Below, one piece after another: positions 1 to 64,000 of a stretch of 64,000 nucleotides of DNA. The DNA lies in NCBI RefSeq assembly GCF_001280565.1, contig NZ_LGRO01000001.1, forward strand, positions 186,001 to 250,000, read 5' to 3'. Numbering within the stretch: the stretch's first letter is position 1; every line of letters starts with the position of its first letter. The position numbers and the translations under genes are program-made. The DNA comes from Sulfobacillus thermosulfidooxidans. GTDB lineage: Bacteria > Bacillota > Sulfobacillia > Sulfobacillales > Sulfobacillaceae. The notes beneath the pieces are model-generated. The model worked only from the letters and a program-made list of their open reading frames with translations. It searched no databases and had not been told where the DNA came from.

Positions 1-413
1 AGGCATCGCGGCGAGCGTCGCCAGTAGGCCGATCCGTCGACGTAGATACAGATGGTCTTTCCATAGCTCCTGTCGTCGGCTATAGCAAGAACCACATAGA
101 CCCGCTTCGATCGCACAAACGCGGGATAAATTCCGGACCAGGAAAAGCATCCGTTTTGAATTTCTGCGACTCCGAACAGAACGGCGCCAAAATTGGTGTA
201 TCGTTCGACATCGACATCGACATCCGTCCGCCACGCATGACCATTTAGACCTTCTGGCGCATGGGTGAAATACAAGGTAACTTGGCGATATGGAGACCAG
301 TTGCCGACGGAATTAATTGTCAAAGGTCTCGCGTTGATAAACGCGGCCTGAGTTTTGAAATTCTGCTCGGAATGAGGGCACCATTCCTGTCCATTGATAA
401 TAATGCGTTCCAT
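1..413 (-). CDS. Partial hypothetical protein, open to the window edge
   Basis: Reading leftward from an ATG at 413, the frame stays open for 137 codons and runs off the window, so the C-terminus is missing. The protein begins MERIIINGQEW and is soluble-looking, with many aromatic residues and beta-prone stretches. I do not recognise the family. It sits 18 bases after the stop of the upstream small ORF (432-740), and there is no good Shine-Dalgarno sequence in front of the ATG, so it may be the continuation of a broken larger gene. That it is coding is supported mainly by the uninterrupted frame. Confidence 0.45.
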   Translation of the reverse strand, partial: MERIIINGQEWCPHSEQNFKTQAAFINARPLTINSVGNWSPYRQVTLYFTHAPEGLNGHAWRTDVDVDVERYTNFGAVLFGVAEIQNGCFSWSGIYPAFVRSKRVYVVLAIADDRSYGKTICIYVDGSAYWRRSPRC

Positions 414-431
414 TAATAACAGTTTACCCCC

Positions 432-740
432 TTAAGAGTAAACGATCCGCCGTTGATGATCGTACTGTATTGGTCGTGGGTTCTGCCAAAATATCTCCCG
501 TAATGTCGTTGATTTAAATATTCTGACGGTAATTTTCAGCATACCAATATTGAGAGTTGTTTTGGTTGTTCCATTCGTCCGCTCAATAAGAAAAATCGGA
601 TTGGAAGTACTAAAGGAATCGCCCAAGACAGCCGGAACAGTCCACTGGGCACTAGTAGAATCATACGTCACATTCCCGTTGTCGGAAGCATTCGCATGAA
701 AGCCGCGCCAGTTATTCCCGTCAGTTCTTACTAAGCCCAA
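432..740 (-). pseudogene. Possible N-terminal fragment of a G1 (eqolisin/A4-type) glutamic peptidase
   Basis: This 102-residue ORF contains NWRGFHA near residue 10 and QWTVPAVLGDS near residue 32. The pattern NW-x-G followed about 20 residues later by WTVP is the recognisable start of the G1 family of secreted acid peptidases (scytalidoglutamic peptidase type). The rest of that fold, including the catalytic Gln and Glu segments, is absent. The last 40 residues look like out-of-frame translation, so I read it as a truncated or frameshifted remnant. A secreted acid peptidase would suit an acidophile. The family assignment rests on the short motif alone. Confidence 0.35.
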
Positions 741-943
741 AGTGTAATTACATGCGTATCTAGTTCGCTAAGATGGTCTTTAGCTAAGCTTTCCGCGTCG
801 CGGCGGAAACTCACTGGTTCCCGTGATCGAATCGATGACTGGTCTAGATCTGCCCAATCGCGCCAATGTCCCTTAGACCGGGGGAATGAAGTCCCAATCA
901 CAAGAATTTTAAGTCTCTCGATTTCATTGGAATATTTTTTCAA
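731..943 (-). CDS. Small hypothetical protein (70 aa)
   Basis: An ORF beginning MKKYSNEIERLKILVIGTS overlaps the next ORF by 10 bases. The start resembles a Rossmann-type beta strand and loop (KILVIGTSFPRSKGHWRDW), as seen at the N-termini of glycosyltransferases and NAD(P)-binding proteins, but the frame stops after 70 codons. It could be the truncated start of such a protein or simply chance. No clear family can be given. Confidence 0.3.
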   Translation of the reverse strand: MKKYSNEIERLKILVIGTSFPRSKGHWRDWADLDQSSIRSREPVSFRRDAESLAKDHLSELDTHVITLWA

Positions 944-1142
944 AAGTTTGTGTGCATTAGTCGCGTCGCATTTGTGTTAACGAACTACCCCTCAAAACGT
1001 TGGGGTAAAGGCGTTCGGCGCAGCTTAACCGCCTTAGCTACCATATCACACAAATGGTTAATGCGGTCCATCATCGGTACCTAACGCCGACGGAATGCGA
1101 CGCCCACGGATGTCTCCAAAATATTCCAAAAGTGTTGTGAGA

Positions 1143-1391
1143 TCACATAATGCCTTGCAAGTCCCGGGGACCATAAGCAACTACATCGGCACCAAAACGA
1201 AGCGCAGCTACAGTGAAGGCAGTTCGGGTCCTCGTTGAGGTCTCAAGAAAGCATGTGCCAATAATCGTGCCATTAAGAAGTTTCCCAGATATCGTGCGTT
1301 CTTTCTTCAATTCGACGGCACGCGACGCAATTTGAATGATGTCGTTCGATGACATGTCTGTCAGCGATAGAATGTTCTTGCGAATTGCCAT
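1143..1391 (-). pseudogene. Carbamoyltransferase (ATCase/OTCase superfamily), N-terminal fragment
   Basis: The 82-residue ORF carries the carbamoyl-phosphate-binding signature STRTRTAF at about residues 52-59, in the context FLETSTRTRTAFTVAALRFG, typical of aspartate/ornithine carbamoyltransferases. Family members are about 300 residues long. Here the frame stops shortly after the first domain begins, so the HPxQ and substrate-binding parts are lost. It lies directly downstream of an SbnB/ornithine cyclodeaminase-type gene on the same strand. That pairing is known from diaminopropionate-using pathways, where the carbamoyltransferase makes beta-ureidoalanine. The specific substrate is inferred from context only. 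Confidence 0.65.
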
Positions 1392-1417
1392 TAATCAGAT
1401 CCCGCTTCTACAGTGTT

Positions 1418-2484
1418 CTACCGAGGAACTCTGTGTCCCAATGACGGCATGGTTTTGGCTATGTCGTGTACATGGTGTGCTATCGCTACGTCATGCAGGG
1501 ACATGCCGAATGGATTGACCAATATAATGTCCTCCGGGCTCGTTCGCAGGGATTGTCCCCGTAGTAAGAGGCCCCCCCAATTCACCATCGACTCGCCGGG
1601 TGCCAGGGGGAACATTTTCGTCGTAGGGAACAGCAACCTTCCCCGCACGAAATAGTCTGGCGAGCAACCGTTTGTCATCAGCTTTGACAAAACTCCAATC
1701 ATCGACCACTACTTTTTCAGCCCGAAAGACAACATCGGGCAAAACGTCATCCCATGACACGTTTATAACAACCGAACCTGGACGCAACCAGTCGAATTGG
1801 ATGTAACCTTCGGTGACCGTTGTCAACGGGATAACCAGCGTAGACAGTTCCACTGCCTCACGAGCAGACTGCGAAATGGTAATGTCAATGACCCCTGACA
1901 TTTGTTTCCTGAGACTGTCCGATCTTTGAGGGTCCACATCATAGATGTATGCCCTTTTAAGGGTTGGCATCGTGCAAGCGAAAACTTGCAATTGCATGGC
2001 AGCCTGAGCCCCCGCGCCGAGTATTACGATAGTCTCCGGGTTCTCGTTTAAGAACAACCGGGCTGCTAAAGAAGATACAGTGGCCCTGCGTAAGCTAGAG
2101 ATAAACGTGCTGTTCATGACACACTCGATGCGACCGGTAATCTCGTTGAACACACGGTCAAACCGTCAGCTCGGGGGGGGGGGGCTGTCTCGAGACATTC
2201 GCAGGGTTAGCATTGATAATTTTTGTCCCTGCAACTTTCCATGCCCCACCGAGGTACCCTGGCATGTCCAAACTCCGAACGGATTGGCCAGCACTGTTAT
2301 CCCAGTGAAGATAGGCTTCATCTGGCAAAGTGGTGTCTTGCTCGGCGTGCAACAGAAACACCTCTTGAACCAATGCCTCCGGATCAAGTTGTTGACAAAT
2401 CAATTCAACATGAGCACGCGTCAAATAAAGAAATGTATCGTTAGTCAAAATTCGACCTTCTAGTGTGTTTAAAGGATCGAACAT
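1418..2484 (-). pseudogene. Ornithine cyclodeaminase/mu-crystallin family protein, SbnB-like, frameshifted twice
   Basis: Three consecutive frames together give one protein. The N-terminal part (2484 to 2158, start MFDPLNTLEGR) ends at a TGA. The middle (2153 to about 1575) holds the NAD-binding Rossmann motif VILGAGAQAAMQ and the stretch preceding it, ISSLRRATVSSLAA. The C-terminal part (about 1575 to 1418) reads EDIILVNPFGMSLHDVAIA, the usual end of this family. The shifts fall at about 2155-2162, just past a 12-base homopolymer, and in a C7 run near 1572-1578. The family includes ornithine cyclodeaminase and SbnB, which oxidises N-(amino-carboxyethyl)glutamate to L-2,3-diaminopropionate. 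The upstream SbnI-like gene favours the SbnB reading. Translational restart at a GTG at 2153 is possible but unproven. Confidence 0.75.
2173..2184. repeat. Homopolymer tract, 12 G (C12 on the coding strand)
   Basis: Twelve consecutive G residues lie inside the SbnB-like gene, where they encode four prolines in the N-terminal frame. Tracts of this length slip readily in replication and also in sequencing. The frame through the tract agrees with the N-terminal half, and the actual break is a few bases further on. Confidence 0.9.
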
Positions 2485-2511
2485 GCCACAAGTCTTCTAG
2501 ACGGTTTGGTT

Positions 2512-2527
2512 CACAGAATTATCTGTG
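2512..2527 (-). terminator. Small hairpin between the SbnI-like and SbnB-like genes
   Basis: CACAGA and TCTGTG flank a four-base loop, giving a perfect 6-bp stem in the 45-bp gap between two same-strand genes. There is no strong T-run, so it is more likely an attenuator or mRNA-processing structure than a full terminator. Evidence is the symmetry only. Confidence 0.3.
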
Positions 2528-2529
2528 GC

Positions 2530-3291
2530 TCACTCGCAATTGAAAACCTCCTCAGCGGAAAATCTCGCATTTTGCATCCTCTGTTCTAAAAAGTCGGTCC
2601 ATGCAGTACTGTCAGGAAGCCGAAAGCAAAAATCCAAGGGAACGTTGAGATTAAGAACTCGTCCACCATAGAGAACTCGGGTAATACCGGGGGGCAGTCG
2701 GATACGGAATGTGGCAATTTCCCTCACATCGGACAGCGAATACCCTGGTACAAACGACACCATCGAGGCGTCCTCGTGCGCGGTTAGTATGGGGGCATCC
2801 GCTCGTTTGTAGGTCGTATAGGTTAGAGACACCCGTCGGAACAGCGACATCTTTTTCTGCGTATCTGACCGGACAGCGTGATGCTCTTTGCCCACAAGAA
2901 AGGTCACATCCGCCGGCGTTTGAATCTTTACGAAAACCCCCCTTATGTCTCGCACATCTGAAACTATTGCGGTATCTGTACCCCGCGCCAACTCGCGAAG
3001 CCACTCCCGACCACTTACAACATGCGACCACGTACCTATTTTGACTCCTTCATCTTTCGCGATCTGCAAAGGCACAAAGGAATATCCCAGCTCGCGCATC
3101 GCAGCTACTCTGTGAGTGCCATCCAGGAGGATATACTCCTCATCACGTTTGGCGGGCAGCGCCACCGGGACATTGAACAAGGTTCGAGTAGCCAGTAGCT
3201 GTTCCTTAATAGAAGTTAAGTGATTAATTTCGCACTCTTCATGCGGAAGTACTTTTGCCAATGGCACCAACTTCACGACTGGCCTGTCCAA
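2530..3291 (-). CDS. ParB/sulfiredoxin-fold protein, SbnI-like
   Basis: The 253-residue protein begins at a TTG preceded by AAAGGTGG. Near residues 50-65 it has the ParB-type motif LLDGTHRVAAMRELGY, the nucleotide-binding loop of the ParB/Srx fold. The length and the single N-terminal ParB-like domain with an unrelated C-terminal region match SbnI of the staphyloferrin B system (about 254 residues), a free-serine kinase that supplies O-phosphoserine for diaminopropionate synthesis. It lies immediately upstream of an SbnB-like gene, as expected for that pathway. I see no frameshift. The serine-kinase role is inferred from family and context; a DNA-binding regulator is the alternative. Confidence 0.6.
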   Translation of the reverse strand: MDRPVVKLVPLAKVLPHEECEINHLTSIKEQLLATRTLFNVPVALPAKRDEEYILLDGTHRVAAMRELGYSFVPLQIAKDEGVKIGTWSHVVSGREWLRELARGTDTAIVSDVRDIRGVFVKIQTPADVTFLVGKEHHAVRSDTQKKMSLFRRVSLTYTTYKRADAPILTAHEDASMVSFVPGYSLSDVREIATFRIRLPPGITRVLYGGRVLNLNVPLDFCFRLPDSTAWTDFLEQRMQNARFSAEEVFNCE

Positions 3292-3322
3292 GTTCTAAAA
3301 ACCACCTTTCATTTGGTCAGCA

Positions 3323-3514
3323 TTAGCTCAAGAACGTACTAAGAGCGCCGCGCTGCAAACGAATCAAGAGCGTGTGCTGCGGAATGTGCGGTAGACCGTG
3401 AGCCTCGGAAACTTCTGTTTCGTGGTCCCCAACGTTCCCGGCCATCCACCGATAAGGACTCTCGAAGTATCCGTATTCACAAGTCGTCTGCATTACTGGC
3501 CATCTCTCAGACAA
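3323..3514 (-). CDS. Small hypothetical protein (63 aa)
   Basis: The ORF begins MSERWPVMQTT, overlaps the end of the MFS gene by 22 bases and ends 32 bases before the SbnI-like gene. The spacing suggests translational coupling within the operon. No domain is recognisable and the sequence may be a decayed gene. Confidence 0.3.
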   Translation of the reverse strand: MSERWPVMQTTCEYGYFESPYRWMAGNVGDHETEVSEAHGLPHIPQHTLLIRLQRGALSTFLS

Positions 3515-4763
3515 CCTCCATCTTTGTCCGAATTGACAGCTCGGGCATAGTTTCTAACGGGAGCGAGAAAGAACGCTATAGCTACAACAAGGATTTCGAT
3601 CACTCCGCCCCATACAAGCACTCGACTGACCCCAGCTCTGCCAATGACCCAGCCGGCTGCGGCCTTAGCCAAGGGCTCGGAGGCCGACATGAGGACGATC
3701 ATAAAACTAATCACGCGGCCAAAGATTCTTCGCGGAATGATCGTTCGGTTTACACTGGGCGCGATTGTATTGACAACGCCTTCCGAGACACCAATGACCG
3801 CAAGCATGACGATGATGCCCCATAACCCGCGCCAAATTCCCACCCCAACCAGCATGAGTCCCTCAGCCATGTTCGCGAAGAATGTCATTCGAGGGGTTGG
3901 CCGCTTAATGACGACCATGGAAAAAAACACTGCACTGATGGCCCCACCGACGGCAAGCCCCGCCGTCATTAATCCGAATCCTTCTGACCCAACAGGCAGA
4001 CTGTAAGCAAAAAGGGGTATGGCTACGAGTGGGCCGCTACCGAGGCGTTCAACACAAAGGCGGATAGGGATGTAATCAGAATCAGAGGTGTACCTGTCAC
4101 ATATTTGACCCCGACCGCCATATCCTTCCATAGCGAACGTGGCTCACCCGATTCAACTTCATCCGATCCTTGCACAGACTGCACTTTGACTAAACATAAC
4201 GCCGAAACGAGAAATGTCAGCGCATTTACAATGGTAATTAGGGTAAACGAGCCTCGCGATGCAATCAAAATGCCCGCTATGGCCGGACCCACAATTTCGG
4301 AGCCTTGGGTCACAGCCATCACCAACCCGCTCGCTTGTATATAGTAATCAGGGGCCACGAGCCGTTGCTCGAAAGATGAAGCGGCAGGCCAAAATAAAGC
4401 GTCCATGGCACCAAAGGCAACTGCCATTGCAAACAAGGACCAAATCGGCGGAGTACCGTTAAGCGACATAACAAACAAAAAGACCATCACTACAAGTCGG
4501 ACTGTGTCTGAGACAATCATCAACAGCCGCGGATTTAACCTATCAACAACAGCCCCTGCGAACATACTCAGCACAATCTGCGGAATGCTCATTGATGCCA
4601 TTAGTAGCCCCAAGAGAACACTCGAACCCGTAGTCTTCACGATAATCCAGGTTAGGGCCAACATAAACATCGCGTCGCCGAGCCCCGATACCAGTCCACT
4701 TAACAAATATAGCCTGAAGTTTCGGTCGGCTAACAGATGGCCCACCGGTACCCTGTCACCCAT
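3493..4763 (-). pseudogene. MFS transporter (siderophore/drug exporter type), single frameshift
   Basis: Two overlapping frames form one twelve-helix transporter of about 420 residues. The N-terminal half (from 4763, MGDRVPVGHLLADRNFRLY) has the first-loop motif GAVVDRLNPR typical of MFS_3 exporters. The C-terminal half continues with GPLVAIPLFAYSLPVGS. The halves join if one G is restored near 4033-4042, where the first frame ends in AAHS. Such exporters accompany siderophore and antibiotic clusters, so secretion of the product of the adjacent diaminopropionate-type genes is plausible. A sequencing error could also explain a single-base loss, so inactivity is not certain. Confidence 0.75.
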
Positions 4764-4825
4764 TAGATTTCCATGGCTCCCATCCTATGGACTGCGATTA
4801 TGTGCGCAACGCGTAAGCCAGTTTC

Positions 4826-5034
4826 TTACTTCTTGCGGGTCGCGTATTGGCTGATGTGGTACAACATCGTCTCATCAGTACCCCCGGCAATCGAAGCCGC
4901 CCTCGAATCCCGAAAACTCCTCTGAAGGCTAGAGTCCACCATGTATCCGTAGGTCCCATGCAATTGCAACGCCTCTTCTATTATCTGACGCAATAACGTG
5001 TGGTCTTATACTTAACCATGGCTGACTCCATGGA
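4826..5034 (-). pseudogene. Acyl-CoA dehydrogenase, C-terminal fragment cut by IS256
   Basis: Translation of the minus strand gives LQLHGTYGYMVDSS followed by RDSRAASIAGGTDE, the conserved C-terminal helix bundle of acyl-CoA dehydrogenases, ending at a TAA at 4826. A further stretch, MESAMVKYKTT, lies in another frame just upstream, so there is a one-base shift as well. The homology ends abruptly at the IS256 end at 5035. Acyl-CoA-dehydrogenase-like enzymes desaturate beta-ureidoalanine in the viomycin-type pathway. Here this would fit the neighbouring genes, but the fragment is too short to assign a substrate. Confidence 0.7.
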
Positions 5035-5470
5035 GAGGTTGTCCCACACGCCGTGGAAATTCGCTCGCGCATATCTTCGTGAGACTAACCCATTTCCTCG
5101 GTTTTTCGGTCGGATTTTTGAGAAATGAGGGCTTTTAAGGCCGTTTGCAACAAGGGGATCTCGCGATAGCCGGGGACTCGCGTCAAGGTCTCTTCAATGA
5201 AAAAACTTGCCGGCGCCATCCACCGGAGGACGTGTTGCCCATTGGTCCCATGGTTGACATTTTGCGCAAGTGGCCGCCATGGACTGTTGATGGATTCCAT
5301 GGCATTGGTGTTCGCCAACGTTTGGCGCAAGAGGCCCGGGAGACCCAAACGATGCACGGTTAAGGTTTCGGCGATCCCTTCCCGGAGGCTCCCGAAGGCG
5401 CCGGGATGATCGCGTTCCCACTCGTTGGCCAGGGATTCTCAGGCGTGAGTGGCCGTGTCCGCATCGGGTA
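5035..5470 (-). mobile_element. IS256-family element, 3' fragment
   Basis: The left end begins GAGGTTGTCCCACACG, identical to the end of the complete IS256 copy at 11596. The fragment encodes the last part of the transposase in the minus direction, including the conserved NTNAMESIN segment holding the catalytic Glu. Several substitutions and damaged frames distinguish it from the complete copies. Homology stops at about 5470, in the middle of the gene, so the other end and any target duplication are lost. Confidence 0.85.
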
Positions 5471-5674
5471 AGCCGCGACGCGATGAACCAGGAAGGTGGC
5501 GACAGATTTGGTCAGAAGTGGTCAGATTTGGATAAGTCCATCAGAACGGTGATTGATTTGACCGAATTAAGATTGCAGATGGCCAGGGTTCACGGTCACT
5601 CTTGACCGACAACCCAAAGGGCACTCTCGTTCTCTCGTTTTTATTTCCTACGAAATGAGGAAAGACTCAAAAAA
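5471..5674. other. Non-coding junction sequence with part of a dispersed repeat
   Basis: No gene is supported here. The sequence after the IS256 breakpoint contains a short tandem-like run (two near-copies of CAGATTTGG separated by about 15 bases), then a segment (5593-5687) that recurs at 41201-41297. It looks like a scar left by successive insertions. Confidence 0.5.
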
Positions 5675-5687
5675 TTAGTAGAATTTA
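5593..5687. repeat. Dispersed repeat, copy 1 (with 41201-41297)
   Basis: About 95 bases match 41201-41297 with scattered differences, running from CGGTCAC through GACCGACAAC to the shared TTAGTAGAATTTA. In both places one frame encodes an F-Y-F-L-R-x-E-E stretch ending in KLVEF. The second copy directly follows an IS21-type IstA remnant, so this may be part of a mobile element that was truncated twice. Confidence 0.65.
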
Positions 5688-5896
5688 AAGCCTTTCATGA
5701 CGCGAATGGGCTCAAGCCCCATTTCATCCATAAACATAGGGCCCACCGGACTGATATCCGCTGTCATGGTGAACTTACCAATTTTCTTTCCTGGCATGGC
5801 GGGAACCGGGTATTCCCGGCATCGGATCGCGAGAAACGACCGATGCAAGACATTACTAAACCCAAGTGAAGACAGCCGAAGTGACGCAGGAAGCAT
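5675..5896 (-). CDS. Small hypothetical protein (73 aa)
   Basis: This ORF follows the terminator of the pseudopilin operon and ends inside the dispersed repeat. It has no recognisable domain. It is kept only because the frame is open and no competing gene is present. Confidence 0.2.
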   Translation of the reverse strand: MLPASLRLSSLGFSNVLHRSFLAIRCREYPVPAMPGKKIGKFTMTADISPVGPMFMDEMGLEPIRVMKGFKFY

Positions 5897-5904
5897 GTAA
5901 ACAA

Positions 5905-5931
5905 CTCAGAGAGGCATCATACCTCTCTGAG
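5905..5931 (-). terminator. Terminator of the Tad-type pseudopilin genes
   Basis: CTCAGAGAGG and CCTCTCTGAG form a perfect 10-bp stem with a 7-base loop, placed 5 bases after the stop of the last pilin-like gene. Read on the minus strand it is followed by TTGTTT. Position and strength fit an intrinsic terminator. Confidence 0.75.
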
Positions 5932-5935
5932 CGAC

Positions 5936-6322
5936 TTAAGTCTGAATCGTGAGTTCAGTCTGCCAGGTGGACCATCCGGCTACAGGAACGGGTAATGGCA
6001 TTGTGATCAGAATCCGGGCCCGGGCCGCCTGAGGATGATCCACGAAGGATAATACCTGAATGGAGGTATGAGGCAATTCCTCGTCCAACAAGAGTTGAAA
6101 TTGTCTACCGGCTATCCAAGGGGCGTGAGGATCCCTTTGGACCGCGGCTTGCAGAGCACTCTGGGCGTCATCCACGACTTGTTGCTGTGCGACAATCATG
6201 GCGGAGACATTAATAAAGGGCGGCAAAACACTGACTACCAAGAACAGCCAAAATACGGTCCAAATCAAAATATTACCACCACGATTGTGAACCATTTGGC
6301 GTCCCCGTTTCTTGGATCGCAC
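5936..6322 (-). CDS. TadE/TadG-like pilus assembly protein
   Basis: The start is either 6322 or, more likely, the ATG at 6295, giving MVHNRGGNILIWTVFW. An RGG leader followed by one transmembrane helix (roughly residues 15-38 of the longer form) and a soluble extracytoplasmic tail is the architecture of TadE/TadF/TadG minor pseudopilins. The gene overlaps the upstream TadE-like gene, so the two are coupled. It probably helps assemble a Flp-type pilus or a competence/secretion machine. The ATPase and platform genes are not in this window, so the cluster is incomplete here. Confidence 0.55.
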   Translation of the reverse strand: MRSKKRGRQMVHNRGGNILIWTVFWLFLVVSVLPPFINVSAMIVAQQQVVDDAQSALQAAVQRDPHAPWIAGRQFQLLLDEELPHTSIQVLSFVDHPQAARARILITMPLPVPVAGWSTWQTELTIQT

Positions 6323-6614
6323 TGCGTGTTGACGAAATGATGGAGGTTTTGGGCCACAACGTGGCGCGAAAAGGTAACGAGACCGTCACCTCGTCTAATG
6401 ACCCTTGCTGCGTATAAGCGGTCCAGGCAAGGTGAGGAGAATATCCTTCCGCTTGGAGAGCCTGATCGATGTCATTTCGGGCCAGAAGGAGATTGCCTGT
6501 TGACGCCCATTCGTTGACCCCCACTTGAGCAGCTTGTCCGGCCGCATAGCTTTCCTGCGCCCATAAAAAGACGCTAAGACTGCCTAGGATTACGGTAAGG
6601 AAAATGGGTAACAC
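6273..6614 (-). CDS. TadE-like pseudopilin, start obscured by a probable one-base shift
   Basis: The tracked frame starts at a GTG (6614) inside a hydrophobic helix, LPIFLTVILGS. In-frame sequence upstream reads GNSFIEILLVLPIF, which is the TadE signature: Gly, the conserved Glu five residues on, then the helix. No good start codon lies in that frame. An ATG at 6681, overlapping the stop of the pilin gene, would give MPFPKAAPCRRYR and join the TadE frame if one C were removed near 6635-6645. The gene is therefore either frameshifted or mis-sequenced. The mature part is soluble and mixed alpha/beta. Confidence 0.55.
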   Translation of the reverse strand: MLPIFLTVILGSLSVFLWAQESYAAGQAAQVGVNEWASTGNLLLARNDIDQALQAEGYSPHLAWTAYTQQGSLDEVTVSLPFRATLWPKTSIISSTRSAIQETGTPNGSQSWW

Positions 6615-6667
6615 TAAGAGGATTTCGATAAAGCTGTTCCCGGCGATAGCGGCGACACGGGGCAGCT

Positions 6668-6877
6668 TTAGGGAATGGCATTGAGATTGCTGGTGATTTG
6701 ATTGAACGCGCCCACTAACGCGTTGCGTAGGGCTTCGATCGGGAGTATCATGGCGAGCACTACGATAATGATCCAGAGTGTCATCGTGTGATTGACGTTG
6801 CCCGCTAATTTGATTTCTCCAGAAAAACCGTTGATGGGCTCAATGGATAATTTACGAATTCCCGTCTGACCCACCAT
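6668..6877 (-). CDS. Flp-pilin-like small membrane protein
   Basis: This 69-residue protein has a single hydrophobic helix, MTLWIIIVVLAMILPIEAL, and a short C-terminal tail GAFNQITSNLN that resembles the end of Flp/Tad major pilins. It is first in a three-gene minus-strand unit with two TadE-like genes. The N-terminal leader is longer than in canonical Flp prepilins and the GAxAIEY motif is absent, so the identity is tentative. It could be an accessory membrane anchor. Confidence 0.45.
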   Translation of the reverse strand: MVGQTGIRKLSIEPINGFSGEIKLAGNVNHTMTLWIIIVVLAMILPIEALRNALVGAFNQITSNLNAIP

Positions 6878-7082
6878 CGTATACGGTTGCTATGGTTATC
6901 CGATAACTGTCATAATTCAGATCAAGATTCAAGATGCATGCATGTCCTTTGATGGTCGGCAGATCGCTTCGTGGGCTATCCTTTCACAAACCTTCTTATG
7001 CCATCCCCACCCATGACTATTGGCGTATAATTACCGAATAAAAATGTCTGGTGGAACGTGTCAATCAAATCACCATACAACA

Positions 7083-7730
7083 CTAAGCAGTTGGCCCATC
7101 GGTATTTGCATTATTGGGAACTTCGTTTGATTCTTCGCCTGGGGTCCTACAATATTTCTCCCAGCATTTATCGCGGTAGGACTTACACAGTTCGTCCATA
7201 GGCAGTTTAATCATCCACGCTGGACTCGGAGAAAGGTTTGTCACCGGATTCTTTATAATAGACTCCATAAGAGTGTTTTTCCATTCTTGTCTTTTTCTTC
7301 CCGTTTCTAAGTGTTCTTTGGATTCATTTGAACAAGCTATGAAGAATTGATGTGAATCGGATGGTGGGTTGTTCAATTTTTGGTATTTCTTGAGTAAAGT
7401 GCAAAAATCTTTGTCGATCTTTTTGTCATTATTCCCCTTGCCCATTACGTCAGATATTTCAATGTAATAATAAATTGGGTTAGTGTTGTTTATGTTAGAT
7501 ACAAGAACGAGATCGTGCCCTTTATCCTTATCTCCTGTATTCTGTTCGGTGTTAGGCGTTTTTTTCGTGTGGTAACCCGAACTGGTTGTTGGATGACATT
7601 CCTGTACAGCATAAGCGGAATCTGAGTTGTTGAAATAGTTTAGCACCTCAAGCATGGTCTCCACCGTCGCTAATTGATTAATCAACTCCACTAAGGATTC
7701 TTCATCTTTGCCGATTGTGATATATTTCAA
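7083..7730 (-). CDS. Hypothetical protein in an AT-rich cassette (215 aa)
   Basis: The protein is hydrophilic, rich in Asn, Lys, Asp and Ser, and encoded by visibly AT-richer DNA than its surroundings, which suggests recent acquisition. A central stretch, GHDLVLVSN then YYYIEISDV, resembles the D...ExS/ExK spacing of PD-(D/E)XK nuclease cores, but the Lys is not there, so this is only a hint. It follows the 83-residue gene 7740-7991 with a 9-base gap, and the two probably form an operon. Function is unknown; a defence or toxin role is a guess from composition and context. Confidence 0.55.
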   Translation of the reverse strand: MKYITIGKDEESLVELINQLATVETMLEVLNYFNNSDSAYAVQECHPTTSSGYHTKKTPNTEQNTGDKDKGHDLVLVSNINNTNPIYYYIEISDVMGKGNNDKKIDKDFCTLLKKYQKLNNPPSDSHQFFIACSNESKEHLETGRKRQEWKNTLMESIIKNPVTNLSPSPAWMIKLPMDELCKSYRDKCWEKYCRTPGEESNEVPNNANTDGPTA

Positions 7731-7739
7731 GTTTTCAGC

Positions 7740-7991
7740 TTAGCTATCCTTTTCTTGATTATTCTTTTCTTGATTAAATTCTGTCCGGTTTAGATCTACC
7801 AGACGTCTTTTGAAAGCTCGTATGTCGTTTGAAAAAGACTGGTCGTGGGAGAGGCTTTTAAGGAAAGTCTGTAGCTGTGAGAACAAATGGCTGTAGGCGC
7901 ATAGTAAGTCATCCCTCACTGCACTAATGGTGGGCGGGTCATTGTTGTTAGGAACAAACTGTAACAGATGCTTTGCGTTGTCATTGGGCAC
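7740..7991 (-). CDS. Hypothetical helical protein, partner of the downstream AT-rich gene
   Basis: This 83-residue protein begins MPNDNAKHLLQF, has a probable central helix (DLLCAYSHLFSQLQTFLKSL) and ends in a charged tail. An AGGAGGAGTTACAGTGCCC-type leader gives a strong ribosome-binding site. The small helical protein followed at once by a larger partner recalls two-gene toxin-antitoxin or defence cassettes. No family is recognised. Confidence 0.5.
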   Translation of the reverse strand: MPNDNAKHLLQFVPNNNDPPTISAVRDDLLCAYSHLFSQLQTFLKSLSHDQSFSNDIRAFKRRLVDLNRTEFNQEKNNQEKDS

Positions 7992-8287
7992 TGTAACTCC
8001 TCCTTAGCCAATTCAAAACGTCTACGCTGGATTATCACCCTAAGCGATTCGACACGTTTTCAAGAATTCCTGCCGCGGCTACTCCTTGGAAGCGCCATGG
8101 CACGCAAAATCATCTTTCAAAAATCGACCCATCACAATCGTCGTGTCATCCAGAGCCATATATTGTCGTAAACAGCCACATTCTGGCGAACGATTTCGGG
8201 CCTCGCGCTTTCGTGAATGCAGGAAACGATGGGGATGATGACGAAAAGAGTTCACCGTGAAATCTGGGGACAGACAAGGGGTCGAGA

Positions 8288-8632
8288 ATGATTACACGTG
8301 TGTTGGTGTCGACGTGGGTAACCTGGGCGCAGGTGGTCACAGACATTGAGGATGAGATTCTCGCCGGGCAAGGGAGATTGACAGACCCTTGGGTGATTCG
8401 TGGATCGAACGGATCCACGTGGGAACGGTGGGGAATTTCCTGGCCCGACAATCGCCAGGATTCGATGTGGGTCGTGGCCCTGACCTTAGCGTATACCCTG
8501 GTGGATGGGCATATCGTCACGGAAATGACGATGGTTGCTGAACCGGTGGTGGACGCAGGTCAACCACGCAACGATTTGAAGATTCTCCGGCGGTTGGCGG
8601 GGCAGACACTGCTCCGGAACGAGTCGGCGTGA
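8288..8632 (+). CDS. Hypothetical protein (114 aa)
   Basis: The ATG at 8288 is preceded by AAGGGGT at a good distance, and the reading frame has ordinary codon use. The protein is acidic-to-neutral with alternating hydrophobic residues and no membrane segment. I see no known motif. The opposite-strand ORF over the same bases (8146-8520) is judged a shadow because it lacks a ribosome-binding site. Confidence 0.5.
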   Translation: MITRVLVSTWVTWAQVVTDIEDEILAGQGRLTDPWVIRGSNGSTWERWGISWPDNRQDSMWVVALTLAYTLVDGHIVTEMTMVAEPVVDAGQPRNDLKILRRLAGQTLLRNESA

Positions 8633-8772
8633 ACTGCGACAGGGATTGTCAAACGGATAAGAGGGGCCGCGTCACGAAATTCTCTCGTAACGGTTCTTTT
8701 AAAGGACGCAGTAAACGCGAAATACCCTCCCCAATTTTCTAAAGCACCCGGTCCACGATTCTGTCAGGTCTT

Positions 8773-9450
8773 TCATAATGATCCCTCTGTGTCCCACACT
8801 CGGCACCACAAGCCGGGATAGTCCTGCACGATGCCGTGCCTATCGACCTGCAATGTGACCTGAAATCCACTGGTCAGTGATTCATACCGGTAGAGGTTCG
8901 GGGCCATGCGGGTGTAGCGTTGGACCAAGGGATGAACCGTGAGATCAGGGAATCGTATCCAGACCGCCGATAATTCCTGTGATGCACCGACGTCCAAGCG
9001 CAGACGGCGGATTGGCAACGTATTGGTCGAGGGAGTGACTCCAATGTCTACGTCATGGCATGGCATCAGGCGAGGGTCAACTGTGTCGTTCACCAGCCAG
9101 CTCCCGTTCTCCCCGCGACGTAATGTCCCGGATCGATCCTCACGTTCACTGAGGATTCGGAACTGCACCCAATGAGTGCTCCCATCGGGCCGGCACTGAA
9201 CCGTATAGGTAAGGGCACCCCGGAGACCTTGGAGATCCCCAATGATGGTTCCCGAGATGGTCGTGTGGGGTTCAAATGTGAACCGGCAGTATTCTAGGCT
9301 TTGGCCCTGGGTGTGGCGCCAAAAGATGTGTGTCACCGTCTGCATCTCCTTACTTCGTGCTATCGCATTTCTTAACTCTTGCGCCTGCCATGGGTTGTCC
9401 GGTTCGAGGCGCATTGGGCGGCGGCATAGCCATCTCATCCTAACCGCCAA
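8773..9450 (-). CDS. Putative glycolipid-binding family protein (PF06475/DUF1089 type)
   Basis: About 225 residues (start TTG at 9450 or ATG at 9438). Diagnostic features are the central DVDIGVTPSTNTLPIRRL motif (residues ~132-149) and a second half with VHPLVQRYTRM, YRYESL and VDRHGIVQDYPGLW, all typical of this single-domain beta-barrel family. Members are cytoplasmic and their ligand is poorly defined; glycolipid binding is the annotated role. The gene stands alone between a hypothetical gene and an IS3 element. Confidence 0.75.
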   Translation of the reverse strand: MAVRMRWLCRRPMRLEPDNPWQAQELRNAIARSKEMQTVTHIFWRHTQGQSLEYCRFTFEPHTTISGTIIGDLQGLRGALTYTVQCRPDGSTHWVQFRILSEREDRSGTLRRGENGSWLVNDTVDPRLMPCHDVDIGVTPSTNTLPIRRLRLDVGASQELSAVWIRFPDLTVHPLVQRYTRMAPNLYRYESLTSGFQVTLQVDRHGIVQDYPGLWCRVWDTEGSL

Positions 9451-9460
9451 AAGAACCGCT

Positions 9461-9490
9461 CTTAAGCCCCCAAATGCTTCTAGACATCCC
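9461..9490. repeat. Short dispersed motif TTAAGCCCCCAA...TCTAGACAT, copy at the IS3 flank
   Basis: A ~25-base motif here recurs with few changes at about 13295-13320 and 55899-55923, each time in non-coding DNA. The last two lie within the segmental duplication; this one is independent and just left of the IS3 element. It may mark an old element end. Confidence 0.45.
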
Positions 9491-9572
9491 TGACGTCATG
9501 CGATACAATCCCCGATAGTTACCATTGCGGAAAATTTTGGCATCATTTACCTGAGGAAAGGATGGGGATGAC

Positions 9573-10823
9573 ATGAGTGAGTCGAAAACGATTACACCCG
9601 AATTGAAAGCCCAGTGCATTCAAGAAGCGCTAGACATCCAGAATGCCGCGGCGGTGGCGCGTCGGCATGGACTCCCGATTCGGCTGGTACAAAAATGGGT
9701 GCAGACCGCGACCCAGCGCGGGACCCCAGAGGAAGCGCGGGCCTTAAAGAAAGCGCTCCAACAAGCCACCACGGAAAATCACCAATTGAAGCAACTCTTA
9801 GGCGAAAAAGATTTAGAAATTGCTATTTTGCAGGATCTTCTAAAAAAAGCCCCCCGGGCCTCTCTGACCGATGTGCAGGAGCTCACCGGTGGATTCGACG
9901 AGGATACCCTGCCACCCGCGTCTGTCCGTGGGCTGGAGTGGCCCGGGCGACGTCTTAGGCCTGGCGAGCGCGATTACAGCGTCCGGCGTCATGGACGCCG
10001 AAACGGGGAGGAGGTCGACCCCGTCGGGGCTATGTGTGGACATCGAGTGGCACCAAAGTGGCTGAAGAACAAGTCCTGGAATGGCTCAGTGAGTTTATTA
10101 CGGCCGGCGAGGGACCATGCTATGGCTATCGCCAATGGACCACATGGCTCCGTCGGGAGCACGACCTGATCATCAATAAAAAGACGGTCTATCGCCTCTT
10201 GCGAGCCGCTGATCTCTTGCAGGGACAACGCTTGCGGTCGCCCGACAACCGGCCGCCTCGCGTCATCGCCGCCAATCGCGTGGTCACGGGCCCCAATCCA
10301 CTGGGGGAAATGGATGGGCAATACGGATACATCGCGGGCGAAGATCGCTTTTTTTACCTCTGTAGCGTCATCGATGTCTTTGATCGGTCCATTCTCGCCT
10401 ACCATATTCGGTCTCACTGGTTCCGCTGTTCAGGCGGTCCGCGCCTTGCAAGGCGCGGTACGAGCCCGTCAAGCGGATTGGGGGAAGACGGTCCCGGTCA
10501 TTCGGACCGACAATGGGCCCCAATTTGTGGCCCAAGCGTGGGCCACAGGATGTCAGGCCTTAGGGATGCAGCATGAACGCATTCCCGTGGCGACCCCGAA
10601 TAAGAATGCACACATCGAATCGTGGCACAGTGTGCTCGAAGCCGAATGCTGGCGAAATCAGGTATTTCAGACAGGGGCCGAGGCGTATACGGTAACAACC
10701 GAGTGGATCCGGTTTTACAATGAGCGCCGCTTGCATGGGAGTTTGCATGATTGGGCTCCAGCTCAATATTATGTCCAATACCGCATGGGCACCGCGCCGA
10801 CGATTCGGGTCGTGCGCTGTTAG
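9573..10823 (+). pseudogene. IS3-family transposase (OrfA + OrfB), disrupted
   Basis: OrfA starts at 9573 after AGGAAAGGATGGGGATGAC. It has a helix-turn-helix (AAAVARRHGLPIRLVQKWV) and a leucine-zipper-like helix ending LLKK, with an A7G slippery run at 9841-9848 where IS3 elements normally shift -1 into OrfB. OrfB carries the DDE integrase core: GEMDGQYG with SVIDVFDR, IRTDNGPQF, and HIESWHSVLE. However, the OrfB entry region has stops in the expected frame, and the core is broken again near 10415-10430 (YHIRSHWF versus LTGSAVQAV). The element is therefore inactive. Exact ends were not identified. Confidence 0.8.
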
Positions 10824-11057
10824 CGCTTCTGCGCTCTTGTCGACGCATTATGGCCCGGAGGGCCGAGGGTCCCAAGCGCTGCGAAGCCACGGCAGAGCGG
10901 ACTCTGGACGCCCGGCCGCTCCGGGCAGTATCCTCCGCGTCGCGAGCGCAGGAAGCTCCCCGCCCCCATGCTTATGGAAATATATTCCATCTCATCGTTA
11001 TTGTGAGGGATCCCATGCGATCAGACGATTTGTCTAGATATTAGGGGTTAAACCGCC
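10824..11057. other. GC-rich non-coding junction between IS3 and the duplicated segment
   Basis: There is no supported gene. The sequence contains a strong small stem (GCCCGG / CCGGGC around 10911-10927) and other GC-rich inverted pieces, possibly an element end. Homology to the segment at 55081 begins at about 11058. Confidence 0.4.
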
Positions 11058-11587
11058 AACATCCTCGGGCCGGAAACTGGGAGCCATCGCCGTCGATGCC
11101 GCTTATCGCGGACAGGGAATCGGGATGCGCCTCTGGGCGGCGATCTGTGCAACCTTGGACGCGGGCGAATCGTTACGATTGGAGGGCATTTTTCCGCATG
11201 TATTTATTCCCGGAGTGGATCGCACGCAGTATGCCGCTGCGTGGTCATGGTTCTTACGGCGGGGATGCCAACCGCAACTGCCGGTCGTGGCGATGGAGCG
11301 GCGCTTGGATGATTTACCGAGGGACCACATCATCGTACCGCAGAAGGTGGCGACTACCGTTGAGGTTGGGGTGCTCCCCCGTTGGCTTCGTTATCGCGCA
11401 TTGGAAACCGCACGGTCCTTTGGCCCCGGATGGGAACGGGCCGTGCGGGAAACGTGGCAGTGTGCCGTGATCCCGGAACGGGTGCTAGGACTTTATACGG
11501 CCACCGAGGTGTTAGGCATCAGCGTAGTGGGGGGCTACGGCGAACCGCTGGGGCGCTTAGGGCCGATTGGCGTGGTGCCTGCCGTGC

Positions 11588-11595
11588 GCGGGCAA
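11588..11595. repeat. Target-site duplication of IS256 copy B (left)
   Basis: GCGGGCAA occurs immediately before the element and again at 13008-13015 immediately after it. The uninterrupted copy at 55612 has this octamer once. Eight bases is normal for IS256. Confidence 0.95.
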
Positions 11596-13007
11596 GAGGT
11601 TGTCCCACACGTCGTGGAAATTCGCTAGCGCATCCTTTCGTGAGATTTATCCCATTTCCTCGGTTTTTCGATCAGGTTTTTGAGAAACGTGGGCTTTTAA
11701 GGCCTTTTGCAATATGGACATCTCGCGATACCCCGGGATTCGCGTCAAGGTGTCCTCGATGAACAAACTGGCCGATGCTAACCAACGTAAGACTTGTTGC
11801 CCGTTGGTCCAGTGCTTGACGTTCTGCGCATGGGTGCGGAATTGACTGTTAATCGATTCCATGGCATTGGTGTTGGCCAACGTTTGCCGCAAGAGACCCG
11901 GGAGGCCGAGACGATGAACCGTTAAGGTCTCTTCCAGCCCTTCCCGAAGACTCCCGGCGGCGCCGGGATGATCGCGTTCCAACTCATTGGCCAGGGCTTC
12001 TAAGGCGTGAGCGGCCGTGTCCGCATCGGGTTCTTGATAGGCTTTACGCAATCGCTGACGGACGCGATTTTCCGCCGATTTGGGCAGGTGGTCGAGGACA
12101 TTGCGTTGTTTGTGGATTTGGCAGCGTTGGAGGAGGACCTGATCGCCCCAAACTTCGCGCACCGCTTTGGCTAAGGCTTTCGCCCCATCGATGACGACGA
12201 GTAATCCATCCGCGGCCGTCAGGCCGCGGGTGATGAGATCCTGTAATAAAGCCGTCACCACCGTGTGGTTTTCTGTGGCCCCTTCGACTAATCCCAACAC
12301 GCGTTTGTGTCCCCCGGCATCAATGCCGAGAGCCCCGACCACCAGATGGTCGGCCACGCGCAAACCATCAATCATGATGACGACCCAGGTACGATCGTCC
12401 AATCGCCGTTGCAGGAAGCGGTCCAGCGCTTGCTGAGTGGCCTGGATAAAACGGCGACTGACGGTGCTTTTGCTCGGGCCAGACTGCGGGACCGCGGCCT
12501 CAAAGGCTGCATCGGCATGGCTTTGTTGACGACTCGCTAAGCCATACAGCATCCGTTCGAGCACCGCTTGGGTCGCGAGCGTGGGGTCCTGAAACTGATG
12601 ATAGGTGTCTAAGGGAATTTCCTCCGAACCATCGGCAGCACGGACTCGCGGATGCGTCAGGGAAATTTTCCGGTCCCCCAAAAAGACGCGGCCGACTTCG
12701 GTCCCGTGCCGAACCGCTTGGCGCTGGGGATCATGCCGCCCTTTAGGTCCGGCCAGTTGCTCGACCTCTGCGGACATCATCTCTTGCAAGACCTGCAATC
12801 CCACCCGGACCGACAGGGCCAACAATCCGTTTTCGGCATCCCGCAGGATGTCCACCCACGGTACCGTCACAGGCTGTTCGGGAAGCGATTTTTTCTTTAT
12901 ACTGGTAGTCACTAGCGATTCCTCCTGAAGATGGGTAGACCTCTCTATTCAACCAGAGAGCCGTCAGGATCGCTAGTCTTAATTTCCACGAAAAATGGGG
13001 CATTCTC
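11596..13007 (-). mobile_element. Complete IS256-family element, copy B (1412 bp)
   Basis: The ends are imperfect inverted repeats: GAGGTTGTCCCACACG at the left and, on the other strand, GAGAATGCCCCATTTTTC at the right, both continuing with CGTGGAAATT and then CTAGCG. It is flanked by the 8-bp duplication GCGGGCAA and contains one intact transposase on the minus strand. This is the only copy in the window with an undamaged gene. Confidence 0.95.
11647..12912 (-). CDS. IS256-family transposase, intact
   Basis: 421 residues from a GTG at 12912 after GGAGGAATC. It shows the mutator-type DDE transposase arrangement: MIDGLRVADHLVVGALGID with the first Asp, VVIDGAKALAKAVREVWG with the second, the RCQIHKQRN segment, and the catalytic Glu in NTNAMESIN. 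Length and motifs are normal for the family, so it may be active and could act on the defective copies here in trans. Confidence 0.95.
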   Translation of the reverse strand: MTTSIKKKSLPEQPVTVPWVDILRDAENGLLALSVRVGLQVLQEMMSAEVEQLAGPKGRHDPQRQAVRHGTEVGRVFLGDRKISLTHPRVRAADGSEEIPLDTYHQFQDPTLATQAVLERMLYGLASRQQSHADAAFEAAVPQSGPSKSTVSRRFIQATQQALDRFLQRRLDDRTWVVIMIDGLRVADHLVVGALGIDAGGHKRVLGLVEGATENHTVVTALLQDLITRGLTAADGLLVVIDGAKALAKAVREVWGDQVLLQRCQIHKQRNVLDHLPKSAENRVRQRLRKAYQEPDADTAAHALEALANELERDHPGAAGSLREGLEETLTVHRLGLPGLLRQTLANTNAMESINSQFRTHAQNVKHWTNGQQVLRWLASASLFIEDTLTRIPGYREMSILQKALKAHVSQKPDRKTEEMG

Positions 13008-13015
13008 GCGGGCAA
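13008..13015. repeat. Target-site duplication of IS256 copy B (right)
   Basis: This is the second copy of GCGGGCAA, directly followed by the continuation of the interrupted GNAT gene (GGATGGGGTCG). Confidence 0.95.
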
Positions 13016-13234
13016 GGATGGGGTCGAGCGTTGCTCCACTATACGCTCCGCTATATGCGAGCCCATGCGGTGTCCCGAGCCTATTTTTTGCATTGCGTGG
13101 AAGGGAGCCCGGCCTATCATCTCTATCGTCATCAGGGATTTCACGTTATCCGAAGATTTGTGCCGATGATAAAATATGTCCCTAATGACCGAAAATCCGG
13201 TGATGCCAGCCCCGGACTGCCGCCCCAGGAATAA

Positions 13235-14734
13235 AGTGCCTTTTTGTTCGGGTATATCTGTCGGACGTGTGCCACTGCATCATGGAGGATGGCGATTAAG
13301 CCCCCAACGTTCCTAGACATGCGAACCTGTGATGAGGCATCTTTTCTTACGCAACAATCATGGAACCCGCAGTACTGCGGACCGAAAGTCCAACGGGAGA
13401 TCTGCATCCGACATAACTCCGATTCGCTATTCGTTCATGCATCGCGATTGACAAGAATCATGGAATTTCAACACATTCGGACTCATGCAGATGGTCTGTC
13501 TCTTTTTACTGACTCTAACGAGCGATTGATTGCTTAGAGAAGGTTATTGCCAAAGTTTCCATCCTGAATGAGTTGAGGAGAGGGATCGGCTCTACCCAGC
13601 ACTACAAGGGTCCGGACCGATCCCTCAATCCATTCGTATTCGCTCGACCGAGTGAGGAGAAATCGCAATTGGAACGCGTGATTTCGTTTGTCACGAAGCC
13701 ACATGTTCTATATCGTTGCCCTAATCGTCTTTTGAGCAGTGGTTCCCCACCCAGTAGTGGGAGGCCGTCTGGTAATGCCAATGCCGGACGTTGCATTCGT
13801 GGAACTTTTTTCTTTGCGTTCAAACGACTTTGGCAGCAGTATAAGATGGAGTATCCCGAGGGATATCCGCCCTTTGGTAACCCTGCTAAGATCCGGGCAA
13901 ATCGGTCTTGACGTATCCAAGGTTAACCTGGTGGTCAATAACTGCGATTCTTCGGGATATTCAACGAATTCTGTGGGAATATTCCGTGTTTTCCGCACCG
14001 TATACATGGAACTAGACTCCATCGGGGATCGCTGATCGTCGAGTCCCTGACGGATTAATATCGAACAGGCGCCATAGGATGGGCATACCGTAGTGGCTAA
14101 TTCTTCCACGACACCCAATTCGCCGGCAACATATTGAGCTGGTTCGCCACCGGGACTTGGACTACTGCCAGAAGTACTTGTCTGTTGGCAAAGAAGGAGG
14201 ATGTTGTGTTGTTGTTATTCATGCGGGTGGATTGTAGGGGCTACGATTAAAGGCGATAACCATCGTCAAAAAGGCCTTGTGTCGCATGCGGATACGTGTG
14301 CATCCGAAGGTACCAGCCAAACTTTTGTAGAACGACGGCCCCTTGTCGCCAATTCGTGATGCGTTATGCGATGAGGACCGTCTGACCTGCAATGATGAGT
14401 CATGGGAGACTAGTTCGCCTATCGGCAACCCTCAAGGCTACTTCTTTCGCTAAGATTCGCTCAGGATGCGAAATGTGAGAGAAAACCGGTTAAAATACAT
14501 GGCCCATACCTCACACTGAAGGCTTTGAGTTGCTGGTCACGTCCCCGTGTCTCATGATGAGGACTCGAATTGGGGTTTCCTTTGATGACAGTCGGCCGCA
14601 TAGCCGAATGGTTTGGTTGTGCATGATTCCCATCATGGCCATGATTGCGGTGACTATAGAGCGAAATCGTAAAAAGTTGTACTCGCTACGAGTTCTGAAT
14701 GCCGGAAATATACCATATTTATGCTTTATTCGAC
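13235..14734. other. Long non-coding region, partly shared with 55840-57027
   Basis: About 1.5 kb with no convincing gene. Most of it aligns with the region after the other GNAT copy, but with many indels and with unmatched sequence at about 13470-13880. Conserved pieces include GGACCGAAAGTCC (a small stem with a CGAAA loop), a GLDVSK-like coding trace near 13905, and a short frame MIPIMAMIAVTI near 14625. Frames are not kept between copies, arguing against a real gene. It may be decayed mobile DNA. Confidence 0.5.
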
Positions 14735-14740
14735 TATACT
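14735..14740 (+). promoter_or_regulatory. Candidate -10 box of the GGDEF-EAL gene, copy 1
   Basis: CGACTATACTAGAC carries TATACT. The same block is conserved in copy 2 (about 57028) and, with drift, in the degenerate remnant (19311-19316), together with a downstream CCAGGACGGC segment. Conservation in three copies suggests a promoter and leader. No good -35 was seen. Confidence 0.45.
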
Positions 14741-14901
14741 AGACATAAAAGAGGACATCATCCAGGACGGCGAGTAAACAAGAGGCATTTGTTGTCTCCG
14801 ACATAGCACTCGCCAACACATCTCCTCATTCCTGCATCTCTTTGCAAGCAAGAGTGACTCTATCATCTAATTTATGCGATCCCAGAAGGAGATCGGTTGT
14901 G

Positions 14902-17115
14902 ATGGGACAGGAGTTGTCATTCACTCCCTGGTCACAAGATATCATTAACGGCACCTTATTGGCTGGACTGTTGGTAGGAATGTGGGAATGGAACGATCTA
15001 TTGCGCAGGCGATGGTTTTTAGGCAGTCGGCTCTGTTTAACGCTCGGTATTCCCGTCGTGTTGGTGGGTTTAAGTCGGTGGGGACCATTTGAAATTCCGT
15101 TTATGATCTTTCTTGTCGCAGACCTCGCATTGTGGGTCATGATTCCCCACTCTTTATGGCAACTATTGGGCAGTACCCTGCTTATCGCTGGATTTGCCGC
15201 ATCCGCCACACAATGGACTGCTCAGCGAGTTCTAGAAATGATTACTATTACCCTGTTGTCTCTCGCTTTTGCACGACTCATTCCTTATCTCAAAACTTTA
15301 AAGAAACGGATAGGATTGTATGTCATTGTATCCAGTCTGGCGCTGCTTCCCTTGATTCCCGGGCAGGACGCCGTGTCTGATGTCTTGACGTCCATTATTA
15401 TTGCGGGATTTACCGTCGCCTATATTGTCGAACGCGCTGACAGAATGCGGCAATGGGAAGAAGATATCTATCGAGCTGAGCATGACGCGTTAACCGGGGC
15501 TTTCACACGATATGGTCTCAAAACCTGGATGGGCCACTTGTCACCGAGCGCTCGATCCGCGGGCATGATTATAGCGTGCGATCTCGACGATTTCAAATGG
15601 TTCAATGACACCTGGGGGCATGATGTTGGAGACCAAGTATTGCAGGCTTTTGCCCACCGTATTCGGACGGAACTCCGGGCCGAAGACGCGTTAGTGCGTC
15701 CGGGGGGAGATGAGTTTACGATATGGATGCCAAATATTGCACCCCGCGATGCATCCGGGATTGTCGAACGGTTGCACAATGCCGTGACGAAGGAACCCTA
15801 TACATTCCCAACGGGATCATTTGATTTGGGCGTCTCGGTGGGATGGGCAGTTGGAACGCTTTCCGACGACACAGCGCACATCGCCGACCAAAATTTGCTG
15901 CGGGCTAAACGCCAAGGCAAAAATCGTGTCATCAGTGCTCCTGATCTGTCAGAAATCGCCGGTTCCCGAAAGACCCCGACGGCGCAAATCGGTTGGCTCG
16001 CCGACGCGGCCCAGGCCTTTTGGGCACAATGGTCTACCGCAGCGGTTTTGACCGATGCCGCGGGGACCATTGTTGCTGTGAATGCTGCGTATGAACAGCT
16101 AACCGGACGAACAGGGGACGAACTGGTTGCCCAGAAACCCGGCATCAACAGCGCGGGCGAGACGCCCTCTCACGTCTATGAGGCGTTATGGCAGCGTCTA
16201 CAAGACGGCAAAACCTGGCACGGGCATTTAAAAAATCGCCGGCCCGATGGCACTCTATGGTGGGCCTATGAGACCCTGGTTCCCATCGCTATCGGCTCCC
16301 AAGTGATTGGCTATTGGGGCACCGTGCAGGAATGTCCTGCAGAAAGTCCGGTGCCTGTGGCATTCCCACTATCCGATGCGGCGTCGGATGTTGACACCCC
16401 CGAGGGGGATTTTCTACGTCATCTCACGTTCCAGGCCGTATTTCAACCCGTGGTCGACCTGGTGAGTGAATCGGTGATAGGACAGGAGGCTCTAATTCGT
16501 CCGCGATATCATGGACAGATATTGTCTCCGCTCCCAGTCTTTGCGAGGGCGCAAAGAGCCGGAGTGCTGGTGCAACTGGATGGCCTCTGCCTGCAAACGA
16601 TTATTCAGGCAATCCAAGGGCAAGGGCCCTGGCCGGGGAGTCAGACGCTTTTTGTCAACGTGGTGAGCGCAACCTTGAAGAATCCGCCACGCTTTCGGCG
16701 TCATTGGCAGGATCTTCGTGAGATCGTGCCGCCAAATCAATTGGTCATCGAGGTGTCCGAGCGACACGTCGACGGGGTTGACTGGGAGACGTTAACGCAA
16801 CCGTATCCCGAGGTGATCTTCGCTCAGGACGATGTGGGGGCGGGGGAATCTGATTTAGCACGACTGGTACGCTGGCACCCGGGCTGGATCAAAATCGACA
16901 TCGCGCTAGTGCGCCGGATTGGCGACGATCGTCGCAGTCGAACCCTTATCCAGACATTGACAGACTGGGCGCATGACCAAGGGATGCGGGTCATTGCGGA
17001 AGGGGTGGAGACGGAGTCTCAAGCCACGCTGCTTCGCCAATGGGGGGTGGATGCTGCTCAAGGTTATTTCTGGGCGCATCCGATGCCGCAGTGGATCTTG
17101 CAGATAACCCGCTAA
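14902..17115 (+). CDS. Membrane GGDEF-PAS-EAL protein (c-di-GMP turnover), copy 1
   Basis: An ATG at 14902 (or GTG at 14899) follows AGAAGGAG; an in-frame TTG at 14842 is less likely. The order is five to six transmembrane helices (first ~175 residues), a short linker, GGDEF, PAS and EAL. The diguanylate cyclase signature is exact (PGGDEF), with the inhibitory RxxD site (RAED) five residues before it. The PAS segment contains VLTDAAGTIVAVNAAYEQLTG. The phosphodiesterase half keeps EALIR, FVNV, VIEVSE, DDVGAG, KID and AEGVE, so both activities look intact. It is a bifunctional membrane sensor of unknown input, duplicated as 57195-59408. Relative to that copy, changes concentrate in the membrane part. 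Confidence 0.93.
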   Translation: MGQELSFTPWSQDIINGTLLAGLLVGMWEWNDLLRRRWFLGSRLCLTLGIPVVLVGLSRWGPFEIPFMIFLVADLALWVMIPHSLWQLLGSTLLIAGFAASATQWTAQRVLEMITITLLSLAFARLIPYLKTLKKRIGLYVIVSSLALLPLIPGQDAVSDVLTSIIIAGFTVAYIVERADRMRQWEEDIYRAEHDALTGAFTRYGLKTWMGHLSPSARSAGMIIACDLDDFKWFNDTWGHDVGDQVLQAFAHRIRTELRAEDALVRPGGDEFTIWMPNIAPRDASGIVERLHNAVTKEPYTFPTGSFDLGVSVGWAVGTLSDDTAHIADQNLLRAKRQGKNRVISAPDLSEIAGSRKTPTAQIGWLADAAQAFWAQWSTAAVLTDAAGTIVAVNAAYEQLTGRTGDELVAQKPGINSAGETPSHVYEALWQRLQDGKTWHGHLKNRRPDGTLWWAYETLVPIAIGSQVIGYWGTVQECPAESPVPVAFPLSDAASDVDTPEGDFLRHLTFQAVFQPVVDLVSESVIGQEALIRPRYHGQILSPLPVFARAQRAGVLVQLDGLCLQTIIQAIQGQGPWPGSQTLFVNVVSATLKNPPRFRRHWQDLREIVPPNQLVIEVSERHVDGVDWETLTQPYPEVIFAQDDVGAGESDLARLVRWHPGWIKIDIALVRRIGDDRRSRTLIQTLTDWAHDQGMRVIAEGVETESQATLLRQWGVDAAQGYFWAHPMPQWILQITR

Positions 17116-17342
17116 CGAGAGCCTGTTGTGGCGTCCGAGGAGGAACTGACTCTCCTCCGCATCTCTGTGCAGACGCATTGGACCGGCAGTGGTGAACTCG
17201 ACCCGTTATAAAGTCGACCCCACAAGCCTGTTGGACTACTACCGTACCGTCGGGACGTTCAACTCTACTCATCATGGGGATAGCGGTAGCGTCTCGTCCG
17301 GGGCGAAACCCATTACACGCTAGTCAAGGTAGGTGTTTTACG

Positions 17343-17936
17343 ATGTTTAAGGACTCAATACCCAATCCGTCATTAGCCCAGTCAGGACCCAATGATCCAA
17401 CGCGGAAATATAGACAAAAACTGGTAGGGGGATTACGCATCGTGTTCGGGGTGTTCTGGCTCATTGATGCCCGACTCAAATGGTCACCGGCGTTTTTTCA
17501 CGAGTACGTGGGTCTGTTGAAAGCCGCCGCGGTGGGACAGCCTCCGTGGTTGCAGCCCTGGTTTCATGGTTGGATCGCACTCGTCTCGCCACATCCGGAT
17601 GTTTGGGCCGTTCTGACTGCGCTAATAGAAACGGTAACGGCGCTGGGCTTGATCTTCGGATTTGCTCAAAAACTGGGATATCTCATCGGGAGCCTCTTTA
17701 GTTTAGCGATATGGAGCACAGCAGAGGGGTTTGGCGGTCCGTACACCCCCGGCGCCACCGATATTGGCACGTCCATTATTTATTTTTTAGTCTTTGTCTA
17801 TTTGGCTGCCATGCAATATATGGAGGGATTGCCAGCCTATAGCCTTGATCGGTGGATCATCGCCCACTGGACGCCCTGGCGAAAGATTGCCACGTTTTCC
17901 ACCGATGCAACAGGGTGGCCCAGTGATCATCCATGA
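17343..17936 (+). CDS. DoxX-family membrane protein, copy 1
   Basis: The start ATG at 17343 follows AAGGTAGG; an upstream in-frame ATG at 17274 lacks such a site. The 197-residue protein has four hydrophobic segments, a conserved VFWLIDARLKWSPAFF after the first helix, and FGGPYTPGATDIGTSIIYF before the last, as in DoxX/DoxD-like proteins. Some relatives are subunits of thiosulfate:quinone oxidoreductase, which would suit a sulfur oxidiser; others have undefined redox-related roles. No DoxA partner is nearby. It lies between the c-di-GMP gene and the sigma factor. Confidence 0.7.
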   Translation: MFKDSIPNPSLAQSGPNDPTRKYRQKLVGGLRIVFGVFWLIDARLKWSPAFFHEYVGLLKAAAVGQPPWLQPWFHGWIALVSPHPDVWAVLTALIETVTALGLIFGFAQKLGYLIGSLFSLAIWSTAEGFGGPYTPGATDIGTSIIYFLVFVYLAAMQYMEGLPAYSLDRWIIAHWTPWRKIATFSTDATGWPSDHP

Positions 17937-17962
17937 CGGGAAGCCCCCCGGACACGAAAGAG

Positions 17963-18247
17963 GTGAATTTTGTGGGATGGCGAAGAATTGGTGTTGTGGG
18001 GGCCGCAATAGCCTCCGACGCGCGCCCCAAGTCAATGCGAACCCTTAGGCTTTCGTATCGTCCAAACACCTGTGGTCTGGATATCGGATTGTGGCGTGTC
18101 GATTTCGATGGCCGCTTACGGTATCAATGGAACTGGTTACTGGGTTACCGCATCCCGCGCCGGATCACACACCACGGGAGGCGTTTGGTTGGGCTGTCCG
18201 AGAGATCAAACGGCATGAACGAAACAATTGGCCAGCGTGACGCGTGA
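17963..18247 (+). CDS. Possible small ORF between DoxX and sigma genes, copy 1
   Basis: A frame from GTG (17963 or 17972) after AAAGAGG runs about 90 codons to 18247 and is open in both duplicate copies (60253-60537). Between copies I count about four silent and six replacement changes, so selection for this protein is not evident. An overlapping frame is open only in copy 2. There is no recognisable domain; Arg-rich. Confidence 0.3.
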   Translation: MNFVGWRRIGVVGAAIASDARPKSMRTLRLSYRPNTCGLDIGLWRVDFDGRLRYQWNWLLGYRIPRRITHHGRRLVGLSERSNGMNETIGQRDA

Positions 18248-18332
18248 TCCGCTGGCGTCGTCGACGGTGCAGGGCATGTGGTCGTGGGCGTATGCTCTAG
18301 GCGAATATTGGAAGAACGGGGGAGAGGGCGAC

Positions 18333-19061
18333 ATGACCAATAACACCAATAACCTCAACACAAGATCCGCTAGGGGGTCTCGGCAGAGCCGGACGCTCTT
18401 GCCGACTGATGATTCTCCGCAAAAGACCGCGGAGGAGCCGGACGAGGCCACGTGGCACCAGTGGATAGCCCGTGCGCAAGCAGGAGATGAAGCGGTGTGG
18501 GCGTCGATTTTTGCGGCGGCCGACGGATTCGTTCGGCGCATGCTCCGGGGCTATTATTGGCCGGGGTTCGACAGTGATAGGGACGATGGAGAACAAATTG
18601 CACGGATCGGCGTGTGGCAAGCCGTGATGCAGTATCAGCCAACCCGTCAGATCCCGGTGCGTGCTTGGGTGCGGTGGGTTGTGCGTCGACGACTCGCCGA
18701 TGGCGTGCGCCAGGCCACCCGGCACAAACAGGTGTTTTATCGTCACGCTTTGCGGTTGGATAGTCCGTGGGGAACGGAAGGCGAGACCAACTCACCTCTC
18801 GTGACGGGGTACCACCGATTAGCTGCCGACACATGTTCTGATCCCCTGCAATGGGTAGAGCGTCTAGAGGAACGCAACCACTTGTACGCGGGTATGGAGG
18901 CATTGACGGCATGGGAATGGCAGGTTCTATGGGATGTGGCCGACGGGTTATCCTATGGCGAGATTGCCCGGCTTCGCAGACGGCACCCGAAGGCGGTGGA
19001 CAACGCCTTACAACGCGCTCGGCGCAAACTCCGGCAGTATTGGGCGAGCAAAAAGGTGTAA
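18333..19061 (+). CDS. Sigma-70 family RNA polymerase sigma factor (sigma-H-like), copy 1
   Basis: The ATG at 18333 follows GGGGGAGAGGG; the frame is open further upstream but without a site. The 242-residue protein has a region-2-like part (EQIARIGVWQAVMQYQ then VRAWVRWVVRRRLADG) and a region-4 helix-turn-helix (GLSYGEIARLRRRHPKAVDNALQRARRKL). This is the layout of SigH/ECF-type factors. The last residues (ASKKV) differ from copy 2 because the duplication boundary falls here. Target genes are unknown; the neighbouring sensor and DoxX genes are candidates. Confidence 0.85.
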   Translation: MTNNTNNLNTRSARGSRQSRTLLPTDDSPQKTAEEPDEATWHQWIARAQAGDEAVWASIFAAADGFVRRMLRGYYWPGFDSDRDDGEQIARIGVWQAVMQYQPTRQIPVRAWVRWVVRRRLADGVRQATRHKQVFYRHALRLDSPWGTEGETNSPLVTGYHRLAADTCSDPLQWVERLEERNHLYAGMEALTAWEWQVLWDVADGLSYGEIARLRRRHPKAVDNALQRARRKLRQYWASKKV

Positions 19062-19310
19062 TCATTCTAACCCTAAAACAGAACCGTTCCTCCGTAACCC
19101 CTCCGGCAACTGACGATGGGAACCCGGACTTGTATTTCTTCCATGGCTGCGAGCATTAACAGCCAAACGGTTTGGAATGATTTCATGCATGGCTTCGATC
19201 CTAGTGGATTTTGGAGCCAAAAATCTTCAGAATACTTTCTCGCTACTAGTGCAACAAAGAAAAAAATACGATTCGACATCATGAATAACACCACTCTCCT
19301 TTATTTTGAC

Positions 19311-19670
19311 TATACTAACATTTTGAAGAAGGGAAATAATGCCAGGACGGCCAACAAACACAATCCAATACCATATTGTCCTGTATTCGCCCACTCCTTA
19401 TTGCTTATCTGAACACCTTGATGGATACATACGACTTTAGACCGTTGTGTCGATGGTCCAATTGTCACTTCGCGTTCGATCCACATGTCGATGATCGTGT
19501 AGTGCAGGCTTTTGCCCACCGCATGCGGACTAAACCCCAGGCCGAAGACGTCTTAGTGTGTCCGGGTGGGGAGGAATTTACCATGTGGCTGCCAAACATT
19601 ATGCCCAGTAATGCATCCGGGATTGTGGAGCGATTGCCCAATATTCTAACAGAGGAACCCAATCCCGAGA
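19311..19670 (+). pseudogene. Degenerate third copy of the GGDEF gene (leader plus part of GGDEF)
   Basis: The leader CTATACTAACA...CCAGGACGGC matches the upstream region of both GGDEF-EAL genes. After a large internal deletion, 19495-19665 encodes VVQAFAHRMRTKPQAED, then CPGGEEFTMWLPNI and ASGIVERLPNI, clearly related to the GGDEF core of 14902-17115. GGDEF has become GGEEF here, and the I-site Arg is lost. No PAS or EAL part follows. It is an older, decayed paralogue directly after copy 1 of the duplication. Confidence 0.8.
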
Positions 19671-20070
19671 GGACAGATATATGCTCCATGGTCACTATGA
19701 GTCAAATACATTATTGTTCGATCACCTCGGATCGGACAAATCGTCGAAATGAAAAAACACCCGCGTGTTGGCTTTTGAGATGACAACCGCATGTATCCGT
19801 TCCCTCGCGAAGAATTTGTTAAAAAATCCAGAAGGTTTGACATCTCTTATGTCAGAAACCAAATCACAGTGATCCGAATTTTGTTATAATCGGATTCAAA
19901 TCCATCCTACATGGCACGATCTTGCGAGGTCAAGGTTTAATTCTTTACACAGCGTGTAAGATACTCTAACGGAACTTAATTAAGAATTTCGTACGACTTT
20001 GTTGAACTGAGCATTATGACAACTGTATTGGTATTTATGCCATGGAAAGGTTAACAGGTGGGGGAGAAAA
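19671..20070. other. Intergenic region with a TATAAT box
   Basis: No gene is supported. TATAAT at 19885-19890 (in GTTATAATCGG) is a plausible -10 for the lipoprotein gene at 20071, although it is 180 bases upstream and the -35 is weak. Confidence 0.4.
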
Positions 20071-21117
20071 ATGCGGTTTCGTTTGTTACGTGTCATTTCG
20101 GTAGTGTTTGCCATGTTGATGTCCGGTTGCGGCGCGACTCTTTCGAGTGCCCAACCCTCCAAGTTACCAAAAGCATATATGGTGTCTTATCTTAAAACTG
20201 GTACTCTGTTATCACAGGTGATGGCCCGTCACTATGTTGGAATTGAATTGCCAGTGGGTCCGCCTATTTATTCTAGCGTTATCCACAAAATGCATATGGA
20301 AGCTATTATCCGTTCAGGGCCGTTTGTGTATGATGTTGGTACTTTAGAAGGTGAACCCGTCGTTATCAATGTACCACCTTTGGATGGGATTACCATTCGA
20401 TCACTGGCTACTGAACGGATGGAAACGATTTTTCATATTGGCACATTCATTTATGAAGGAACATCAGGATCGCATCTGCGACCATTAAGTTTTGGTGATG
20501 TGGTTATTGCAGCCCGTATTGTCGACTTTGGGAATTTCATTACATCCCGCACGGGTGCCATGATCCCCGGCGAATTCCATAATACAGAACCCGGCATTGG
20601 AGCCGGAAAATTTCTCTACTTGTACAGCAATCCAACTCTGGTCAATATGGTCGCCCAAGTGGCGATACCTCATAGTCTGGGAAAGACCCCGGCTCGTGTC
20701 TTAGATGAGCACTCAAGCCGCTATCCATGGGTGATGAAATTTGGCACGCAAGGATCCAGTGAAATGTGGTTAAAGGATCCTGCATTAATTGCTGCCAGCG
20801 ATAAAGTATTTCATGAAGTGGACGAATCGGGCGATTACCCATCGGCCTTAGCCTCCGTAACAAATCACGTCCCTTTCATCGAATGGAACACGATCTCTGA
20901 CAATGCATTAAAAGTTCCTACGCAGTTCAATGCGTTTTTCCATGAAGACTCACTGTTTGCTCAACGTCGGTCTAACACTATTCTCTTCAAATTGCTCCAT
21001 TTGATGGCACAACGGCATATGATCTCTCCACCCCCCAGCAATCCAACCACTGACCCCTATGCGCCCGGAACCTTCCAACACGCGTTAACTCCCCCTAGTT
21101 ATGTTGAACATCCTTAA
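20071..21117 (+). CDS. Lipoprotein with a nucleoside-phosphorylase-like domain
   Basis: The start follows GGTGGGGGAGAAAA. The N-terminus is a lipoprotein signal with lipobox LMSGC (Cys ~23). The body (348 residues total) shows features of the PNP/UDP phosphorylase superfamily: GPFVYDVGTLEGEPVVIN, then FIYEGTSGSHLRPLSFGDVVIAARIVDFGNF, equivalent to the IxxGxAG...GDVVI core of MTA/SAH nucleosidases and phosphorylases. A C-terminal part contains EVDESGDYPSALASVTNHVPF. An exported member of this fold might process or bind extracellular nucleosides. The catalytic residues cannot be confirmed by eye. It stands alone. Confidence 0.6.
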   Translation: MRFRLLRVISVVFAMLMSGCGATLSSAQPSKLPKAYMVSYLKTGTLLSQVMARHYVGIELPVGPPIYSSVIHKMHMEAIIRSGPFVYDVGTLEGEPVVINVPPLDGITIRSLATERMETIFHIGTFIYEGTSGSHLRPLSFGDVVIAARIVDFGNFITSRTGAMIPGEFHNTEPGIGAGKFLYLYSNPTLVNMVAQVAIPHSLGKTPARVLDEHSSRYPWVMKFGTQGSSEMWLKDPALIAASDKVFHEVDESGDYPSALASVTNHVPFIEWNTISDNALKVPTQFNAFFHEDSLFAQRRSNTILFKLLHLMAQRHMISPPPSNPTTDPYAPGTFQHALTPPSYVEHP

Positions 21118-21500
21118 GTCTTGTAGAGACCGAGAGAGCACGGGGCGATGTGTCATAGGGTGGGACTGATGCTCAGGCAAGATGTTTTTAGGGTGATTGA
21201 CATTCAATGGAAACAATTGGTCAAGGTCTACGTCATCCCGGGTACCAACAACAATCTTCCGTGAATACGACATTTTGGGAGGTGCATGCTCGCCACGATG
21301 AACTCCGGCATTATGCCTTATGCCGGACGGTCCTCCTCGCATATACATCACCAGACTCCTATCCACATATTTTGGAGATTGGTCAAGACATTGCGGGATC
21401 GGAAGTGAGCATGTATGATGGCATCTACCAAGAAGCTTTGTCGCAAAGAATGTAAATTTTCTCTGACCAAACATCACGAAATAGGGAATGCAGAGAGGGA
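21118..21500. other. Intergenic stretch between convergent genes
   Basis: It contains only a weak 82-codon frame (21207-21455) with no ribosome-binding site or known motif. Confidence 0.4.
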
Positions 21501-21526
21501 ACCCCCCGGGAGTTCTCGGGGGGTTT
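21501..21526 (-). terminator. Terminator between convergent lipoprotein and MFS genes
   Basis: ACCCCCCGGGAG and CTCGGGGGGT form a very strong GC stem with a tiny loop, located 50 bases after the MFS stop. T-runs on both sides are short (TTT), so it may work in both directions. Confidence 0.7.
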
Positions 21527-21576
21527 GTAAGGGATACATGACAAAGAGTAGGACACTCATTCATACCGATGAGATG

Positions 21577-22911
21577 TCATTCCAAACTGCGGCCGTTGGT
21601 TCGGGGACCCATAATACCAATAACCAATGCCACAATTGCCATCGCGAGCGAAATGAATGCAAATACGCCCAGGACACCAAAGGATTTCAATAAGGCCACA
21701 ATGATAAATCCGACGAGCGCCGAACTTAAGCGGCTCCAACTATACGTAAAGCCCACACCGGTTGCTCGAATGCGTGTCGGATACAATTCGGCTTGATAGG
21801 AATGAAACAACGTGCTAAACCAGTTATTAAGCAGCGTAATGACAATACCGAGCGTAATGATGCCGACAGGACTGCGCATCTGGGAAAACACTAAACCCGC
21901 AATGCCGATACTCAGGGACACGACAACAATTTGCCACTTTTCTGACATCACCATGCCAATGATTGGTCCCAGGGGATTGACTAACGCGATTAAAAACGTG
22001 TAAAGCAACGAATGAATTAACGTAATGCCTTCACTCACCAACAAGGTGGGAACCCACGCTGCGAATCCGTAAAAACCAATGGTTTGAAAAAGATTGAAAA
22101 TCAGCAACATGATGGTGCGTGAACGGTATGGAGGGATCCAAATTTCGCGAAAGTGACCCCGGGATTCATGTTCTTCCGCACCCGGGTGCACGGGCGGCAA
22201 CGCTCCGACTTCTTGTGCAACCGTCGTTTCAATGTGTTGCATCACCGCATTAGCTTGGGTCATATCGCCATGATTCTCATACCAGCGCGGGGATTCGGGT
22301 AATCCTTGGCGGATCCACCAGACGACAACCGAACCTAAGGCACCGATTAACACCACCCATCGCCATCCAGCCATCAGCACGTGGGTGGGGACGAGAGTAT
22401 AGGCCAAAAACGCCACGACCGGGACCGCCCAATAGGTGATAAATTGACTGAAGGCAATATAATAGCCGCGCCGGGAGGCCGGAGTCATTTCACTGACATA
22501 GGTATCGATGACAACAAGCTGCGCACCGACCCCAAACCCCGCGAGAAGACGGAACACATCAATCCAGACGGCATTGGGCGAAAAGGCCATAAGGATCGTG
22601 AAAAACGAATAAATGAGCAACGAATAGACATAACCATTGCGGCGACCAATTTTGTCACTAATATTGCCGAAGATCGATGTGCCAAAAAACATCCCCAAAA
22701 ATCCCGCGCCCACAAAATAGGCTAATCCGGAGACGGGCATCACTTGAGCATGAACCAGGGCGGCCCCCACGGCCCCCGCCATGAACAATTCGTAAAATTC
22801 AAAGAGTCCTCCGGTTGAGACTCTTGCCACTAAGCGTTGAAAATAGGGCGCTGGTGGCAATCGATTCATTCGGTCGGCAATCGTAAAGCGGGTATTTGCA
22901 GCCGTTGCCAT
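21577..22911 (-). CDS. MFS transporter (metabolite:H+ symporter type)
   Basis: 444 residues, twelve predicted helices, preceded by GAAAGGAGTGG. Family signs are GNISDKIGRRNGYVYSLLIY in the loop between helices 2 and 3, the RxxxGxGxG-like RLLAGFGVGAQ, the PESPRW motif before the central loop, and ELYPTRIRATGVG in the second half. This pattern is that of the sugar/aromatic-acid/organic-acid symporters. As last gene of an IclR-controlled operon with a CoA-transferase and a lyase, it most likely imports the organic acid that the operon degrades. Confidence 0.85.
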   Translation of the reverse strand: MATAANTRFTIADRMNRLPPAPYFQRLVARVSTGGLFEFYELFMAGAVGAALVHAQVMPVSGLAYFVGAGFLGMFFGTSIFGNISDKIGRRNGYVYSLLIYSFFTILMAFSPNAVWIDVFRLLAGFGVGAQLVVIDTYVSEMTPASRRGYYIAFSQFITYWAVPVVAFLAYTLVPTHVLMAGWRWVVLIGALGSVVVWWIRQGLPESPRWYENHGDMTQANAVMQHIETTVAQEVGALPPVHPGAEEHESRGHFREIWIPPYRSRTIMLLIFNLFQTIGFYGFAAWVPTLLVSEGITLIHSLLYTFLIALVNPLGPIIGMVMSEKWQIVVVSLSIGIAGLVFSQMRSPVGIITLGIVITLLNNWFSTLFHSYQAELYPTRIRATGVGFTYSWSRLSSALVGFIIVALLKSFGVLGVFAFISLAMAIVALVIGIMGPRTNGRSLE

Positions 22912-22987
22912 ACTTCATCCACTCCTTTCATGATTTCGATTTATCTGACAATTTTATGCGTAATCATGCTTGCTGCGCCCCCCATGA

Positions 22988-23854
22988 TTAATGCGGGGGC
23001 GCCAGGTGTTGCGCAATCACGTTCAATAAGCGCTGCCGAATCCAAGGCAACTGGCTGATGTCAATGTGGGTGGCCAGGCCTTGAGACTGAAAGAAGGCAA
23101 CAAGTTTTTCCGTATCCAGATTCCCCGCCGCTCCCGGGGCATATGGGCAGCCCCCCAGTCCGGCTAAGGCCGATTCAAATGTGTGAACTCCGAGCTCATA
23201 AGCCGTCGCGACATTGGCCAGTCCCCATCCCATGCGGTCATGAAGATGGAGGGCTAAGGGGATTGTCGGTGCGATGGACTGAACCACACGGATGCGTTCT
23301 TTGACCTGAAGGGGCGTGGCGGTTCCTAGGGTGTCGGCAATCCCGAGTTCATCCACCCCCATGTCACAATAACGTTCCGCGATCAGGGCGACCGCATGGA
23401 TGGGGACAACCCCTTCAAAGGGACATTCAAACGCGGTGCTAATAGCGCCTCGGACTTTGAGACCCGCCTCGTGCGCCCGTCTCGTAGCGGCTGTGAGTTG
23501 GGACAGCGTCTCATCGCGAGAACGATTAAGGTTGGCTTGGTTGTGACGTTCTGATGCGGACACGACTAGCGTCACCGTATTGGCCCCGGCGGCAATCGCG
23601 CGTTCCACGCCTTTGAGATTGGGGGCCAAGGCGATCCACTCCCCCGGAAGGTCTTGCAGCTGGGACAGAACGGCCTCGCCATCGGCTAACAAGGGCACCC
23701 AACGGGGGTGTACAAATGCAGCGACTTCGATCGCGTGAATACCGGCCTGGAACAGAGCGCGGATCAAGGCGACTTTGTCGGGAACCGGAACGTAACCCGT
23801 GGCATCCTGAAGCCCATCGCGGGGTGTCACATCCACTATCTTGACTGGCGTCAT
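22988..23854 (-). CDS. HMG-CoA lyase family enzyme
   Basis: 288 residues of a TIM-barrel DRE-type metallolyase. TPRDGLQD provides the Arg/Asp of the active site, IEVAAFVHPRWVP the conserved Glu loop, LHLHDRMGWG the metal-binding His pair, and GLGGCPYAPGAAGN the catalytic Cys signature. It would cleave 3-hydroxy-3-methylglutaryl-CoA, or a close 3-hydroxyacyl-CoA, to acetyl-CoA and a keto acid. Its start overlaps the stop of the amidohydrolase gene by four bases, so they are translated together. With the CaiB-type CoA-transferase upstream it forms an activation-then-cleavage pair. Confidence 0.9.
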   Translation of the reverse strand: MTPVKIVDVTPRDGLQDATGYVPVPDKVALIRALFQAGIHAIEVAAFVHPRWVPLLADGEAVLSQLQDLPGEWIALAPNLKGVERAIAAGANTVTLVVSASERHNQANLNRSRDETLSQLTAATRRAHEAGLKVRGAISTAFECPFEGVVPIHAVALIAERYCDMGVDELGIADTLGTATPLQVKERIRVVQSIAPTIPLALHLHDRMGWGLANVATAYELGVHTFESALAGLGGCPYAPGAAGNLDTEKLVAFFQSQGLATHIDISQLPWIRQRLLNVIAQHLAPPH

Positions 23855-24931
23855 CCCGTCTTTGCCCCCTTCTTTAACAGATTTTTGACGACCTGGCCAT
23901 GGGCCACGATCACGATGGGACGCCAGTATCCCGGTCCCACTTCAACCATGCCTTCAGCATCGGGAAATCTCGTGCGTGAAGAGCGGTAGCGCCAAACGAC
24001 CAGGGAATGAGGCGGCAGTGGGATTCCGAGATATTGTGTGGGATGGGTCACCACCCCGTGATAAATCGTTGACAGTGGCCACCCTCCGGCGTACAGTTTG
24101 GAGCAAACATAACTGAGGTCATAAACAGGCGGATGATGCCAGGTGGCTTGGGTGAGGTCGGTGCTTATGGTATGAGGCAAGAGACCTGCGTCCGTAAGAC
24201 GGTGAAATGTTCGCCAGGAAAAATGCCGGGACCCGTGTCCCACATCCAGCCAAATTCCGCGTTTTACGCCCTCTTCTAAGGTTTTTATGGCTGAGGCCAC
24301 TCTGGGCAAAGTGGCCACGCAGGCCATGAAAGACATGCGTCATCACATCACCAGGTCTTAAGGATTCGACGAGGGACTCAGGCGGTAAAAATGATCCACT
24401 GACGTGCACCATCAAGGGAACTTGAACCTGTTGGGCAATGGCAATCCCTGTCGTCAGGAGTCGAGCGTCATCGGCGGCGTCAATCTGCCCCAGTCGAATT
24501 TTAATTCCCGCGATATCGTGGCCATGGTGTTCCATGAGGTGCTCAATATGCTGGGTATCCAGGGGGGTCAACCCGGGAAATGCTATCCGGGCGGGATGAT
24601 GTTTCAGGCCATGGGGAAGCAGGGAGATCCAAAGTTTAATGTGGGGCAGGGGCGATCTCCGTGTGGGAACCGGGTCGCGCCATCCCAGGGTCCCCGCATC
24701 GCCTCCCACCAAGACGCCCGCGCGCAGTAACACCGGCGGGGATACTCCCAGCGTATCGGGCCCCCAGTGAATATGAACATGGAAATCGGCGAGACCGGGG
24801 AGAAGAAGATCCGTATCACGCAAGGAAAACACGCGATCCTCGTCGGGCGTTGCGATACTCCACTGGCTGTTCATGACCAGGGAGCCGTTTCGATCAAATT
24901 TTAGTCCGCCCTCAAATTGCCATGTCCCCAC
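23851..24931 (-). pseudogene. Amidohydrolase/deacetylase-family metallohydrolase, one frameshift
   Basis: The N-terminal frame (24931 to about 24300) has LPGLADFHVHIHWG, the metal-binding HxH of the amidohydrolase superfamily, and GDVMTHVFHG. The C-terminal frame (to 23851) has GIWLDVGHGSRHFSW and HTISTDLTQ, holding later metal ligands and the DVGHG motif typical of the EF_0837/AHA_3915-type subfamily. Full length would be about 360 residues. The frames join near 24290-24315. As the flanking genes are intact, a sequencing error is possible. In the operon it might release the acid substrate from an amide or lactone. Confidence 0.75.
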
Positions 24932-24954
24932 TGAGCGTTTCCTCCTTCCGGCCT

Positions 24955-26151
24955 TTAGCGAATAATTCCTTGGTCACGCCAAACGGCTAACTCTGTGGGA
25001 GAAATGTGAAGAAGGGAGGTTAGTACGTCGTCGGTATGTTGTCCGATGGCGCCGCCTGCCCAACGCACGGTTCCGGGATGACGGGTGAGCTTGGGCACAA
25101 TCCCCAGCATGCCCGTGGGTTCCCCATTATCCTGCGGAACATAGGTAATCATTTGGCGGGATTGAATGTGGACATCTTCGGCAATATCGCGGGCACTCAT
25201 GACAGGACCGGCTGGAATGCCTGCCTGTAATAAGCGCTGCATCAAATCTGATAAGTCGTGTTCGATGGTCCATGCGGCGATCAGCGTATCGAGTTCGGTC
25301 GCATGCCGCACCCGTTGTGCATTGGAACTGAAGCGGGGATCGTGAACCAGTTCGGGGTGTTGCATAACCGTGGTGAGTGCCGCAAATGTCGCCGAACTAT
25401 TGGCGCCAATGGCAATCCACTGCTGGTCGCGGGTTGGATACGTGTTCGAAGGAGCGGCTCGCAGAAGTTGATTGCCAGTGCGCTCTTGAATAATGCCGGC
25501 ATTGACATAATCGGGAATCAACGCTTCCGTAATGGCCAGAACCGATTCGACCAACGAGACATCAATGTGCTCCCCTAATCCATCACGACCGCGTTGAACC
25601 AGAGCGATGAGAATCCCAATGACCGCATAGAGCGCCGCCAATTCATCGCCGAGCGAGACTCCCGTGCGCACCGGAGGACGATCAGGAAAACCCGTAATAT
25701 AGCGGATACCTCCCATCGCTTCCGCAATATTTCCAAACCCCGGACGGTCGCGGTATGGACCTGTCAGTCCAAAACCCGAAATGTCCACATAGATGAGTTG
25801 CGGATTCAGAGCATGAAGATGCTCATAATCTAATTCCCATTCGGCTAAACGTCCAGGTCGTAAGTTCGCAATGAGGACGTCGCTTTGTTTGGCTAACTCG
25901 CGAATGATGTGCTGACCGGTGGGATGTTTCAAGTTGATGGCAACTAATCGCTTGTTGCGCGATTGCATCGACCACCACCATGAATGCCCGTAAGGACTCA
26001 TAGCCCCCCAATGACGCAGCGGATCGCCCTCTAAGGGTTCCACTTTGATGACGTCAGCGCCAAAATCCGCGAGGATGCGAGTCGCTGACGGGGCGGCGAC
26101 CAATTGGCCGATTTCCAATACGCGAATGCCTTGTAAGCTCATAGACTCCAT
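24955..26151 (-). CDS. CaiB/BaiF family III CoA-transferase
   Basis: 398 residues beginning MESMSLQGIRVLEIGQLVAAP, the classic family start, with FGADVIKVEPLEGDPLR, SRNKRLVAINLKHPTGQ and VDISGFGLTGPYRDRPGFGN further on. These enzymes move CoA between carboxylic acids by an Asp-thioester mechanism. It lies four bases after the IclR gene and upstream of the amidohydrolase and the HMG-CoA lyase-type gene. A likely job is forming the CoA ester that the lyase cleaves. The donor and acceptor acids are unknown. Confidence 0.9.
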   Translation of the reverse strand: MESMSLQGIRVLEIGQLVAAPSATRILADFGADVIKVEPLEGDPLRHWGAMSPYGHSWWWSMQSRNKRLVAINLKHPTGQHIIRELAKQSDVLIANLRPGRLAEWELDYEHLHALNPQLIYVDISGFGLTGPYRDRPGFGNIAEAMGGIRYITGFPDRPPVRTGVSLGDELAALYAVIGILIALVQRGRDGLGEHIDVSLVESVLAITEALIPDYVNAGIIQERTGNQLLRAAPSNTYPTRDQQWIAIGANSSATFAALTTVMQHPELVHDPRFSSNAQRVRHATELDTLIAAWTIEHDLSDLMQRLLQAGIPAGPVMSARDIAEDVHIQSRQMITYVPQDNGEPTGMLGIVPKLTRHPGTVRWAGGAIGQHTDDVLTSLLHISPTELAVWRDQGIIR

Positions 26152-26154
26152 GGT

Positions 26155-26952
26155 TTAGTCTTCCTTATTTACTATGGCCTGTGATGGTTGCGGTGTCGCG
26201 GCCAAGGCGTGTTCATTTTTTGCCGAACAGAGAAGTCGCGTAATCTTTTGCGCTTCCTGCTGTAAGGCGGAAATGATGGCGTCTTGACGGTCTGTCACAA
26301 ACCGTTCTTGGGGACCCGAAATACTTAACGCCGCGATGACGTGGTTGGTTCCGGTGAAAATCGGTACACTGATGGAGCCGAGAGCCGATTCTCGTTCTCC
26401 TAAAGATATGGCCCATTGTTTTTCACGAATTTCTTGCCAATCCGAGAAGCTTGGTGGCGACGGTCCGGGAAAGAAGGTTTGAGACTCGTGAATGAGACGA
26501 TCCCGTGTTTCATCGTCGAGCCATGCGAGTAAAATCCGTCCCGCGGAACCCGCATGTAATGGAAGGGGCGTCCCGACTTGAATCGTATGGCGTAAGGATT
26601 CAACCCCTTCGATCCGGGCAATGCACACGCGGGCGGAGCCAACACGGGTGTAAACACTCGCAGTGTCTCGAAAGGTGCTGACGAGGCGTTGTAAACTTTC
26701 CTGACTGGCCTGTTCTAAGGCGTGAGTGTTCCGTGAAGGGGACGCCCAGTGGATAAGCCGGGGACCCGGTTGATGAGACGACGTTAAAATGCCTTGGTCA
26801 ATAAGGGTTTGGACAATACGGTAAATGGTTGGTCGCGGCAAATTTAATTGCTGGCTCAGGGCCTGCAGTGTGATTGAGGAATCCTCGGTTAAAACATCGA
26901 GAATTTCCGCCATTTTGGAGAGGACAGCAATTCGACTTGAATCTGTTCGCAT
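26155..26952 (-). CDS. IclR-family transcriptional regulator
   Basis: I choose the ATG at 26952 (MRTDSSRIAVLSKMAEILD), which follows GGAAGGTG; the longer frame from 27108 adds an unrelated segment. The N-terminal winged helix (ITLQALSQQLNLPRPTIYRIVQTL) and the C-terminal effector domain (LPLHAGSAGRILLAWLDDE and SISVPIFTGTNHVIAALSISGP) are typical. It is first in the minus-strand operon and probably senses the organic-acid substrate. Confidence 0.9.
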   Translation of the reverse strand: MRTDSSRIAVLSKMAEILDVLTEDSSITLQALSQQLNLPRPTIYRIVQTLIDQGILTSSHQPGPRLIHWASPSRNTHALEQASQESLQRLVSTFRDTASVYTRVGSARVCIARIEGVESLRHTIQVGTPLPLHAGSAGRILLAWLDDETRDRLIHESQTFFPGPSPPSFSDWQEIREKQWAISLGERESALGSISVPIFTGTNHVIAALSISGPQERFVTDRQDAIISALQQEAQKITRLLCSAKNEHALAATPQPSQAIVNKED

Positions 26953-27506
26953 TGTGGACAACACCTTCCATATTCCGGACACTTTTATTATAGAAATGGG
27001 AGAAATAAAAATCAATACAACAAGCAGAAATTTTAGAGAGTTTTGCCCGCCGAGATCCATTTCGGCCCGGGGGTGCCTGATAGGAGTGACTATCCAGCCG
27101 CCTGACACAAGGTTGCTTCCTGTTCTAATCCGTTGTCAGTCGTAGGTTCTAACCTGGGGAAAATGTTACGGGGTGGACGATGTTGGGGGAATCGTGTCTG
27201 CAGGAAATTCTTGCATTGTGCTGGGCGGTATCAGAAACGCAGAGATGCCCATAGTACTGACACACGATCGACCGATGGCCAGTGGCTTGCACCCTGACGC
27301 GCAAGGTGAGCACTCCATAAAAACACGGACACCGTGGGAGGCCTGTCTCACGGGCTGAAACATCCGGTGGAGGCCGCAGAAAAATTCCATTATCCCTTAA
27401 AGTGTCAAATTTTCCATTGCACGTGTTGCAGTACTCCCAGTCTACATCATGGACAGTTGGAGACGTGCGTAAAATTTCCGATTGCAATATACGGATCCGA
27501 AGAATT
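26953..27506. other. Intergenic region upstream of the IclR operon
   Basis: The first ~100 bases should hold the IclR promoter: the AT-rich run AGAAATGGGAGAAATAAAA lies near 26992-27010. Further right, a plus frame from 27173 gives GGIVSAGNSCIVLGGI, faintly PAAR-like, but it is only 61 codons. Nothing else is supported. Confidence 0.4.
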
Positions 27507-28007
27507 TTATAGAAGTTTAACCATGGTATACTCGTGCACCCAATGCCCATTGGGTTGCAGTATGCTGTCGTGCCGAAGACCCTCAACCATAAAACCCTGT
27601 TTGAGGTATAAATTCAGTGCAGCGCGGTTCTCGCAAATCACCGTGAGTTCTAAACGATGAAACTCATGGCAATGTGCCCAGGCCTCCATGGTCCGAAAGA
27701 GTGCGGATCCCAAACCCTGGCCCCGGTGTGCAGCCAGAATTCCCACCACTATGTACCCGGTATGGCGAATCTTGAGCGGGGCCATGGCCTGAAGTGTCAA
27801 GGCTCCGACCAGACGTTGGCCCTCCGCCACTACCCATATCATAGAACGACCGTCCGAGAGAATTTTATGAATGATGTCCCGCTGCTGTGCGACGGTTGTT
27901 TGCCGCTCCCCCGGTGCCATGAGCATGAAATCGGTTTCCAGGTCGAGTTGGCGCTGCATGGTCAAAAAGGCTTCTGCATCATCCTCGGTGATTTGCCGAA
28001 TCTCCAT
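27507..28007 (-). CDS. GNAT-family N-acetyltransferase
   Basis: I prefer the ATG at 28007 (MEIRQITEDDAEAFL), preceded by GGGAGATGG; a GTG at 28025 is the alternative. The acetyl-CoA motif is complete (VGILAAHRGQGLGSALF), followed by LELTVICENRAALNLYLKQGF, as in RimI/PhnO-like small-molecule or protein acetyltransferases. The IscB element is inserted about 40 bases upstream, so the promoter may have been displaced. Confidence 0.85.
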   Translation of the reverse strand: MEIRQITEDDAEAFLTMQRQLDLETDFMLMAPGERQTTVAQQRDIIHKILSDGRSMIWVVAEGQRLVGALTLQAMAPLKIRHTGYIVVGILAAHRGQGLGSALFRTMEAWAHCHEFHRLELTVICENRAALNLYLKQGFMVEGLRHDSILQPNGHWVHEYTMVKLL

Positions 28008-28106
28008 ATTCCATCTCCCACTCACACTTCACATCATTCTTTCACCAAAATTACGCGGCGCGGAAGCCTCGTCCTTCAGGGCGAGGAGGAGCGCCGTCCC
28101 TTCCTT

Positions 28107-29519
28107 TCAATAGGCATATTGGTAACCATCCGCATGGTGGAGGATGTGGCAGTATCGATAGGGAATGCCATCCGCCTTGCCAATTCGAAAGTATCCAGTT
28201 GCCCGGGCTAAGACTCGCCCAACGTGGGTGCCTTGGCGTTTCCCCTTTAGGACCACAGCCCGAACCATGTCGCCGGTTTGGAAACCCATGAACTTCTTTT
28301 GCCGTCGCGCGTGCCGGATTGGGAATCCGTATTTGTCTGTGCCACACCGCTGACGTTTCCCATGGCCGGTGGCTTTGATTCGGAACGCAGGCCTCTTTTC
28401 AACGGTGAGTCGAACCGGTGTGGAAGCCCCAACACAGGCCGCGTCCAGCCAGTGAGTCTTCGGCAACCCCAGCCGGGTCCGGTTATATTTGGTCTGCCCT
28501 CCGGTCCCGGTTTCCAAGGGGAGGTCCAAGGCCCGTAACCGGTGGAATAGAGCCCGGCGGGTGGCGTTAACCGCAGCGGCGTCCTTGAGCGAAACCTTGA
28601 GTTGTTTCATGGCTTCAGGAAATCGTTGAGCCCGGATCCGGTCGATTTTCCGAGAGGATTCCTGCAACTGGGACAGCCATTCTTCAGGTTGGAGGTTGTC
28701 CTTGGATTCGTTGCAAGTCCGGCATGCAATGACTAGGTTGCTGATGCGGTCCGTGCCTTTGGGTCCGTGTTTGGGGTTCTTGGGCACGACATGCTCGACG
28801 TTCAGCACGGGATCCCCGGATGCCCCATCACAGTAGGCACATTGATGTCCAAACTTCTCCAGCAGATATTCTTTGACTTCCTATCCAAAGAGGGTGCCTT
28901 GCTGATACTCCACACCTTGAATCTCTGGATTTTCGATCTTCTGCAGGTCAAACCGAACCAGTTCCATGGAGATCGCTGTTGCGGGAAGGAGTCGGATCAG
29001 CCGTGTTGTCCAGGTGACGGTGTTGGCCACTCGGCTTTCCAGGGATGGCGGAAGCCACCTTGAACCAACCGACATGTTAGACGGCTCCTTGGCATGATTC
29101 CGACACGTTTTGTGTTTATGGCGAGCATTCTTGCCGCAGACAATACACTTCTCAGGATTCCGATTTCGGAAACGGGGCTTACGGTAGCGGGTTTTGCGGT
29201 TGCGGCGACCATGCCGTAAAGAAGCCCGATCGTGCATACGGGAATGGATCTGTTCGCCCCGATGTTCCAGTTCGGCAGCCCAGACCACACGGTTTGTGGA
29301 TTCGTTGAGAACCGCAAACCCAGTAGTCTTGCTGCCGGAATCGATCTTGATCCGATGGGGGTGGACGATGGATTCCTCCATGGTCCGGTCCTGCAAAATG
29401 ATCGTGAAGGGGTAGCGGCGAAACACAACCGCCTTGCCCTTCTTGAGCAATTCTCGGGCCCGCGCCGGATGGCAGGGATCTAGAGGTTTCCGGTTGGTGT
29501 CAAGGACGAAAACGCGCAT
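28107..29519 (-). pseudogene. iscB: IscB RNA-guided nuclease (OMEGA system), one in-frame amber codon
   Basis: The ATG at 29519 follows TAAGGAG. The order is a PLMP domain (NRKPLDPCHPARARELLKKG, here PLDP), RuvC-I (IKIDSGSKTTGFAVL with the catalytic Asp), an Arg-rich bridge helix (RASLRHGRRNRKTRYRKPRF), RuvC-II (ISMELVRFDLQK), HNH (VEHVVPKNPKHGPKGTDR with RTCNESKDN) and RuvC-III (KTHWLDAACVG). About 470 codons, normal for IscB. The only defect is TAG at 28881-28883, directly after GTLFG and before EVKEYLLEKFG, where relatives have Tyr. A GTG at 28808 could restart the HNH half. Without readthrough the protein is split before HNH. Confidence 0.9.
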
Positions 29520-29790
29520 GGTTGAATCTCCTTACGGGAACAACTCGGCTTGCGCCGGTAACGTGAGCCTCGTCGATGTTACCCAGGCTTTTTGCATCCA
29601 GAGCACTGGCTTCGACCCCGTAGGCCTGTTTAACTCTGGACGACAGGGCAGCGGACTGGCATCGCGCATCCGCAGGTGTCATGACCCGGATAACGTAGCC
29701 CGATGGGGCAAATGCCCCCTGGCTGGGACTGGTCAACCTCGGGTTTGAAGCTTACTTCAAGCCTCGCCCTTGAGGGCGGGGTGGTTGACA
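29520..29790 (-). ncRNA. Probable omega-RNA (guide RNA scaffold) of the IscB element
   Basis: IscB omega-RNAs are encoded just upstream of the nuclease on the same strand. The 270 bases here contain no gene, open on the minus strand with CAACCACCCCGCCC then the hairpin CCGCCCTCAAGGGCGAGG, and continue with several GC-rich stems, e.g. GGGGGCATTTGCCCC near 29705-29719. Their position between the element end and the IscB start is that of known scaffolds. The guide would be about 16 bases lying just outside the element, to the right of ~29790, read on the minus strand. No expression evidence. Confidence 0.65.
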
Positions 29791-30657
29791 GTCTGCGACA
29801 TACCACGTGCTTGCTTTTCGTATCATACGGCGTGTGGCCTCTTAAATCAACATTTTCTCGGGTTCTCGCAGAGTATTTGCCTCACGCGCTATCCGTCCGG
29901 GTTAGCGCGTTGGGGTTTGCTCGCGCCAAGCGAGAAGTGGCGTCCAATGGATCGTTCCGTCTTCAAAATTTCAGTCAGCAGGGCATCGCAATCCTTCGAG
30001 TTCGCCTCTCGCATGCCACCATGGATCGACCTGGCCGAGCGTAACTCGGACGAACAAAACGGAAAATTCCCACCTCAGCTTGCACATCACCCAAGGATCT
30101 GGCCTTGGGAGAGCGAGAAGAATGGCGGTTGCATCTGTTTTTGATTTTTGATGGGGCCTGGTATAGTTTGGCACGTTGAGGATCGATGCGCTCGGCAATT
30201 ACTTAAGTCGGTCTGTTATGCCCAAAGGTTACTGGGGTAGGATGAAGGATCCTTATGAATGATGGTATTGAAGCATGGACAATTGACCCGGTCGTAATTC
30301 AAGGACCAAGCCATACCGTGAGTCACAGCACTCAAGAAACCGATTGCCCCGGCGGCAAACTCCGGTCCGCGGACCAGGAAGTCCGCGGCTGACGGCGACG
30401 GATACGGGATTGGGAAAAGAGGAATGCGATCTGAAAAAAGCGATGTGCTGCGTCGCCAACGATTGGCAGGGAAATGCGCTGTCAATCAAGAACGCTGCGC
30501 CCCCTTACAGGGATTTCGGAGTGGGTCCTATACATGGCGAGATGCGCCCGCCAGACGGGCGCGATCTCATCGGGGACGGGAAATGCCCGGTCTGCTGCCG
30601 TCCAAATACGGGCCAATGTCGATTCTGGTAGCCGTATAAGGGCTTCGGATCGCCGTG
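29791..30657. other. Non-coding region right of the IscB element
   Basis: No gene is supported over ~870 bases. A perfect 8-bp inverted repeat, CCGCGGAC / GTCCGCGG with a 6-base loop, is at 30367-30388, and a TATAGT box near 30160. Short frames here lack ribosome-binding sites. The aldolase gene ends at the right border, so the stem at 30367-30388 may help end its operon. Confidence 0.4.
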
Positions 30658-31482
30658 CTATTCTGGTAAGGATAATTGGTGAATTTTTTCTCTGACCGCA
30701 TTGCGAATTTTCCTGCGGATTGCTCGCTGGACATCCCGTGGTTTTTGATGCGGCATGTGCTCGACGGTGTGCCACCAAATTCGTCGCAGTTCGGTACCAA
30801 AGTTCATTTTCGCAATGCCGTTGTGACGCATGGCATCATACATCTCGACCGCGACCCCACTAGCTCCATGGAGGACCAGCGGAACCGGGCATGCCGCATG
30901 AATGGCGGCTAACCGGGCGACATCAATGTGGGAGGTGGCAACGTGCGTGGCATGATGATTCCCAATTGCGACAGCGAGCACATCCACACCCGTCGCTTCC
31001 ACAAAAGCCACGGCGTCTTCGGGAGAGGTCAAGTGGGCCCATTCGAGAGGCTCTCCTGGTTTTGGTACGTGGCCGATTTCCGCTTCGACTAACACACCTC
31101 GCGCATGGGCCCATTCGACCACTTGTTGGGTGTGGCGGACATTCTCCGCAAAAGGTAAGGCCGATCCATCATACATGACGGAGGTGAATCCCCAATCCAG
31201 GGCTTGCCGGATGTCCGTGAGGGTGGTGGCATGGTCCAAATGCCACGAAACCGGCGACGGCAAGGGATCCAGGACCGTGGACAGCAAGGATGTGAGCACA
31301 TCGTATCCCCAAATCGCCAGGGTTTCGGGGGTGAGTTGGACAAACATGGGAACCGGTTCCGTCTCCAGGGCTTGGGCAATCCCTAAGACCATTTCTGGAT
31401 TATCGGCGTTGATGCCTAAGAGAACACGGTGAGTCTGGGCAAAGTCGGAGAGCACATCGTGTAAGGGGTGACGAGCCATCAT
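30658..31482 (-). CDS. Class II ketose-bisphosphate aldolase (tagatose/fructose-1,6-bisphosphate type)
   Basis: ATG at 31482 (or 31479) after AAGGAGG; the longer frame to 31536 is not used. The 275-residue protein has the zinc and catalytic sites of GatY/KbaY/Fba enzymes: HLDHATTLTDIRQALDWGFTSVMYDGS, VEAEIGHV, and VLHGASGV with the later zinc His. It is last in the minus-strand operon after a SIS isomerase, DeoR regulator and PfkB kinase. This order suggests cleavage of tagatose-1,6-bisphosphate to DHAP and glyceraldehyde-3-phosphate. Fructose-bisphosphate specificity cannot be excluded. Confidence 0.85.
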   Translation of the reverse strand: MMARHPLHDVLSDFAQTHRVLLGINADNPEMVLGIAQALETEPVPMFVQLTPETLAIWGYDVLTSLLSTVLDPLPSPVSWHLDHATTLTDIRQALDWGFTSVMYDGSALPFAENVRHTQQVVEWAHARGVLVEAEIGHVPKPGEPLEWAHLTSPEDAVAFVEATGVDVLAVAIGNHHATHVATSHIDVARLAAIHAACPVPLVLHGASGVAVEMYDAMRHNGIAKMNFGTELRRIWWHTVEHMPHQKPRDVQRAIRRKIRNAVREKIHQLSLPE

Positions 31483-31670
31483 GGAAGCCTCCTTGGGCAT
31501 GAAAGTGGTATGGCAAAACGCAAAACAGTGTGCCACTTCGGCGGTGGATGACGGGCGAGGATGTCCTGTTCGCTCGGTGATGGACCGGGAGAGTCGTCAC
31601 CGATTACCGCGTTTATTACGAAACAACTGCGAGGCGATGGGGTCTGGTGCAGCTACGGGTCGGATTGTCG

Positions 31671-32543
31671 TCAGGGGGACTCGAGTTGTGCCAAGACATT
31701 CCGATCAATTTCGGCGACGCCTTCGGTGACGACACTGGCGGATGCCGCCCTCACCGCATAAACGAGCGCGTCCGACCAGGATTGCTGCAGGGACAAAGCG
31801 TGCACCAACGCGCCGACCAACACATCGCCCGCTCCCACGGGATTCCGCACGGGCACGTGAGGGGCCCGAATAGTTTGCGGGATATCCCCCTCTGCAGGAT
31901 ACCACAGGACGCCCTCGGCTCCTCGCGTGATGACGCGATGTTGGGATCGGGAACTTAAGACACCCGCGGGCAGTTGCTCATATTCTTGCCGATTGGGACA
32001 AATGGCCCTCACCCCGGCTTCCCACGCTGCGATTAAAGGGTCTCCAGCGAGGTCGGCGATAATCCCTTGGCAGTGTGGACGGAGGGTGTGGACCCATTGG
32101 GTGATATCGTCTGCCGACAATCCCGGGGGCAGACTGCCAGAAATCGTGACCCAGTCTTGCGGTTGCAAACGATTACGCACCTGACGTAACAGGGCCTGAC
32201 TCGTTTCCGGAGAAACCCAGGGACCTTCTCCACGAATTTCGGTCACCTGCTGATTGTCTAAGAGACTGAGACAAATCCGGGAAGAGTCTGTCGTGGGTTC
32301 GGCGAGATACGGGATCTGTTGTGCGGCTAAGGCGTGCCGAATCCAGTCCCCGATGGCTCCCCCATAAAATCCCACAGCGGTCACCTCTCCACCGAGTTGT
32401 TGAATGGCCCGGGCCACGTTGTTGCCTTTGCCTCCGGCATACCCTGTCCAGGACACCCGGTTGTACGTATGACCCCGATATAGGGCCGTGGGTAACCGGA
32501 GGACCACATCCCAGGAGGGATTAAAGGTGACCGCATAAATCAT
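31671..32543 (-). CDS. PfkB-family sugar-phosphate kinase (tagatose-6-P / 1-phosphofructokinase type)
   Basis: The ATG at 32543 overlaps the stop of the DeoR gene (ATGA), so the frame upstream of it is ignored. About 290 residues with the two PfkB signatures: GYAGGKGNNVARAI near the N-terminus and RNPVGAGDVLVGALVHA with the catalytic Asp near the C-terminus. The start MIYAVTFNPSWD is the usual beginning of LacC/FruK-like kinases. In this operon it would phosphorylate tagatose-6-phosphate before the aldolase step. Confidence 0.87.
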   Translation of the reverse strand: MIYAVTFNPSWDVVLRLPTALYRGHTYNRVSWTGYAGGKGNNVARAIQQLGGEVTAVGFYGGAIGDWIRHALAAQQIPYLAEPTTDSSRICLSLLDNQQVTEIRGEGPWVSPETSQALLRQVRNRLQPQDWVTISGSLPPGLSADDITQWVHTLRPHCQGIIADLAGDPLIAAWEAGVRAICPNRQEYEQLPAGVLSSRSQHRVITRGAEGVLWYPAEGDIPQTIRAPHVPVRNPVGAGDVLVGALVHALSLQQSWSDALVYAVRAASASVVTEGVAEIDRNVLAQLESP

Positions 32544-33373
32544 GAGGGATCCTCCCGCACGAGGGTTTGCCAGATTCCAACCGTATGGGCTGCATTGACG
32601 GTCGGATCCGGCATCACGGGCCACTCCTGAAGCACGGACGCTGCTTGGAGCCCCGTGGCCATATAGTCGATGTCGGTCCACTCCAGCATCCGGTAAAGCG
32701 CGTTGCGGTGGATTTTGCTATGATCGGCTACAATGAGCACGTGATCGGCTGCCCGGCGAAATCCTTGCCCCAACACCGCTTCCTCACTGGCCGTCGTGGT
32801 GATGCCAATGCGCGGATGGATGCCATTGGCCCCGAGGATGGCCCAATCGAGATGAAGGCCGGCCAGACCTTGGAGGGCCATCGACCCGGTGGTTTCATAG
32901 TTGTAGGGACGTAAATCACCGCCCACGACCACAACTGGAATATCCGTTTGGGCTAATTGGTAGGCAATGTTAATGGCATTGGTAACCACCGTGAGTCCTT
33001 TGGGATTCTTGGCCAGTTGTGTGGCCACACGCGTTGTGGTGGTGCCCCCGTTCAAGCCAATCACGGCACCCTCGGGAAGCCATTCCACGACGAGAGCGGC
33101 CAGATCGTCTTTCTCTTCGGGAAATAAGGCCGTTTTATCCTGAAAGCGTTGTTCGATATCCTGCAGGTCTAGACCGATGGCCCCATGGTACCGCCGAATC
33201 TGGGGTTCGCGTTGCATCAGGTCGTGAATATCCCGCCGAATGGTGGCGAGCGAACAGGAAAACGTTTCGGCCAATTCTTGCACCGTGACGGTTCCGGTTT
33301 GCTTGAGCCGTGACAAAATGGCGCGTTGACGTTCCCGGGCGTTTTTCGGGAGGTCACGGGGCGAAGTCATCAT
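32540..33373 (-). CDS. DeoR-family transcriptional regulator
   Basis: 277 residues. The N-terminal DeoR helix-turn-helix reads RQRAILSRLKQTGTVTVQELAETFSCSLATIRRDIHDL. The C-terminal sugar-phosphate sensor has NGGTTTTRVA and IVADHSKI, both characteristic. It overlaps the upstream SIS gene by ~20 bases and the kinase gene by 4. As in the AgaR/LacR systems it probably represses this operon until a sugar phosphate binds. A palindrome at 34420-34434 in front of the operon is a candidate operator. Confidence 0.92.
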   Translation of the reverse strand: MMTSPRDLPKNARERQRAILSRLKQTGTVTVQELAETFSCSLATIRRDIHDLMQREPQIRRYHGAIGLDLQDIEQRFQDKTALFPEEKDDLAALVVEWLPEGAVIGLNGGTTTTRVATQLAKNPKGLTVVTNAINIAYQLAQTDIPVVVVGGDLRPYNYETTGSMALQGLAGLHLDWAILGANGIHPRIGITTTASEEAVLGQGFRRAADHVLIVADHSKIHRNALYRMLEWTDIDYMATGLQAASVLQEWPVMPDPTVNAAHTVGIWQTLVREDPS

Positions 33374-34373
33374 GGTCTAATTCCACCACCTGGGTAATAT
33401 TGACCGGGTGATCCGGGTCTTTGTTGACCAGCAGAGTCCACTGCCAGGCTAAATACTGCAACGGAATCACGGCTAACGGGCCTAGGGCCACATCGGGACA
33501 GGAGGCCGGGAGCTGGATAGCTGAATAGTCTGCCCCCGAATGATGCCAGTCGGGCTGCGCAATCACAAGCACTTGGCCTTGCCGATGCGCGATATCACGC
33601 ACGACGGTGCGTTCATGGGATCGATGGCGTGTTTGGCCCAAGACGACAATCAGATCGTCGGGGGTGATGCTGCCCCAGGGTCCATGACGAAACTCCATCG
33701 GTGCATAGGCCATGGCACACTGATTCGACATTTCTTGGGCCTTCAAGGCGCCTTCTTGGGCAATACCATAGCGCACCCCGCTGCCCAGCACATAGAGTCG
33801 ACGGGGAGGATGTGCGGCCAGCAGGGGCGGGATAACCGCTTCGGCTTGCTGCACCATGTCGTCTACGGCAGCGACCAACTCCTCCGATACTCGTGAGACG
33901 GTCGCGGTTAACTGCAAGACCTGTTGGAGGATAAAGAGCATACTGCTAAAGGATTGCACCATGACGATGGTTGCATCCTCCCCCTCCGGGGATAGGATGA
34001 GATGTTCGGCGTGCGCAGCCAAGGGACTGTCAGGGTGGCACGTGACGGCCACGGTTCGCCAGTCGGCTTCCCGTGCAGCCTGCAGTGCCCACAGAGCTTC
34101 GGATGTGGTTCCGGACCGCGAAATGATGATCAGGCACCCCGTCCCGCGTAAAGCAATTTCCGGTTCTAAGAGAATGTCCGTGGAGGCGACGGCGCGCGCC
34201 TCTAATCCTAAGAACCGCGCAAAGTGAGCCGCGGTTTGCGCAAGATAATAGGACGATCCGCTGCCGCTGAAGATATAGGGGCCAGAAAACGGCAAGGGCT
34301 GTGCCCACGGTAAGGTGGCGTGCCAGGCCTCGGCTTGATGGTGAATCAGGTGATAAACCTGTGTACCGCGCAT
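33354..34373 (-). CDS. Double SIS-domain sugar isomerase/deaminase (AgaS-like)
   Basis: 339 residues. It has two SIS domains, the first with FSGSGSSYYLAQTAAHF and LIIISRSGTTSEAL, the second with LYVLGSGVRYGIAQEGALKAQE and APMEFRHGPWG. This is the isomerase half of glucosamine synthase without the glutaminase, as in AgaS and FrlB-type enzymes. With a DeoR regulator, PfkB kinase and class II aldolase downstream, conversion of galactosamine-6-phosphate (or a related amino sugar phosphate) to tagatose-6-phosphate is the best reading. First gene of the operon. Confidence 0.85.
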   Translation of the reverse strand: MRGTQVYHLIHHQAEAWHATLPWAQPLPFSGPYIFSGSGSSYYLAQTAAHFARFLGLEARAVASTDILLEPEIALRGTGCLIIISRSGTTSEALWALQAAREADWRTVAVTCHPDSPLAAHAEHLILSPEGEDATIVMVQSFSSMLFILQQVLQLTATVSRVSEELVAAVDDMVQQAEAVIPPLLAAHPPRRLYVLGSGVRYGIAQEGALKAQEMSNQCAMAYAPMEFRHGPWGSITPDDLIVVLGQTRHRSHERTVVRDIAHRQGQVLVIAQPDWHHSGADYSAIQLPASCPDVALGPLAVIPLQYLAWQWTLLVNKDPDHPVNITQVVELDHDDFAP

Positions 34374-34419
34374 AATACGGTTCTCCTTTTTTGATGATCG
34401 AAAAGGATCACGAAATGGA

Positions 34420-34434
34420 ATATTTCACAAATAT
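34420..34434. promoter_or_regulatory. Perfect palindrome ATATTT-CAC-AAATAT, candidate operator
   Basis: Two 6-base arms around a 3-base centre lie 47 bases upstream of the AgaS-like start, in the divergent control region. DeoR- and ROK-type repressors both bind such AT-rich palindromes. Evidence is symmetry and position. Confidence 0.5.
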
Positions 34435-34501
34435 TTTTTAGAAACATGATTCTATTATGCACAAAATTAACTGCGTGTGCTAGGATCAGCGCATAAACTC
34501 G

Positions 34502-34530
34502 TTGTAAAAATCCCGTAGGGATCATTATAG
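34502..34530 (+). promoter_or_regulatory. Promoter of the permease-kinase-NagB genes
   Basis: TTGTAA (34502-34507) and TTATAG (34525-34530) are separated by 17 bases, a good sigma-A arrangement, 55 bases before the permease start. Confidence 0.55.
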
Positions 34531-34584
34531 TCAATTGTCGCGCTTGTTTGTCTATTTATGATGATAGAAAGGAGATTTTTCACA

Positions 34585-35991
34585 ATGGCACGAACTAGCC
34601 AAGAGACCCCCCGTTTCATTCGCGCTCTCGGGTTGTTTTCAGCCACGGCGGTCAATATGTCGCAAATGGTGGGTATTGGGCCGTTTATTACTATTCCGCT
34701 GATCTTATCGGCAATGGGGGGCCCTCAAGCCATCCTGGGGTGGATTGTGGGAGCACTGTTAGCCATGGCTGATGGACTTGTGTGGAGCGAATTAGGGGCC
34801 GCAATGCCCGGTACCGGGGGATCGTATGTGTATTTGCGCGAAGCCTATCAATACTATAGTGGGAAATTGGTCCCGTTTCTTTTTGTGTGGTCGACATTGC
34901 TCGCGACCCCCTTGATTATGTCGACGGGAATGATCGGCATGGCAAATTATCTCGGGTACTTTTGGCATGGCATGACGCCCTTAGATACGAAATGGGTGGC
35001 TGCGGGCATCACGATTGTTACCGTAGCGTTGTTATATCGACGCATTGATTCTATCGCTCGCATTACACAGGTTCTCTGGGGTGGAATGCTTCTGACTGTC
35101 TTGATGGTGATTGTGGCGGCAGCCACACATTTTCATCCCCGCTTAGCATTTTCATACCCACCAGGAGCATTTGCTTTGACACCTAAATTCTTCGCAGGCT
35201 TAGGAGCGGGCCTATTGATTGCCATTTATGATTACTTAGGGTATTATACGACGGCTTATCTAGGGGATGAAGTGAAAAATCCTGGCAAAGTGATTCCGGG
35301 ATCGATTCTTCTGGCCATTCTTGCCGTGGGCGTAATCGATTTGTCCATGAATATCGGCATCATTGGTGTCGTCCCGTGGCACGAAGCAGCGAAATCCAAT
35401 ACGATTGGCACTTTGTTTATGGAAAAAGCTTGGGGGCCCACCGGAGCCACCATTCTTGCGCTTCTCATCTTGTGGACGGCTTTTGCCTCGGTTTACACGG
35501 GACTTTTGGGGGGATCCCGTCTGCCCTATAACGCGGCTCGTGACAAACTCTTTTTTAAGAGTTTCGGCGTGCTGCATCCGCGCCTTAAATTTCCGTATAT
35601 TTCCTTATTAGTAATGGGAGGATTCACGGCGATTTTCAGCTTTTTCAGTCTGTCTGCCATCATTAATGCATTGATGGCGATTTCGATTGTAGTGCAATTT
35701 ATTGGGCAAGTGATTGCCCTGACCCTCCTTCGAATCAAACAACCTGAGCTACATCGTCCGTTCCGTCAATGGCTGTATCCTCTGCCAAGTCTGGTGGCCT
35801 TTATCGGGTGGATCTATGTGTTTGTCTCGTCGGGCTGGCCCGCGATTCGTCTGGCCCTCATATGGACAGTGCTTGGTTTGATCGCCTTTGTTGTGTGGGC
35901 CTATTATGAACGCGTGTGGCCTTTTCATCCTCTAAAGGACGAAGTGAAAGAAATGTATGTGACCTCCTCATCAGCCGGAGCGGAAGACTGA
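34585..35991 (+). CDS. APC-superfamily permease
   Basis: The ATG at 34585 is chosen because AAAGGAG precedes it. About 468 residues and twelve helices. The first helix region MVGIGPFITIPLILSAMGGPQAILGW and the segment SELGAAMPGTGGSYVYLREAY are diagnostic for APC amino-acid/amine transporters. Its stop overlaps the ROK kinase start (TGATG). In company with a sugar kinase and NagB it may import an amino sugar or a linked amino acid rather than a free amino acid; that is inference. Confidence 0.88.
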   Translation: MARTSQETPRFIRALGLFSATAVNMSQMVGIGPFITIPLILSAMGGPQAILGWIVGALLAMADGLVWSELGAAMPGTGGSYVYLREAYQYYSGKLVPFLFVWSTLLATPLIMSTGMIGMANYLGYFWHGMTPLDTKWVAAGITIVTVALLYRRIDSIARITQVLWGGMLLTVLMVIVAAATHFHPRLAFSYPPGAFALTPKFFAGLGAGLLIAIYDYLGYYTTAYLGDEVKNPGKVIPGSILLAILAVGVIDLSMNIGIIGVVPWHEAAKSNTIGTLFMEKAWGPTGATILALLILWTAFASVYTGLLGGSRLPYNAARDKLFFKSFGVLHPRLKFPYISLLVMGGFTAIFSFFSLSAIINALMAISIVVQFIGQVIALTLLRIKQPELHRPFRQWLYPLPSLVAFIGWIYVFVSSGWPAIRLALIWTVLGLIAFVVWAYYERVWPFHPLKDEVKEMYVTSSSAGAED

Positions 35992-36911
35992 TGAGAGAAC
36001 GGTCCTTTGTGCTCGGGATGGATTTTGGGGGAACGAAAATGGCACTGGCGACAGCTGATGACACCGGAACGATCCTGCACAGAGCGGATATTCCGACCTT
36101 GCCCGATGCTCAAGAGGCGGTATCGCGAGCCCTTGAGGTAGCGCACCAGCTGATTGATTGTACGAGAACCCAATACCAGTCCCAACTCCGGCGTGTCGGG
36201 GTTGCGACGATGGGGATTACACGGGATAGCGGAGTGCTGTTAGCACCAAATGTAGCCGGGTGGCGTGAATTGCGATTACCTCAGTTGCTGCATGCGGCAT
36301 TCCCTGGCATACCGGTTCTGATTGCCAACGATGTTAAAAGTGCTGCGTTGGCCGAGTTCAAATGGGGCGCTTTACAAGGGATGGATCCGGGACTGTATGT
36401 TAATCTGGGAACAGGGATTGCCGTGGCGTTGATTGCCTCTGGACGGATTATTCAAGGGGCTCATGGTGCCAGCGGAGAAATTGCATATAATCCACTGACA
36501 GAACACGACGTCTATGGCGTGCGCGACGACGTGGCGCCTCTAGAGGAGCGAGTGGGAGGCCGGGCGATTCAACGTCGAGCCCACGATGAATTGGGGTGGG
36601 GGCTCGGAGCCGGTGATCTCTTGCGTCGAGCCCAACGTGATCCATCCGTTCGGATATGGCTTGAACCGATATTACGCACATTGTCGTTCCAATTAACGCA
36701 TTTAGTGATTGCCCTTGATCCGGCCCGTGTCGTCATTGGCGGGGGATTGGCTACGGTGCATGAGGTCATCTTTCCGTATTTGAGGCAAAGCCTTAATTCT
36801 TTTGTACCGTTTCCGCCTGAATTAGTGACAGCGCATTTTGCACGGGATGCAGGATTGATGGGAGCGATTGCGTTGGCACTAGATGGAGCGCAAGCTGTTC
36901 AGGGGGGATAA
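35991..36911 (+). CDS. ROK-family sugar kinase without the zinc motif
   Basis: The ATG at 35991 overlaps the permease stop. About 306 residues. Phosphate-binding DFGGTKMALA, the sugar-site LIANDVKSAALAE (catalytic Asp), and LYVNLGTGIAVALI with GAHGASGEIAYNP are present. The usual CxCGxxGCxE zinc loop is replaced by a Cys-free stretch, VYGVRDDVAPLEERVGGRA. Zinc-less ROK kinases exist, so it may still be active. It would phosphorylate GlcNAc, glucosamine or MurNAc ahead of NagB. It has no DNA-binding domain, unlike the ROK protein at 53687. Confidence 0.83.
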   Translation: MRERSFVLGMDFGGTKMALATADDTGTILHRADIPTLPDAQEAVSRALEVAHQLIDCTRTQYQSQLRRVGVATMGITRDSGVLLAPNVAGWRELRLPQLLHAAFPGIPVLIANDVKSAALAEFKWGALQGMDPGLYVNLGTGIAVALIASGRIIQGAHGASGEIAYNPLTEHDVYGVRDDVAPLEERVGGRAIQRRAHDELGWGLGAGDLLRRAQRDPSVRIWLEPILRTLSFQLTHLVIALDPARVVIGGGLATVHEVIFPYLRQSLNSFVPFPPELVTAHFARDAGLMGAIALALDGAQAVQGG

Positions 36912-36996
36912 TCCCCGTTAGCCAGGGATTCCGGTCTAATGCAACCTGTTACTCTACTTTGAGCACTATCCCTTCCATATAGCTATTGAGAGGCGA

Positions 36997-37749
36997 ATGT
37001 TGGCAATGGAAATACTTATTTTTTCTACGCAAGATGAGGCTAGTGAGTGGGCGGCATCCATGGTAGTGCCGCTCTTTTTGACACAAAGATTGGTGCGTCT
37101 CGGCCTTGCTACTGGGAACACGATGATTCCCGTGTATCACGCTGTGATTCAGCAACTTGGGGCCATTAAAGGCCCCATGACAAGACATGTGGAGACATTT
37201 AACTTGGATGAATATTGGCCGATTGCCCCGGAGCATCCTGGGAGTTTTTCCGCTTTTATGCATCAGTATTTGTTTTCGCAGATTACTCCCTATTTGCACC
37301 AGGTGCATTTTCTGCAAGGAAACACACGGGACCCGGACACAGAATGTCAACGCTTTGAGGCCCTGTTGAATGCGCAGCCTTTGGACTGTCAATTACTGGG
37401 TCTGGGTGTGAATGGGCACATCGGGTTTAATGAGCCGGGGACCTCCTTTGCGAGTCGGACACGCAAAGTGCGTCTGTCGCGTTCGACGATTCACCGCAAT
37501 AGCCGGCAATTCCCTGGGGTCGTCCCCTCCGAAGCGCTGACCATGGGTATCGCCAATATCATGGAGGCGAAACAGATCCTGCTCATGGCGTGGGGGCCCG
37601 AAAAGCGGGCCGTCTTGACCCGCGCTGTGCGGGGACCTGTTGGGGAAGACTGCCCTGCCAGTGTTTTGCAAACCCATCCGAACGTGATGGTGATTACCGA
37701 CGCGGAGGCAGGGAAACATCTGCTCACCGCAGACCCATTCACGGCCTGA
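36997..37749 (+). CDS. nagB: Glucosamine-6-phosphate deaminase
   Basis: 250 residues (ATG at 36997 or 37006). Active-site blocks are LATGNTMIPVYHAV (phosphate loop), ETFNLDEYWPI (Asp/Glu), LGLGVNGHIGFNEPG (catalytic His) and EALTMGIANIMEAKQILLMAWG. It converts glucosamine-6-phosphate to fructose-6-phosphate and ammonia. It is third after a permease and a ROK kinase. A GlcNAc-6-P deacetylase (NagA) is not evident in the window. Confidence 0.93.
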   Translation: MLAMEILIFSTQDEASEWAASMVVPLFLTQRLVRLGLATGNTMIPVYHAVIQQLGAIKGPMTRHVETFNLDEYWPIAPEHPGSFSAFMHQYLFSQITPYLHQVHFLQGNTRDPDTECQRFEALLNAQPLDCQLLGLGVNGHIGFNEPGTSFASRTRKVRLSRSTIHRNSRQFPGVVPSEALTMGIANIMEAKQILLMAWGPEKRAVLTRAVRGPVGEDCPASVLQTHPNVMVITDAEAGKHLLTADPFTA

Positions 37750-37803
37750 ATACGCAAGGGGCTTGCGCAAGGTTTGCCTCCCAGCCTCCCGATGTAGGGA
37801 CGA

Positions 37804-37983
37804 TTAACTTTGACCGCGATCGCGGTTCGGCCGTGAACACTGGTCACAGGGTGTAGCAGACGGGGCGGTCTTTCGCCATTGATGCCAGATTTTCCACCAC
37901 GTGAGCAGATCACCGCGACAGGCCGCCGCCACCAACTGCTCTAAGGGGCAACGGGGACAGCGTGTCACGTTAGGATGGGACAC
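37804..37983 (-). CDS. Small CxxC-CxxC (zinc-ribbon-like) protein, 59 aa
   Basis: The GTG start at 37983 follows GGGAGG at 8 bases. The product has CPRC near residue 9 and CDQC near residue 46, a probable treble-clef or zinc-ribbon pair, with an aromatic helix between (TWWKIWHQWRK). A similar WxxWxxxxxxGD logic is seen in the sigma-like proteins of this region, and the RGDLLTWWKIW segment could be a relic or partner of such a factor. Small size and GTG start make it easy to miss. Function unknown. Confidence 0.5.
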   Translation of the reverse strand: MSHPNVTRCPRCPLEQLVAAACRGDLLTWWKIWHQWRKTAPSATPCDQCSRPNRDRGQS

Positions 37984-38049
37984 CTTGTGTGCCTCCCTTG
38001 GCTGTTTTAACTAGGGTATGGTGACGGCATTCCCAAAGTGTCTGGAAAG

Positions 38050-38775
38050 TTATGGGAACACGCTAGCGGACGGAACTGCCGTGGAACGGTGTTGAGCTGG
38101 CGCTTCGTCCTGTAACAGTTGGGGAACCGTGAGAAAGCGGTATCCGTCGCGCCTGAGATCCGGAATAATCTGGGTCACGGTATCCACCGTGGCTTGGGAA
38201 CCGTTCGGCCCATCGTGAAAGATGATTATGGCACCGGGATGAATCTGGGTTGCGATCCGATGAACCATTTGGGATGCGCTATACCGGTGTTGCCAATCGC
38301 GGGGATCGATGCTCCAGCCAATGACGCGATAACCCATTTGCCCCAACACCTGCAACGCGACAGGATTTGCTGCCCCGCCCGGCAGGCGGTACAACGTGGG
38401 ATGAGGGACGCCCAAGGATTCCAGGATGTGTGCGTTATACTCGACTTCTTGACGAACCTCTGCCGCCGTCCGATGACGGAGAATGAGGTGCTGGTGTCCA
38501 TGGCTTTCCACGTCCATCCCCGCTCGCTGTTCGTCGCGCACTAAGGTAGGATGACGCAACGCATGAGAGCCAATGATAAAGAACGTCGCGTGCACGTGAT
38601 CTTTGTGCAACACGGCTAAGACTTTGGGGGTCCAACGGGGATTCGGACCATCATCAAAGGTGAGCGCGACCACCTTATGAGGCGTCATCGCCTGACGGAT
38701 AATGGGCGCAGCGGTCGCGGGAGCGGGATGGGGCCTAGCGGCGATCTCGTCCGCCGCCCCGAATCCGATTATCAT
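38050..38775 (-). CDS. Polysaccharide deacetylase (CE4, NodB homology)
   Basis: The ATG at 38775 fits AAGGAGG better than the ATG at 38805, whose codons overlap that site. About 240 residues. Motifs in order are ALTFDDGPNP (catalytic base and metal Asp), ESHGHQHLI (two metal His), LYRLPGGA, GWSIDPRDW and IIIFHDGP. It removes N-acetyl groups from peptidoglycan or chitin-type polymers. The short N-terminus is not a clear signal peptide. It points away from NagB and seems monocistronic. Confidence 0.88.
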   Translation of the reverse strand: MIIGFGAADEIAARPHPAPATAAPIIRQAMTPHKVVALTFDDGPNPRWTPKVLAVLHKDHVHATFFIIGSHALRHPTLVRDEQRAGMDVESHGHQHLILRHRTAAEVRQEVEYNAHILESLGVPHPTLYRLPGGAANPVALQVLGQMGYRVIGWSIDPRDWQHRYSASQMVHRIATQIHPGAIIIFHDGPNGSQATVDTVTQIIPDLRRDGYRFLTVPQLLQDEAPAQHRSTAVPSASVFP

Positions 38776-38805
38776 AGCAAGGGGTCCTCCTTTTTTTCCT
38801 AGCAT

Positions 38806-39195
38806 GCGGATTGACAGACCGGATTATGCATTCCGATTCCCGAGGTATAGGCCCGGACGTTGGTGAAGGTATGGGTTGTGTTCGACATCGTAGGATCGCA
38901 TTTGGTGTCTACGGTAATCATAGGCATGCGAACCGTAAGAAGTGTGTATAGTGAGATCCACGACATGGAGTAACAAATTCGTAGGGGATGCCGCACGACA
39001 TGATATCCCGTTGGCGCACCGTCACGGGGTTAGTTACCGACTACCCATGCGTGATGAGAGACCGAGCAATCCATCACGAGCCCAAGGGGGACACGATGAC
39101 GCACGATAGGTAGAATAGACTGTAAAGGCGTTTAAGGTGTGCTCTAATCGCCGGGGCGGGAACGATATCGTGCGGTGAATCGGGTGTCGGACGCT
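38806..39195. other. Non-coding region before IS256 copy C
   Basis: Presumably it contains the deacetylase promoter. No confident gene: two short minus frames (38799-38996, 39034-39216) lack ribosome-binding sites. Confidence 0.4.
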
Positions 39196-39203
39196 CATTG
39201 AGA
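39196..39203. repeat. Target-site duplication of IS256 copy C (left; right copy 40618-40625)
   Basis: CATTGAGA occurs directly before the element and directly after it. The 8-bp length matches copy B. Confidence 0.93.
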
Positions 39204-40617
39204 GAGAATGCCCCATTTTTCGTGGAAATTGAAACTAGCGATCCTGATGGCTCTCTGGTTGAATAGAGAGTGCTTAACCCATTTTGAGGAGGAATCGCTA
39301 GTGACTACCAGTATAAAGAAAAAACCGCTGCCCGAACAGCCTGTGACGGTGCCGTGGGTGGACATTCTCCAGGATGCGGAAGACGGCTTATTGGCGCTCT
39401 CGATCCGGGTCGGATTACAGGTGTTGCAACAGATGATGGCGGCGGAGGTGGAGCAGTTGGCCGGTCCCAAAGGACGTCATGATCCGCAACGCCAAGCGGT
39501 CCGACATGGGACTGATGTCGGCAGCGTCTTTGTGGGGGATCGCAAAATCTCCGTCCCGCACCCGCGGGTGCGGGCGGCTGATGGTTCGGAGGAAATTCCG
39601 TTAGACACCTATCATCAGTTTCAGGACCCTACGCTCGCGACCCAAGCGGTGCTCGAACGGATGCTGTATGGCTTAGCGAGTCGTCAACAAAGCCATGCCG
39701 ATGCAGCCTTTGAGGCCGCGGTCCCGCAGTCTGGCCCGAGCAAAAGCACCGTCAGTCGCCGTTTTATCCAGGCCACGCAGCAAGCCCTGGACCGCTTCTT
39801 GCAACGCCGATTGGACGATCGGACCTGGGTTGTGGTGATGATCGATGGGTTGCGCGTCGCCGACCATCTGGTGGTTGGCGCCTTAGGCATTGATGCCGAC
39901 GGTCACAAACGCGTGTTGGGATGAGTCGAAGGGGCTACAGAAAACCACACGGTGGTGACAGCATTATTACAGGATCTCATCACCCGCGGCCTGACGGCCG
40001 CGCACGGTTTACTCGTGGTCATCGATGGCGCCAAGGCCTTAGCCAAAGCGGTGCGCGAGGTCTGGGGGGATCAAGTCCTCATTCAACGCTGCCAAATCCA
40101 CAAGCAACGGAATGTGCTCGACCACCTGCCGAAATCGGCGGAAAATCGCGTCCGCCAGCGCTTACGGAAAGCCTATCAAGAACCGGATGCGGATCAAGCC
40201 GCGCAGGCATTGGAAGCGCTCGCGAAAGAGCTCGAAAAGGATCATCCCGGCGCCGCCGGGAGCCTCCGGGAAGGGCTCGCCGAGACCTTAACCGTGCATC
40301 GTTTGGGTCTCCCGGGCCTCTTGCGCCAAACGTTGGCGAACACCAATGCCATGGAATCCATCAACAGTCAATTGCGGACCCATGCGCAAAATGTCAAACA
40401 TTGGACCAATGGGCAACAAGTCCTCCGGTGGATGGCGTCGGCAAGTTTTTTCATTGAAGAGACCTTGACGCGGATCCCCGGCTATCGCGAGATCCCCTTG
40501 TTGCAAACGGCCTTAAAAGCCGCGTGTCCAAAAACACCGGAACAAAAAACCGAGCAAATCGGTTAAATCACGCGAAAGGATGCGCTAGCGAAATTCCACG
40601 AAGCGTGGGACAACCTC
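39204..40617 (+). mobile_element. IS256-family element, copy C (1414 bp), complete ends
   Basis: It starts GAGAATGCCCC and ends GGGACAACCTC, the same terminal inverted repeats as copy B in opposite orientation, flanked by CATTGAGA duplications. The transposase gene carries a nonsense codon. Many silent differences from copy B show that the two are not a very recent pair. Confidence 0.93.
39301..40566 (+). pseudogene. IS256 transposase with an in-frame TGA
   Basis: A GTG start at 39301 after GAGGAATC parallels copy B. The frame is collinear with the intact 421-residue protein, but TGA at 39922-39924 replaces the Leu codon in HKRVLGLVEGAT. Beyond it the frame stays open to 40566 with QRCQIHKQRN and NTNAMESIN conserved. 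The C-terminal end differs slightly from copy B (EQKTEQIG). Confidence 0.9.
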
Positions 40618-40756
40618 CATTGAGAAGATGTGGCGGTGTTACTGTTGCGTCTCCGGGTAGATTTGACGGCTGTCCGGGGCGCGGGCTCTCGTTTGGTAAT
40701 ACGCGGCGTGGGAAGATGGCCGCGTTTTTGGTCCACGAAAAGAAATGAGGAAAACT

Positions 40757-40948
40757 ATGACGAATCATGTGTTCCTGGGACTTCCAGATATGGTGCAGTC
40801 GTCCAATCTCCGATCCAGACGCTCTCATCTGGATGACGATCCGTGGTTGGACTGGGTGATGCGTGTCCAATCGGGGGACCAGACGGCACCGTACAGGACG
40901 CGCTTCAGACAATTGAAAATTGCCATTGTCCTCACCCTTCTCGGATAG
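40757..40948 (+). pseudogene. Truncated sigma-like N-terminal fragment
   Basis: The ATG at 40757 follows GAGGAAAACT. The ORF contains DDDPWLDWVMRVQSGDQTA, which resembles the start of the sigma factors at 18333 and 60623 (ATWHQWIARAQAGDEAV): the same W..W..R.Q.GD spacing. It ends after 63 codons just before an IS21-type remnant. It may be the broken start of a further sigma paralogue. Identification rests on that short motif. Confidence 0.35.
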
Positions 40949-40996
40949 TCATGAGGGGCGATTGGCCCCGACCGAGAGGAGGATGTTGAGGAAGCA

Positions 40997-41230
40997 ATGT
41001 TGGCCCTGTCGATGATTCAACAAATGAAGGTCTTGCAGGCGCAGGGATATACGGTATCGGATATCGCCGACTCCCTCGGATGTGATCGCAAGACGGTGCG
41101 GACATACCTACAGCGACGGATTTTTCCCCGGCTCCCCCTGTGAAACGCACACGAGCCGCGAAAATCGCCTGTTATCAAGCCACGATTGATGCGTGGCTCG
41201 CGGTCACCATTGACCGACAACCAAAAGAGG
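40997..41230 (+). pseudogene. IS21-family IstA transposase, N-terminal remnant
   Basis: The frame from 40997 gives MIQQMKVLQAQGYTVSDIAD then LGCDRKTVRTYLQRR, the IstA N-terminal helix-turn-helix. It stops at 41141, but the +1 frame continues with KRTRAAKIACYQATIDAWL, the next conserved IstA segment, so there is one frameshift. Homology ends near the dispersed repeat at 41201. Confidence 0.65.
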
Positions 41231-41297
41231 GACTCTCGTTCCCTCGTTTTTTATTTCCTCCGATATGAGGAACAACTGGAAAAATTAGTAGAATTTA
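41201..41297. repeat. Dispersed repeat, copy 2 (with 5593-5687)
   Basis: It matches the earlier copy over ~95 bases and overlaps the end of the IstA remnant. In this copy a frame encoding FYFLRYEEQLEKLVEF continues to 41392 without a recognisable family. Confidence 0.65.
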
Positions 41298-41630
41298 CAC
41301 GAAGAAAGATACCATTATACCATCAATGCTTTTCTCGATTAGAAGAAAATGTTAAAAATATTTTCGGTTTTTCTCCTCTAAAAAACGTATGAAGAAACCT
41401 TGAGAAGTGGATGACAGTAGTTATAACGATCACAAGGCTATGCTCTTGATAAACAATCCAAATAACCGACTCCGCTAGCAATAAAAATAAAATAAACCTT
41501 GGAAAACAATAAAGAGTAGGCAATGTCGTTTGGTATCGTTTAGGCCTGAAATGACGTCTAAGATGGGAACTGCTACAAGTGAAATAATGTGAGTGCCATG
41601 TTCATAAATTATTGTAACAAGCGCCAAAAG
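41298..41630. other. AT-rich non-coding stretch
   Basis: Apart from the tail of a 68-codon frame of unknown origin ending at 41392, nothing is supported. Base composition is clearly more AT-rich than the flanking operons. Confidence 0.4.
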
Positions 41631-41955
41631 GCCGTAGTCTTGTAGGGAACCACTGCCGCACTTTTCCGTGTTCGGGGCACCTTTTCCAGGAATTTTTTGT
41701 GTGCCGCGCGATCATGCATGGCGGCTCAGTGTTACGATGGAAAACGAAGTTCTTACTCATACTGTTCATGGCGACAGTTAAAAAATTCCCAAATTTAGAG
41801 TGTTTTTGGAAAACAGGCAGGAATATTCAAGGGGTGTCGAATTCGCTTTTAGTTAATCAAGTAAATTAAAGGAGGCAATGCGATGGGTAAGGCACGAGTC
41901 ATAGGAACATTCGCATTGGCGATGATGTTATCGACATGTGGCACTCCTCCGACGT
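41631..41955 (+). repeat. Promoter/leader direct repeat, copy 1 (with 43032-43357)
   Basis: About 325 bases recur 1401 bases downstream with ~90% identity by eye. The repeat covers the last codon of a gene (CCGTAG), an intergenic region with the conserved TTAAAAAATTCCCAAATTTAG stretch, the AAAGGAGG site, and the first ~25 codons encoding the lipoprotein signal MGKARVIGT. It gives two adjacent genes the same promoter and signal peptide. Confidence 0.92.
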
Positions 41956-43037
41956 CTTCAAGCGTAATAAAAACAACCGAAAGGACATATGCGCAAAAAC
42001 AAATAATAGCACCGATGAGGTCTCGGGCTATTGAGGGCACGCTTAGATCCTATTCGCTCCCGAATAATTTACAAGGCATACAGACCGATGCCCCAGCACG
42101 AGCACTGCCCGATCGATTAATCAGACATTTCAAGCCCATGCCAGCTATGCGACTGGCAGAAGTTTCCCGAGGGAAAGGCGCGTTCGTATTTTATAGTTTT
42201 GCGCCAACTTCCCCGATTTATTGGGCTAAAATGTCCCCGCAAGTGATAGTAAACAGGGCACAAACGGCTGGATTGAAGTACCTTGAAATTCGACTGGGGT
42301 ATTCAAATTGGTTGCAAATTGCGCAAGGTTCCCAACAAGAATGGTTTAATCATTTGCTGAACTCAGCCCATCGCCACGGGATTCGCGTTATCGGGTGGAT
42401 AATCCCGTATGTCAACAACCAGTCAGCACAGACGATCCAAACATCACTAGCGGGGGACTGGCAGGTCGCTTATTACCTGGTGCACTACAAGACTTCGAAA
42501 GGAGGACAATTATCTGGGTTAGCCATGGATTTAGAGTTAGGTCCGTTATACTTCGATGGAAACACGACGGCGTTAGGAGAGTATGTAAAGGGAGTGCGCG
42601 CCATGGTTGGTCCTGGCTATCCTCTCATCGCTATTGTACCCGACCCTGCTCGTACCGGACCAACCTCTGTGATTGGCCAGAGCCATTATTATCCTTACAA
42701 TGTCGTGGCTCATTTTTCAAACGTACTCCAACCGATGGCGTATTGGCACGAGTACTATGTTCATGATGATTTTGATTACACTAACTCATATGTGCGTAAC
42801 TTTATTTCACAAGCAATTCTGACAACTCGACAACAAGCGCGTGTTAGCTCCATCGCCATAAACTTAGCGTTACAATTTTACGGCAACTCAACCGTGGGCT
42901 ATCCATCGGTTCAGGAAGAAAATAATGCTCTAGTAAGTGCCAATACGGATGGCGCAATCGGTGTTGCCGCGTTCCAATGGCATACGCTAACTGCTGCATA
43001 TTGGGATGTTTTGTCGCAGTTCCGTTGGAAGCCGTAG
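41883..43037 (+). CDS. Lipoprotein with a TIM-barrel glycosidase-like domain
   Basis: The ATG follows AAAGGAGG at 7 bases. The signal peptide ends in lipobox LSTCG. The 384-residue protein then has alternating strand/helix segments of a (beta/alpha)8 type: VNRAQTAGLKYLEIRLGY, HGIRVIGWIIPYVNN, LSGLAMDLELGPLYF (acidic residues at a strand end), VLQPMAYWHEYY and AIGVAAFQWHTL. This resembles GH18/GH25-like barrels, but I cannot name the family. It lies just upstream of the sugar ABC operon and shares its leader, so it may release the imported sugars outside the membrane. Confidence 0.6.
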   Translation: MGKARVIGTFALAMMLSTCGTPPTSSSVIKTTERTYAQKQIIAPMRSRAIEGTLRSYSLPNNLQGIQTDAPARALPDRLIRHFKPMPAMRLAEVSRGKGAFVFYSFAPTSPIYWAKMSPQVIVNRAQTAGLKYLEIRLGYSNWLQIAQGSQQEWFNHLLNSAHRHGIRVIGWIIPYVNNQSAQTIQTSLAGDWQVAYYLVHYKTSKGGQLSGLAMDLELGPLYFDGNTTALGEYVKGVRAMVGPGYPLIAIVPDPARTGPTSVIGQSHYYPYNVVAHFSNVLQPMAYWHEYYVHDDFDYTNSYVRNFISQAILTTRQQARVSSIAINLALQFYGNSTVGYPSVQEENNALVSANTDGAIGVAAFQWHTLTAAYWDVLSQFRWKP

Positions 43038-43357
43038 TCCTGTAGGGGACCACTCCCGCACTTTTCCGTGCTCGGGACGCCTTTCCAGGGATTTTTGTGT
43101 GCCGCGCACGATCATGCATGGCGGCTCAGTGTTACGATGGAAAACGAAGTTCTTACTCATACTGTTCATGGCGACAGTTAAAAAATTCCCAAATTTAGAG
43201 TGTTTTTGGAAAACAGGCAGGAATTTGTTCAAGCGGTGGCGAATTCGCTTTTAGTTAATCAATTAAATTAAAGGAGGCAATGCGATGGGTAAGGCACGGG
43301 TCATAGGAACATGCGCATTGGCGGGAATGTTAGCGGCATGTGGCACTTCTCCGCCCT
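43032..43357 (+). repeat. Promoter/leader direct repeat, copy 2
   Basis: Second copy of the 41631-41955 repeat. It starts in the final codons of the barrel lipoprotein and ends after the signal-peptide codons of the ABC binding protein. Confidence 0.92.
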
Positions 43358-44613
43358 CGTCAACCGCCACGGGCACCTTTCACGGTACGATTACACTGTG
43401 GGCGTTTCCGGGCACACCAACGCCGCACCATCCCAATGGCTTCGGATGGTATAAAGCGATGATTGCTGCATTTGAAAAAATGCACCCCGGTGTGAAAATT
43501 CAACTGACTGAAATCCCGTGGTCCGAAGGAACTGTGAAATTGGAAACTGCGGTCGCTGCCGGGGACTACCCGGATGTTGCCCCAGGTGGCGGGACATTGC
43601 CCCAGTTTATTCAAGATGGGGTGATTGAACCCATTAACCCTTATTTAGGACATTATGCGAGTCAACTGTATCCTCGCGTCGTCAAGGCCGCCACATTTCA
43701 TGGCAAGATGTATTATTGGCCATCGGTGCAAACAGCAACGGTGTTGTACTTAAACAAAACCTACTTTGCCGAACGGCATGTGCCATTACCGCGTAACGGA
43801 ATGTGGACATGGAATGAGTTTGTTCACGATTTGCAACGGTTGACCTTCGTGCAAAAAAATGGCCAAAAAGTGTACGGATTCGGTGTCAATTTACAGCCGG
43901 GTAATTCGTTGTCATACGGCATTCTCTTATCGGATGGTGCCCACCTATTGAATTCATCGTTAACGCAATACACGTTTGACGGGCCTCAAGCCGTAAGTGG
44001 AGTCGAAAAATTGACGTCGCTGGTTCAAAAATATCATGTAGCCCCGAAATCCATTGCGTCGGATTCCGCCAAAACTGTGTGGGAGAATTTTTTGCAGGGT
44101 AAATACGCTGTCACAGCCTATTATGCAGACTTTTTAAACAAGAAGAGCATTGCGGCGAAATCAGCGCAGATTCCCTTTCCGTATGCGGTGGCCAATTATC
44201 CCATTGGTGCACTAGGACATCCTATTACCATTGGCGATATTGCTGGATACACCGTGTATAAACAGAGCAACCCGAGTCAGTTGCGGATGTCGATGTTATT
44301 TGCTAAATTTCTCTCCGACCCCGCAGAGTGGCCGGCCGCGATTCAACGGAAATACATGAGTATCGGGGGCGGGGCTTACCCGGTAGGCCCCCAGGATGCC
44401 GCGATACAAGCCCAATATTTTCGCAACGCGGACTATGACGAAGTGCTTCATAACAACTTGCGCTTTTTCCAGTTAAATCCACCATTAACCCCTGCATGGC
44501 CTAAACTGCAAAAGGCCTTGGATGCTCAACTGCAGTTGATCGTTCTCGGACAGGAATCTCCCCAACAAGGGCTCAGCCAAGTTAAACGGCAAATGGCAGG
44601 GATCATTAAATGA
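43285..44613 (+). CDS. ABC sugar transporter, substrate-binding lipoprotein
   Basis: 442 residues: signal peptide with lipobox LAACG, then a family-1 solute-binding protein (GTITLWAFPGTPTPHH, MIAAFEKMHPGVKIQLTEIPW, AAGDYPDVAPGGGTLPQFI). These features match MalE/UgpB-like carbohydrate binders. Two permease genes follow at once. No ATPase gene lies in the operon, so a shared MsiK-like ATPase is likely. The ligand is probably a cell-wall disaccharide, judging from the downstream hydrolases. Confidence 0.92.
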   Translation: MGKARVIGTCALAGMLAACGTSPPSSTATGTFHGTITLWAFPGTPTPHHPNGFGWYKAMIAAFEKMHPGVKIQLTEIPWSEGTVKLETAVAAGDYPDVAPGGGTLPQFIQDGVIEPINPYLGHYASQLYPRVVKAATFHGKMYYWPSVQTATVLYLNKTYFAERHVPLPRNGMWTWNEFVHDLQRLTFVQKNGQKVYGFGVNLQPGNSLSYGILLSDGAHLLNSSLTQYTFDGPQAVSGVEKLTSLVQKYHVAPKSIASDSAKTVWENFLQGKYAVTAYYADFLNKKSIAAKSAQIPFPYAVANYPIGALGHPITIGDIAGYTVYKQSNPSQLRMSMLFAKFLSDPAEWPAAIQRKYMSIGGGAYPVGPQDAAIQAQYFRNADYDEVLHNNLRFFQLNPPLTPAWPKLQKALDAQLQLIVLGQESPQQGLSQVKRQMAGIIK

Positions 44614-45470
44614 ACACCGCGCGGTTTTGGTATCAGCTACTGCTTCCGAAAATGACGTTATTTGGTCTCTTCATTGTGCTGCCCACCATGTTGGCCCTCT
44701 TTATTGCGATGAGTCATGTGACACCCGGTCATTTGACATGGGTAGGCCTAAAAAATTTTTCGGACGTTGTGCGTGATCGCACCTTTTGGACATCGGTGCG
44801 GAACACCCTGATTTATACGGTAGTGACGACGCCAGTGGTTATCGGCACCGCGTTCATCCTATCCAACTTGCTGATGACCTTGCCTGACTTCTGGCGATCG
44901 GTGTTCCGGGCCGTGTTTTATCTTCCGTCCGTTACTGCGGTTGTCGTGATGGCGCTGGTCTGGGCGTGGATTTACGATGATTCCAGTGGGTTACTGAACG
45001 GCCTTCTTCGCGCAGTGCATCTTCACGGTATTGGATGGCTCGTAAATCCACACTTGGCATTATGGAGCATCATGTTGATGACGATTTTGACGCCTCCCGG
45101 GATGGGGATCGTGTTGTACATGTCTCAGTTAGGATCAATTCCTGCAGGCTATTATGAAGCCGCTGAACTTGATGGAGCCGGTACATGGGCTAAGTTTCGC
45201 TATATTACCTGGCCCATGGTGATGCCCACCACGCTATACCTCGCCGTCATGCATACCATTGCAGCGTTTCAAATTTTCACCGCCATCTACGTAATGACGG
45301 GCGGTGGCCCTGGCAACGCGACGTTGACGATTGTCGGAGAAATTTATGACAAGGGATTTCAGTATTTCGAACTGGGCCACGCGGGCGCGGAGGCAATATT
45401 ACTGGGCCTGGTGATTGCGATATTTAGCTATGTGCAATTTAAGGTGTTGGGACGCCATGTTGAATACTAG
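44610..45470 (+). CDS. ABC sugar transporter permease (MalF type)
   Basis: 286 residues with six helices. The start overlaps the binding-protein stop (ATGA). The EAA loop that contacts the ATPase is clear: YYEAAELDGAGTWAKFRYITWPMVMP. The hydrophobic N-terminus LLPKMTLFGLFIVLPTMLALF and the ending QFKVLGRHVEY are typical. Confidence 0.93.
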   Translation: MNTARFWYQLLLPKMTLFGLFIVLPTMLALFIAMSHVTPGHLTWVGLKNFSDVVRDRTFWTSVRNTLIYTVVTTPVVIGTAFILSNLLMTLPDFWRSVFRAVFYLPSVTAVVVMALVWAWIYDDSSGLLNGLLRAVHLHGIGWLVNPHLALWSIMLMTILTPPGMGIVLYMSQLGSIPAGYYEAAELDGAGTWAKFRYITWPMVMPTTLYLAVMHTIAAFQIFTAIYVMTGGGPGNATLTIVGEIYDKGFQYFELGHAGAEAILLGLVIAIFSYVQFKVLGRHVEY

Positions 45471-46353
45471 ACCACAGAGACAACCCCGGCCAGAAAATCG
45501 GCTTCCTGTGCGGACCCTGCCACCTTCAAGACGGCCGCGAATTACGGTCCGGGCTGTCGTGTTCGGAATTGTGAGTGTTTGGGCCCTCTTAGGATTGTTT
45601 CCCTTATATTGGTTGTTCGATACCGCTTTGTCTTCCCCGCAGGCGTTTGTGAGCATTCCGCCCCGGATAGTGCCATTTCCATGGACGTGGCAGAATTTTG
45701 TGTATCTTTTTCACTCCGCGCCTATTTGGCGCTGGTTTGGCAATAGCTTATTCGTGTCAACAGTGGTGACCCTAGGCAATTTGGTCTTCGATGCGATGGC
45801 AGCCTATGCGTTTTCCAAAGGCCGCTTCCGTGGGCGTGATACCCTATTTTGGGTGGTGTTGAGCACCATGATGATTCCCGCCGAAGCCACCTTGGTTCCC
45901 CAATTTTTTGTGATGAGTCGACTGCACCTGTTGAATACGTACTGGGCCCTCATTTTACCGGCTCTGGGTCGGGTGTGGGGCGTGTTTCTCTTGCGGCAAT
46001 ACATGCAGACGCTGTCCACTGAGTTTTTTGATGCGGCCCGAGTGGATGGAGCTGGCGAGTGGACGGTGTTTTGGAAACTCGTTGTCCCCTTAAGCACGCC
46101 GGCCTTAGGCGCATTGGGTCTCCTCACATTTGTGGCCAATTGGAATGATTTTATCTGGCCTCTGATTGCTTTGAATTCCACGCAACTGTTTACTTTGCCG
46201 GTTGGATTATCCACCTTACAGCAACAATATTACACCAACTATGGCTATGTTTTAGCCGGTGGGGTCATTACAGCCATTCCGACGATCCTGATCTTTTTAT
46301 TGGGACAACGGTTCTTCGTGCGGGGATTAACCACCGGCGGCATTAAAAATTGA
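45457..46353 (+). CDS. ABC sugar transporter permease (MalG type)
   Basis: I take the ATG at 45457 (MLNTRPQRQ), overlapping the previous stop by 14 bases. About 298 residues. The EAA loop is FFDAARVDGAGEWTVFWKLVVP, and the GLFPLYWLFDTALSSPQAF start and the Gly-rich end RGLTTGGIKN match MalG-like subunits. It forms the channel with the preceding permease. Confidence 0.93.
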   Translation: MLNTRPQRQPRPENRLPVRTLPPSRRPRITVRAVVFGIVSVWALLGLFPLYWLFDTALSSPQAFVSIPPRIVPFPWTWQNFVYLFHSAPIWRWFGNSLFVSTVVTLGNLVFDAMAAYAFSKGRFRGRDTLFWVVLSTMMIPAEATLVPQFFVMSRLHLLNTYWALILPALGRVWGVFLLRQYMQTLSTEFFDAARVDGAGEWTVFWKLVVPLSTPALGALGLLTFVANWNDFIWPLIALNSTQLFTLPVGLSTLQQQYYTNYGYVLAGGVITAIPTILIFLLGQRFFVRGLTTGGIKN

Positions 46354-46381
46354 TGGCGGCATCAATAGGAGGGGTTTTATC

Positions 46382-47500
46382 GTGGATATGGCCGTAGGAA
46401 CATCCTTTTATATTGGAATTCCATCCAGTACCAAAAAATCTGCATACGATTGTGTCGCCCTCGCCTTGGACATGGGGATTCAACATTTTTTCACCACCGT
46501 CCAAATGCCCGAAGCATCCATTGCCGACCACTTAGAGGAATTCCGAGCCGTGGCTCAATTCGCACGTGGAAAGAACGTCCGCATCATGGCTGATGTCCAT
46601 CCCATTGCTTTTCAACGGGTGGGAGGCAATGTAGCGAATTTAACGCCCCTGCAAGAACTGGGCATTACCGATTTACGGCTGGACGCCGGATTCTCTGAAG
46701 AAGAGACGCTAACGCTCTATCATACGGCGAGCCGCTTAGGAATGCGGATTGTCCTCAATGCTAGTGCGGTCACCGCCGCGTCTTTACAACGGTTTCACGA
46801 TTTAGGGTTGCCCCTTCAGGACATGGTCGCTTGCCATAATTATTACCCTCGTATCGAATCCGGTATGTCGACCGTGTTTATGGCCCAACAAGCCACTTTA
46901 TTGCATCGCTTTGGAATCACGGTGGTCGCCTTCGTCGCGAGTCAATCTCATCATCGCTATGTGACGTATGAAGGGTTGCCCACACTTGAAGTGCATCGGT
47001 TTCTCGAGCCGCATCGAGCGGCACGGGAATTGTTAAGCCGAGGTTGGGCCGACCACGTATACATTGGAGATCAAACAGAAAATGCAGAGGAGTTAAGCCG
47101 ACTGGCAGAGGTTCGACAAAGCCCTCATCTTATCTTGCGATTGCAACTTAGCCATCAGGCACGAGACCCTGAACGCAAGATTGTCCTTGGACGCGTGCAT
47201 GAACATCTGCCCCAATTGTTTGAACTCACCTGCCGGGCGCGCGGAGACCGCCAACGGCCGACGTTAGAAACAATTACTCCTGCCCCGGAGCTTCTTCCCC
47301 GTCCCCGTGGCACTGTCGCCGTCGACAATGTCTTATACCCGCGTTACGCCGGAGAGCTGCATATTGCCAAAGTCGATTTGCCCGCCGATCCCCGAACTAA
47401 TGTGGTCGGTCGCGTGATACCAGACGATCAGCGACTCATCGATGCCATTGGCCCCCGAACACGATTTGCCTTTGAGGCCGTGGGAGGGTTCCAAGAATGA
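46382..47500 (+). CDS. mupG: MupG-family 6-phospho-N-acetylmuramidase (DUF871)
   Basis: GTG start at 46382 after AGGAGG. The 372-residue protein begins VGTSFYIGIP and has MGIQHFFTTVQMPE, ADVHPIAFQRVG, LRLDAGFSEEE, NYYPRIESGMS and the C-terminal small domain GTVAVDNVLYPRYAGELHIAK, all typical of DUF871/MupG proteins. The characterised S. aureus enzyme splits MurNAc-6P-GlcNAc after PTS uptake. Here an ABC system imports the sugar, so phosphorylation would have to be intracellular, or the specificity differs. It is followed by NagZ with a 4-base overlap. Confidence 0.85.
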   Translation: MDMAVGTSFYIGIPSSTKKSAYDCVALALDMGIQHFFTTVQMPEASIADHLEEFRAVAQFARGKNVRIMADVHPIAFQRVGGNVANLTPLQELGITDLRLDAGFSEEETLTLYHTASRLGMRIVLNASAVTAASLQRFHDLGLPLQDMVACHNYYPRIESGMSTVFMAQQATLLHRFGITVVAFVASQSHHRYVTYEGLPTLEVHRFLEPHRAARELLSRGWADHVYIGDQTENAEELSRLAEVRQSPHLILRLQLSHQARDPERKIVLGRVHEHLPQLFELTCRARGDRQRPTLETITPAPELLPRPRGTVAVDNVLYPRYAGELHIAKVDLPADPRTNVVGRVIPDDQRLIDAIGPRTRFAFEAVGGFQE

Positions 47501-48927
47501 CAGCGTGGACAACAAAGCGCTCCGCGCAAGAATTGGCTGCCCAATTTCTCCTGCCCAATTGGGACAAGGGCGTGCACTGGGATCCCCAACAATGGCCTTA
47601 TGCAGGATATATTTTTCATCACCGTGACCTCGAAAATGTCGCCGCGACCCGGTCGATGCTGGCAGCCATTTATGACAGCTATCGTCGCGCGAATCAACCC
47701 CCGCCGTTACTGATGGTGACGGAAGAAGGTGGAGTGGTTCATCGGTTCCCTGGCATAGCGCCTCCGCCGTCGCCCCTGTCGACGGGCCAGCTTGGGGCGC
47801 GTACAGCCTATGATGTGGGACACCTTATTGGGCAGTTGTTGGCTATGCAAGGATTTAATTGGAACTTAGCTCCTGTCATGGACCTCTACGTGTCGGGCAA
47901 TCAGGTCATTGGTTCCCGAGCATTTAGCGACGACGCACACCAGGTGGCCATGATCGGGAAAGCGTGGATGATGGGGCATCAAGCCGCCGGTGTCCCCGTG
48001 ACGATTAAACATTTTCCGGGGCATGGTCATGCATTAGAGGATTCGCATCGGGGGCTTTCCCAAGGCACGATAGAGATGGTGTGGGAACAGGATTTATTGC
48101 CCTTTCAAGAGGTATTATCAGAGGCGCCCGCAGTCATGACGGCGCATGTTCAGTTTTCGGAATTCGATTACCATCCTGCAACGGTATCTAGCAAATGGAT
48201 AACCGGAGTCTTGCGGCAACGGTTCCGTTACCGCGGCATCGTGATCACTGATGCCTTAGCCATGGGGGCCATTCGCACATTCTCTACGCCGGAAGATGCC
48301 GCGGTTCGGGCTCTCCAAGCGGGAGCGGATCTCATTGATTGTGGCGGGCATGCTGATTTAGCGACCAGCGTGTGTGATGCCGTTGCGTGGGCCATTGAGC
48401 ATCATCGTCTGCCTCGTCACATTCTCACAACGGCCCAGCGCCGCGTTCGACGGTGGCGGCAACTGATTCGTAGTCCGGATTGCTGGCCTGCCGTTGACGG
48501 GGTGGCCGAGATAGAAAAGCAGTTTCAGCAGTGGGTGTTTCGCGGCAGTTCGGTGGTCCGCGGAAATCCTCGAGATTTTTCGATCGCGTTACCCCAAATT
48601 TGGATTGCAGCCAAACGTCCAACTCAGATTAGGGAAGGACGGCTCGCACATAAGCCGGTGCTCTATCACCCCATGAACACGCCACGGTTGGGGAAAACGT
48701 TAGATCAGATTGCATCCCATGCAGCAATTGTCTATACAGACAACCTTTGGCAGTCCAAGAAAGCCGTTGCGATCGTAAAACGATTTTGCCAACACCGGAA
48801 CGTGCTCCATGTCGCCGTGACGGATCCTTGGGATGCGGAGCTGTTGTCAGAAGCCTCAACCACGGTCGTAGTGCGAGGTAATCCCTTCTATGCCGTCGAT
48901 GTGGTGCACTCGCTGTTAAGAACTTAG
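47497..48927 (+). CDS. nagZ: Beta-N-acetylglucosaminidase, GH3 (NagZ type)
   Basis: 476 residues, cytoplasmic (no signal peptide). The GH3 core shows MVTEEGGVVHRFPG, MQGFNWNLAPVMDLY, the NagZ-specific catalytic loop KHFPGHGHALEDSHRG (with the Asp-Ser-His acid/base dyad), and VITDALAMGAI with the nucleophile Asp. A C-terminal domain of ~130 residues follows. It removes GlcNAc from GlcNAc-anhMurNAc or GlcNAc-MurNAc fragments. Its place between MupG and the MurQ fusion supports muropeptide salvage. Confidence 0.92.
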   Translation: MTAWTTKRSAQELAAQFLLPNWDKGVHWDPQQWPYAGYIFHHRDLENVAATRSMLAAIYDSYRRANQPPPLLMVTEEGGVVHRFPGIAPPPSPLSTGQLGARTAYDVGHLIGQLLAMQGFNWNLAPVMDLYVSGNQVIGSRAFSDDAHQVAMIGKAWMMGHQAAGVPVTIKHFPGHGHALEDSHRGLSQGTIEMVWEQDLLPFQEVLSEAPAVMTAHVQFSEFDYHPATVSSKWITGVLRQRFRYRGIVITDALAMGAIRTFSTPEDAAVRALQAGADLIDCGGHADLATSVCDAVAWAIEHHRLPRHILTTAQRRVRRWRQLIRSPDCWPAVDGVAEIEKQFQQWVFRGSSVVRGNPRDFSIALPQIWIAAKRPTQIREGRLAHKPVLYHPMNTPRLGKTLDQIASHAAIVYTDNLWQSKKAVAIVKRFCQHRNVLHVAVTDPWDAELLSEASTTVVVRGNPFYAVDVVHSLLRT

Positions 48928-48982
48928 CGATGCAATAACGATCGGAGCCTGAATGGTAATCACAACACGAGGAGGGGCGAGA

Positions 48983-50776
48983 ATGTCACGAGTGATAGTC
49001 ATGGGAGTCGATGCGATGGTATTGCCGCTCGTCAAACGGTTCGCCGGAGAGGGGGTGTTACCGAACTTCTTAACCGTTCTCCGACATGGGGCTGTTAGTG
49101 AGGCGTTGTCGGTCGTACCGCCTTACACCCCCACAAACTGGGCTACGATAGCCACGGGAGCCTTACCGGGCCGTCACGGTGCCGGAAACTGGACCGACGT
49201 CACGATGCAAGATCCCCTCGATCGTGTGCCGCGTTCGACATTTGATGCCCGTGCTCTCAATGCCGAACCCATATGGGTGACGGCCAGTCAACACGGATTA
49301 CAGAGTTTAGTCATTACCTATCCCGGATCGTATCCCCGACGCGTCCCCGGGACCATGGTGGTGGCTCCGCTCTATCGCGGCCTAACGGGTCATGTGCTTG
49401 CGCGCGGGGCCTCCTACCGTCTTTGTGTGCCGAACGCACAGCCGGTAGAGTTGTCAGTGACCAGTCAAATTACGGGACCCGTCATTGTGCCCACCGAAGA
49501 TGGTCATCGAGAGATGACACACGACGACCAGCATGCCCCGATTCACTTTACGGTCGCCCGCGATGGTACGCATCTTGTTATTCGCGGCACGGTGAAACCT
49601 CTGGTGTTGGCGTGTGGACAATGGAGTTCCTGGGGCGAGGTGCAATATGCCAACGGTCAGCGTGGCTCGGTTCGGTTTAAATGGGTGCGCCAAGATGGCT
49701 CCCACGTTACATTAATTCGATCAGAAATTTACCCGACCACACATTTTACCGATCCCCCACAATTAGCGGAAAGGATCTACGACATTGCGGGGCCTTTTAT
49801 TGAACACCCCGCCGTCGTGGCCCGGGACGACGACGATAGCATGCAAGCGGTATTGGAGGAGATTGCGGACCAGATTAAGTGGTATGCGACCGTCATTGAA
49901 GATACGGCCACGTCGCATCCCTGGCAGTTGTGCATGTTTCATTGGCATTGGATTGACACGGCGCAACACACGTTTCTGGCCGCATTGGATCCGGAAGAGG
50001 GACAAGAACCGGATCCACGCGCTGAAGAGTTTATCCGCCGCTCCTACCAGTTAGCCGATGAACTCCTGGGCCGATTACTGACCCTGATGACACCGGAGGA
50101 TCATCTGATCATCGTCTCCGATCATGGCCATGTGCCCAATCGCCGCATTGCGAGCATTGCGCGCCGCCTGGTGGAAGTGGGCTTAGCGGTTTTTGATACG
50201 CGGCAATCCCCGCGCGAAGTGATTGATCGCACGCGGTCGGCGGTGTACGTGCTCTCGCCGCATGAGTTAGCCATTAACGTGCAGGGACGCAATGCGGGCG
50301 GGATTGTCGCGCCCGCTGACTATGAAAGCGTCCTGCAGCAAGCCCTGGATGCGTTGTGCGATTGGAAGGATGCAGAGACCGGACAACGCCCCGTGGCGTA
50401 TGCATTCCCGGCCCCTCACCAAGCCCTGTTGGGGTATTTCGGTGATCGCATCGGCGATATCTTATTTCTGTATAATCCGGGCTATGCGTGGGGCATTCCT
50501 CAAGGGGACAAGACCATTGGCCCGGGTGATGGCACCGCCAATCATGGGGCTCAGTTGCCTACGACCCGCACGACCCGAACGAGCAATTTGGCCACCGTCA
50601 TGGCTCTCGGACCCACGATTCGGTCTGGCTATGCCCGCGATGTGGCTCGGGACGGATACGTGTCCTTGACGGACATCGCCCCGCTTGTGGCCTATCTGCT
50701 GGGCATTCCCCAACCGCGGCAGTGTCGGGGCACTGTCCCGTGGGATTTTCTGCACGAGCCCCCCATAAAACGTTGA
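48983..50776 (+). CDS. Alkaline-phosphatase-superfamily phosphodiesterase/pyrophosphatase
   Basis: The ATG at 48983 follows GAGGAGGGGCGAG; the frame's earlier start is not used. About 597 residues. Metal and nucleophile sites are VIVMGVDAM (Asp), PYTPTNWATIATGALPGRHG (Thr nucleophile), HWIDTAQHTF (Asp-x3-His), IVSDHGHV and NHGAQLP. This is the type-I phosphodiesterase/nucleotide-pyrophosphatase group. No signal peptide is evident. Its role in the amino-sugar operon is not obvious; it may clear phosphorylated or UDP-linked sugars. Confidence 0.85.
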   Translation: MSRVIVMGVDAMVLPLVKRFAGEGVLPNFLTVLRHGAVSEALSVVPPYTPTNWATIATGALPGRHGAGNWTDVTMQDPLDRVPRSTFDARALNAEPIWVTASQHGLQSLVITYPGSYPRRVPGTMVVAPLYRGLTGHVLARGASYRLCVPNAQPVELSVTSQITGPVIVPTEDGHREMTHDDQHAPIHFTVARDGTHLVIRGTVKPLVLACGQWSSWGEVQYANGQRGSVRFKWVRQDGSHVTLIRSEIYPTTHFTDPPQLAERIYDIAGPFIEHPAVVARDDDDSMQAVLEEIADQIKWYATVIEDTATSHPWQLCMFHWHWIDTAQHTFLAALDPEEGQEPDPRAEEFIRRSYQLADELLGRLLTLMTPEDHLIIVSDHGHVPNRRIASIARRLVEVGLAVFDTRQSPREVIDRTRSAVYVLSPHELAINVQGRNAGGIVAPADYESVLQQALDALCDWKDAETGQRPVAYAFPAPHQALLGYFGDRIGDILFLYNPGYAWGIPQGDKTIGPGDGTANHGAQLPTTRTTRTSNLATVMALGPTIRSGYARDVARDGYVSLTDIAPLVAYLLGIPQPRQCRGTVPWDFLHEPPIKR

Positions 50777-50800
50777 ACACGGAAAGGACGTGACACCCTA

Positions 50801-51757
50801 ATGGAGTTAATGCAAGCCTCCTGGTTACATCGTGGCGAGGAATTTCTCGTCCGCGAAAGTCCGCACGATGCGGAGGGATATTGGGCCGGTGCCCCTGCGG
50901 CCTATTATGATGACGATGATGACGTGCTGTATCTCTACTATCGGCTCCGACGCCCCCGCGGACAGGGGCGCGGGTATGAAGCCCGTATCGCCCAAAGTCG
51001 CGACGGCGTGCATTTTCAGGATGTGTGGGTCGTGACCCAGCAACAACTCGCGTCCCCCTCCATTGAACGCGGCTGTCTCGTGAAACAGCCTGAGGGGTGG
51101 GTGCTGTACTTAAGCTATGTCCATCCGGACACGCATCAGTGGCAAATTGATCGGATTGATGGCGATCGTCCGGAGACGTTGAACATCGCAACGCGGACGG
51201 TCGAATTAACCCCTTCGGGAATCAACGGTCATGCCGTGAAAGATCCCGTGATTGTCCGCCAAGGACCCGTCAGTTTCATGTATGTCAGTTACGCGCCGGC
51301 GTCGCTGACTCGGGAACTTCGGCCCGACGACCACTTACATGCCAGCGATGACGTCTTTACGACGGGCTTGGTCAAGTCGCACACCGGCCTGGCCATTGGC
51401 CTGGCCAACCACCCGCATCGGTGGGTCGGCGAAGTGCTGAGTGCGTCGGTGACGGGGTGGGATTCCTTGGTGTCGCGCATTACGGGATTGATGCCGTTGG
51501 ACACGGTCTATTTGGCGTTTTATGATGGATCCGCCAGCGTCACAGAAAATTATGAAGAGCGCGTCGGGGTCGCCCTGACTGCCGATCTGAAACACTTTTA
51601 CAAAGTGCCGGGGAAGGAACCCTGGATGTGTTCGTCCTACGGCTCGTTGCGATACGTCGCCCCGGTAAAGACCCCAGATGGCTGGATTCTCTATTATGAA
51701 GCGCGCACCGCATCCGGGTCCCACGTGTTATGTGGACGAAAGGTCGGGCATTGGTAA
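50801..51757 (+). CDS. Beta-propeller glycosidase-like protein (GH43/GH130-like fold)
   Basis: 318 residues without a signal. Repeated blade-like segments pair an Asp-rich strand with an aromatic one: YWAGAPAAYYDDDDDVLYLYYRLRR, RIAQSRDGVHFQD, ERGCLVKQPEGWVLYLSY, VKDPVIVRQGPVSFMYVSY and RYVAPVKTPDGWILYYEAR. This is the pattern of five-bladed GH32/43/62/130 propellers. The catalytic residues cannot be fixed by eye. Cytoplasmic action on an imported sugar, perhaps as a phosphorylase, is likely. It sits one base before the MurQ fusion start. Confidence 0.6.
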   Translation: MELMQASWLHRGEEFLVRESPHDAEGYWAGAPAAYYDDDDDVLYLYYRLRRPRGQGRGYEARIAQSRDGVHFQDVWVVTQQQLASPSIERGCLVKQPEGWVLYLSYVHPDTHQWQIDRIDGDRPETLNIATRTVELTPSGINGHAVKDPVIVRQGPVSFMYVSYAPASLTRELRPDDHLHASDDVFTTGLVKSHTGLAIGLANHPHRWVGEVLSASVTGWDSLVSRITGLMPLDTVYLAFYDGSASVTENYEERVGVALTADLKHFYKVPGKEPWMCSSYGSLRYVAPVKTPDGWILYYEARTASGSHVLCGRKVGHW

Positions 51758-51758
51758 T

Positions 51759-53702
51759 ATGCTATGGACTGGATGGGTATTAACGGGAACCCTGGCCGAT
51801 CACAACGCGGTCGACCTCATGACGGACGGACCGATTCTTCGGGTGATCACCGACTTTGCGCAGTTAACGCCTACCGACGTGCAGAAGCTGCAAGGTTTAT
51901 GCCGACGCGAATCCTGTTGGATTATGGAGGACGCGTTACGGTGCTATAACCACGGCGATCTCGCCTGGCCGACCCCCCAACTCATCGGCGCGGCGGGGGA
52001 TCTGCCGGGACTGACAACCATCGCGCAGTGGTTTGGTACGACGCTGGCGACTGTCGGAATACAGGGCGTGTTTGGCCGTCCCGCCGGCATTCTCAGTGAC
52101 ATCGCCTTGCCATGGCTCGGCTCCCACATTCGGATCGCGGCCCAGCAGGGATTTGCGCAGGCGGGCATCCAGACAGCCTGGGCGGTGGCGCCGGAAACGG
52201 GACCGGACCTGGAATGGTGGCTCGACGGGGCCGGTCGTATCGTGCCCTGGCGTACCGCGGCGCTCAACGCCCCGCCGCAATGGTATTGGGTCGCGGTTAA
52301 GGACTTTCCTCACATTCGATCATCGCACGCGAACCCGCCGCCCCATGGTGGTCCCGCGCGAGCCACTATTGAAAAGCGGTTAAATCGCATGCGCACCGCC
52401 AGCATTCAGTTAATCGACGATCCGGCTCGTTTACCCTTTCCGGCGGACACGCGGTTTGTCGTGGTGGCGCCGCAGCGCCGCCTGCAACAGCGCGTCGCCG
52501 AACTCCTGAACGGCAAAGGGCGGGACCACCATGGACCGACCGTTTATGTCTGGATGGACCGACTCCCGGAGGCGTCTCAGCCCGAGGCGGATGTAGTTGT
52601 TGTGTACGCCCACCCAGCGATCGTCGGGCTAGCGCCTCCGCACGCGGTTAAAATTCAGGTGTTTGATACGCATGATACCGTATGGACGGCCCTGAGGCAG
52701 AAATTAATCGGTCAGGAGTTGTGGGAAGGACGCACCCCCTGGCGCTTGGATCAGCCTCACCGGGCGACCCATGCCGCTCATTATAGCACCGAACAACCGC
52801 ATCCCGGGACGACCTTTCGCTGGTTAGACAGCCAATCGAGTCCCGACGTGATGCGGCAGTGGATTCACGAAGAACAGCAGGCTGTCGGCCGCATCGCCGC
52901 CGCGATTCCGGTCTTAGACCGCGTTCTGACACGGCTGGTCGACACGTATCGCCAGGGAGGACGAATTTTTTATGTGGGCGCGGGATCGGCGGGACGGCTC
53001 GCCGTCCTGGATGCGGCGGAACTGCCGCCAACCTTTGGGGTGACTTCGGGGCGCGTCCAAGCCCTCTTGGCCGGGGGGATCGCAGCCTTTCAACAGGCTC
53101 ACGAAGACGCCGAAGATGGCGGCGAAGCCGGGTGTCGGGCGATTCGAGCCCGGGGCATTACGTCGCGTGATGTCGTCTTGGGCGTGACTGCGCACGGCGA
53201 CACGCCTTACGTGGTGGGGGCCCTCCAAGAAGCCCAAAGGCGGGGGGGCTTTACCGTGGCGTTAGTCAATAACCTCGGCACACGGGTGGCTACGGTGGCC
53301 AATGAAGTGATTTTTGTGGACACCGGTCCTGAAATTCTTTTAGGATCCACGCGGTTGAAAGCCGGCACCGTGGAAAAAATTGTGTTAAATATGTTATCCA
53401 CGCTGACGATGGTCAAAACGGGCCATGCGTATGATAATTTGATGGTGAATTTTCAGACGCATAATGAGAAATTACGCGAACGGGCCGTGCGGGTTCTGAT
53501 GATGGCCACCGGACAACCGCGGCAAATCGCATGGAAAACGCTCCAAGCGGCCCAGGGCCGTCTGCCGGTGGCCATCATTATGTTACGCTGTGGGCTGTCG
53601 TGTCGACAGGCCCAGCAGGCCTTGGAGCGGTATGGCAGCGTAGGGCAAACCATCACTACCATGGAAGAGAGCGGGGAAGCTCGATTATGGGACGCGGATT
53701 GA
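51759..53702 (+). CDS. Fusion: degenerate NagZ-like (GH3) domain + MurNAc-6-phosphate etherase (MurQ)
   Basis: The ATG at 51759 lies just past the preceding stop; the frame upstream is a shadow. About 647 residues. Residues 1-~350 follow the order of GH3 NagZ enzymes (LTPTDVQKLQGL, CWIMEDALRC, WFGTTLATVGIQGVFG, then a C-terminal Rossmann-like part), but the KHFPGHG/DSH catalytic loop is missing. Residues ~360-647 are MurQ: GGRIFYVGAGSAGRLAVLDA, AELPPTFG and HEDAEDGGEAG with the two catalytic Glu, GSTRLKAGTVEK and NLMVNFQTHNEKL. One conserved loop is altered: TAHGDTPYV instead of ASGRTPYV. MurQ removes D-lactate from MurNAc-6P to give GlcNAc-6P. Confidence 0.85.
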   Translation: MLWTGWVLTGTLADHNAVDLMTDGPILRVITDFAQLTPTDVQKLQGLCRRESCWIMEDALRCYNHGDLAWPTPQLIGAAGDLPGLTTIAQWFGTTLATVGIQGVFGRPAGILSDIALPWLGSHIRIAAQQGFAQAGIQTAWAVAPETGPDLEWWLDGAGRIVPWRTAALNAPPQWYWVAVKDFPHIRSSHANPPPHGGPARATIEKRLNRMRTASIQLIDDPARLPFPADTRFVVVAPQRRLQQRVAELLNGKGRDHHGPTVYVWMDRLPEASQPEADVVVVYAHPAIVGLAPPHAVKIQVFDTHDTVWTALRQKLIGQELWEGRTPWRLDQPHRATHAAHYSTEQPHPGTTFRWLDSQSSPDVMRQWIHEEQQAVGRIAAAIPVLDRVLTRLVDTYRQGGRIFYVGAGSAGRLAVLDAAELPPTFGVTSGRVQALLAGGIAAFQQAHEDAEDGGEAGCRAIRARGITSRDVVLGVTAHGDTPYVVGALQEAQRRGGFTVALVNNLGTRVATVANEVIFVDTGPEILLGSTRLKAGTVEKIVLNMLSTLTMVKTGHAYDNLMVNFQTHNEKLRERAVRVLMMATGQPRQIAWKTLQAAQGRLPVAIIMLRCGLSCRQAQQALERYGSVGQTITTMEESGEARLWDAD

Positions 53703-54886
53703 ATATTTCAGGGGTTCACCAACAAAATCGACGGCTTATCTTGCGATTAATCTTACAGAATCCCCACATTTCCCGGATTCAATTGGCGGAACGGACGCAT
53801 CTCACGCCGGCCTCGGTTTCGAACATTACCCGGGCCCTCATTAACGAACAGTACATTCAAGAAGTGGGGACCCTGGATGAAATTCGATCTAGTGGTCGAC
53901 GGGCCATTGGATTGCGGATTCGCAATGGCCACTACCGCACGGTCGCCGTCCATATGCAACGCCGCACCATCACGATAGGCCTCGGCGAATTGGATGGCGC
54001 GGTGACGCCGATGCAATCGTTGACCATTCCCGATCAGCCGCATCCCGAGCACTTGGCGAAGCAGGTGGGGCGCGAAATCATCCACCTGGTGCGCACCCTA
54101 ACCGCCAGTCACATCGTGGGCGTTGGTGTCGGAACGTCGGGGATAGTGGATACCGAAACGGGCATGGTCAATGCGGCATTGGCGTATCAATGGCAAAACG
54201 TTCCGTGGGCCGCCTTGTTAAGTCAAGAAACCGGGTTGCCCGTCGCGATGGATAACAACGCCCGCGGAATGGCCCTGGGGGAAATGCTCTTTGGGGGACC
54301 GGATGCGTCGGCCTGGTTAGTGTTTTTCTATGTGGGCCAGGGGATCGGCGTCGGCGCGATTACCCATGGTCAGGTGTTTCGTGGCCCCAAGGGCATTGGC
54401 GGCGAATTGGGCCACATGACCATCAATTGGCAGGGCGAGAGGTGTTGGTGTGGCAACGTGGGATGCGTGGAAACCTATTTAAATCAGGCCCACATCGAAG
54501 CCTTGCTAAATGTGACGGAGGGAGAAAGCCTCGTGACGGCCTTGCAGCGGTGGGATCAACGGGGGCCCTATTTTGATCTCGTGGATTGGATCACCACCGC
54601 TATGGTGGCCATTGTCAATCTGTTTAACCCGCGCCAGATTGTCCTGGGCGGCTGGCTAGCAGATGTCTGGCCGCAGATGGAGCACGACGTGAGGCATCAC
54701 CTGAAGCGACGCACGCGGTTTTGGAATGATCCCGGGCCCCAAATCCGCCCGGCGGCGAAGGGCCTCGACGTGGGACTTCGCGGGGCCAATGCGGTCGCCT
54801 TAAGTCAATGGGTTTATGACATTGAAGGCATCCGCGGCCCCGGGAGACGGAGCGACAGCTTCGCGCCTCCTGAGGAGACCGTATAA
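53687..54886 (+). CDS. ROK-family transcriptional repressor (NagC/XylR type)
   Basis: I take the ATG at 53687, overlapping the MurQ end by 16 bases. About 399 residues. The N-terminal winged helix is ILQNPHISRIQLAERTHLTPASVSNITRAL. The ROK sugar-binding domain follows with GVGVGTSGIVDTETG, MDNNARGMALGE, GQGIGVGAI, GGELGHMTI and the complete zinc loop CWCGNVGCVETY. It probably represses the operon until an amino-sugar phosphate binds. Its stop overlaps the GNAT start. Confidence 0.92.
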   Translation: MGRGLNISGVHQQNRRLILRLILQNPHISRIQLAERTHLTPASVSNITRALINEQYIQEVGTLDEIRSSGRRAIGLRIRNGHYRTVAVHMQRRTITIGLGELDGAVTPMQSLTIPDQPHPEHLAKQVGREIIHLVRTLTASHIVGVGVGTSGIVDTETGMVNAALAYQWQNVPWAALLSQETGLPVAMDNNARGMALGEMLFGGPDASAWLVFFYVGQGIGVGAITHGQVFRGPKGIGGELGHMTINWQGERCWCGNVGCVETYLNQAHIEALLNVTEGESLVTALQRWDQRGPYFDLVDWITTAMVAIVNLFNPRQIVLGGWLADVWPQMEHDVRHHLKRRTRFWNDPGPQIRPAAKGLDVGLRGANAVALSQWVYDIEGIRGPGRRSDSFAPPEETV

Positions 54887-55839
54887 TGCGAGTGGAGCAG
54901 GCCGACCCTCGGGATTACGACGCGATAGTACGGTTGTGGGCGTCCGCGTTGCCTGTCGATGCGATCGGCCGCGCACGGTTTTATGGGGGACTCCTCTGCG
55001 ACCCCGCCTTCCGCAACGATTCCCTCTGGGTGGTGAAAACGCGCGGGCGTCACGTGGTGGGATTCGCCCTGATCTCGGCGCCCACATCCTCGGGACGGAA
55101 ACTGGGAGCCATCGCCGTCGATGCCGCTTATCGCGGTCAGGGAATCGGGATGCGCCTCTGGGCGGCGATCTGTGCAACCTTGGACGCGGGCGAATCGTTA
55201 CGATTGGAGGGCATTTTCCCGCATGTATTTATTCCCGGAGTGGATCGCACGCAGTATGCCGCTGCGTGGTCATGGTTCTTACGGCGGGGATGCCAACCGC
55301 AACTGCCGGTCGTGGCAATGGAGCGGCGCTTGGATGATTTACCGAGGGACCACATCATCGTACCGCAGAAGGTGGCGACCACCGTTGAGGTTGGGGTGCT
55401 CCCCCGTTGGCTTCGTTATCGCGCATTGGAAACCGCACGGTCCTTTGGCCCCGGATGGGAACGGGCCGTGCGGGAAACGTGGCAGTGTGCCGTGAGCCCG
55501 GAACGGGTGCTAGGACTTTATACGGCCACCGAGGTGTTAGGCATCAGCGTAGTGGGGGGCTACGGCGAACCGCTGGGGCGCTTAGGGCCGATTGGCGTGG
55601 TGCCTGCCGTGCGCGGGCAAGGATGGGGTCGAGCGTTGCTCTACTATACGCTCCGCTATATGCGAGCTCATGCGGTGTCCCGAGCCTATTTTTTGCATTG
55701 CGTGGAAGGGAGCCCGGCCTATCATCTCTATCGTCATCAGGGATTTCACGTTATCCGGAGATTTGTGCCGATGATAAAATATGTCCCTAATGACCGAAAA
55801 TCCGGTGATGCCAGCCCCGGACTTCAGCCCAGGGGATAA
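54886..55839 (+). CDS. Tandem GNAT acetyltransferase, intact
   Basis: 317 residues; TAATG overlap with the ROK gene. There are two GNAT folds, each with motif A: IAVDAAYRGQGIGMRLW (residues ~72-88) and IGVVPAVRGQGWGRALL (~236-252). In the first domain a GIFPHVFIPGVD stretch follows. Such double GNATs act on small molecules. As last gene of an amino-sugar operon it could acetylate glucosamine or a peptide-linked sugar. The 3' two-thirds is duplicated as the pseudogene at 11058. Confidence 0.85.
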   Translation: MRVEQADPRDYDAIVRLWASALPVDAIGRARFYGGLLCDPAFRNDSLWVVKTRGRHVVGFALISAPTSSGRKLGAIAVDAAYRGQGIGMRLWAAICATLDAGESLRLEGIFPHVFIPGVDRTQYAAAWSWFLRRGCQPQLPVVAMERRLDDLPRDHIIVPQKVATTVEVGVLPRWLRYRALETARSFGPGWERAVRETWQCAVSPERVLGLYTATEVLGISVVGGYGEPLGRLGPIGVVPAVRGQGWGRALLYYTLRYMRAHAVSRAYFLHCVEGSPAYHLYRHQGFHVIRRFVPMIKYVPNDRKSGDASPGLQPRG

Positions 55840-57027
55840 GATTCTTTTTTGTTGGGAGGATATCTGTCGGACGTGCCACCGCATCATGGAGGATGGCTAT
55901 TAAGTCCCCAACGCTTCTAGACATCGGTCAAGACCTGCGAACCCGTGATGAGTCATCTTCTCATACGAGACGATCCCGTAGCACTGCGGACCGAAAGTCC
56001 AACGGGAGACCTGCACACGACACAACTCCAACTCCCTATCCGTTCATGCATCGCGATTGACAAGAATCATGGAATTTCAACACTGTTGTGGAAACCATCG
56101 ATCAAACCCTGCTAAGATCCGGACAAATCGGTCTTGACGCATCCGAGGTTGACCCTGGTGGTCATTAAATGCGATTCTCCGGGTATTCAGCGAATTCTGT
56201 GGGAATATTCCGTGTTTTCCGTATCGTATACAAGGAACTGGACTCCGTAAGAGGGGATCGCTAATCGTCGAACCCCTGGCGGATTAATACCAGACAGGCC
56301 GCCAAGGGATGGGCAGACCCTAGTGGCTAGTTCTTCCACAACACCGGGTGCGCCCGCAACATATTGAGCTGGTTCACCACCGGGACTTGGATAACTGCCA
56401 GAAGTACTTGCCTGTTCGTACAGACGGAGAATGTTGGCTGTTATTTCGTGCGGGTGGATTGTGGGGGGATGATAATAGGCGATAACCATCGTAAAAAGAT
56501 TCTGTGTCGCATGCGGATACGTGTGCAACCGCAGGCGCCAGCCAATCTTTTGTAGAACGACGGCCCCCTGTCGCCAATTCGTGACGCGTTATGCAATGAG
56601 GACCGTCTGATTTGAATGGGCATAATCTTTTGTGATGATGAGTCATGGGAAACTAGTTCACCTATCGGCAACCCTCATAGCTACTTCTTTGGCCACGATT
56701 CGCTCAGGATGCGAAACCTGAGAGAAAACCGGTTAAAATACATGGCCAGACCTCACAATGAGATGTCATGATGCGCTATGGGTCGCCACCAGCCCGCTTT
56801 ACCGAGACTTCTCCCAGAAGGCTTTGAGTGCAGGTCACGCCTCCGTGCCTCATGATGAGGACTCACCTTGGGGTTTTTTGATGGCTGCCGGCGGCATAGC
56901 CGAAGGGTTTTGCATGATTCCCATCATGGCCATGATTGCGGTGACTATAGCAGCGAACTATCGGAAAAAGTTTACTCGCTACGACTTTTAAACGCTGGAA
57001 ATATACCATGGTTATGCTTTATTCGAC
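55840..57027. other. Non-coding region shared with copy 1
   Basis: There is no convincing gene in ~1.2 kb. It aligns in patches with 13235-14734. Conserved elements are the TTAAGTCCCCAACGCTTCTAGACAT motif at about 55899, GGACCGAAAGTCC near 55988, and a short MIPIMAMIAVTI frame near 56916. The same frames are broken differently in the two copies, as expected for decaying sequence. Confidence 0.5.
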
Positions 57028-57194
57028 TATACTAGACATAAAAGAGGACATCATCCAGGACGGCGAGTAAACAAGAGGCATTTGTTGTCTCCGACATAGC
57101 ACTCGCCAACACATCTCCTCATTCCTGCATCTCTTTGCAAGCAAGAGTGACTCTATCATCTAATTTATGCGATCCCAGAAGGAGATCGGTTGTG

Positions 57195-59408
57195 ATGGGA
57201 CAGGAGTTGTCATTCACTCCCTGGCCACAAGATATCATTAACGGCGCCTTATTGGCTGGACTACTCGTAGGAATGTGGGAATGGAGCGACCTTTTGCGGC
57301 GGCGATGGGTTAGAGGCAGTCGGCTCTGGTTAACGCTCGGTATTCCCATTGTGTTGGGGGTCTTAAGTCGTTGGGGACCGTTTGAAATTCCGTTTATGAT
57401 CTTTCTTGTCGCAGACATCGCATTGTGGGTCATGATCCCTCACTCTTTATGGCAACCGTTGGGCAGTACCCTGCTTATCGCTGCGGTTGCCGCATCGGCC
57501 ACACCATGGAGTGCCCAGCGATTTCTAGAAATGATAACTATTACCCTGTTGTCCCTCGTTCTTGCACTGCTCATTCCTTATCTCAAAACTTTAAAGAAAC
57601 GGATAGGATTGTATGCCGCTGTGTCAAGCATGGCTTTGATTCCCTTGATTCCCGGGCGGGATGCTATATCCGATGTCTTGACGTCCATTACTATTGCGGG
57701 ATTTACCGTCGCCTATATTGTCGAACGCGCTGACAGAATGCGGCAATGGGAAGAAGATATTTATCGAGCTGAGCATGACGCGTTAACCGGGGCTTTCACA
57801 CGATATGGTCTCAAAACCTGGATGGGCCACTTGTCACCGAGCGCTCGATCTGCGGGCATGATTATAGCGTGCGATCTCGACGATTTCAAATGGTTCAATG
57901 ACACCTGGGGGCATGATGTTGGGGATCACGTCTTGCAGGCGTTCGCCCACCGCATTCGGGCTGAACTCCGGGCCGAAGACGCCTTAGTGCGTCCGGGGGG
58001 AGATGAGTTTACGATATGGATGCCAAATATTGCACCCCGCGATGCAGCGGGGATTGTCGAACGGTTGCACAATGCGGTGACCACGGAACCCTACACATTC
58101 CCAACGGGATCATTTGTCTTGGGGGTGTCGGTGGGCTGGGCGGTCGGCGTGCTGTCCGATGACACCGCCCGCCTCGCCGACCAAAATCTGCTGCGGGCTA
58201 AACGCCAAGGCAAAAATCGTGTCATCCGTGCTCCTGATCCGTCAGAAATCGCCGGTTCCCGAAAGACCCCGACGGCGCAAATCGGTTGGCTCGCCGACGC
58301 GGCCCAGGCCTTTTGGGCACAATGGTCTACCGCAGCGGTTTTGACCGATGCCGCGGGGACCATTGTTGCTGTGAATGCCGCGTATGAACAGCTAACCGGA
58401 CGAACAGGGGACGAACTGGTTGCCCAGAAACCCGGCATCAACAGCGCGGGCGAGACGCCCTCCCACGTCTATGAGGCGTTATGGCAGCGTCTACAAGACG
58501 GCAAAACCTGGCACGGGCATTTAAAAAATCGCCGGCCCGATGGCACTCTATGGTGGGCCTATGAGACCCTGGTTCCCATCGCTATCGGCTCCCAAGTGAT
58601 TGGCTATTGGGGCACCGTGCAGGAATGTCCTGCAGAAAGTCCGGTGCCTGTGGCATCCCCACTATCCCATGCGGCGTCGGATGTTGACACCCCCGAGGGG
58701 GATTTTCTACGTCATCTCACGTTCCAGGCCGTATTTCAACCCGTGGTCGCCCTGGTGAGTGAATCGGTGATAGGACAGGAGGCTCTAATTCGTCCGCGAT
58801 ATCATGGACAGATATTGTCTCCGCTCCCGGTCTTTGCGAGGGCGCAAAGAGCTGGAGTGCTGGTGCAACTGGATGGCCGCTGCCTGCAAACGATTATTCA
58901 GGCAATCCAAGGGCAAGGGCCCTGGCCAGGGAGTCAGACGCTTTTTGTCAACGTGGTGAGTGCAACCTTGAAGAATCCGCCACGCTTTCGGCGTCATTGG
59001 CAGGATCTTTGTGAGATCGTGCCGCCAAATCAATTGGTCATTGAGGTGTCCGAGCGACACGTCGACGGGGTTGACTGGGAGACGTTAACGCAACCGTATC
59101 CGGAGGTGATCTTCGCTCAGGACGATGTGGGGGCGGGGGAATCTGATTTAGCACGACTGGTACGCTGGCGCCCAGGGTGGATCAAAATCGACATTGCGCT
59201 AGTGCGCCGGATTGGCGATGATCGCCGCAGTCGAACCCTTATCCAGACATTGACAGATTGGGCGCATGACCAAGGGATGCGGGTCATTGCGGAAGGGGTG
59301 GAGACGGAGTCTCAAGCCGCGATGCTTCGCCAATGGGGGGTGGATGCTGGTCAAGGTTATTTCTGGGCGCATCCGATGCCGCAGTGGATCTTGCAGATAA
59401 CCCGCTAA
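57195..59408 (+). CDS. Membrane GGDEF-PAS-EAL protein (c-di-GMP turnover), copy 2
   Basis: ATG at 57195 after AGAAGGAG. Same architecture as 14902-17115, with intact RAED I-site, PGGDEF, EALIR, VIEVSE, DDVGAG, KID and AEGVE. By eye about 26 residues differ from copy 1 in the membrane part (first ~220 residues of the longest frame) against about 19 in the remaining ~535. The upstream leader with CGACTATACTAGAC is identical to copy 1. Both cyclase and phosphodiesterase activities look possible; the input signal is unknown. Confidence 0.93.
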   Translation: MGQELSFTPWPQDIINGALLAGLLVGMWEWSDLLRRRWVRGSRLWLTLGIPIVLGVLSRWGPFEIPFMIFLVADIALWVMIPHSLWQPLGSTLLIAAVAASATPWSAQRFLEMITITLLSLVLALLIPYLKTLKKRIGLYAAVSSMALIPLIPGRDAISDVLTSITIAGFTVAYIVERADRMRQWEEDIYRAEHDALTGAFTRYGLKTWMGHLSPSARSAGMIIACDLDDFKWFNDTWGHDVGDHVLQAFAHRIRAELRAEDALVRPGGDEFTIWMPNIAPRDAAGIVERLHNAVTTEPYTFPTGSFVLGVSVGWAVGVLSDDTARLADQNLLRAKRQGKNRVIRAPDPSEIAGSRKTPTAQIGWLADAAQAFWAQWSTAAVLTDAAGTIVAVNAAYEQLTGRTGDELVAQKPGINSAGETPSHVYEALWQRLQDGKTWHGHLKNRRPDGTLWWAYETLVPIAIGSQVIGYWGTVQECPAESPVPVASPLSHAASDVDTPEGDFLRHLTFQAVFQPVVALVSESVIGQEALIRPRYHGQILSPLPVFARAQRAGVLVQLDGRCLQTIIQAIQGQGPWPGSQTLFVNVVSATLKNPPRFRRHWQDLCEIVPPNQLVIEVSERHVDGVDWETLTQPYPEVIFAQDDVGAGESDLARLVRWRPGWIKIDIALVRRIGDDRRSRTLIQTLTDWAHDQGMRVIAEGVETESQAAMLRQWGVDAGQGYFWAHPMPQWILQITR

Positions 59409-59633
59409 CGAGAGCCCGTTGTGGTGGCGTCCGAGGAGGAACTGACTCTCCTCCGCATCTCTGTGCAGACGTATTGGATCGGCAGTGGTGAACTCGACCT
59501 GTTATAAAGTCGACCCCACAAGCCTGTTGGACTACTATCGTCGGGACGTTCAGCTCTACTCATCATGGGGATAGCGGTAGCGTCTCGTCCGGGGCGAAAC
59601 CCATTACACGCTAGTCAAGGTAGGTGTTTTACG

Positions 59634-60227
59634 ATGTTTAAGGACTCAATACCCAATCAGTCATTAGCCCAGTCAGGACCCAATGATCCAACGCGGAAAA
59701 ATAGACAAAAACTGGTAGGGGGATTACGCATCGTGTTCGGGGTGTTCTGGCTCATTGATGCCCGACTCAAATGGTCACCGGCCTTTTTTCACGAGTACGT
59801 GGGTCTGTTGAAAGCCGCCGCGGTGGGACAGCCTCCGTGGTTGCAGCCCTGGTTTCATGGTTGGATCGCACTCGTCTCGCCACATCCGGATGTTTGGGCC
59901 GTTCTGACTGCGCTAATAGAAACGGTAACAGCGCTGGGCTTGATCTTCGGATTTGCTCAAAAACTGGGATATCTCATCGGGAGCCTCTTTAGTTTAGCCA
60001 TATGGAGCACAGCAGAGGGGTTTGGCGGTCCGTACACCCCCGGCGCCACCGATATTGGCACGTCCATTATTTATTTTTTAGTCTTTGTCTATTTGGCTGC
60101 CATGCAATATATGGAGGGATTGCCAGCCTATAGCCTTGATCGGTGGATCATCGCCCACTGGACGCCCTGGCGAAAGATTGCCACGTTTTCCACCGATGCA
60201 ACAGGGTGGCCCAGTGATCATCCATGA
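59634..60227 (+). CDS. DoxX-family membrane protein, copy 2
   Basis: It is nearly identical to the 17343-17936 protein (differences such as NQSLAQ and RKNRQK in the N-terminal tail), with the same AAGGTAGG site. Four membrane segments and the FGGPYTPGATDIG motif are kept, so purifying selection appears stronger here than in the sensor domain of the neighbouring gene. Confidence 0.7.
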   Translation: MFKDSIPNQSLAQSGPNDPTRKNRQKLVGGLRIVFGVFWLIDARLKWSPAFFHEYVGLLKAAAVGQPPWLQPWFHGWIALVSPHPDVWAVLTALIETVTALGLIFGFAQKLGYLIGSLFSLAIWSTAEGFGGPYTPGATDIGTSIIYFLVFVYLAAMQYMEGLPAYSLDRWIIAHWTPWRKIATFSTDATGWPSDHP

Positions 60228-60252
60228 CGGGAAGCCCCCGAACAAGAAAGAG

Positions 60253-60537
60253 GTGGATTTTGTGGGAGGGCGAAGAATTGGTGTTGTGGGGGCTGCAATG
60301 GCCTCGGACGCGCGCCCCAAGTCAATGCGAACCCTTAGGTTTTCGTATCGTCCAAACACCTGTGGTCTGGATATCGGATTGTGGCGTGTCGATTTCGATG
60401 CCCGCTTACGGTATCAGTGGAACTGGTTACAGGGTTACCGCATCCCGCGCCGAATCACACACCACGGGAGGCGTTTGGTTGGGCTGTCCGAGAGATCAAA
60501 CGGCATGAACGAAACAATTGGCCAGGGTGACGCGTGA
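60253..60537 (+). CDS. Possible small ORF between DoxX and sigma genes, copy 2
   Basis: Counterpart of 17963-18247, starting at a GTG after AAAGAGG. A second overlapping frame (to 60508) is open here but has a TAG in copy 1. No family. Confidence 0.3.
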   Translation: MDFVGGRRIGVVGAAMASDARPKSMRTLRFSYRPNTCGLDIGLWRVDFDARLRYQWNWLQGYRIPRRITHHGRRLVGLSERSNGMNETIGQGDA

Positions 60538-60622
60538 TCCGCTGGCGTCGTCGACGGTGCAGGGCATGTGGTCGTGGGCGTATGCTCTAGGCGAATATTG
60601 GAAGAACGGGGGGGAGGGCGAC

Positions 60623-61351
60623 ATGACCAATAACACCAATAACCTCAACACAAGATCCGCTAGGGGTTCTCGGCAGAGCCGGACGCTCTTGCGGACTGAT
60701 AATCCTCCGCAAAAGACCACGGAGGAGCCGGACGAGGCCACGTGGCACCAGTGGATAGCCCGTGCGCAAGCAGGAGATGAAGCGGTGTGGGCGTCGATTT
60801 TTGCGGCGGCCGACGGATTCATTCGGCGCATGCTCCGGGCCTATTATTGGCCGGGGTTCGACAGTGATAGGAACGATGGAGAACAAATTGCACGGATCGG
60901 CGTGTGGCAAGCCGTGATGCAGTATCAGCCAACCCGTCAGATCCCGGTGCGTGCTTGGGTGCGGTGGGTTGTGCGTCGACGACTCGCCGATGGCGTGCGC
61001 CAGGCCACCCGGCACAAACAGGTGTTTTATCGTCACGCTTTGCGGTTGGATAGTCCGTGGGGAACGGGAGGCGAGACCAACTCACCTCTCGTGACGGGGC
61101 ACCACCGATTAGCTGCAGACGCATGTTCTGATCCCCTGCAATGGGTAGAGCGTCTAGAGGAACGCAACCACTTGTACGAAGGTATGGAGGCATTGACGGC
61201 ATGGGAATGGCAGGTTCTATGGGATGTGGTCGACGGGTTATCCTATGGCGAGATTGCCCGGCTTCGCAGACGGCACCCGAAGGCGGTGGACAACGCCTTA
61301 CAACGCGCTCGGCGCAAGCTCCGGCAGTATTGGGAACTTGACAGGGAATAA
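60623..61351 (+). CDS. Sigma-70 family RNA polymerase sigma factor (sigma-H-like), copy 2
   Basis: The ATG at 60623 follows GGGGGGGAGGGC. It matches copy 1 with about a dozen replacements (for example RGYY to RAYY, DGLSYGEIA kept) and a different C-terminal tail (ELDRE). Regions 2 and 4 are complete. Both copies may therefore be functional and partly redundant. Confidence 0.85.
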   Translation: MTNNTNNLNTRSARGSRQSRTLLRTDNPPQKTTEEPDEATWHQWIARAQAGDEAVWASIFAAADGFIRRMLRAYYWPGFDSDRNDGEQIARIGVWQAVMQYQPTRQIPVRAWVRWVVRRRLADGVRQATRHKQVFYRHALRLDSPWGTGGETNSPLVTGHHRLAADACSDPLQWVERLEERNHLYEGMEALTAWEWQVLWDVVDGLSYGEIARLRRRHPKAVDNALQRARRKLRQYWELDRE

Positions 61352-61662
61352 AGGGCCTGATCGGGGATTAGATTGTGCCTTGCGGTATCATACTTCACAC
61401 CATAGAAGATCTGTACCACGGGGCGTCGGAACTGGTGAAATACTGGCGGACGTGTTCACCCTATCATCGCCGACAGTTTCGGTCCTGCGTGTTCTTACTG
61501 TAGGCCTGTGAGTTCAGATCCCTTACGGTGCGTGGCCACGTAAGCTGTCGGGATTTCACTTCCCCTTTTTCCTTCAACGTCTTTTAAATATCCCAACGCC
61601 ATGGTCTGTACTTGAGAGTACGAGAATGCTCGTCATCCGCTTCTGACCAGTAGATGAGCAAC
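61352..61662. other. Intergenic region after the sigma gene
   Basis: Nothing coding is supported. The only structure noted is the terminator of the convergent gene at its right border. Confidence 0.5.
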
Positions 61663-61695
61663 ACAAGACGCTCCCAAACGTTGGAAGCGTCTTGT
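61663..61695 (-). terminator. Terminator hairpin of the Ser/Thr-rich protein gene
   Basis: ACAAGACGCTCCCAA and TTGGAAGCGTCTTGT pair over 15 positions with one mismatch and a three-base loop, 24 bases after the stop at 61719. Read on the minus strand it ends in a T-containing stretch. It could also serve the convergent sigma gene. Confidence 0.75.
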
Positions 61696-61718
61696 TCTCA
61701 GATGTTTTCGACCGGATT

Positions 61719-62507
61719 CTACGAGGGACTGGTGGTAGGGGTTGGACTCATGGCGGCACTGGGGGTGGTTGATGACGTCGTGGCGCTCAAACTTGCCGTT
61801 AACGACTGGACCTGCGTTGTCGCTTGCGTCAAGGCCGTTAATTCGGCTTGAAACATGGCGATAACTTGAGAGAGGGCCTGAGAGCTTGAGTGAGAACCGA
61901 CCGACGCCGACGCACTGTGGGCCGTTTTCTCGCGTTTGACCGTTTGGGCGAGGGTCGTGTTAATGGTTTGGAGTTGGGTTAAAGCCGTTTGAATGGATGT
62001 CTGTCCTGCCGCTAAATCTCCGGACAACGCCTTCACATATGCCCCAATGGCGGCCAGATAATTTTGGCGTGCGCTACGAATTTTTTCTTGTAGCGTGCGC
62101 ATTTCTTCAACATCAGCTAATACAGTTTGAGACTGTCCGCGCTGTGGGGATGACATAGAAGTCGAAGTCTTTTGGGGAGGATGACTCGACCGTGATGATG
62201 CGTGACTGGGTAGAGAGGACGCTTGACTTGGTCGATTTGACGAAGGCACCGTGCCTTGCCCGTGCGAGGAGGGCGTCGAAGACCGGGAGGCATCGTGAGA
62301 CGGTGTCGATGAATCCTGACTTCCGGGTACTCCGGATGGGCTCGAAGACGGCATGTTCGTATGGCTCGGCATGGTTGACGCCGTCTGGGAAGGCACATCA
62401 GAAGACGTGTGAGTCGGGCGATTTCCGGAACTATGACCCGCGGCCATGGCTGGTACGGTGGCGATGAGCGATACCGCCAAGGCCGCGGCTAATGGAGTTA
62501 TTTTCAT
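61719..62507 (-). CDS. Secreted Ser/Thr/Pro-rich protein
   Basis: The ATG at 62507 (MKITPLAAALAVSLIATVPAM) follows GAGGTGAG and is preferred to the one at 62516. A signal peptide with cleavage after AMA is clear. A ~100-residue low-complexity region of Ser, Pro, Thr and His follows, then a helical segment (EEMRTLQEKIRSARQNYLAAIGAYVKAL) and a final Ser/Thr-rich tail. It is probably a cell-surface or matrix protein, perhaps glycosylated. It is downstream of a small lipoprotein gene with a 16-base gap. No family recognised. Confidence 0.75.
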   Translation of the reverse strand: MKITPLAAALAVSLIATVPAMAAGHSSGNRPTHTSSDVPSQTASTMPSHTNMPSSSPSGVPGSQDSSTPSHDASRSSTPSSHGQGTVPSSNRPSQASSLPSHASSRSSHPPQKTSTSMSSPQRGQSQTVLADVEEMRTLQEKIRSARQNYLAAIGAYVKALSGDLAAGQTSIQTALTQLQTINTTLAQTVKREKTAHSASASVGSHSSSQALSQVIAMFQAELTALTQATTQVQSLTASLSATTSSTTPSAAMSPTPTTSPS

Positions 62508-62522
62508 AAATCTCACCTCAAT

Positions 62523-62831
62523 TTATGGATTTTGTAACTGCTCAAGCAACTGGTTGAGTTGATTCACAGCACTCTGTAATTTTTGAGATTCGATTGGGGA
62601 CACGGCATGAGATGTCGAAAGCCGTACGGTTACACGACCTTGCGTCTTTTGTAGCACAATATGTACCGCTTGCGGGTCACCAGATACCGGGGAGGAACGT
62701 ACTGGAGGGGCCTGTGTGGCTGGAGGGGTCTGTGTGGCCGGATGCGCCGGGCTGCTGAAAGGGGAACCACATCCACTCAAGATTAGGGACAACCCCACCA
62801 CGCCGCCGCCAAACCTCGTAAATCGCACCAT
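62523..62831 (-). CDS. Small lipoprotein
   Basis: The ATG at 62831 follows CGAGGAGATAG; the frame upstream is not used. About 102 residues: lipobox LILSGC, a Pro/Thr-rich linker (PATQTPPATQAPP), then a compact domain with VHIVLQKTQGRVTVRLS and a C-terminal helix QLNQLLEQLQNP. It probably anchors near the membrane and works with the secreted Ser/Thr-rich protein encoded next. No known family. Confidence 0.75.
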   Translation of the reverse strand: MVRFTRFGGGVVGLSLILSGCGSPFSSPAHPATQTPPATQAPPVRSSPVSGDPQAVHIVLQKTQGRVTVRLSTSHAVSPIESQKLQSAVNQLNQLLEQLQNP

Positions 62832-62897
62832 ATGTCTATCTCCTCGTATAAAGATATTGGGCTTGGACCTGCTTCTTAGGAAGCACGGCCCATGGGA

Positions 62898-62931
62898 TTC
62901 GGTGGAGTCCCTGGCCAGGGACTCCACCGAA
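62898..62931. repeat. Perfect 34-bp palindrome
   Basis: TTCGGTGGAGTCCCTGG followed directly by its exact reverse complement. There is no loop, so it suits a protein-binding or cruciform site more than a terminator. It lies just outside the putative left end of the IS110 element. Confidence 0.9.
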
Positions 62932-63271
62932 ACTCGAGCCCGATCTGGAAATATTTGTCTTGCTCCACAAGACCCGGTCGATGATCCTGGATTGGATCCG
63001 GACGACTGCCGCGAGTTTCTCCTGCCTCGAGGGACACCCGAAAGGGTGCAGAAGGCCTTGAAAGACTGCGAGGTCGACCGACGGATGGGAAGCTAACACG
63101 CGGGTTGCCGCCCTCCACCGAGAGTACCGTTGGCACCGGTACCGTCGCACAACTCGGAGGAGCGTGACGGCTAATGACGAGGTGGCATAGCCCATCCGTG
63201 GGCGTCGACCGGTTCCCTTTCCGGATCGCGACGAAAACGTTGCAACCCATTCTCGAAAGGAGGTGTCTCGC
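62932..63271 (+). ncRNA. Non-coding left end of the IS110 element, possible bridge RNA
   Basis: IS110-family elements encode a structured bridge RNA in a non-coding end next to the recombinase. The ~340 bases before the transposase have no plus-strand gene and contain stems such as CACCC-GAAA-GGGTG (63035-63048, a GNRA tetraloop) and CCGG...CCGG near 63209-63224. Two loop-bearing domains would be needed for target and donor recognition, and I cannot fold the RNA reliably by eye. The exact element end is not known. Confidence 0.45.
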
Positions 63272-64000
63272 ATGTTTTCTACCTTGTTTGTTGGCGTCGA
63301 TGTGAGCCAAGCAGAACACGTCGTGTGTGCCATGACCGCTGAGGGTCAAGTCTGGGCACGCGTCCGCGTGCCCAATGACCGACCGGGCATTGAGCAGCTG
63401 ATCCAGTGGATGAAGACGCAGGCCGCTGAATTCGATCGGCTCGCCGTGGGCTTGGAATCCACGTCGGTCTATCACTGGCCGCTGTTTGAGGCGTTGACCC
63501 AGGCCGAAGGGTTGCACCGATGGCAGCCCCAATGGTTTCTCATGAATCCCAGTATTGTGCAGGGATTTCGCAAAACGTACGTCGACCGAGCGAAAACCGA
63601 TCCCGGCGATGCGTTTTTGATTGCGGATACCATCCGGTTTGGACGCCTGCGCCCGGCGCCGGCCCCCGATCCTCGCTACACGGCGTTGCGGGTTGTCACG
63701 CGCCATCGTTTTCACCTGGCGCAGACTGTCTCGCGCGAAAAAAGCCGCGCGTTGAATGAACTGTTCTGTCTGTGGGGGGGATATCGGGCGACCGCCAAAG
63801 ATCGCGATCAAGCCTTTTTTTCCGATGTCTTTAGTCGCGCATCGGAACACGTGTTGACCCCATAGACCCCCGATCGCTTGGCCACCACGCCCTTGGCCAC
63901 CCTGGCCGAAGAAATTGCCCAAATCGGCGGCGCGGCGCTGAAAGCGCCGAACGACATCGCCCAGACACTGCAACGGTTGGCCCACAAGGCCTTTCGTCTG
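63272..64000 (+). pseudogene. IS110-family transposase with an in-frame TAG, runs off the window
   Basis: The ATG at 63272 follows AAAGGAGG at 8 bases. The DEDD domain shows FVGVDVSQAEHVVCAM (first Asp), AVGLESTSVYHWPL (Glu), and DRAKTDPGDAFLIADTIRFG (Asp pair). TAG at 63863-63865 ends the first ORF after HVLTP; the same frame then continues to the window edge as TPDRLATTPLATLAEEIA. So either a nonsense mutation or readthrough. The Tnp_20 catalytic Ser domain would be beyond the edge. Confidence 0.85.

What the first reader, a model, noticed from the sequence alone, without database searches (positions are those of the whole stretch)
28045..29806. IscB OMEGA element with readable guide position
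A full-length IscB with PLDP in place of PLMP, both nuclease domains and an upstream structured region. By the known arrangement, the guide is the ~16 bases just right of ~29790 read on the minus strand, so the natural target should match the empty insertion site. There is no TnpA in the element.
Basis: partly seen in the sequence, partly recalled or inferred. Interest (0 to 1): 0.7.

Follow-up and report, generated by a model that had tools for sequence, protein, structure and literature searches.

The report
IscB insertion element with broken nuclease
This is an ordinary 1.7-kb IscB insertion element whose guide RNA is intact and copies the start of a host nucleotidyltransferase gene, but whose nuclease gene carries a premature stop codon, so this copy is probably dead.

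Summary
The element is real: an Rfam HEARO (omega-RNA) hit at 29789-29558 on the minus strand (144.8 bits) lies directly before an IscB reading frame, 29519-28107. The IscB is not full-length. An in-frame TAG (28881-28883) replaces a Tyr found in 94 of 97 relatives, and any restart downstream lacks the HNH CxxC. Five catalytic positions remain, as do 105 of 109 highly conserved columns, so the break looks recent. PLDP is the commonest variant in this sample, not an oddity. The guide position is as predicted: 29805-29790 minus, TGGTATGTCGCAGACT. It matches the start of an MNT-type nucleotidyltransferase gene in family relatives (GTATGYCGCAGACC followed by GTGAA). A conserved TTGATT-17-TATGAT promoter of that gene lies about 33 bp outside the element and could transcribe the omega-RNA. 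The right flank also starts with GTGAA, and related elements carry RTGA there, suggesting an NNRR-type TAM. The right flank is not the rest of the MNT gene but the neighbouring GNAT gene: a 7-kb paralogue in the same genome has an MNT remnant followed by GNAT, so the MNT body was lost between two GTGAA motifs. No TnpA in the element; one intact Y1 transposase exists elsewhere. New member of a known kind, probably inactive.

The parts
28046..29789 (-). whole IscB/HEARO insertion element (omega-RNA + iscB pseudogene)
   Evidence: left end: where MNT-upstream homologues and window part and where HEARO model position 1 falls; right end: where the 7-kb paralogue and window part, TTTTG|GTGAA as in related elements
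29558..29789 (-). omega-RNA scaffold (Rfam HEARO RF02033, model 1-211 complete)
   Evidence: cmscan 144.8 bits, E 2.9e-30
29790..29805 (-). guide, 5'-TGGTATGTCGCAGACT-3', outside the element, in the start of a lost MNT gene (ATG TCG CAG ACT)
   Evidence: adjacent to HEARO position 1; homologous to MNT gene starts in relatives
29822..29850 (-). promoter-like TTGATT-17-TATGAT of the former MNT gene, about 33 bp from the element
   Evidence: 1 found against 0.1 expected in shuffles; conserved upstream of MNT in six relatives with spacer 16
28107..29519 (-). iscB reading frame (470 codons) interrupted by one TAG
28881..28883 (-). premature TAG, codon 213, Tyr in 94 of 97 relatives
28881..29519 (-). 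N-terminal ORF, 212 aa: PLDP, RuvC-I (D60), bridge helix, RuvC-II (E186)
28107..28808 (-). C-terminal ORF from GTG, 233 aa: HNH without its first CxxC, RuvC-III (H356, D359), TAM-interacting region
28067..28086 (-). right-end hairpin CCTCGCCCTGAAGGACGAGG
   Evidence: sequence; comparable hairpin and CTTCC after it in related elements
28041..28045 (-). TAM-like GTGAA in host DNA at the right end
   Evidence: host origin shown by the paralogue, which has ...ATATCCC|GTGAAAG without any element
21170..28045 (.). segment duplicated in the same genome (C1:497328-504256, 96% identical), ends exactly at the element's right end; contains the GNAT gene 27507-28025

Best explanation
A decayed copy of an IscB-type OMEGA insertion sequence (IS200/IS605-like, without its own TnpA). 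It sits immediately after codon 4 of a former MNT (NTP_transf_2) nucleotidyltransferase gene. While active, the former gene's promoter (or the element's own) would have transcribed a guide plus scaffold; the guide spells the insertion site, and IscB would have cut copies of that site without the element next to GTGAA, so that repair restores the element. A Tyr213-to-amber mutation has since ended this, leaving an intact omega-RNA and a truncated protein. Shown: RNA match, frame, stop, guide homology, promoter conservation, paralogue. Inferred: transcription, target cutting, TAM, transposition in trans, and that the stop inactivates.
For: HEARO 144.8 bits, complete. IscB domains, and 105 of 109 columns conserved in at least 93% of relatives kept, including D60, E186, H243, H356, D359, which align with OgeuIscB D61, E193, H247, H340, D343 (residues named in PMC9640706). 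TAG at codon 213; other IscB relatives carry TAG, TAA or TGA at other places, as decay would give; no PylS above cut-off in the genome. LE flank matches the MNT promoter and start codon in G017, G018, G012 (72-76% DNA) and diverges at the element boundary; the pattern GTATGYCGCAGACYGTGAA finds MNT genes across the family, against one hit for the reversed control in 61 genomes. RE flank GTGAAAG is host DNA (paralogue); relatives' right ends show TTTTGGTGAAAC, TTTGGTGAATG, TTTGGTGATAG and the like. An intact Y1 transposase gene exists at C2:473527.
Against: No transcript data. The joined site ACT|GTGAAAG was not found empty in any genome. The RE flank is not the continuation of MNT, so one extra deletion must be assumed. 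The right-end/TAM reading of relatives was by eye. A base error in the assembly cannot be excluded, and suppressor tRNAs were not surveyed over the whole genome.
Confidence: 0.85

Rival explanations
1. The element is alive: the TAG is an assembly error or is read through, and IscB is made full-length.
For: All catalytic residues and 105 of 109 conserved columns kept; omega-RNA scores higher than those of its near relatives L059, L009 and L062.
Against: TAG present in the genome record; no PylS above cut-off; a second conserved position is also changed, RuvC-I DPG to DSG, P in all 97 relatives; the genome has no intact target for the guide left (16 hits with up to 3 mismatches against 18 for the control, the best other one with 2).
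Confidence: 0.1
2. Order of events: the MNT body was deleted first between two GTGAA motifs, and the IscB element then inserted normally at the fused site ATGTCGCAGACT|GTGAAAG. (A variant of the best explanation on history, not on function.)
For: G019:C224 shows the MNT start fused to the following HEPN-like gene at a GTGA-type motif with no element present, so this deletion can occur without the element; both junctions in the window are exact.
Against: The G019 event has another right end-point; the alternative, insertion into intact MNT followed by deletion from the element's right end to the next GTGAA, explains the window equally.
Confidence: 0.45
3. The two flanks were brought together by recombination between two copies of the element, one in MNT and one before GNAT.
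For: Flanks come from two places; the GNAT side is a 7-kb duplication ending at the element.
Against: No second near-identical copy in the genome (next IscB 42% identical and decayed); MNT and GNAT were already neighbours, as the paralogue shows, so a short deletion is enough.
Confidence: 0.1

Closest known systems
IscB / HEARO OMEGA elements (e.g. OgeuIscB, KraIscB-1; Rfam RF02033)
   Same: omega-RNA directly 5' of iscB, guide from the left flank, PLMP-type N-terminus, split RuvC plus HNH, no TnpA in the element, NNRR-type motif (GTGA) at the right end
   Different: iscB interrupted by an amber codon; right flank not the continuation of the target gene
IsrB
   Same: RRXRR/PLMP proteins with a HEARO-like RNA; three IsrB-like ORFs without an HNH region occur in the same genome (L004, L005, L006)
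   Different: this one has an HNH domain between RuvC-II and RuvC-III
TnpB OMEGA elements (IS200/IS605)
   Same: RNA-guided nuclease of a transposon that records its insertion site
   Different: guide at the 5' end from the left flank, HNH present, unrelated RNA

Membership tests
IscB OMEGA element | omega-RNA (HEARO) immediately upstream of the ORF | tested here: met
   RF02033 complete, 144.8 bits
IscB OMEGA element | PLMP-type domain, RuvC I-III with D, E, H/D, bridge helix | tested here: met
   PF14239; D60, E186, H356, D359
IscB OMEGA element | HNH domain between RuvC-II and RuvC-III | tested here: met
   PF01844 at 227-275 of the read-through frame
IscB OMEGA element | uninterrupted nuclease gene | tested here: not met
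   TAG at codon 213: a member by descent, probably not by function
IscB OMEGA element | guide taken from the left flank, target followed by a TAM found at the right end | tested here: met
   guide = MNT start; GTGAA follows it in relatives and also follows the right end
IscB OMEGA element | empty site found in a relative | tested here: inconclusive
   both halves found separately (MNT start with GTGAATATT; GNAT with GTGAAAG); joined site not found
IscB OMEGA element | RNA made and target DNA cut | not testable with these tools
   needs RNA-seq and cleavage assay
IS200/IS605 autonomous element | own Y1 transposase | tested here: not met
   none among the ORFs of the element; one intact Y1_Tnp elsewhere

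The most novel reading that the evidence does not exclude
The intact omega-RNA is kept after loss of the nuclease and is used in trans, by one of the three IsrB-like proteins in the same genome or by the truncated N-terminal half, for instance as an RNA-guided binder of MNT gene starts.
Probability: 0.04. Interest if true: 0.6.

Novelty: new member of a known kind. Interest (0 to 1): 0.25.

Why it matters
It is a well-resolved natural case of where an IscB element sits: the guide can be read, its target named (start of an MNT gene conserved in the family), the likely TAM deduced from native host DNA, and a host promoter identified that would set the guide's 5' end. It also shows that such a copy can keep a perfect-looking guide RNA after its nuclease has died, a caution for mining genomes for active editors.

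Tried and rejected
Recoding of TAG: no PylS above cut-off, and the stops in other IscB relatives are of all three kinds at different sites. Conserved programmed stop: the TAG in L009 lies at another codon (about 196), so not shared. Split IscB by internal restart: the first start after the TAG (GTG, 28808) lies beyond the HNH CxxC. Present-day target in the own genome: hits no more than the reversed control. The whole 7 kb as cargo of the element: no MNT remainder at the left end of the duplication (tblastn of MNT on the window finds nothing credible). PLDP as a distinguishing mark: commonest variant. RNA folding alone is only weakly better than shuffles (z -2.0); the case for the RNA rests on the covariance model.

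Full report
Observation. On the minus strand, 29519-28107 encodes an IscB-like protein in one frame, but the frame holds an in-frame TAG at 28881-28883 (codon 213). Read through, the 470-aa product matches PF14239 (RRXRR, E 5e-66) and PF01844 (HNH, E 6e-7) and aligns with solved IscB structures, best TbaIscB (E 9e-51), then OgeuIscB. Directly upstream, 29789-29558 minus is a complete match to Rfam HEARO, the omega-RNA of IscB: 144.8 bits, E 2.9e-30.

State of the protein. In an alignment with 97 relatives, P0001 keeps 105 of 109 columns conserved in at least 93%. The four departures are P61S next to the RuvC-I aspartate (P in all others), the stop at Tyr213 (Tyr in 94 of 97), R216K and P310S. 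The catalytic positions D60, E186, H243, H356, D359 correspond to D61, E193, H247, H340, D343 of OgeuIscB (alignment; residues named in PMC9640706). The first restart codon after the TAG is a GTG at 28808, beyond the CxxC of the HNH. The copy is therefore most likely a young pseudogene. Other relatives carry stops at other positions (TAG, TAA, TGA), so decay of these genes is common; PylS is not present above cut-off.

Left end and guide. Window 29790-29911 is 72-76% identical to DNA upstream of and including the start codon of a 109-aa nucleotidyltransferase (PF01909, MNT-like) gene in G017, G018 and G012. Similarity ends at the element boundary. The 16 nt outside the element, read 5'-3' on the minus strand, are TGGTATGTCGCAGACT; relatives read GTATGCCGCAGACC and continue GTGAATATTCC. 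A search for GTATGYCGCAGACYGTGAA with up to two mismatches gave hits in 16 of 61 genomes, with only one hit for the reversed control; several of the hits checked are the start of this MNT gene and others are unrelated places. In G017 a HEPN-type second gene appears to follow MNT (my reading of the ORF 3909-4277 of L142; not tested by a family search).

Promoter. A TTGATT-17-TATGAT site at 29850-29822 minus (one found, 0.1 expected) is conserved, with spacer 16, upstream of MNT in six relatives. It lies about 33 bp outside the element. Inference: a transcript starting about 7 nt downstream would carry some 25 nt of guide, so the host gene's promoter would set the 5' end of the guide RNA.

Right end. 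The element ends ...CGTAATTTTG at 28046; next is GTGAAAGAATG. That this is host DNA is shown by a paralogue: window 21170-28045 is 96% identical to C1:497328-504256 of the same genome and parts from it exactly there. The paralogue reads ...GACAGTGATATCCC|GTGAAAG. Related elements have GTGA or ATGA at the same place (TTTTGGTGAAAC in L013, TTTGGTGAATG in L016, TTTGGTGATAG in L018, TTTTCTGTGAAAC in L060, ATTCTGATGAAAG in L026, read by eye). OgeuIscB needs NNRR (PMC9640706); GTGA fits this.

Flanks. The right flank is not the rest of MNT. In the paralogue a decayed MNT remnant (its start cut off by other DNA) lies directly before GNAT. So MNT and GNAT were neighbours, and in the window the MNT body is missing between the GTGAA expected at codon 5 and the GTGAAAG before GNAT. 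G019:C224 shows a similar loss of MNT between two GTGA-type motifs with no element present. The deletion may thus have come before or after the insertion; both orders stay open.

Mobility. The element has no transposase. The genome holds one intact Y1 transposase gene and fragments, one more complete HEARO RNA with a decayed IscB (C2:560188), and three IsrB-like ORFs. Only few HEARO/IscB genes are reported near TnpA (PMC9755519), so this is usual.

Verdict. A real IscB/HEARO element at a site that can be explained, with readable guide, probable TAM and probable host promoter, but with a broken nuclease. It is a member of a known family by descent. It is not a novel system.

Noticed in passing
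window 21170-28045 and G000:C1:497328-504256: 7-kb duplication (96%) inside one genome, with IclR-like regulator, CoA-transferase-like, MFS-like and GNAT genes (all but GNAT named by eye); ends exactly at the IscB element.
   Followed up: partly
window 14518-19044 and 56817-61334: 4.5-kb direct duplication, 95.7% identical, holding a GGDEF/EAL-like protein, a DoxX-like membrane protein and a sigma-factor-like gene (names by eye).
   Followed up: no
L143 (G019:C224) about 4014: MNT gene lost between two GTGA motifs so that its promoter and first codons are fused to the HEPN-like gene behind it; no insertion element present.
   Followed up: partly
L004, L005, L006 (G000:C1:609194, 334593, 577706): Three IsrB-like ORFs of roughly 350-430 aa without an HNH region; two of them (L004, L006) with weak HEARO-like RNAs upstream (45 and 73 bits).
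   Followed up: partly
L009 (G023:C94:345-1733): Nearest IscB among the family's genomes (57%) also has a single TAG, at another codon (about 196).
   Followed up: yes

Follow-up and report, generated by a model that had tools for sequence, protein, structure and literature searches.

An operon at 43285-55839, on the plus strand of the window (the whole stretch of DNA analysed, 64,000 nt), encodes members of the MupG and MurQ families which both differ from their PTS-linked relatives at otherwise invariant positions, and, as the two proteins are without residues conserved in the phosphate-requiring versions, this hints at a recycling of muramic acid that would dispense with phosphate. The one-direction operon itself is confirmed as real, and all the features given below with window coordinates lie on its strand.

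Gene content of the operon

The genes follow one another head to tail in the order solute-binding protein (SBP), two permeases, MupG, GH3 NagZ, AlkP-superfamily protein, beta-propeller, MurQ fusion, ROK and GNAT, with neighbours either overlapping or separated by a gap of at most ~55 bp; every gene named in the first-pass annotation, which had described them as overlapping or closely spaced in one direction, was recovered by Pfam/NCBIfam matches and coordinates or, in the case of the propeller, by an AlphaFold model. The stretch from the SBP gene to the ROK regulator gene is syntenic in a sister species at ~82-95% protein identity, which indicates that the arrangement is conserved and not due to chance. 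The likely starts of permease 2, AlkP, the MurQ fusion and ROK are 45457, 48983, 51759 and 53687 (listed ORF starts 45415, 48953, 51678 and 53531, respectively).

The sugar ABC importer comprises a lipoprotein SBP (43285..44613; SBP_bac_1, E=3.5e-28; lipobox LAACG), a UgpA-like permease 1 (44610..45470; PF00528 (BPD_transp_1), UgpA model 8.3e-29) and a UgpE-like permease 2 (45457..46353; PF00528, UgpE model 1.4e-46). No ATPase gene for it was found within the operon by the Pfam/NCBIfam search; a UgpC-type ATPase gene is located elsewhere in the genome, adjoining the canonical murQ, and shared ATPases of the UgpC kind are common among carbohydrate ABC importers. Genes for NagA and for a kinase are likewise absent from 43285-55839, so that describing the salvage operon as “complete”, as had been done initially, is too strong. 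Ahead of the SBP gene lies that of a predicted secreted protein or lipoprotein of unknown family (41883..43037), possibly an extracellular partner. In two relatives, homologues of it likewise precede the SBP gene, and its gene and the SBP gene have a common 5' region (a 335-bp duplication at 91.6%); its AlphaFold model (pLDDT 35) is too poor for use, and no PDB relative was found by a profile of three members.

Among the remaining genes, the NagZ-like GH3 beta-N-acetylglucosaminidase (47497..48927; PF00933 8.3e-53) has intact catalytic motifs (KHFPGHG..DSH and ITDA), the His-Asp loop and the Asp nucleophile being invariant in the NagZ alignment, and its best PDB match is the GH3 GlcNAcase 6k5j (6e-45). 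The AlkP-superfamily type I phosphodiesterase-like protein (48983..50776; PF01663 (Phosphodiest) 4.5e-31), for which no PDB relative was found by sequence, shows no evident signal peptide and therefore probably acts inside the cell. The glycoside hydrolase/phosphorylase-like propeller (50801..51757) has no Pfam match; its AlphaFold model (pLDDT 86) predicts a five-bladed fold of the GH43/GH130/GH117 kind with Z ~25 to GH43/GH130 (structure comparison, VIA). Comparable scores are reached by GH43, GH130 and an amino-sugar deacetylase (6n1b), and its closest homologues (at least 59% identity) adjoin variant MurQ. The ROK-family protein (53687..54886; PF00480 7.3e-41, PF13412 2.5e-9) carries a NagC-like HTH at its N-terminus and the motif DNNARGMALGE, in which the catalytic Asp of kinases (NDxxxxALxE) has become Asn, which makes it a repressor and rules it out as the missing kinase. 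The last gene (54886..55839) encodes a protein each half of which resembles GNAT acetyltransferases (NCBIfam GNAT, residues 45-97 and 230-292).

Altered residues in MupG and MurQ

The MupG-family glycosidase (46382..47500) exceeds the cut-off for both of its domains (MupG_N 7.9e-54, 183 bits; MupG_C 9.4e-20, 71 bits), and yet belongs to a variant clade and departs from 60 PTS-linked MupG sequences by H41Q, S73H, G193Y, N275H, R276L and D278Q. The motif HxNRxD, whose Arg276 and Asp278 are invariant in the PTS-linked proteins (60/60), reads HEHLPQ in the operon, where codons 276-278 (47207..47215) specify Leu-Pro-Gln, and Leu and Gln occupy these two positions in 9/9 ABC-family loci, in which the segment RSxxSR has also turned into RARGxRQ. 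Judged by these residues, the operon MupG is a putative specificity variant of the PTS-linked enzyme. It has no linked MurP-type PTS: a genome-wide search returned 0 matches to PF02378 (PTS_EIIC), in agreement with the PTS absence noted in the first pass, and a PTS permease of this type encoded outside the operon is thereby ruled out. A PTS enzyme I-like gene is present in the genome. No BadF kinase occurs in the MupG loci of the host family that were inspected, and in one family member, the same MupG type and an Opp importer are accompanied by a NamZ that lacks a signal peptide; enzymes of the NamZ kind are known to act on MurNAc that is not phosphorylated.

The MurQ fusion is a 650-aa protein whose C-terminal half (52737..53702) matches MurQ along its full length (PRK05441 2.6e-94, 315 bits vs a cut-off of 168) and scores 269.7 bits against TIGR00274, under the equivalog cut-off of 302, as opposed to 361 bits for the other MurQ of the host. 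Its first SIS sugar-phosphate loop (52977..52997) reads GAGSAGR instead of the canonical GAGTSGR, replacing Ser82 with Ala, and its second (53190..53207) reads AHGDTP instead of ASGRTP, replacing Ser150 with His (H. influenzae MurQ numbering); both positions are Ser in 100/100 canonical MurQ sequences, and Ala and His, respectively, in 12/12 variants, which further show mostly R152D/N as well as Q210E. Most of the site is kept, and throughout the variant alignment the LDASE and EGAED motifs retain their catalytic Glu. We read the domain as a probable specificity variant of canonical MurQ.

All 58 MurQ sequences in MurP-PTS loci (58/58) are canonical, the variant never being found there, and none turned up outside the host lineage in the inspected loci, which came from 398 genomes across the phylum. 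The variants form essentially one clade (SH-aLRT 99), and the link with ABC transport may therefore reflect few evolutionary events. Eight variant-bearing genomes also carry a separate canonical MurQ, which suggests that the variant is a paralogue with a job of its own; in the host, the canonical copy can serve AnmK-derived MurNAc-6P.

The N-terminal part of the fusion (51759..52736) looks like a degenerate NagZ-like GH3 domain missing its catalytic segment: by profile it matches 6k5j (4.4e-9), with the KHFPGHG-loop and nucleophile segment of the latter unaligned. As the hhalign comparison with the operon NagZ profile is weak (probability 2%), this assignment draws its support from the PDB profile match together with a weak PF00933 match (E=0.0017) in one member. 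The partner was also considered as a fused kinase, which its degenerate GH3 nature rules out.

A candidate phosphate-free route and its alternatives

In the open-access literature searched, MurQ-based MurNAc breakdown goes via MurNAc-6-phosphate, and uptake or recycling is therefore tied to PTS, AnmK or MurK. The first-pass annotation had argued that, with no PTS, either a kinase or an altered MupG specificity is needed; this reasoning holds, and the evidence leans towards the second option and extends it to MurQ. We infer the substrate, the dispensability of the 6-phosphate, the flow of the pathway and the partner ATPase as follows. The importer, energised by a UgpC/MsmX-type ATPase from elsewhere, would take up a muropeptide sugar and leave it unphosphorylated, MurNAc-GlcNAc being the most likely candidate. 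Inside the cell, MurNAc would be released by the variant MupG, NagZ would trim GlcNAc off GlcNAc-ended fragments, and the lactyl ether would be cut by the MurQ variant on free MurNAc, yielding D-lactate together with GlcNAc. A single phosphorylation, at GlcNAc, might then be performed by the ROK or BadF-type kinase ahead of NagA and NagB, with the ROK repressor perhaps sensing an intermediate. That the operon imports the unphosphorylated disaccharide for MupG to split and for the MurQ variant to act upon as free MurNAc is the leading reading, though to us an evenly balanced proposition, and the strictly phosphate-independent chemistry (an etherase converting free MurNAc to GlcNAc and lactate, and a MupG acting on unphosphorylated, ABC-imported MurNAc-GlcNAc) is a tentative one, slightly less likely.

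An ordinary 6-phosphate route, in which ABC uptake would be followed by a MurK-like kinase (BadF/ROK) encoded elsewhere and by the usual MupG and MurQ, their changes merely retuning affinity, is the main rival; it is unlikely, though it deserves serious weighing. Outside the operon, the genome encodes NagA, AnmK, the second, canonical MurQ and two BadF-type NagK-like kinases, one gene of which sits directly before nagA; a ROK sugar kinase with its catalytic Asp intact (35916..36911; PF00480 3.6e-39; motif NDVKSA) is a candidate GlcNAc kinase, with ManNAc/Glc/GlcNAc kinase models scoring below cut-off. Kinases able to make MurNAc-6P may exist, and the MurK of Clostridium acetobutylicum phosphorylates both MurNAc and GlcNAc (as cited in PMC10465942). 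In published structures, three serines bind the 6-phosphate in MurQ as well as in the related NagS, which speaks for the phosphate-free reading; the NagS mutants S54A, S119A and S121A, however, are still active on GlcNAc-6P (PMC12680351), so serine loss need not abolish phosphate binding. Against the ordinary route stand the lack of a kinase in the operon and in the MupG loci of the host family, the canonical MurQ already present in the same genome, and the concerted change of MurQ phosphate loops (12/12) and invariant polar MupG positions (9/9). The ROK sugar kinase gene and a nagB gene for glucosamine-6-phosphate deaminase (36997..37749; TIGR00502 1.8e-61, under the equivalog cut-off) lie upstream of the operon inside the window.

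The conservation of the AlkP-superfamily gene with MupG or variant-MurQ modules, together with the seemingly altered pockets of both enzymes, would also suit a modified muramic sugar, e.g., a MurNAc C6 phosphodiester derived from a wall polymer and processed by AlkP, the C6 of MurNAc being the attachment point of wall polymers. This reading is improbable: the AlkP protein is probably intracellular, an importer for a polymer-bearing sugar is unlikely, and among the operon genes none for a wall polymer was noted. Recruitment of the MupG and MurQ homologues to a different, non-muramic amino sugar appears more improbable still; the SBP substrate cannot be read from sequence, the propeller is of the GH43/GH130 type, and further specificities are suspected within the MupG family (PMC6262408), but here MupG and NagZ stand together with an etherase that retains both of its catalytic Glu, and in relatives these genes are accompanied by ones of the NamZ and AmpH type, whose products act as muropeptide enzymes in other systems. 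The original interpretation is partly supported: the altered-specificity option is favoured, and the completeness does not hold.

Should the phosphate-free reading be true, the MurQ/MupG pair would free muramic-acid use from PTS, AnmK and MurK, the route would give GlcNAc rather than GlcNAc-6P, and MurQ and MupG annotations alone would not fix the substrate. An unknown etherase of the free-GlcNAc-yielding sort has been postulated in a mycobacterial preprint of 2026 (PMC13041923); no link between the variant MurQ clade and mycobacteria was seen here.

Relation to known salvage systems

No phosphate-free MurNAc etherase or operon of this kind was found in the open-access literature searched, with which the earlier statement that the combination appears undescribed is consistent; what seems new is that MurQ and MupG are both specificity variants here. 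The mupG-murQ-murP-murR operon of Staphylococcus aureus, whose PTS permease phosphorylates MurNAc-GlcNAc on entry (PMC6262408), likewise unites the MupG and MurQ families. It differs from the operon described here, which has an ABC importer, NagZ, AlkP, the propeller, ROK and changed invariant MupG/MurQ residues. The Bacillus subtilis cluster murQ-murR-murP-amiE-nagZ-namZ brings NagZ and MurQ together, as here (relatives of the operon add NamZ and AmpH-like genes), but is distinguished by its PTS uptake, secreted NagZ, RpiR-type regulator and canonical MurQ.

For muramic acid, C. acetobutylicum employs the internal BadF kinase MurK with a canonical MurQ (Reith 2011, cited in PMC10465942), whereas our operon has a variant MurQ and no kinase. 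The Pseudalkalibacillus clusters (L133, L138 and L165) have an ABC importer, as here, but pair a BadF kinase with canonical MurQ; at other loci (L110 and L116), ABC-type permeases occur with canonical MurQ and no BadF nearby, which weighs against the phosphate-free reading. Canonical MurQ (PDB 1nri, 4lzj and 4s12) is of the same family and shares the catalytic Glu and most active-site motifs, the operon protein departing from it by S82A, S150H, mostly R152D/N, Q210E and the degenerate GH3 fusion. Streptomyces NagS, a SIS-domain GlcNAc-6P dehydratase (PMC12680351), is a MurQ relative with another job, as the operon protein seems to be, but it acts on GlcNAc-6P, keeps the three phosphate-binding serines and falls in a separate clade.

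The operon and its surroundings

All ten genes that the first-pass annotation had read in a single direction were found, by family searches and their coordinates, between window positions 43285 and 55839 (plus strand): those for a lipoprotein substrate-binding protein (SBP), two UgpA/UgpE-like permeases, MupG (both Pfam domains present), a GH3 NagZ with intact catalytic motifs, a phosphodiesterase-like AlkP-superfamily protein with no evident signal peptide, a propeller protein without a Pfam match, a 650-aa fusion whose last 320 residues are MurQ, an HTH-carrying ROK regulator and a GNAT-like protein with GNAT similarity in each half. The propeller protein has a five-bladed fold in a confident predicted model (pLDDT 86), which structure comparison places at a Z of approximately 25 to GH43, GH130 and similar enzymes. 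The SBP-to-ROK gene order is identical in the sister species (G109), at approximately 82-95% protein identity. A 335-bp direct repeat (91.6%; window 41631-41961 and 43031-43363) takes in, once for a secreted-protein gene at 41883 and once for the SBP gene, the upstream DNA and the beginning of the signal peptide; the two genes may have a common promoter.

Upstream of the operon, at window 30658-37749, lie amino-sugar catabolism genes, first on the minus strand (class II aldolase, PfkB kinase, DeoR regulator, GlmD/AgaS-like SIS protein) and then on the plus strand (amino-acid permease, ROK sugar kinase, NagB), the last two some 6 to 8 kb before the SBP gene; an IS256-type transposase split into two frames (39208-40566) separates them from the operon. 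At the other end, the GNAT gene owes a second, truncated copy (11125-11628, adjoining an IS256-type transposase) to a segmental duplication (11054-19044 and 55079-61334) that took in the GNAT C-terminus along with a GGDEF-type gene and two further ORFs, the duplicates being 95.7% identical over 4.5 kb and 98.7% across the GNAT part.

Residue changes in MurQ and MupG

Among 113 aligned MurQ domains, 100 were canonical and 12 formed a variant group, with a single protein (L085), bearing the first change only, outside both. Ser82 (H. influenzae numbering) is Ala in 12/12 variants vs Ser in 100/100 canonical domains, the latter by construction, as this residue defined the canonical group; Ser150, which was not a sorting criterion, is His in all 12 variants vs Ser in all 100. 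The variants also have Thr81->Ser and Gln210->Glu, and mostly Arg152->Asp/Asn; the bulk of the site is kept, as are the GSTR motif and the catalytic Glu of LDASE and EGAED. The variants and L085 are set apart from all other MurQ in the tree (SH-aLRT 99). They come from 11 genomes in three families of Sulfobacillia, and every variant is a fusion; 8 of these 11 genomes also encode a separate MurQ above the TIGR00274 cut-off. Among matches in 398 genomes across Bacillota, none had a variant-like score except the host's own, and the 29 others fetched as loci all had canonical motifs.

In NagS, Ser54, Ser119 and Ser121 hold the 6-phosphate of GlcNAc-6P, and three serines reportedly do the same in MurQ (PMC12680351, 2025); in GKRP, another relative, the sugar-phosphate contact site includes Thr109, Ser110 and Ser179 (PMC4109836). 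By alignment, the substituted MurQ residues are taken to sit in the two equivalent loops. As single Ser-to-Ala mutants at the phosphate serines of NagS keep their activity (PMC12680351), a bearing of these substitutions on 6-phosphate binding is suggestive only.

The host family's MupG is a variant, like its MurQ: compared with 60 proteins linked to a MurP-type PTS, the 9 from Sulfobacillaceae are changed at ten otherwise conserved positions, with Arg276 and Asp278 (60/60 in the PTS-linked set) replaced by Leu and Gln in 9/9, and RSxxSR at 285-290 replaced by RARGxRQ. A distant genome (G058, locus L028) likewise has a variant MurQ together with a MupG lacking Arg276 and Asp278.

Fusion partners and related loci

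A profile built from ten N-terminal regions of the MurQ fusions matches the GH3 beta-N-acetylglucosaminidase 6k5j (E=4.4e-9) across both its domains, but the part that bears the catalytic His-Asp loop and nucleophile is left unaligned; the N-terminal region is therefore a decayed NagZ, perhaps with a scaffolding or sensing role. Other fusions within the class join MurQ to MupG (L029:6948-9131), to NamZ (L084:8333-10603, followed by NagZ-like and AnmK-like genes) and, in two other families, to a C-terminal PF00144 beta-lactamase-like domain (L092:8632-10722 and L095:9063-11192), which supports a working link between MurQ and these proteins.

Loci in the host family consist of two modules, importer-MupG-NagZ-AlkP and propeller-MurQ fusion-ROK-GNAT, which are united in the window and the sister species, lie on separate loci in G106 (L022, L082), and are elsewhere in the family combined with Opp-type importers. 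In one relative (L039) an AmpH-like gene and a NamZ lacking a signal peptide are present as well. Both Opp-type cluster variants in relatives come with a conserved PHP-like protein (FFGDxHxHxSVSPCYWK; L082:16849-18513, L039:17002-18666).

A possible phosphate-free route

A genome-wide search gave no PTS_EIIC domain matches; a PTS enzyme I-like protein is encoded. MurQ is canonical in 58/58 genes at loci with a MurP-type permease, and the variant motif is confined to loci without one. The operon has no gene for an ATPase, a kinase or NagA. Elsewhere in the genome, a UgpC/MsmX-type ATPase gene adjoins a second, canonical murQ, a NagK-like BadF kinase gene directly precedes nagA, and one more such kinase and AnmK are encoded. 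That phosphate is retained, with the kinase encoded elsewhere in the genome, is the main rival reading and seems rather unlikely. In Pseudalkalibacillus, a BadF kinase gene sits between an ABC importer and a canonical MurQ; the variant loci of the host family showed none, and at L028 one lies approximately 10 kb away.

The likeliest mechanism, held with roughly even confidence, is a phosphate-free one: the ABC system, with a presumed partner ATPase, would import MurNAc-GlcNAc as its putative substrate, MupG would cut it to MurNAc and GlcNAc, and the variant MurQ would then cleave the MurNAc lactyl ether directly to give GlcNAc and D-lactate, leaving a single kinase step, at GlcNAc, before NagA and then NagB. 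Its observed basis is the genes themselves, the residue changes, the absence of a MurP-type permease and the downstream enzymes encoded in the genome. More secure than the full mechanism, and very probable, is the broader reading that the operon is for muropeptide sugars taken up in one way or another by an ABC system.

Taken singly, MurQ, MupG and ABC sugar importers are all known; the searchable literature yielded no case of the three combined in which MurQ and MupG are both altered. Other specificities have been suspected within the MupG family (Kluj et al. 2018, PMC6262408), and an unidentified mycobacterial lactyl etherase, yielding a GlcNAc product other than GlcNAc-6P, has been postulated (Stravoravdis et al. 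2026, PMC13041923).
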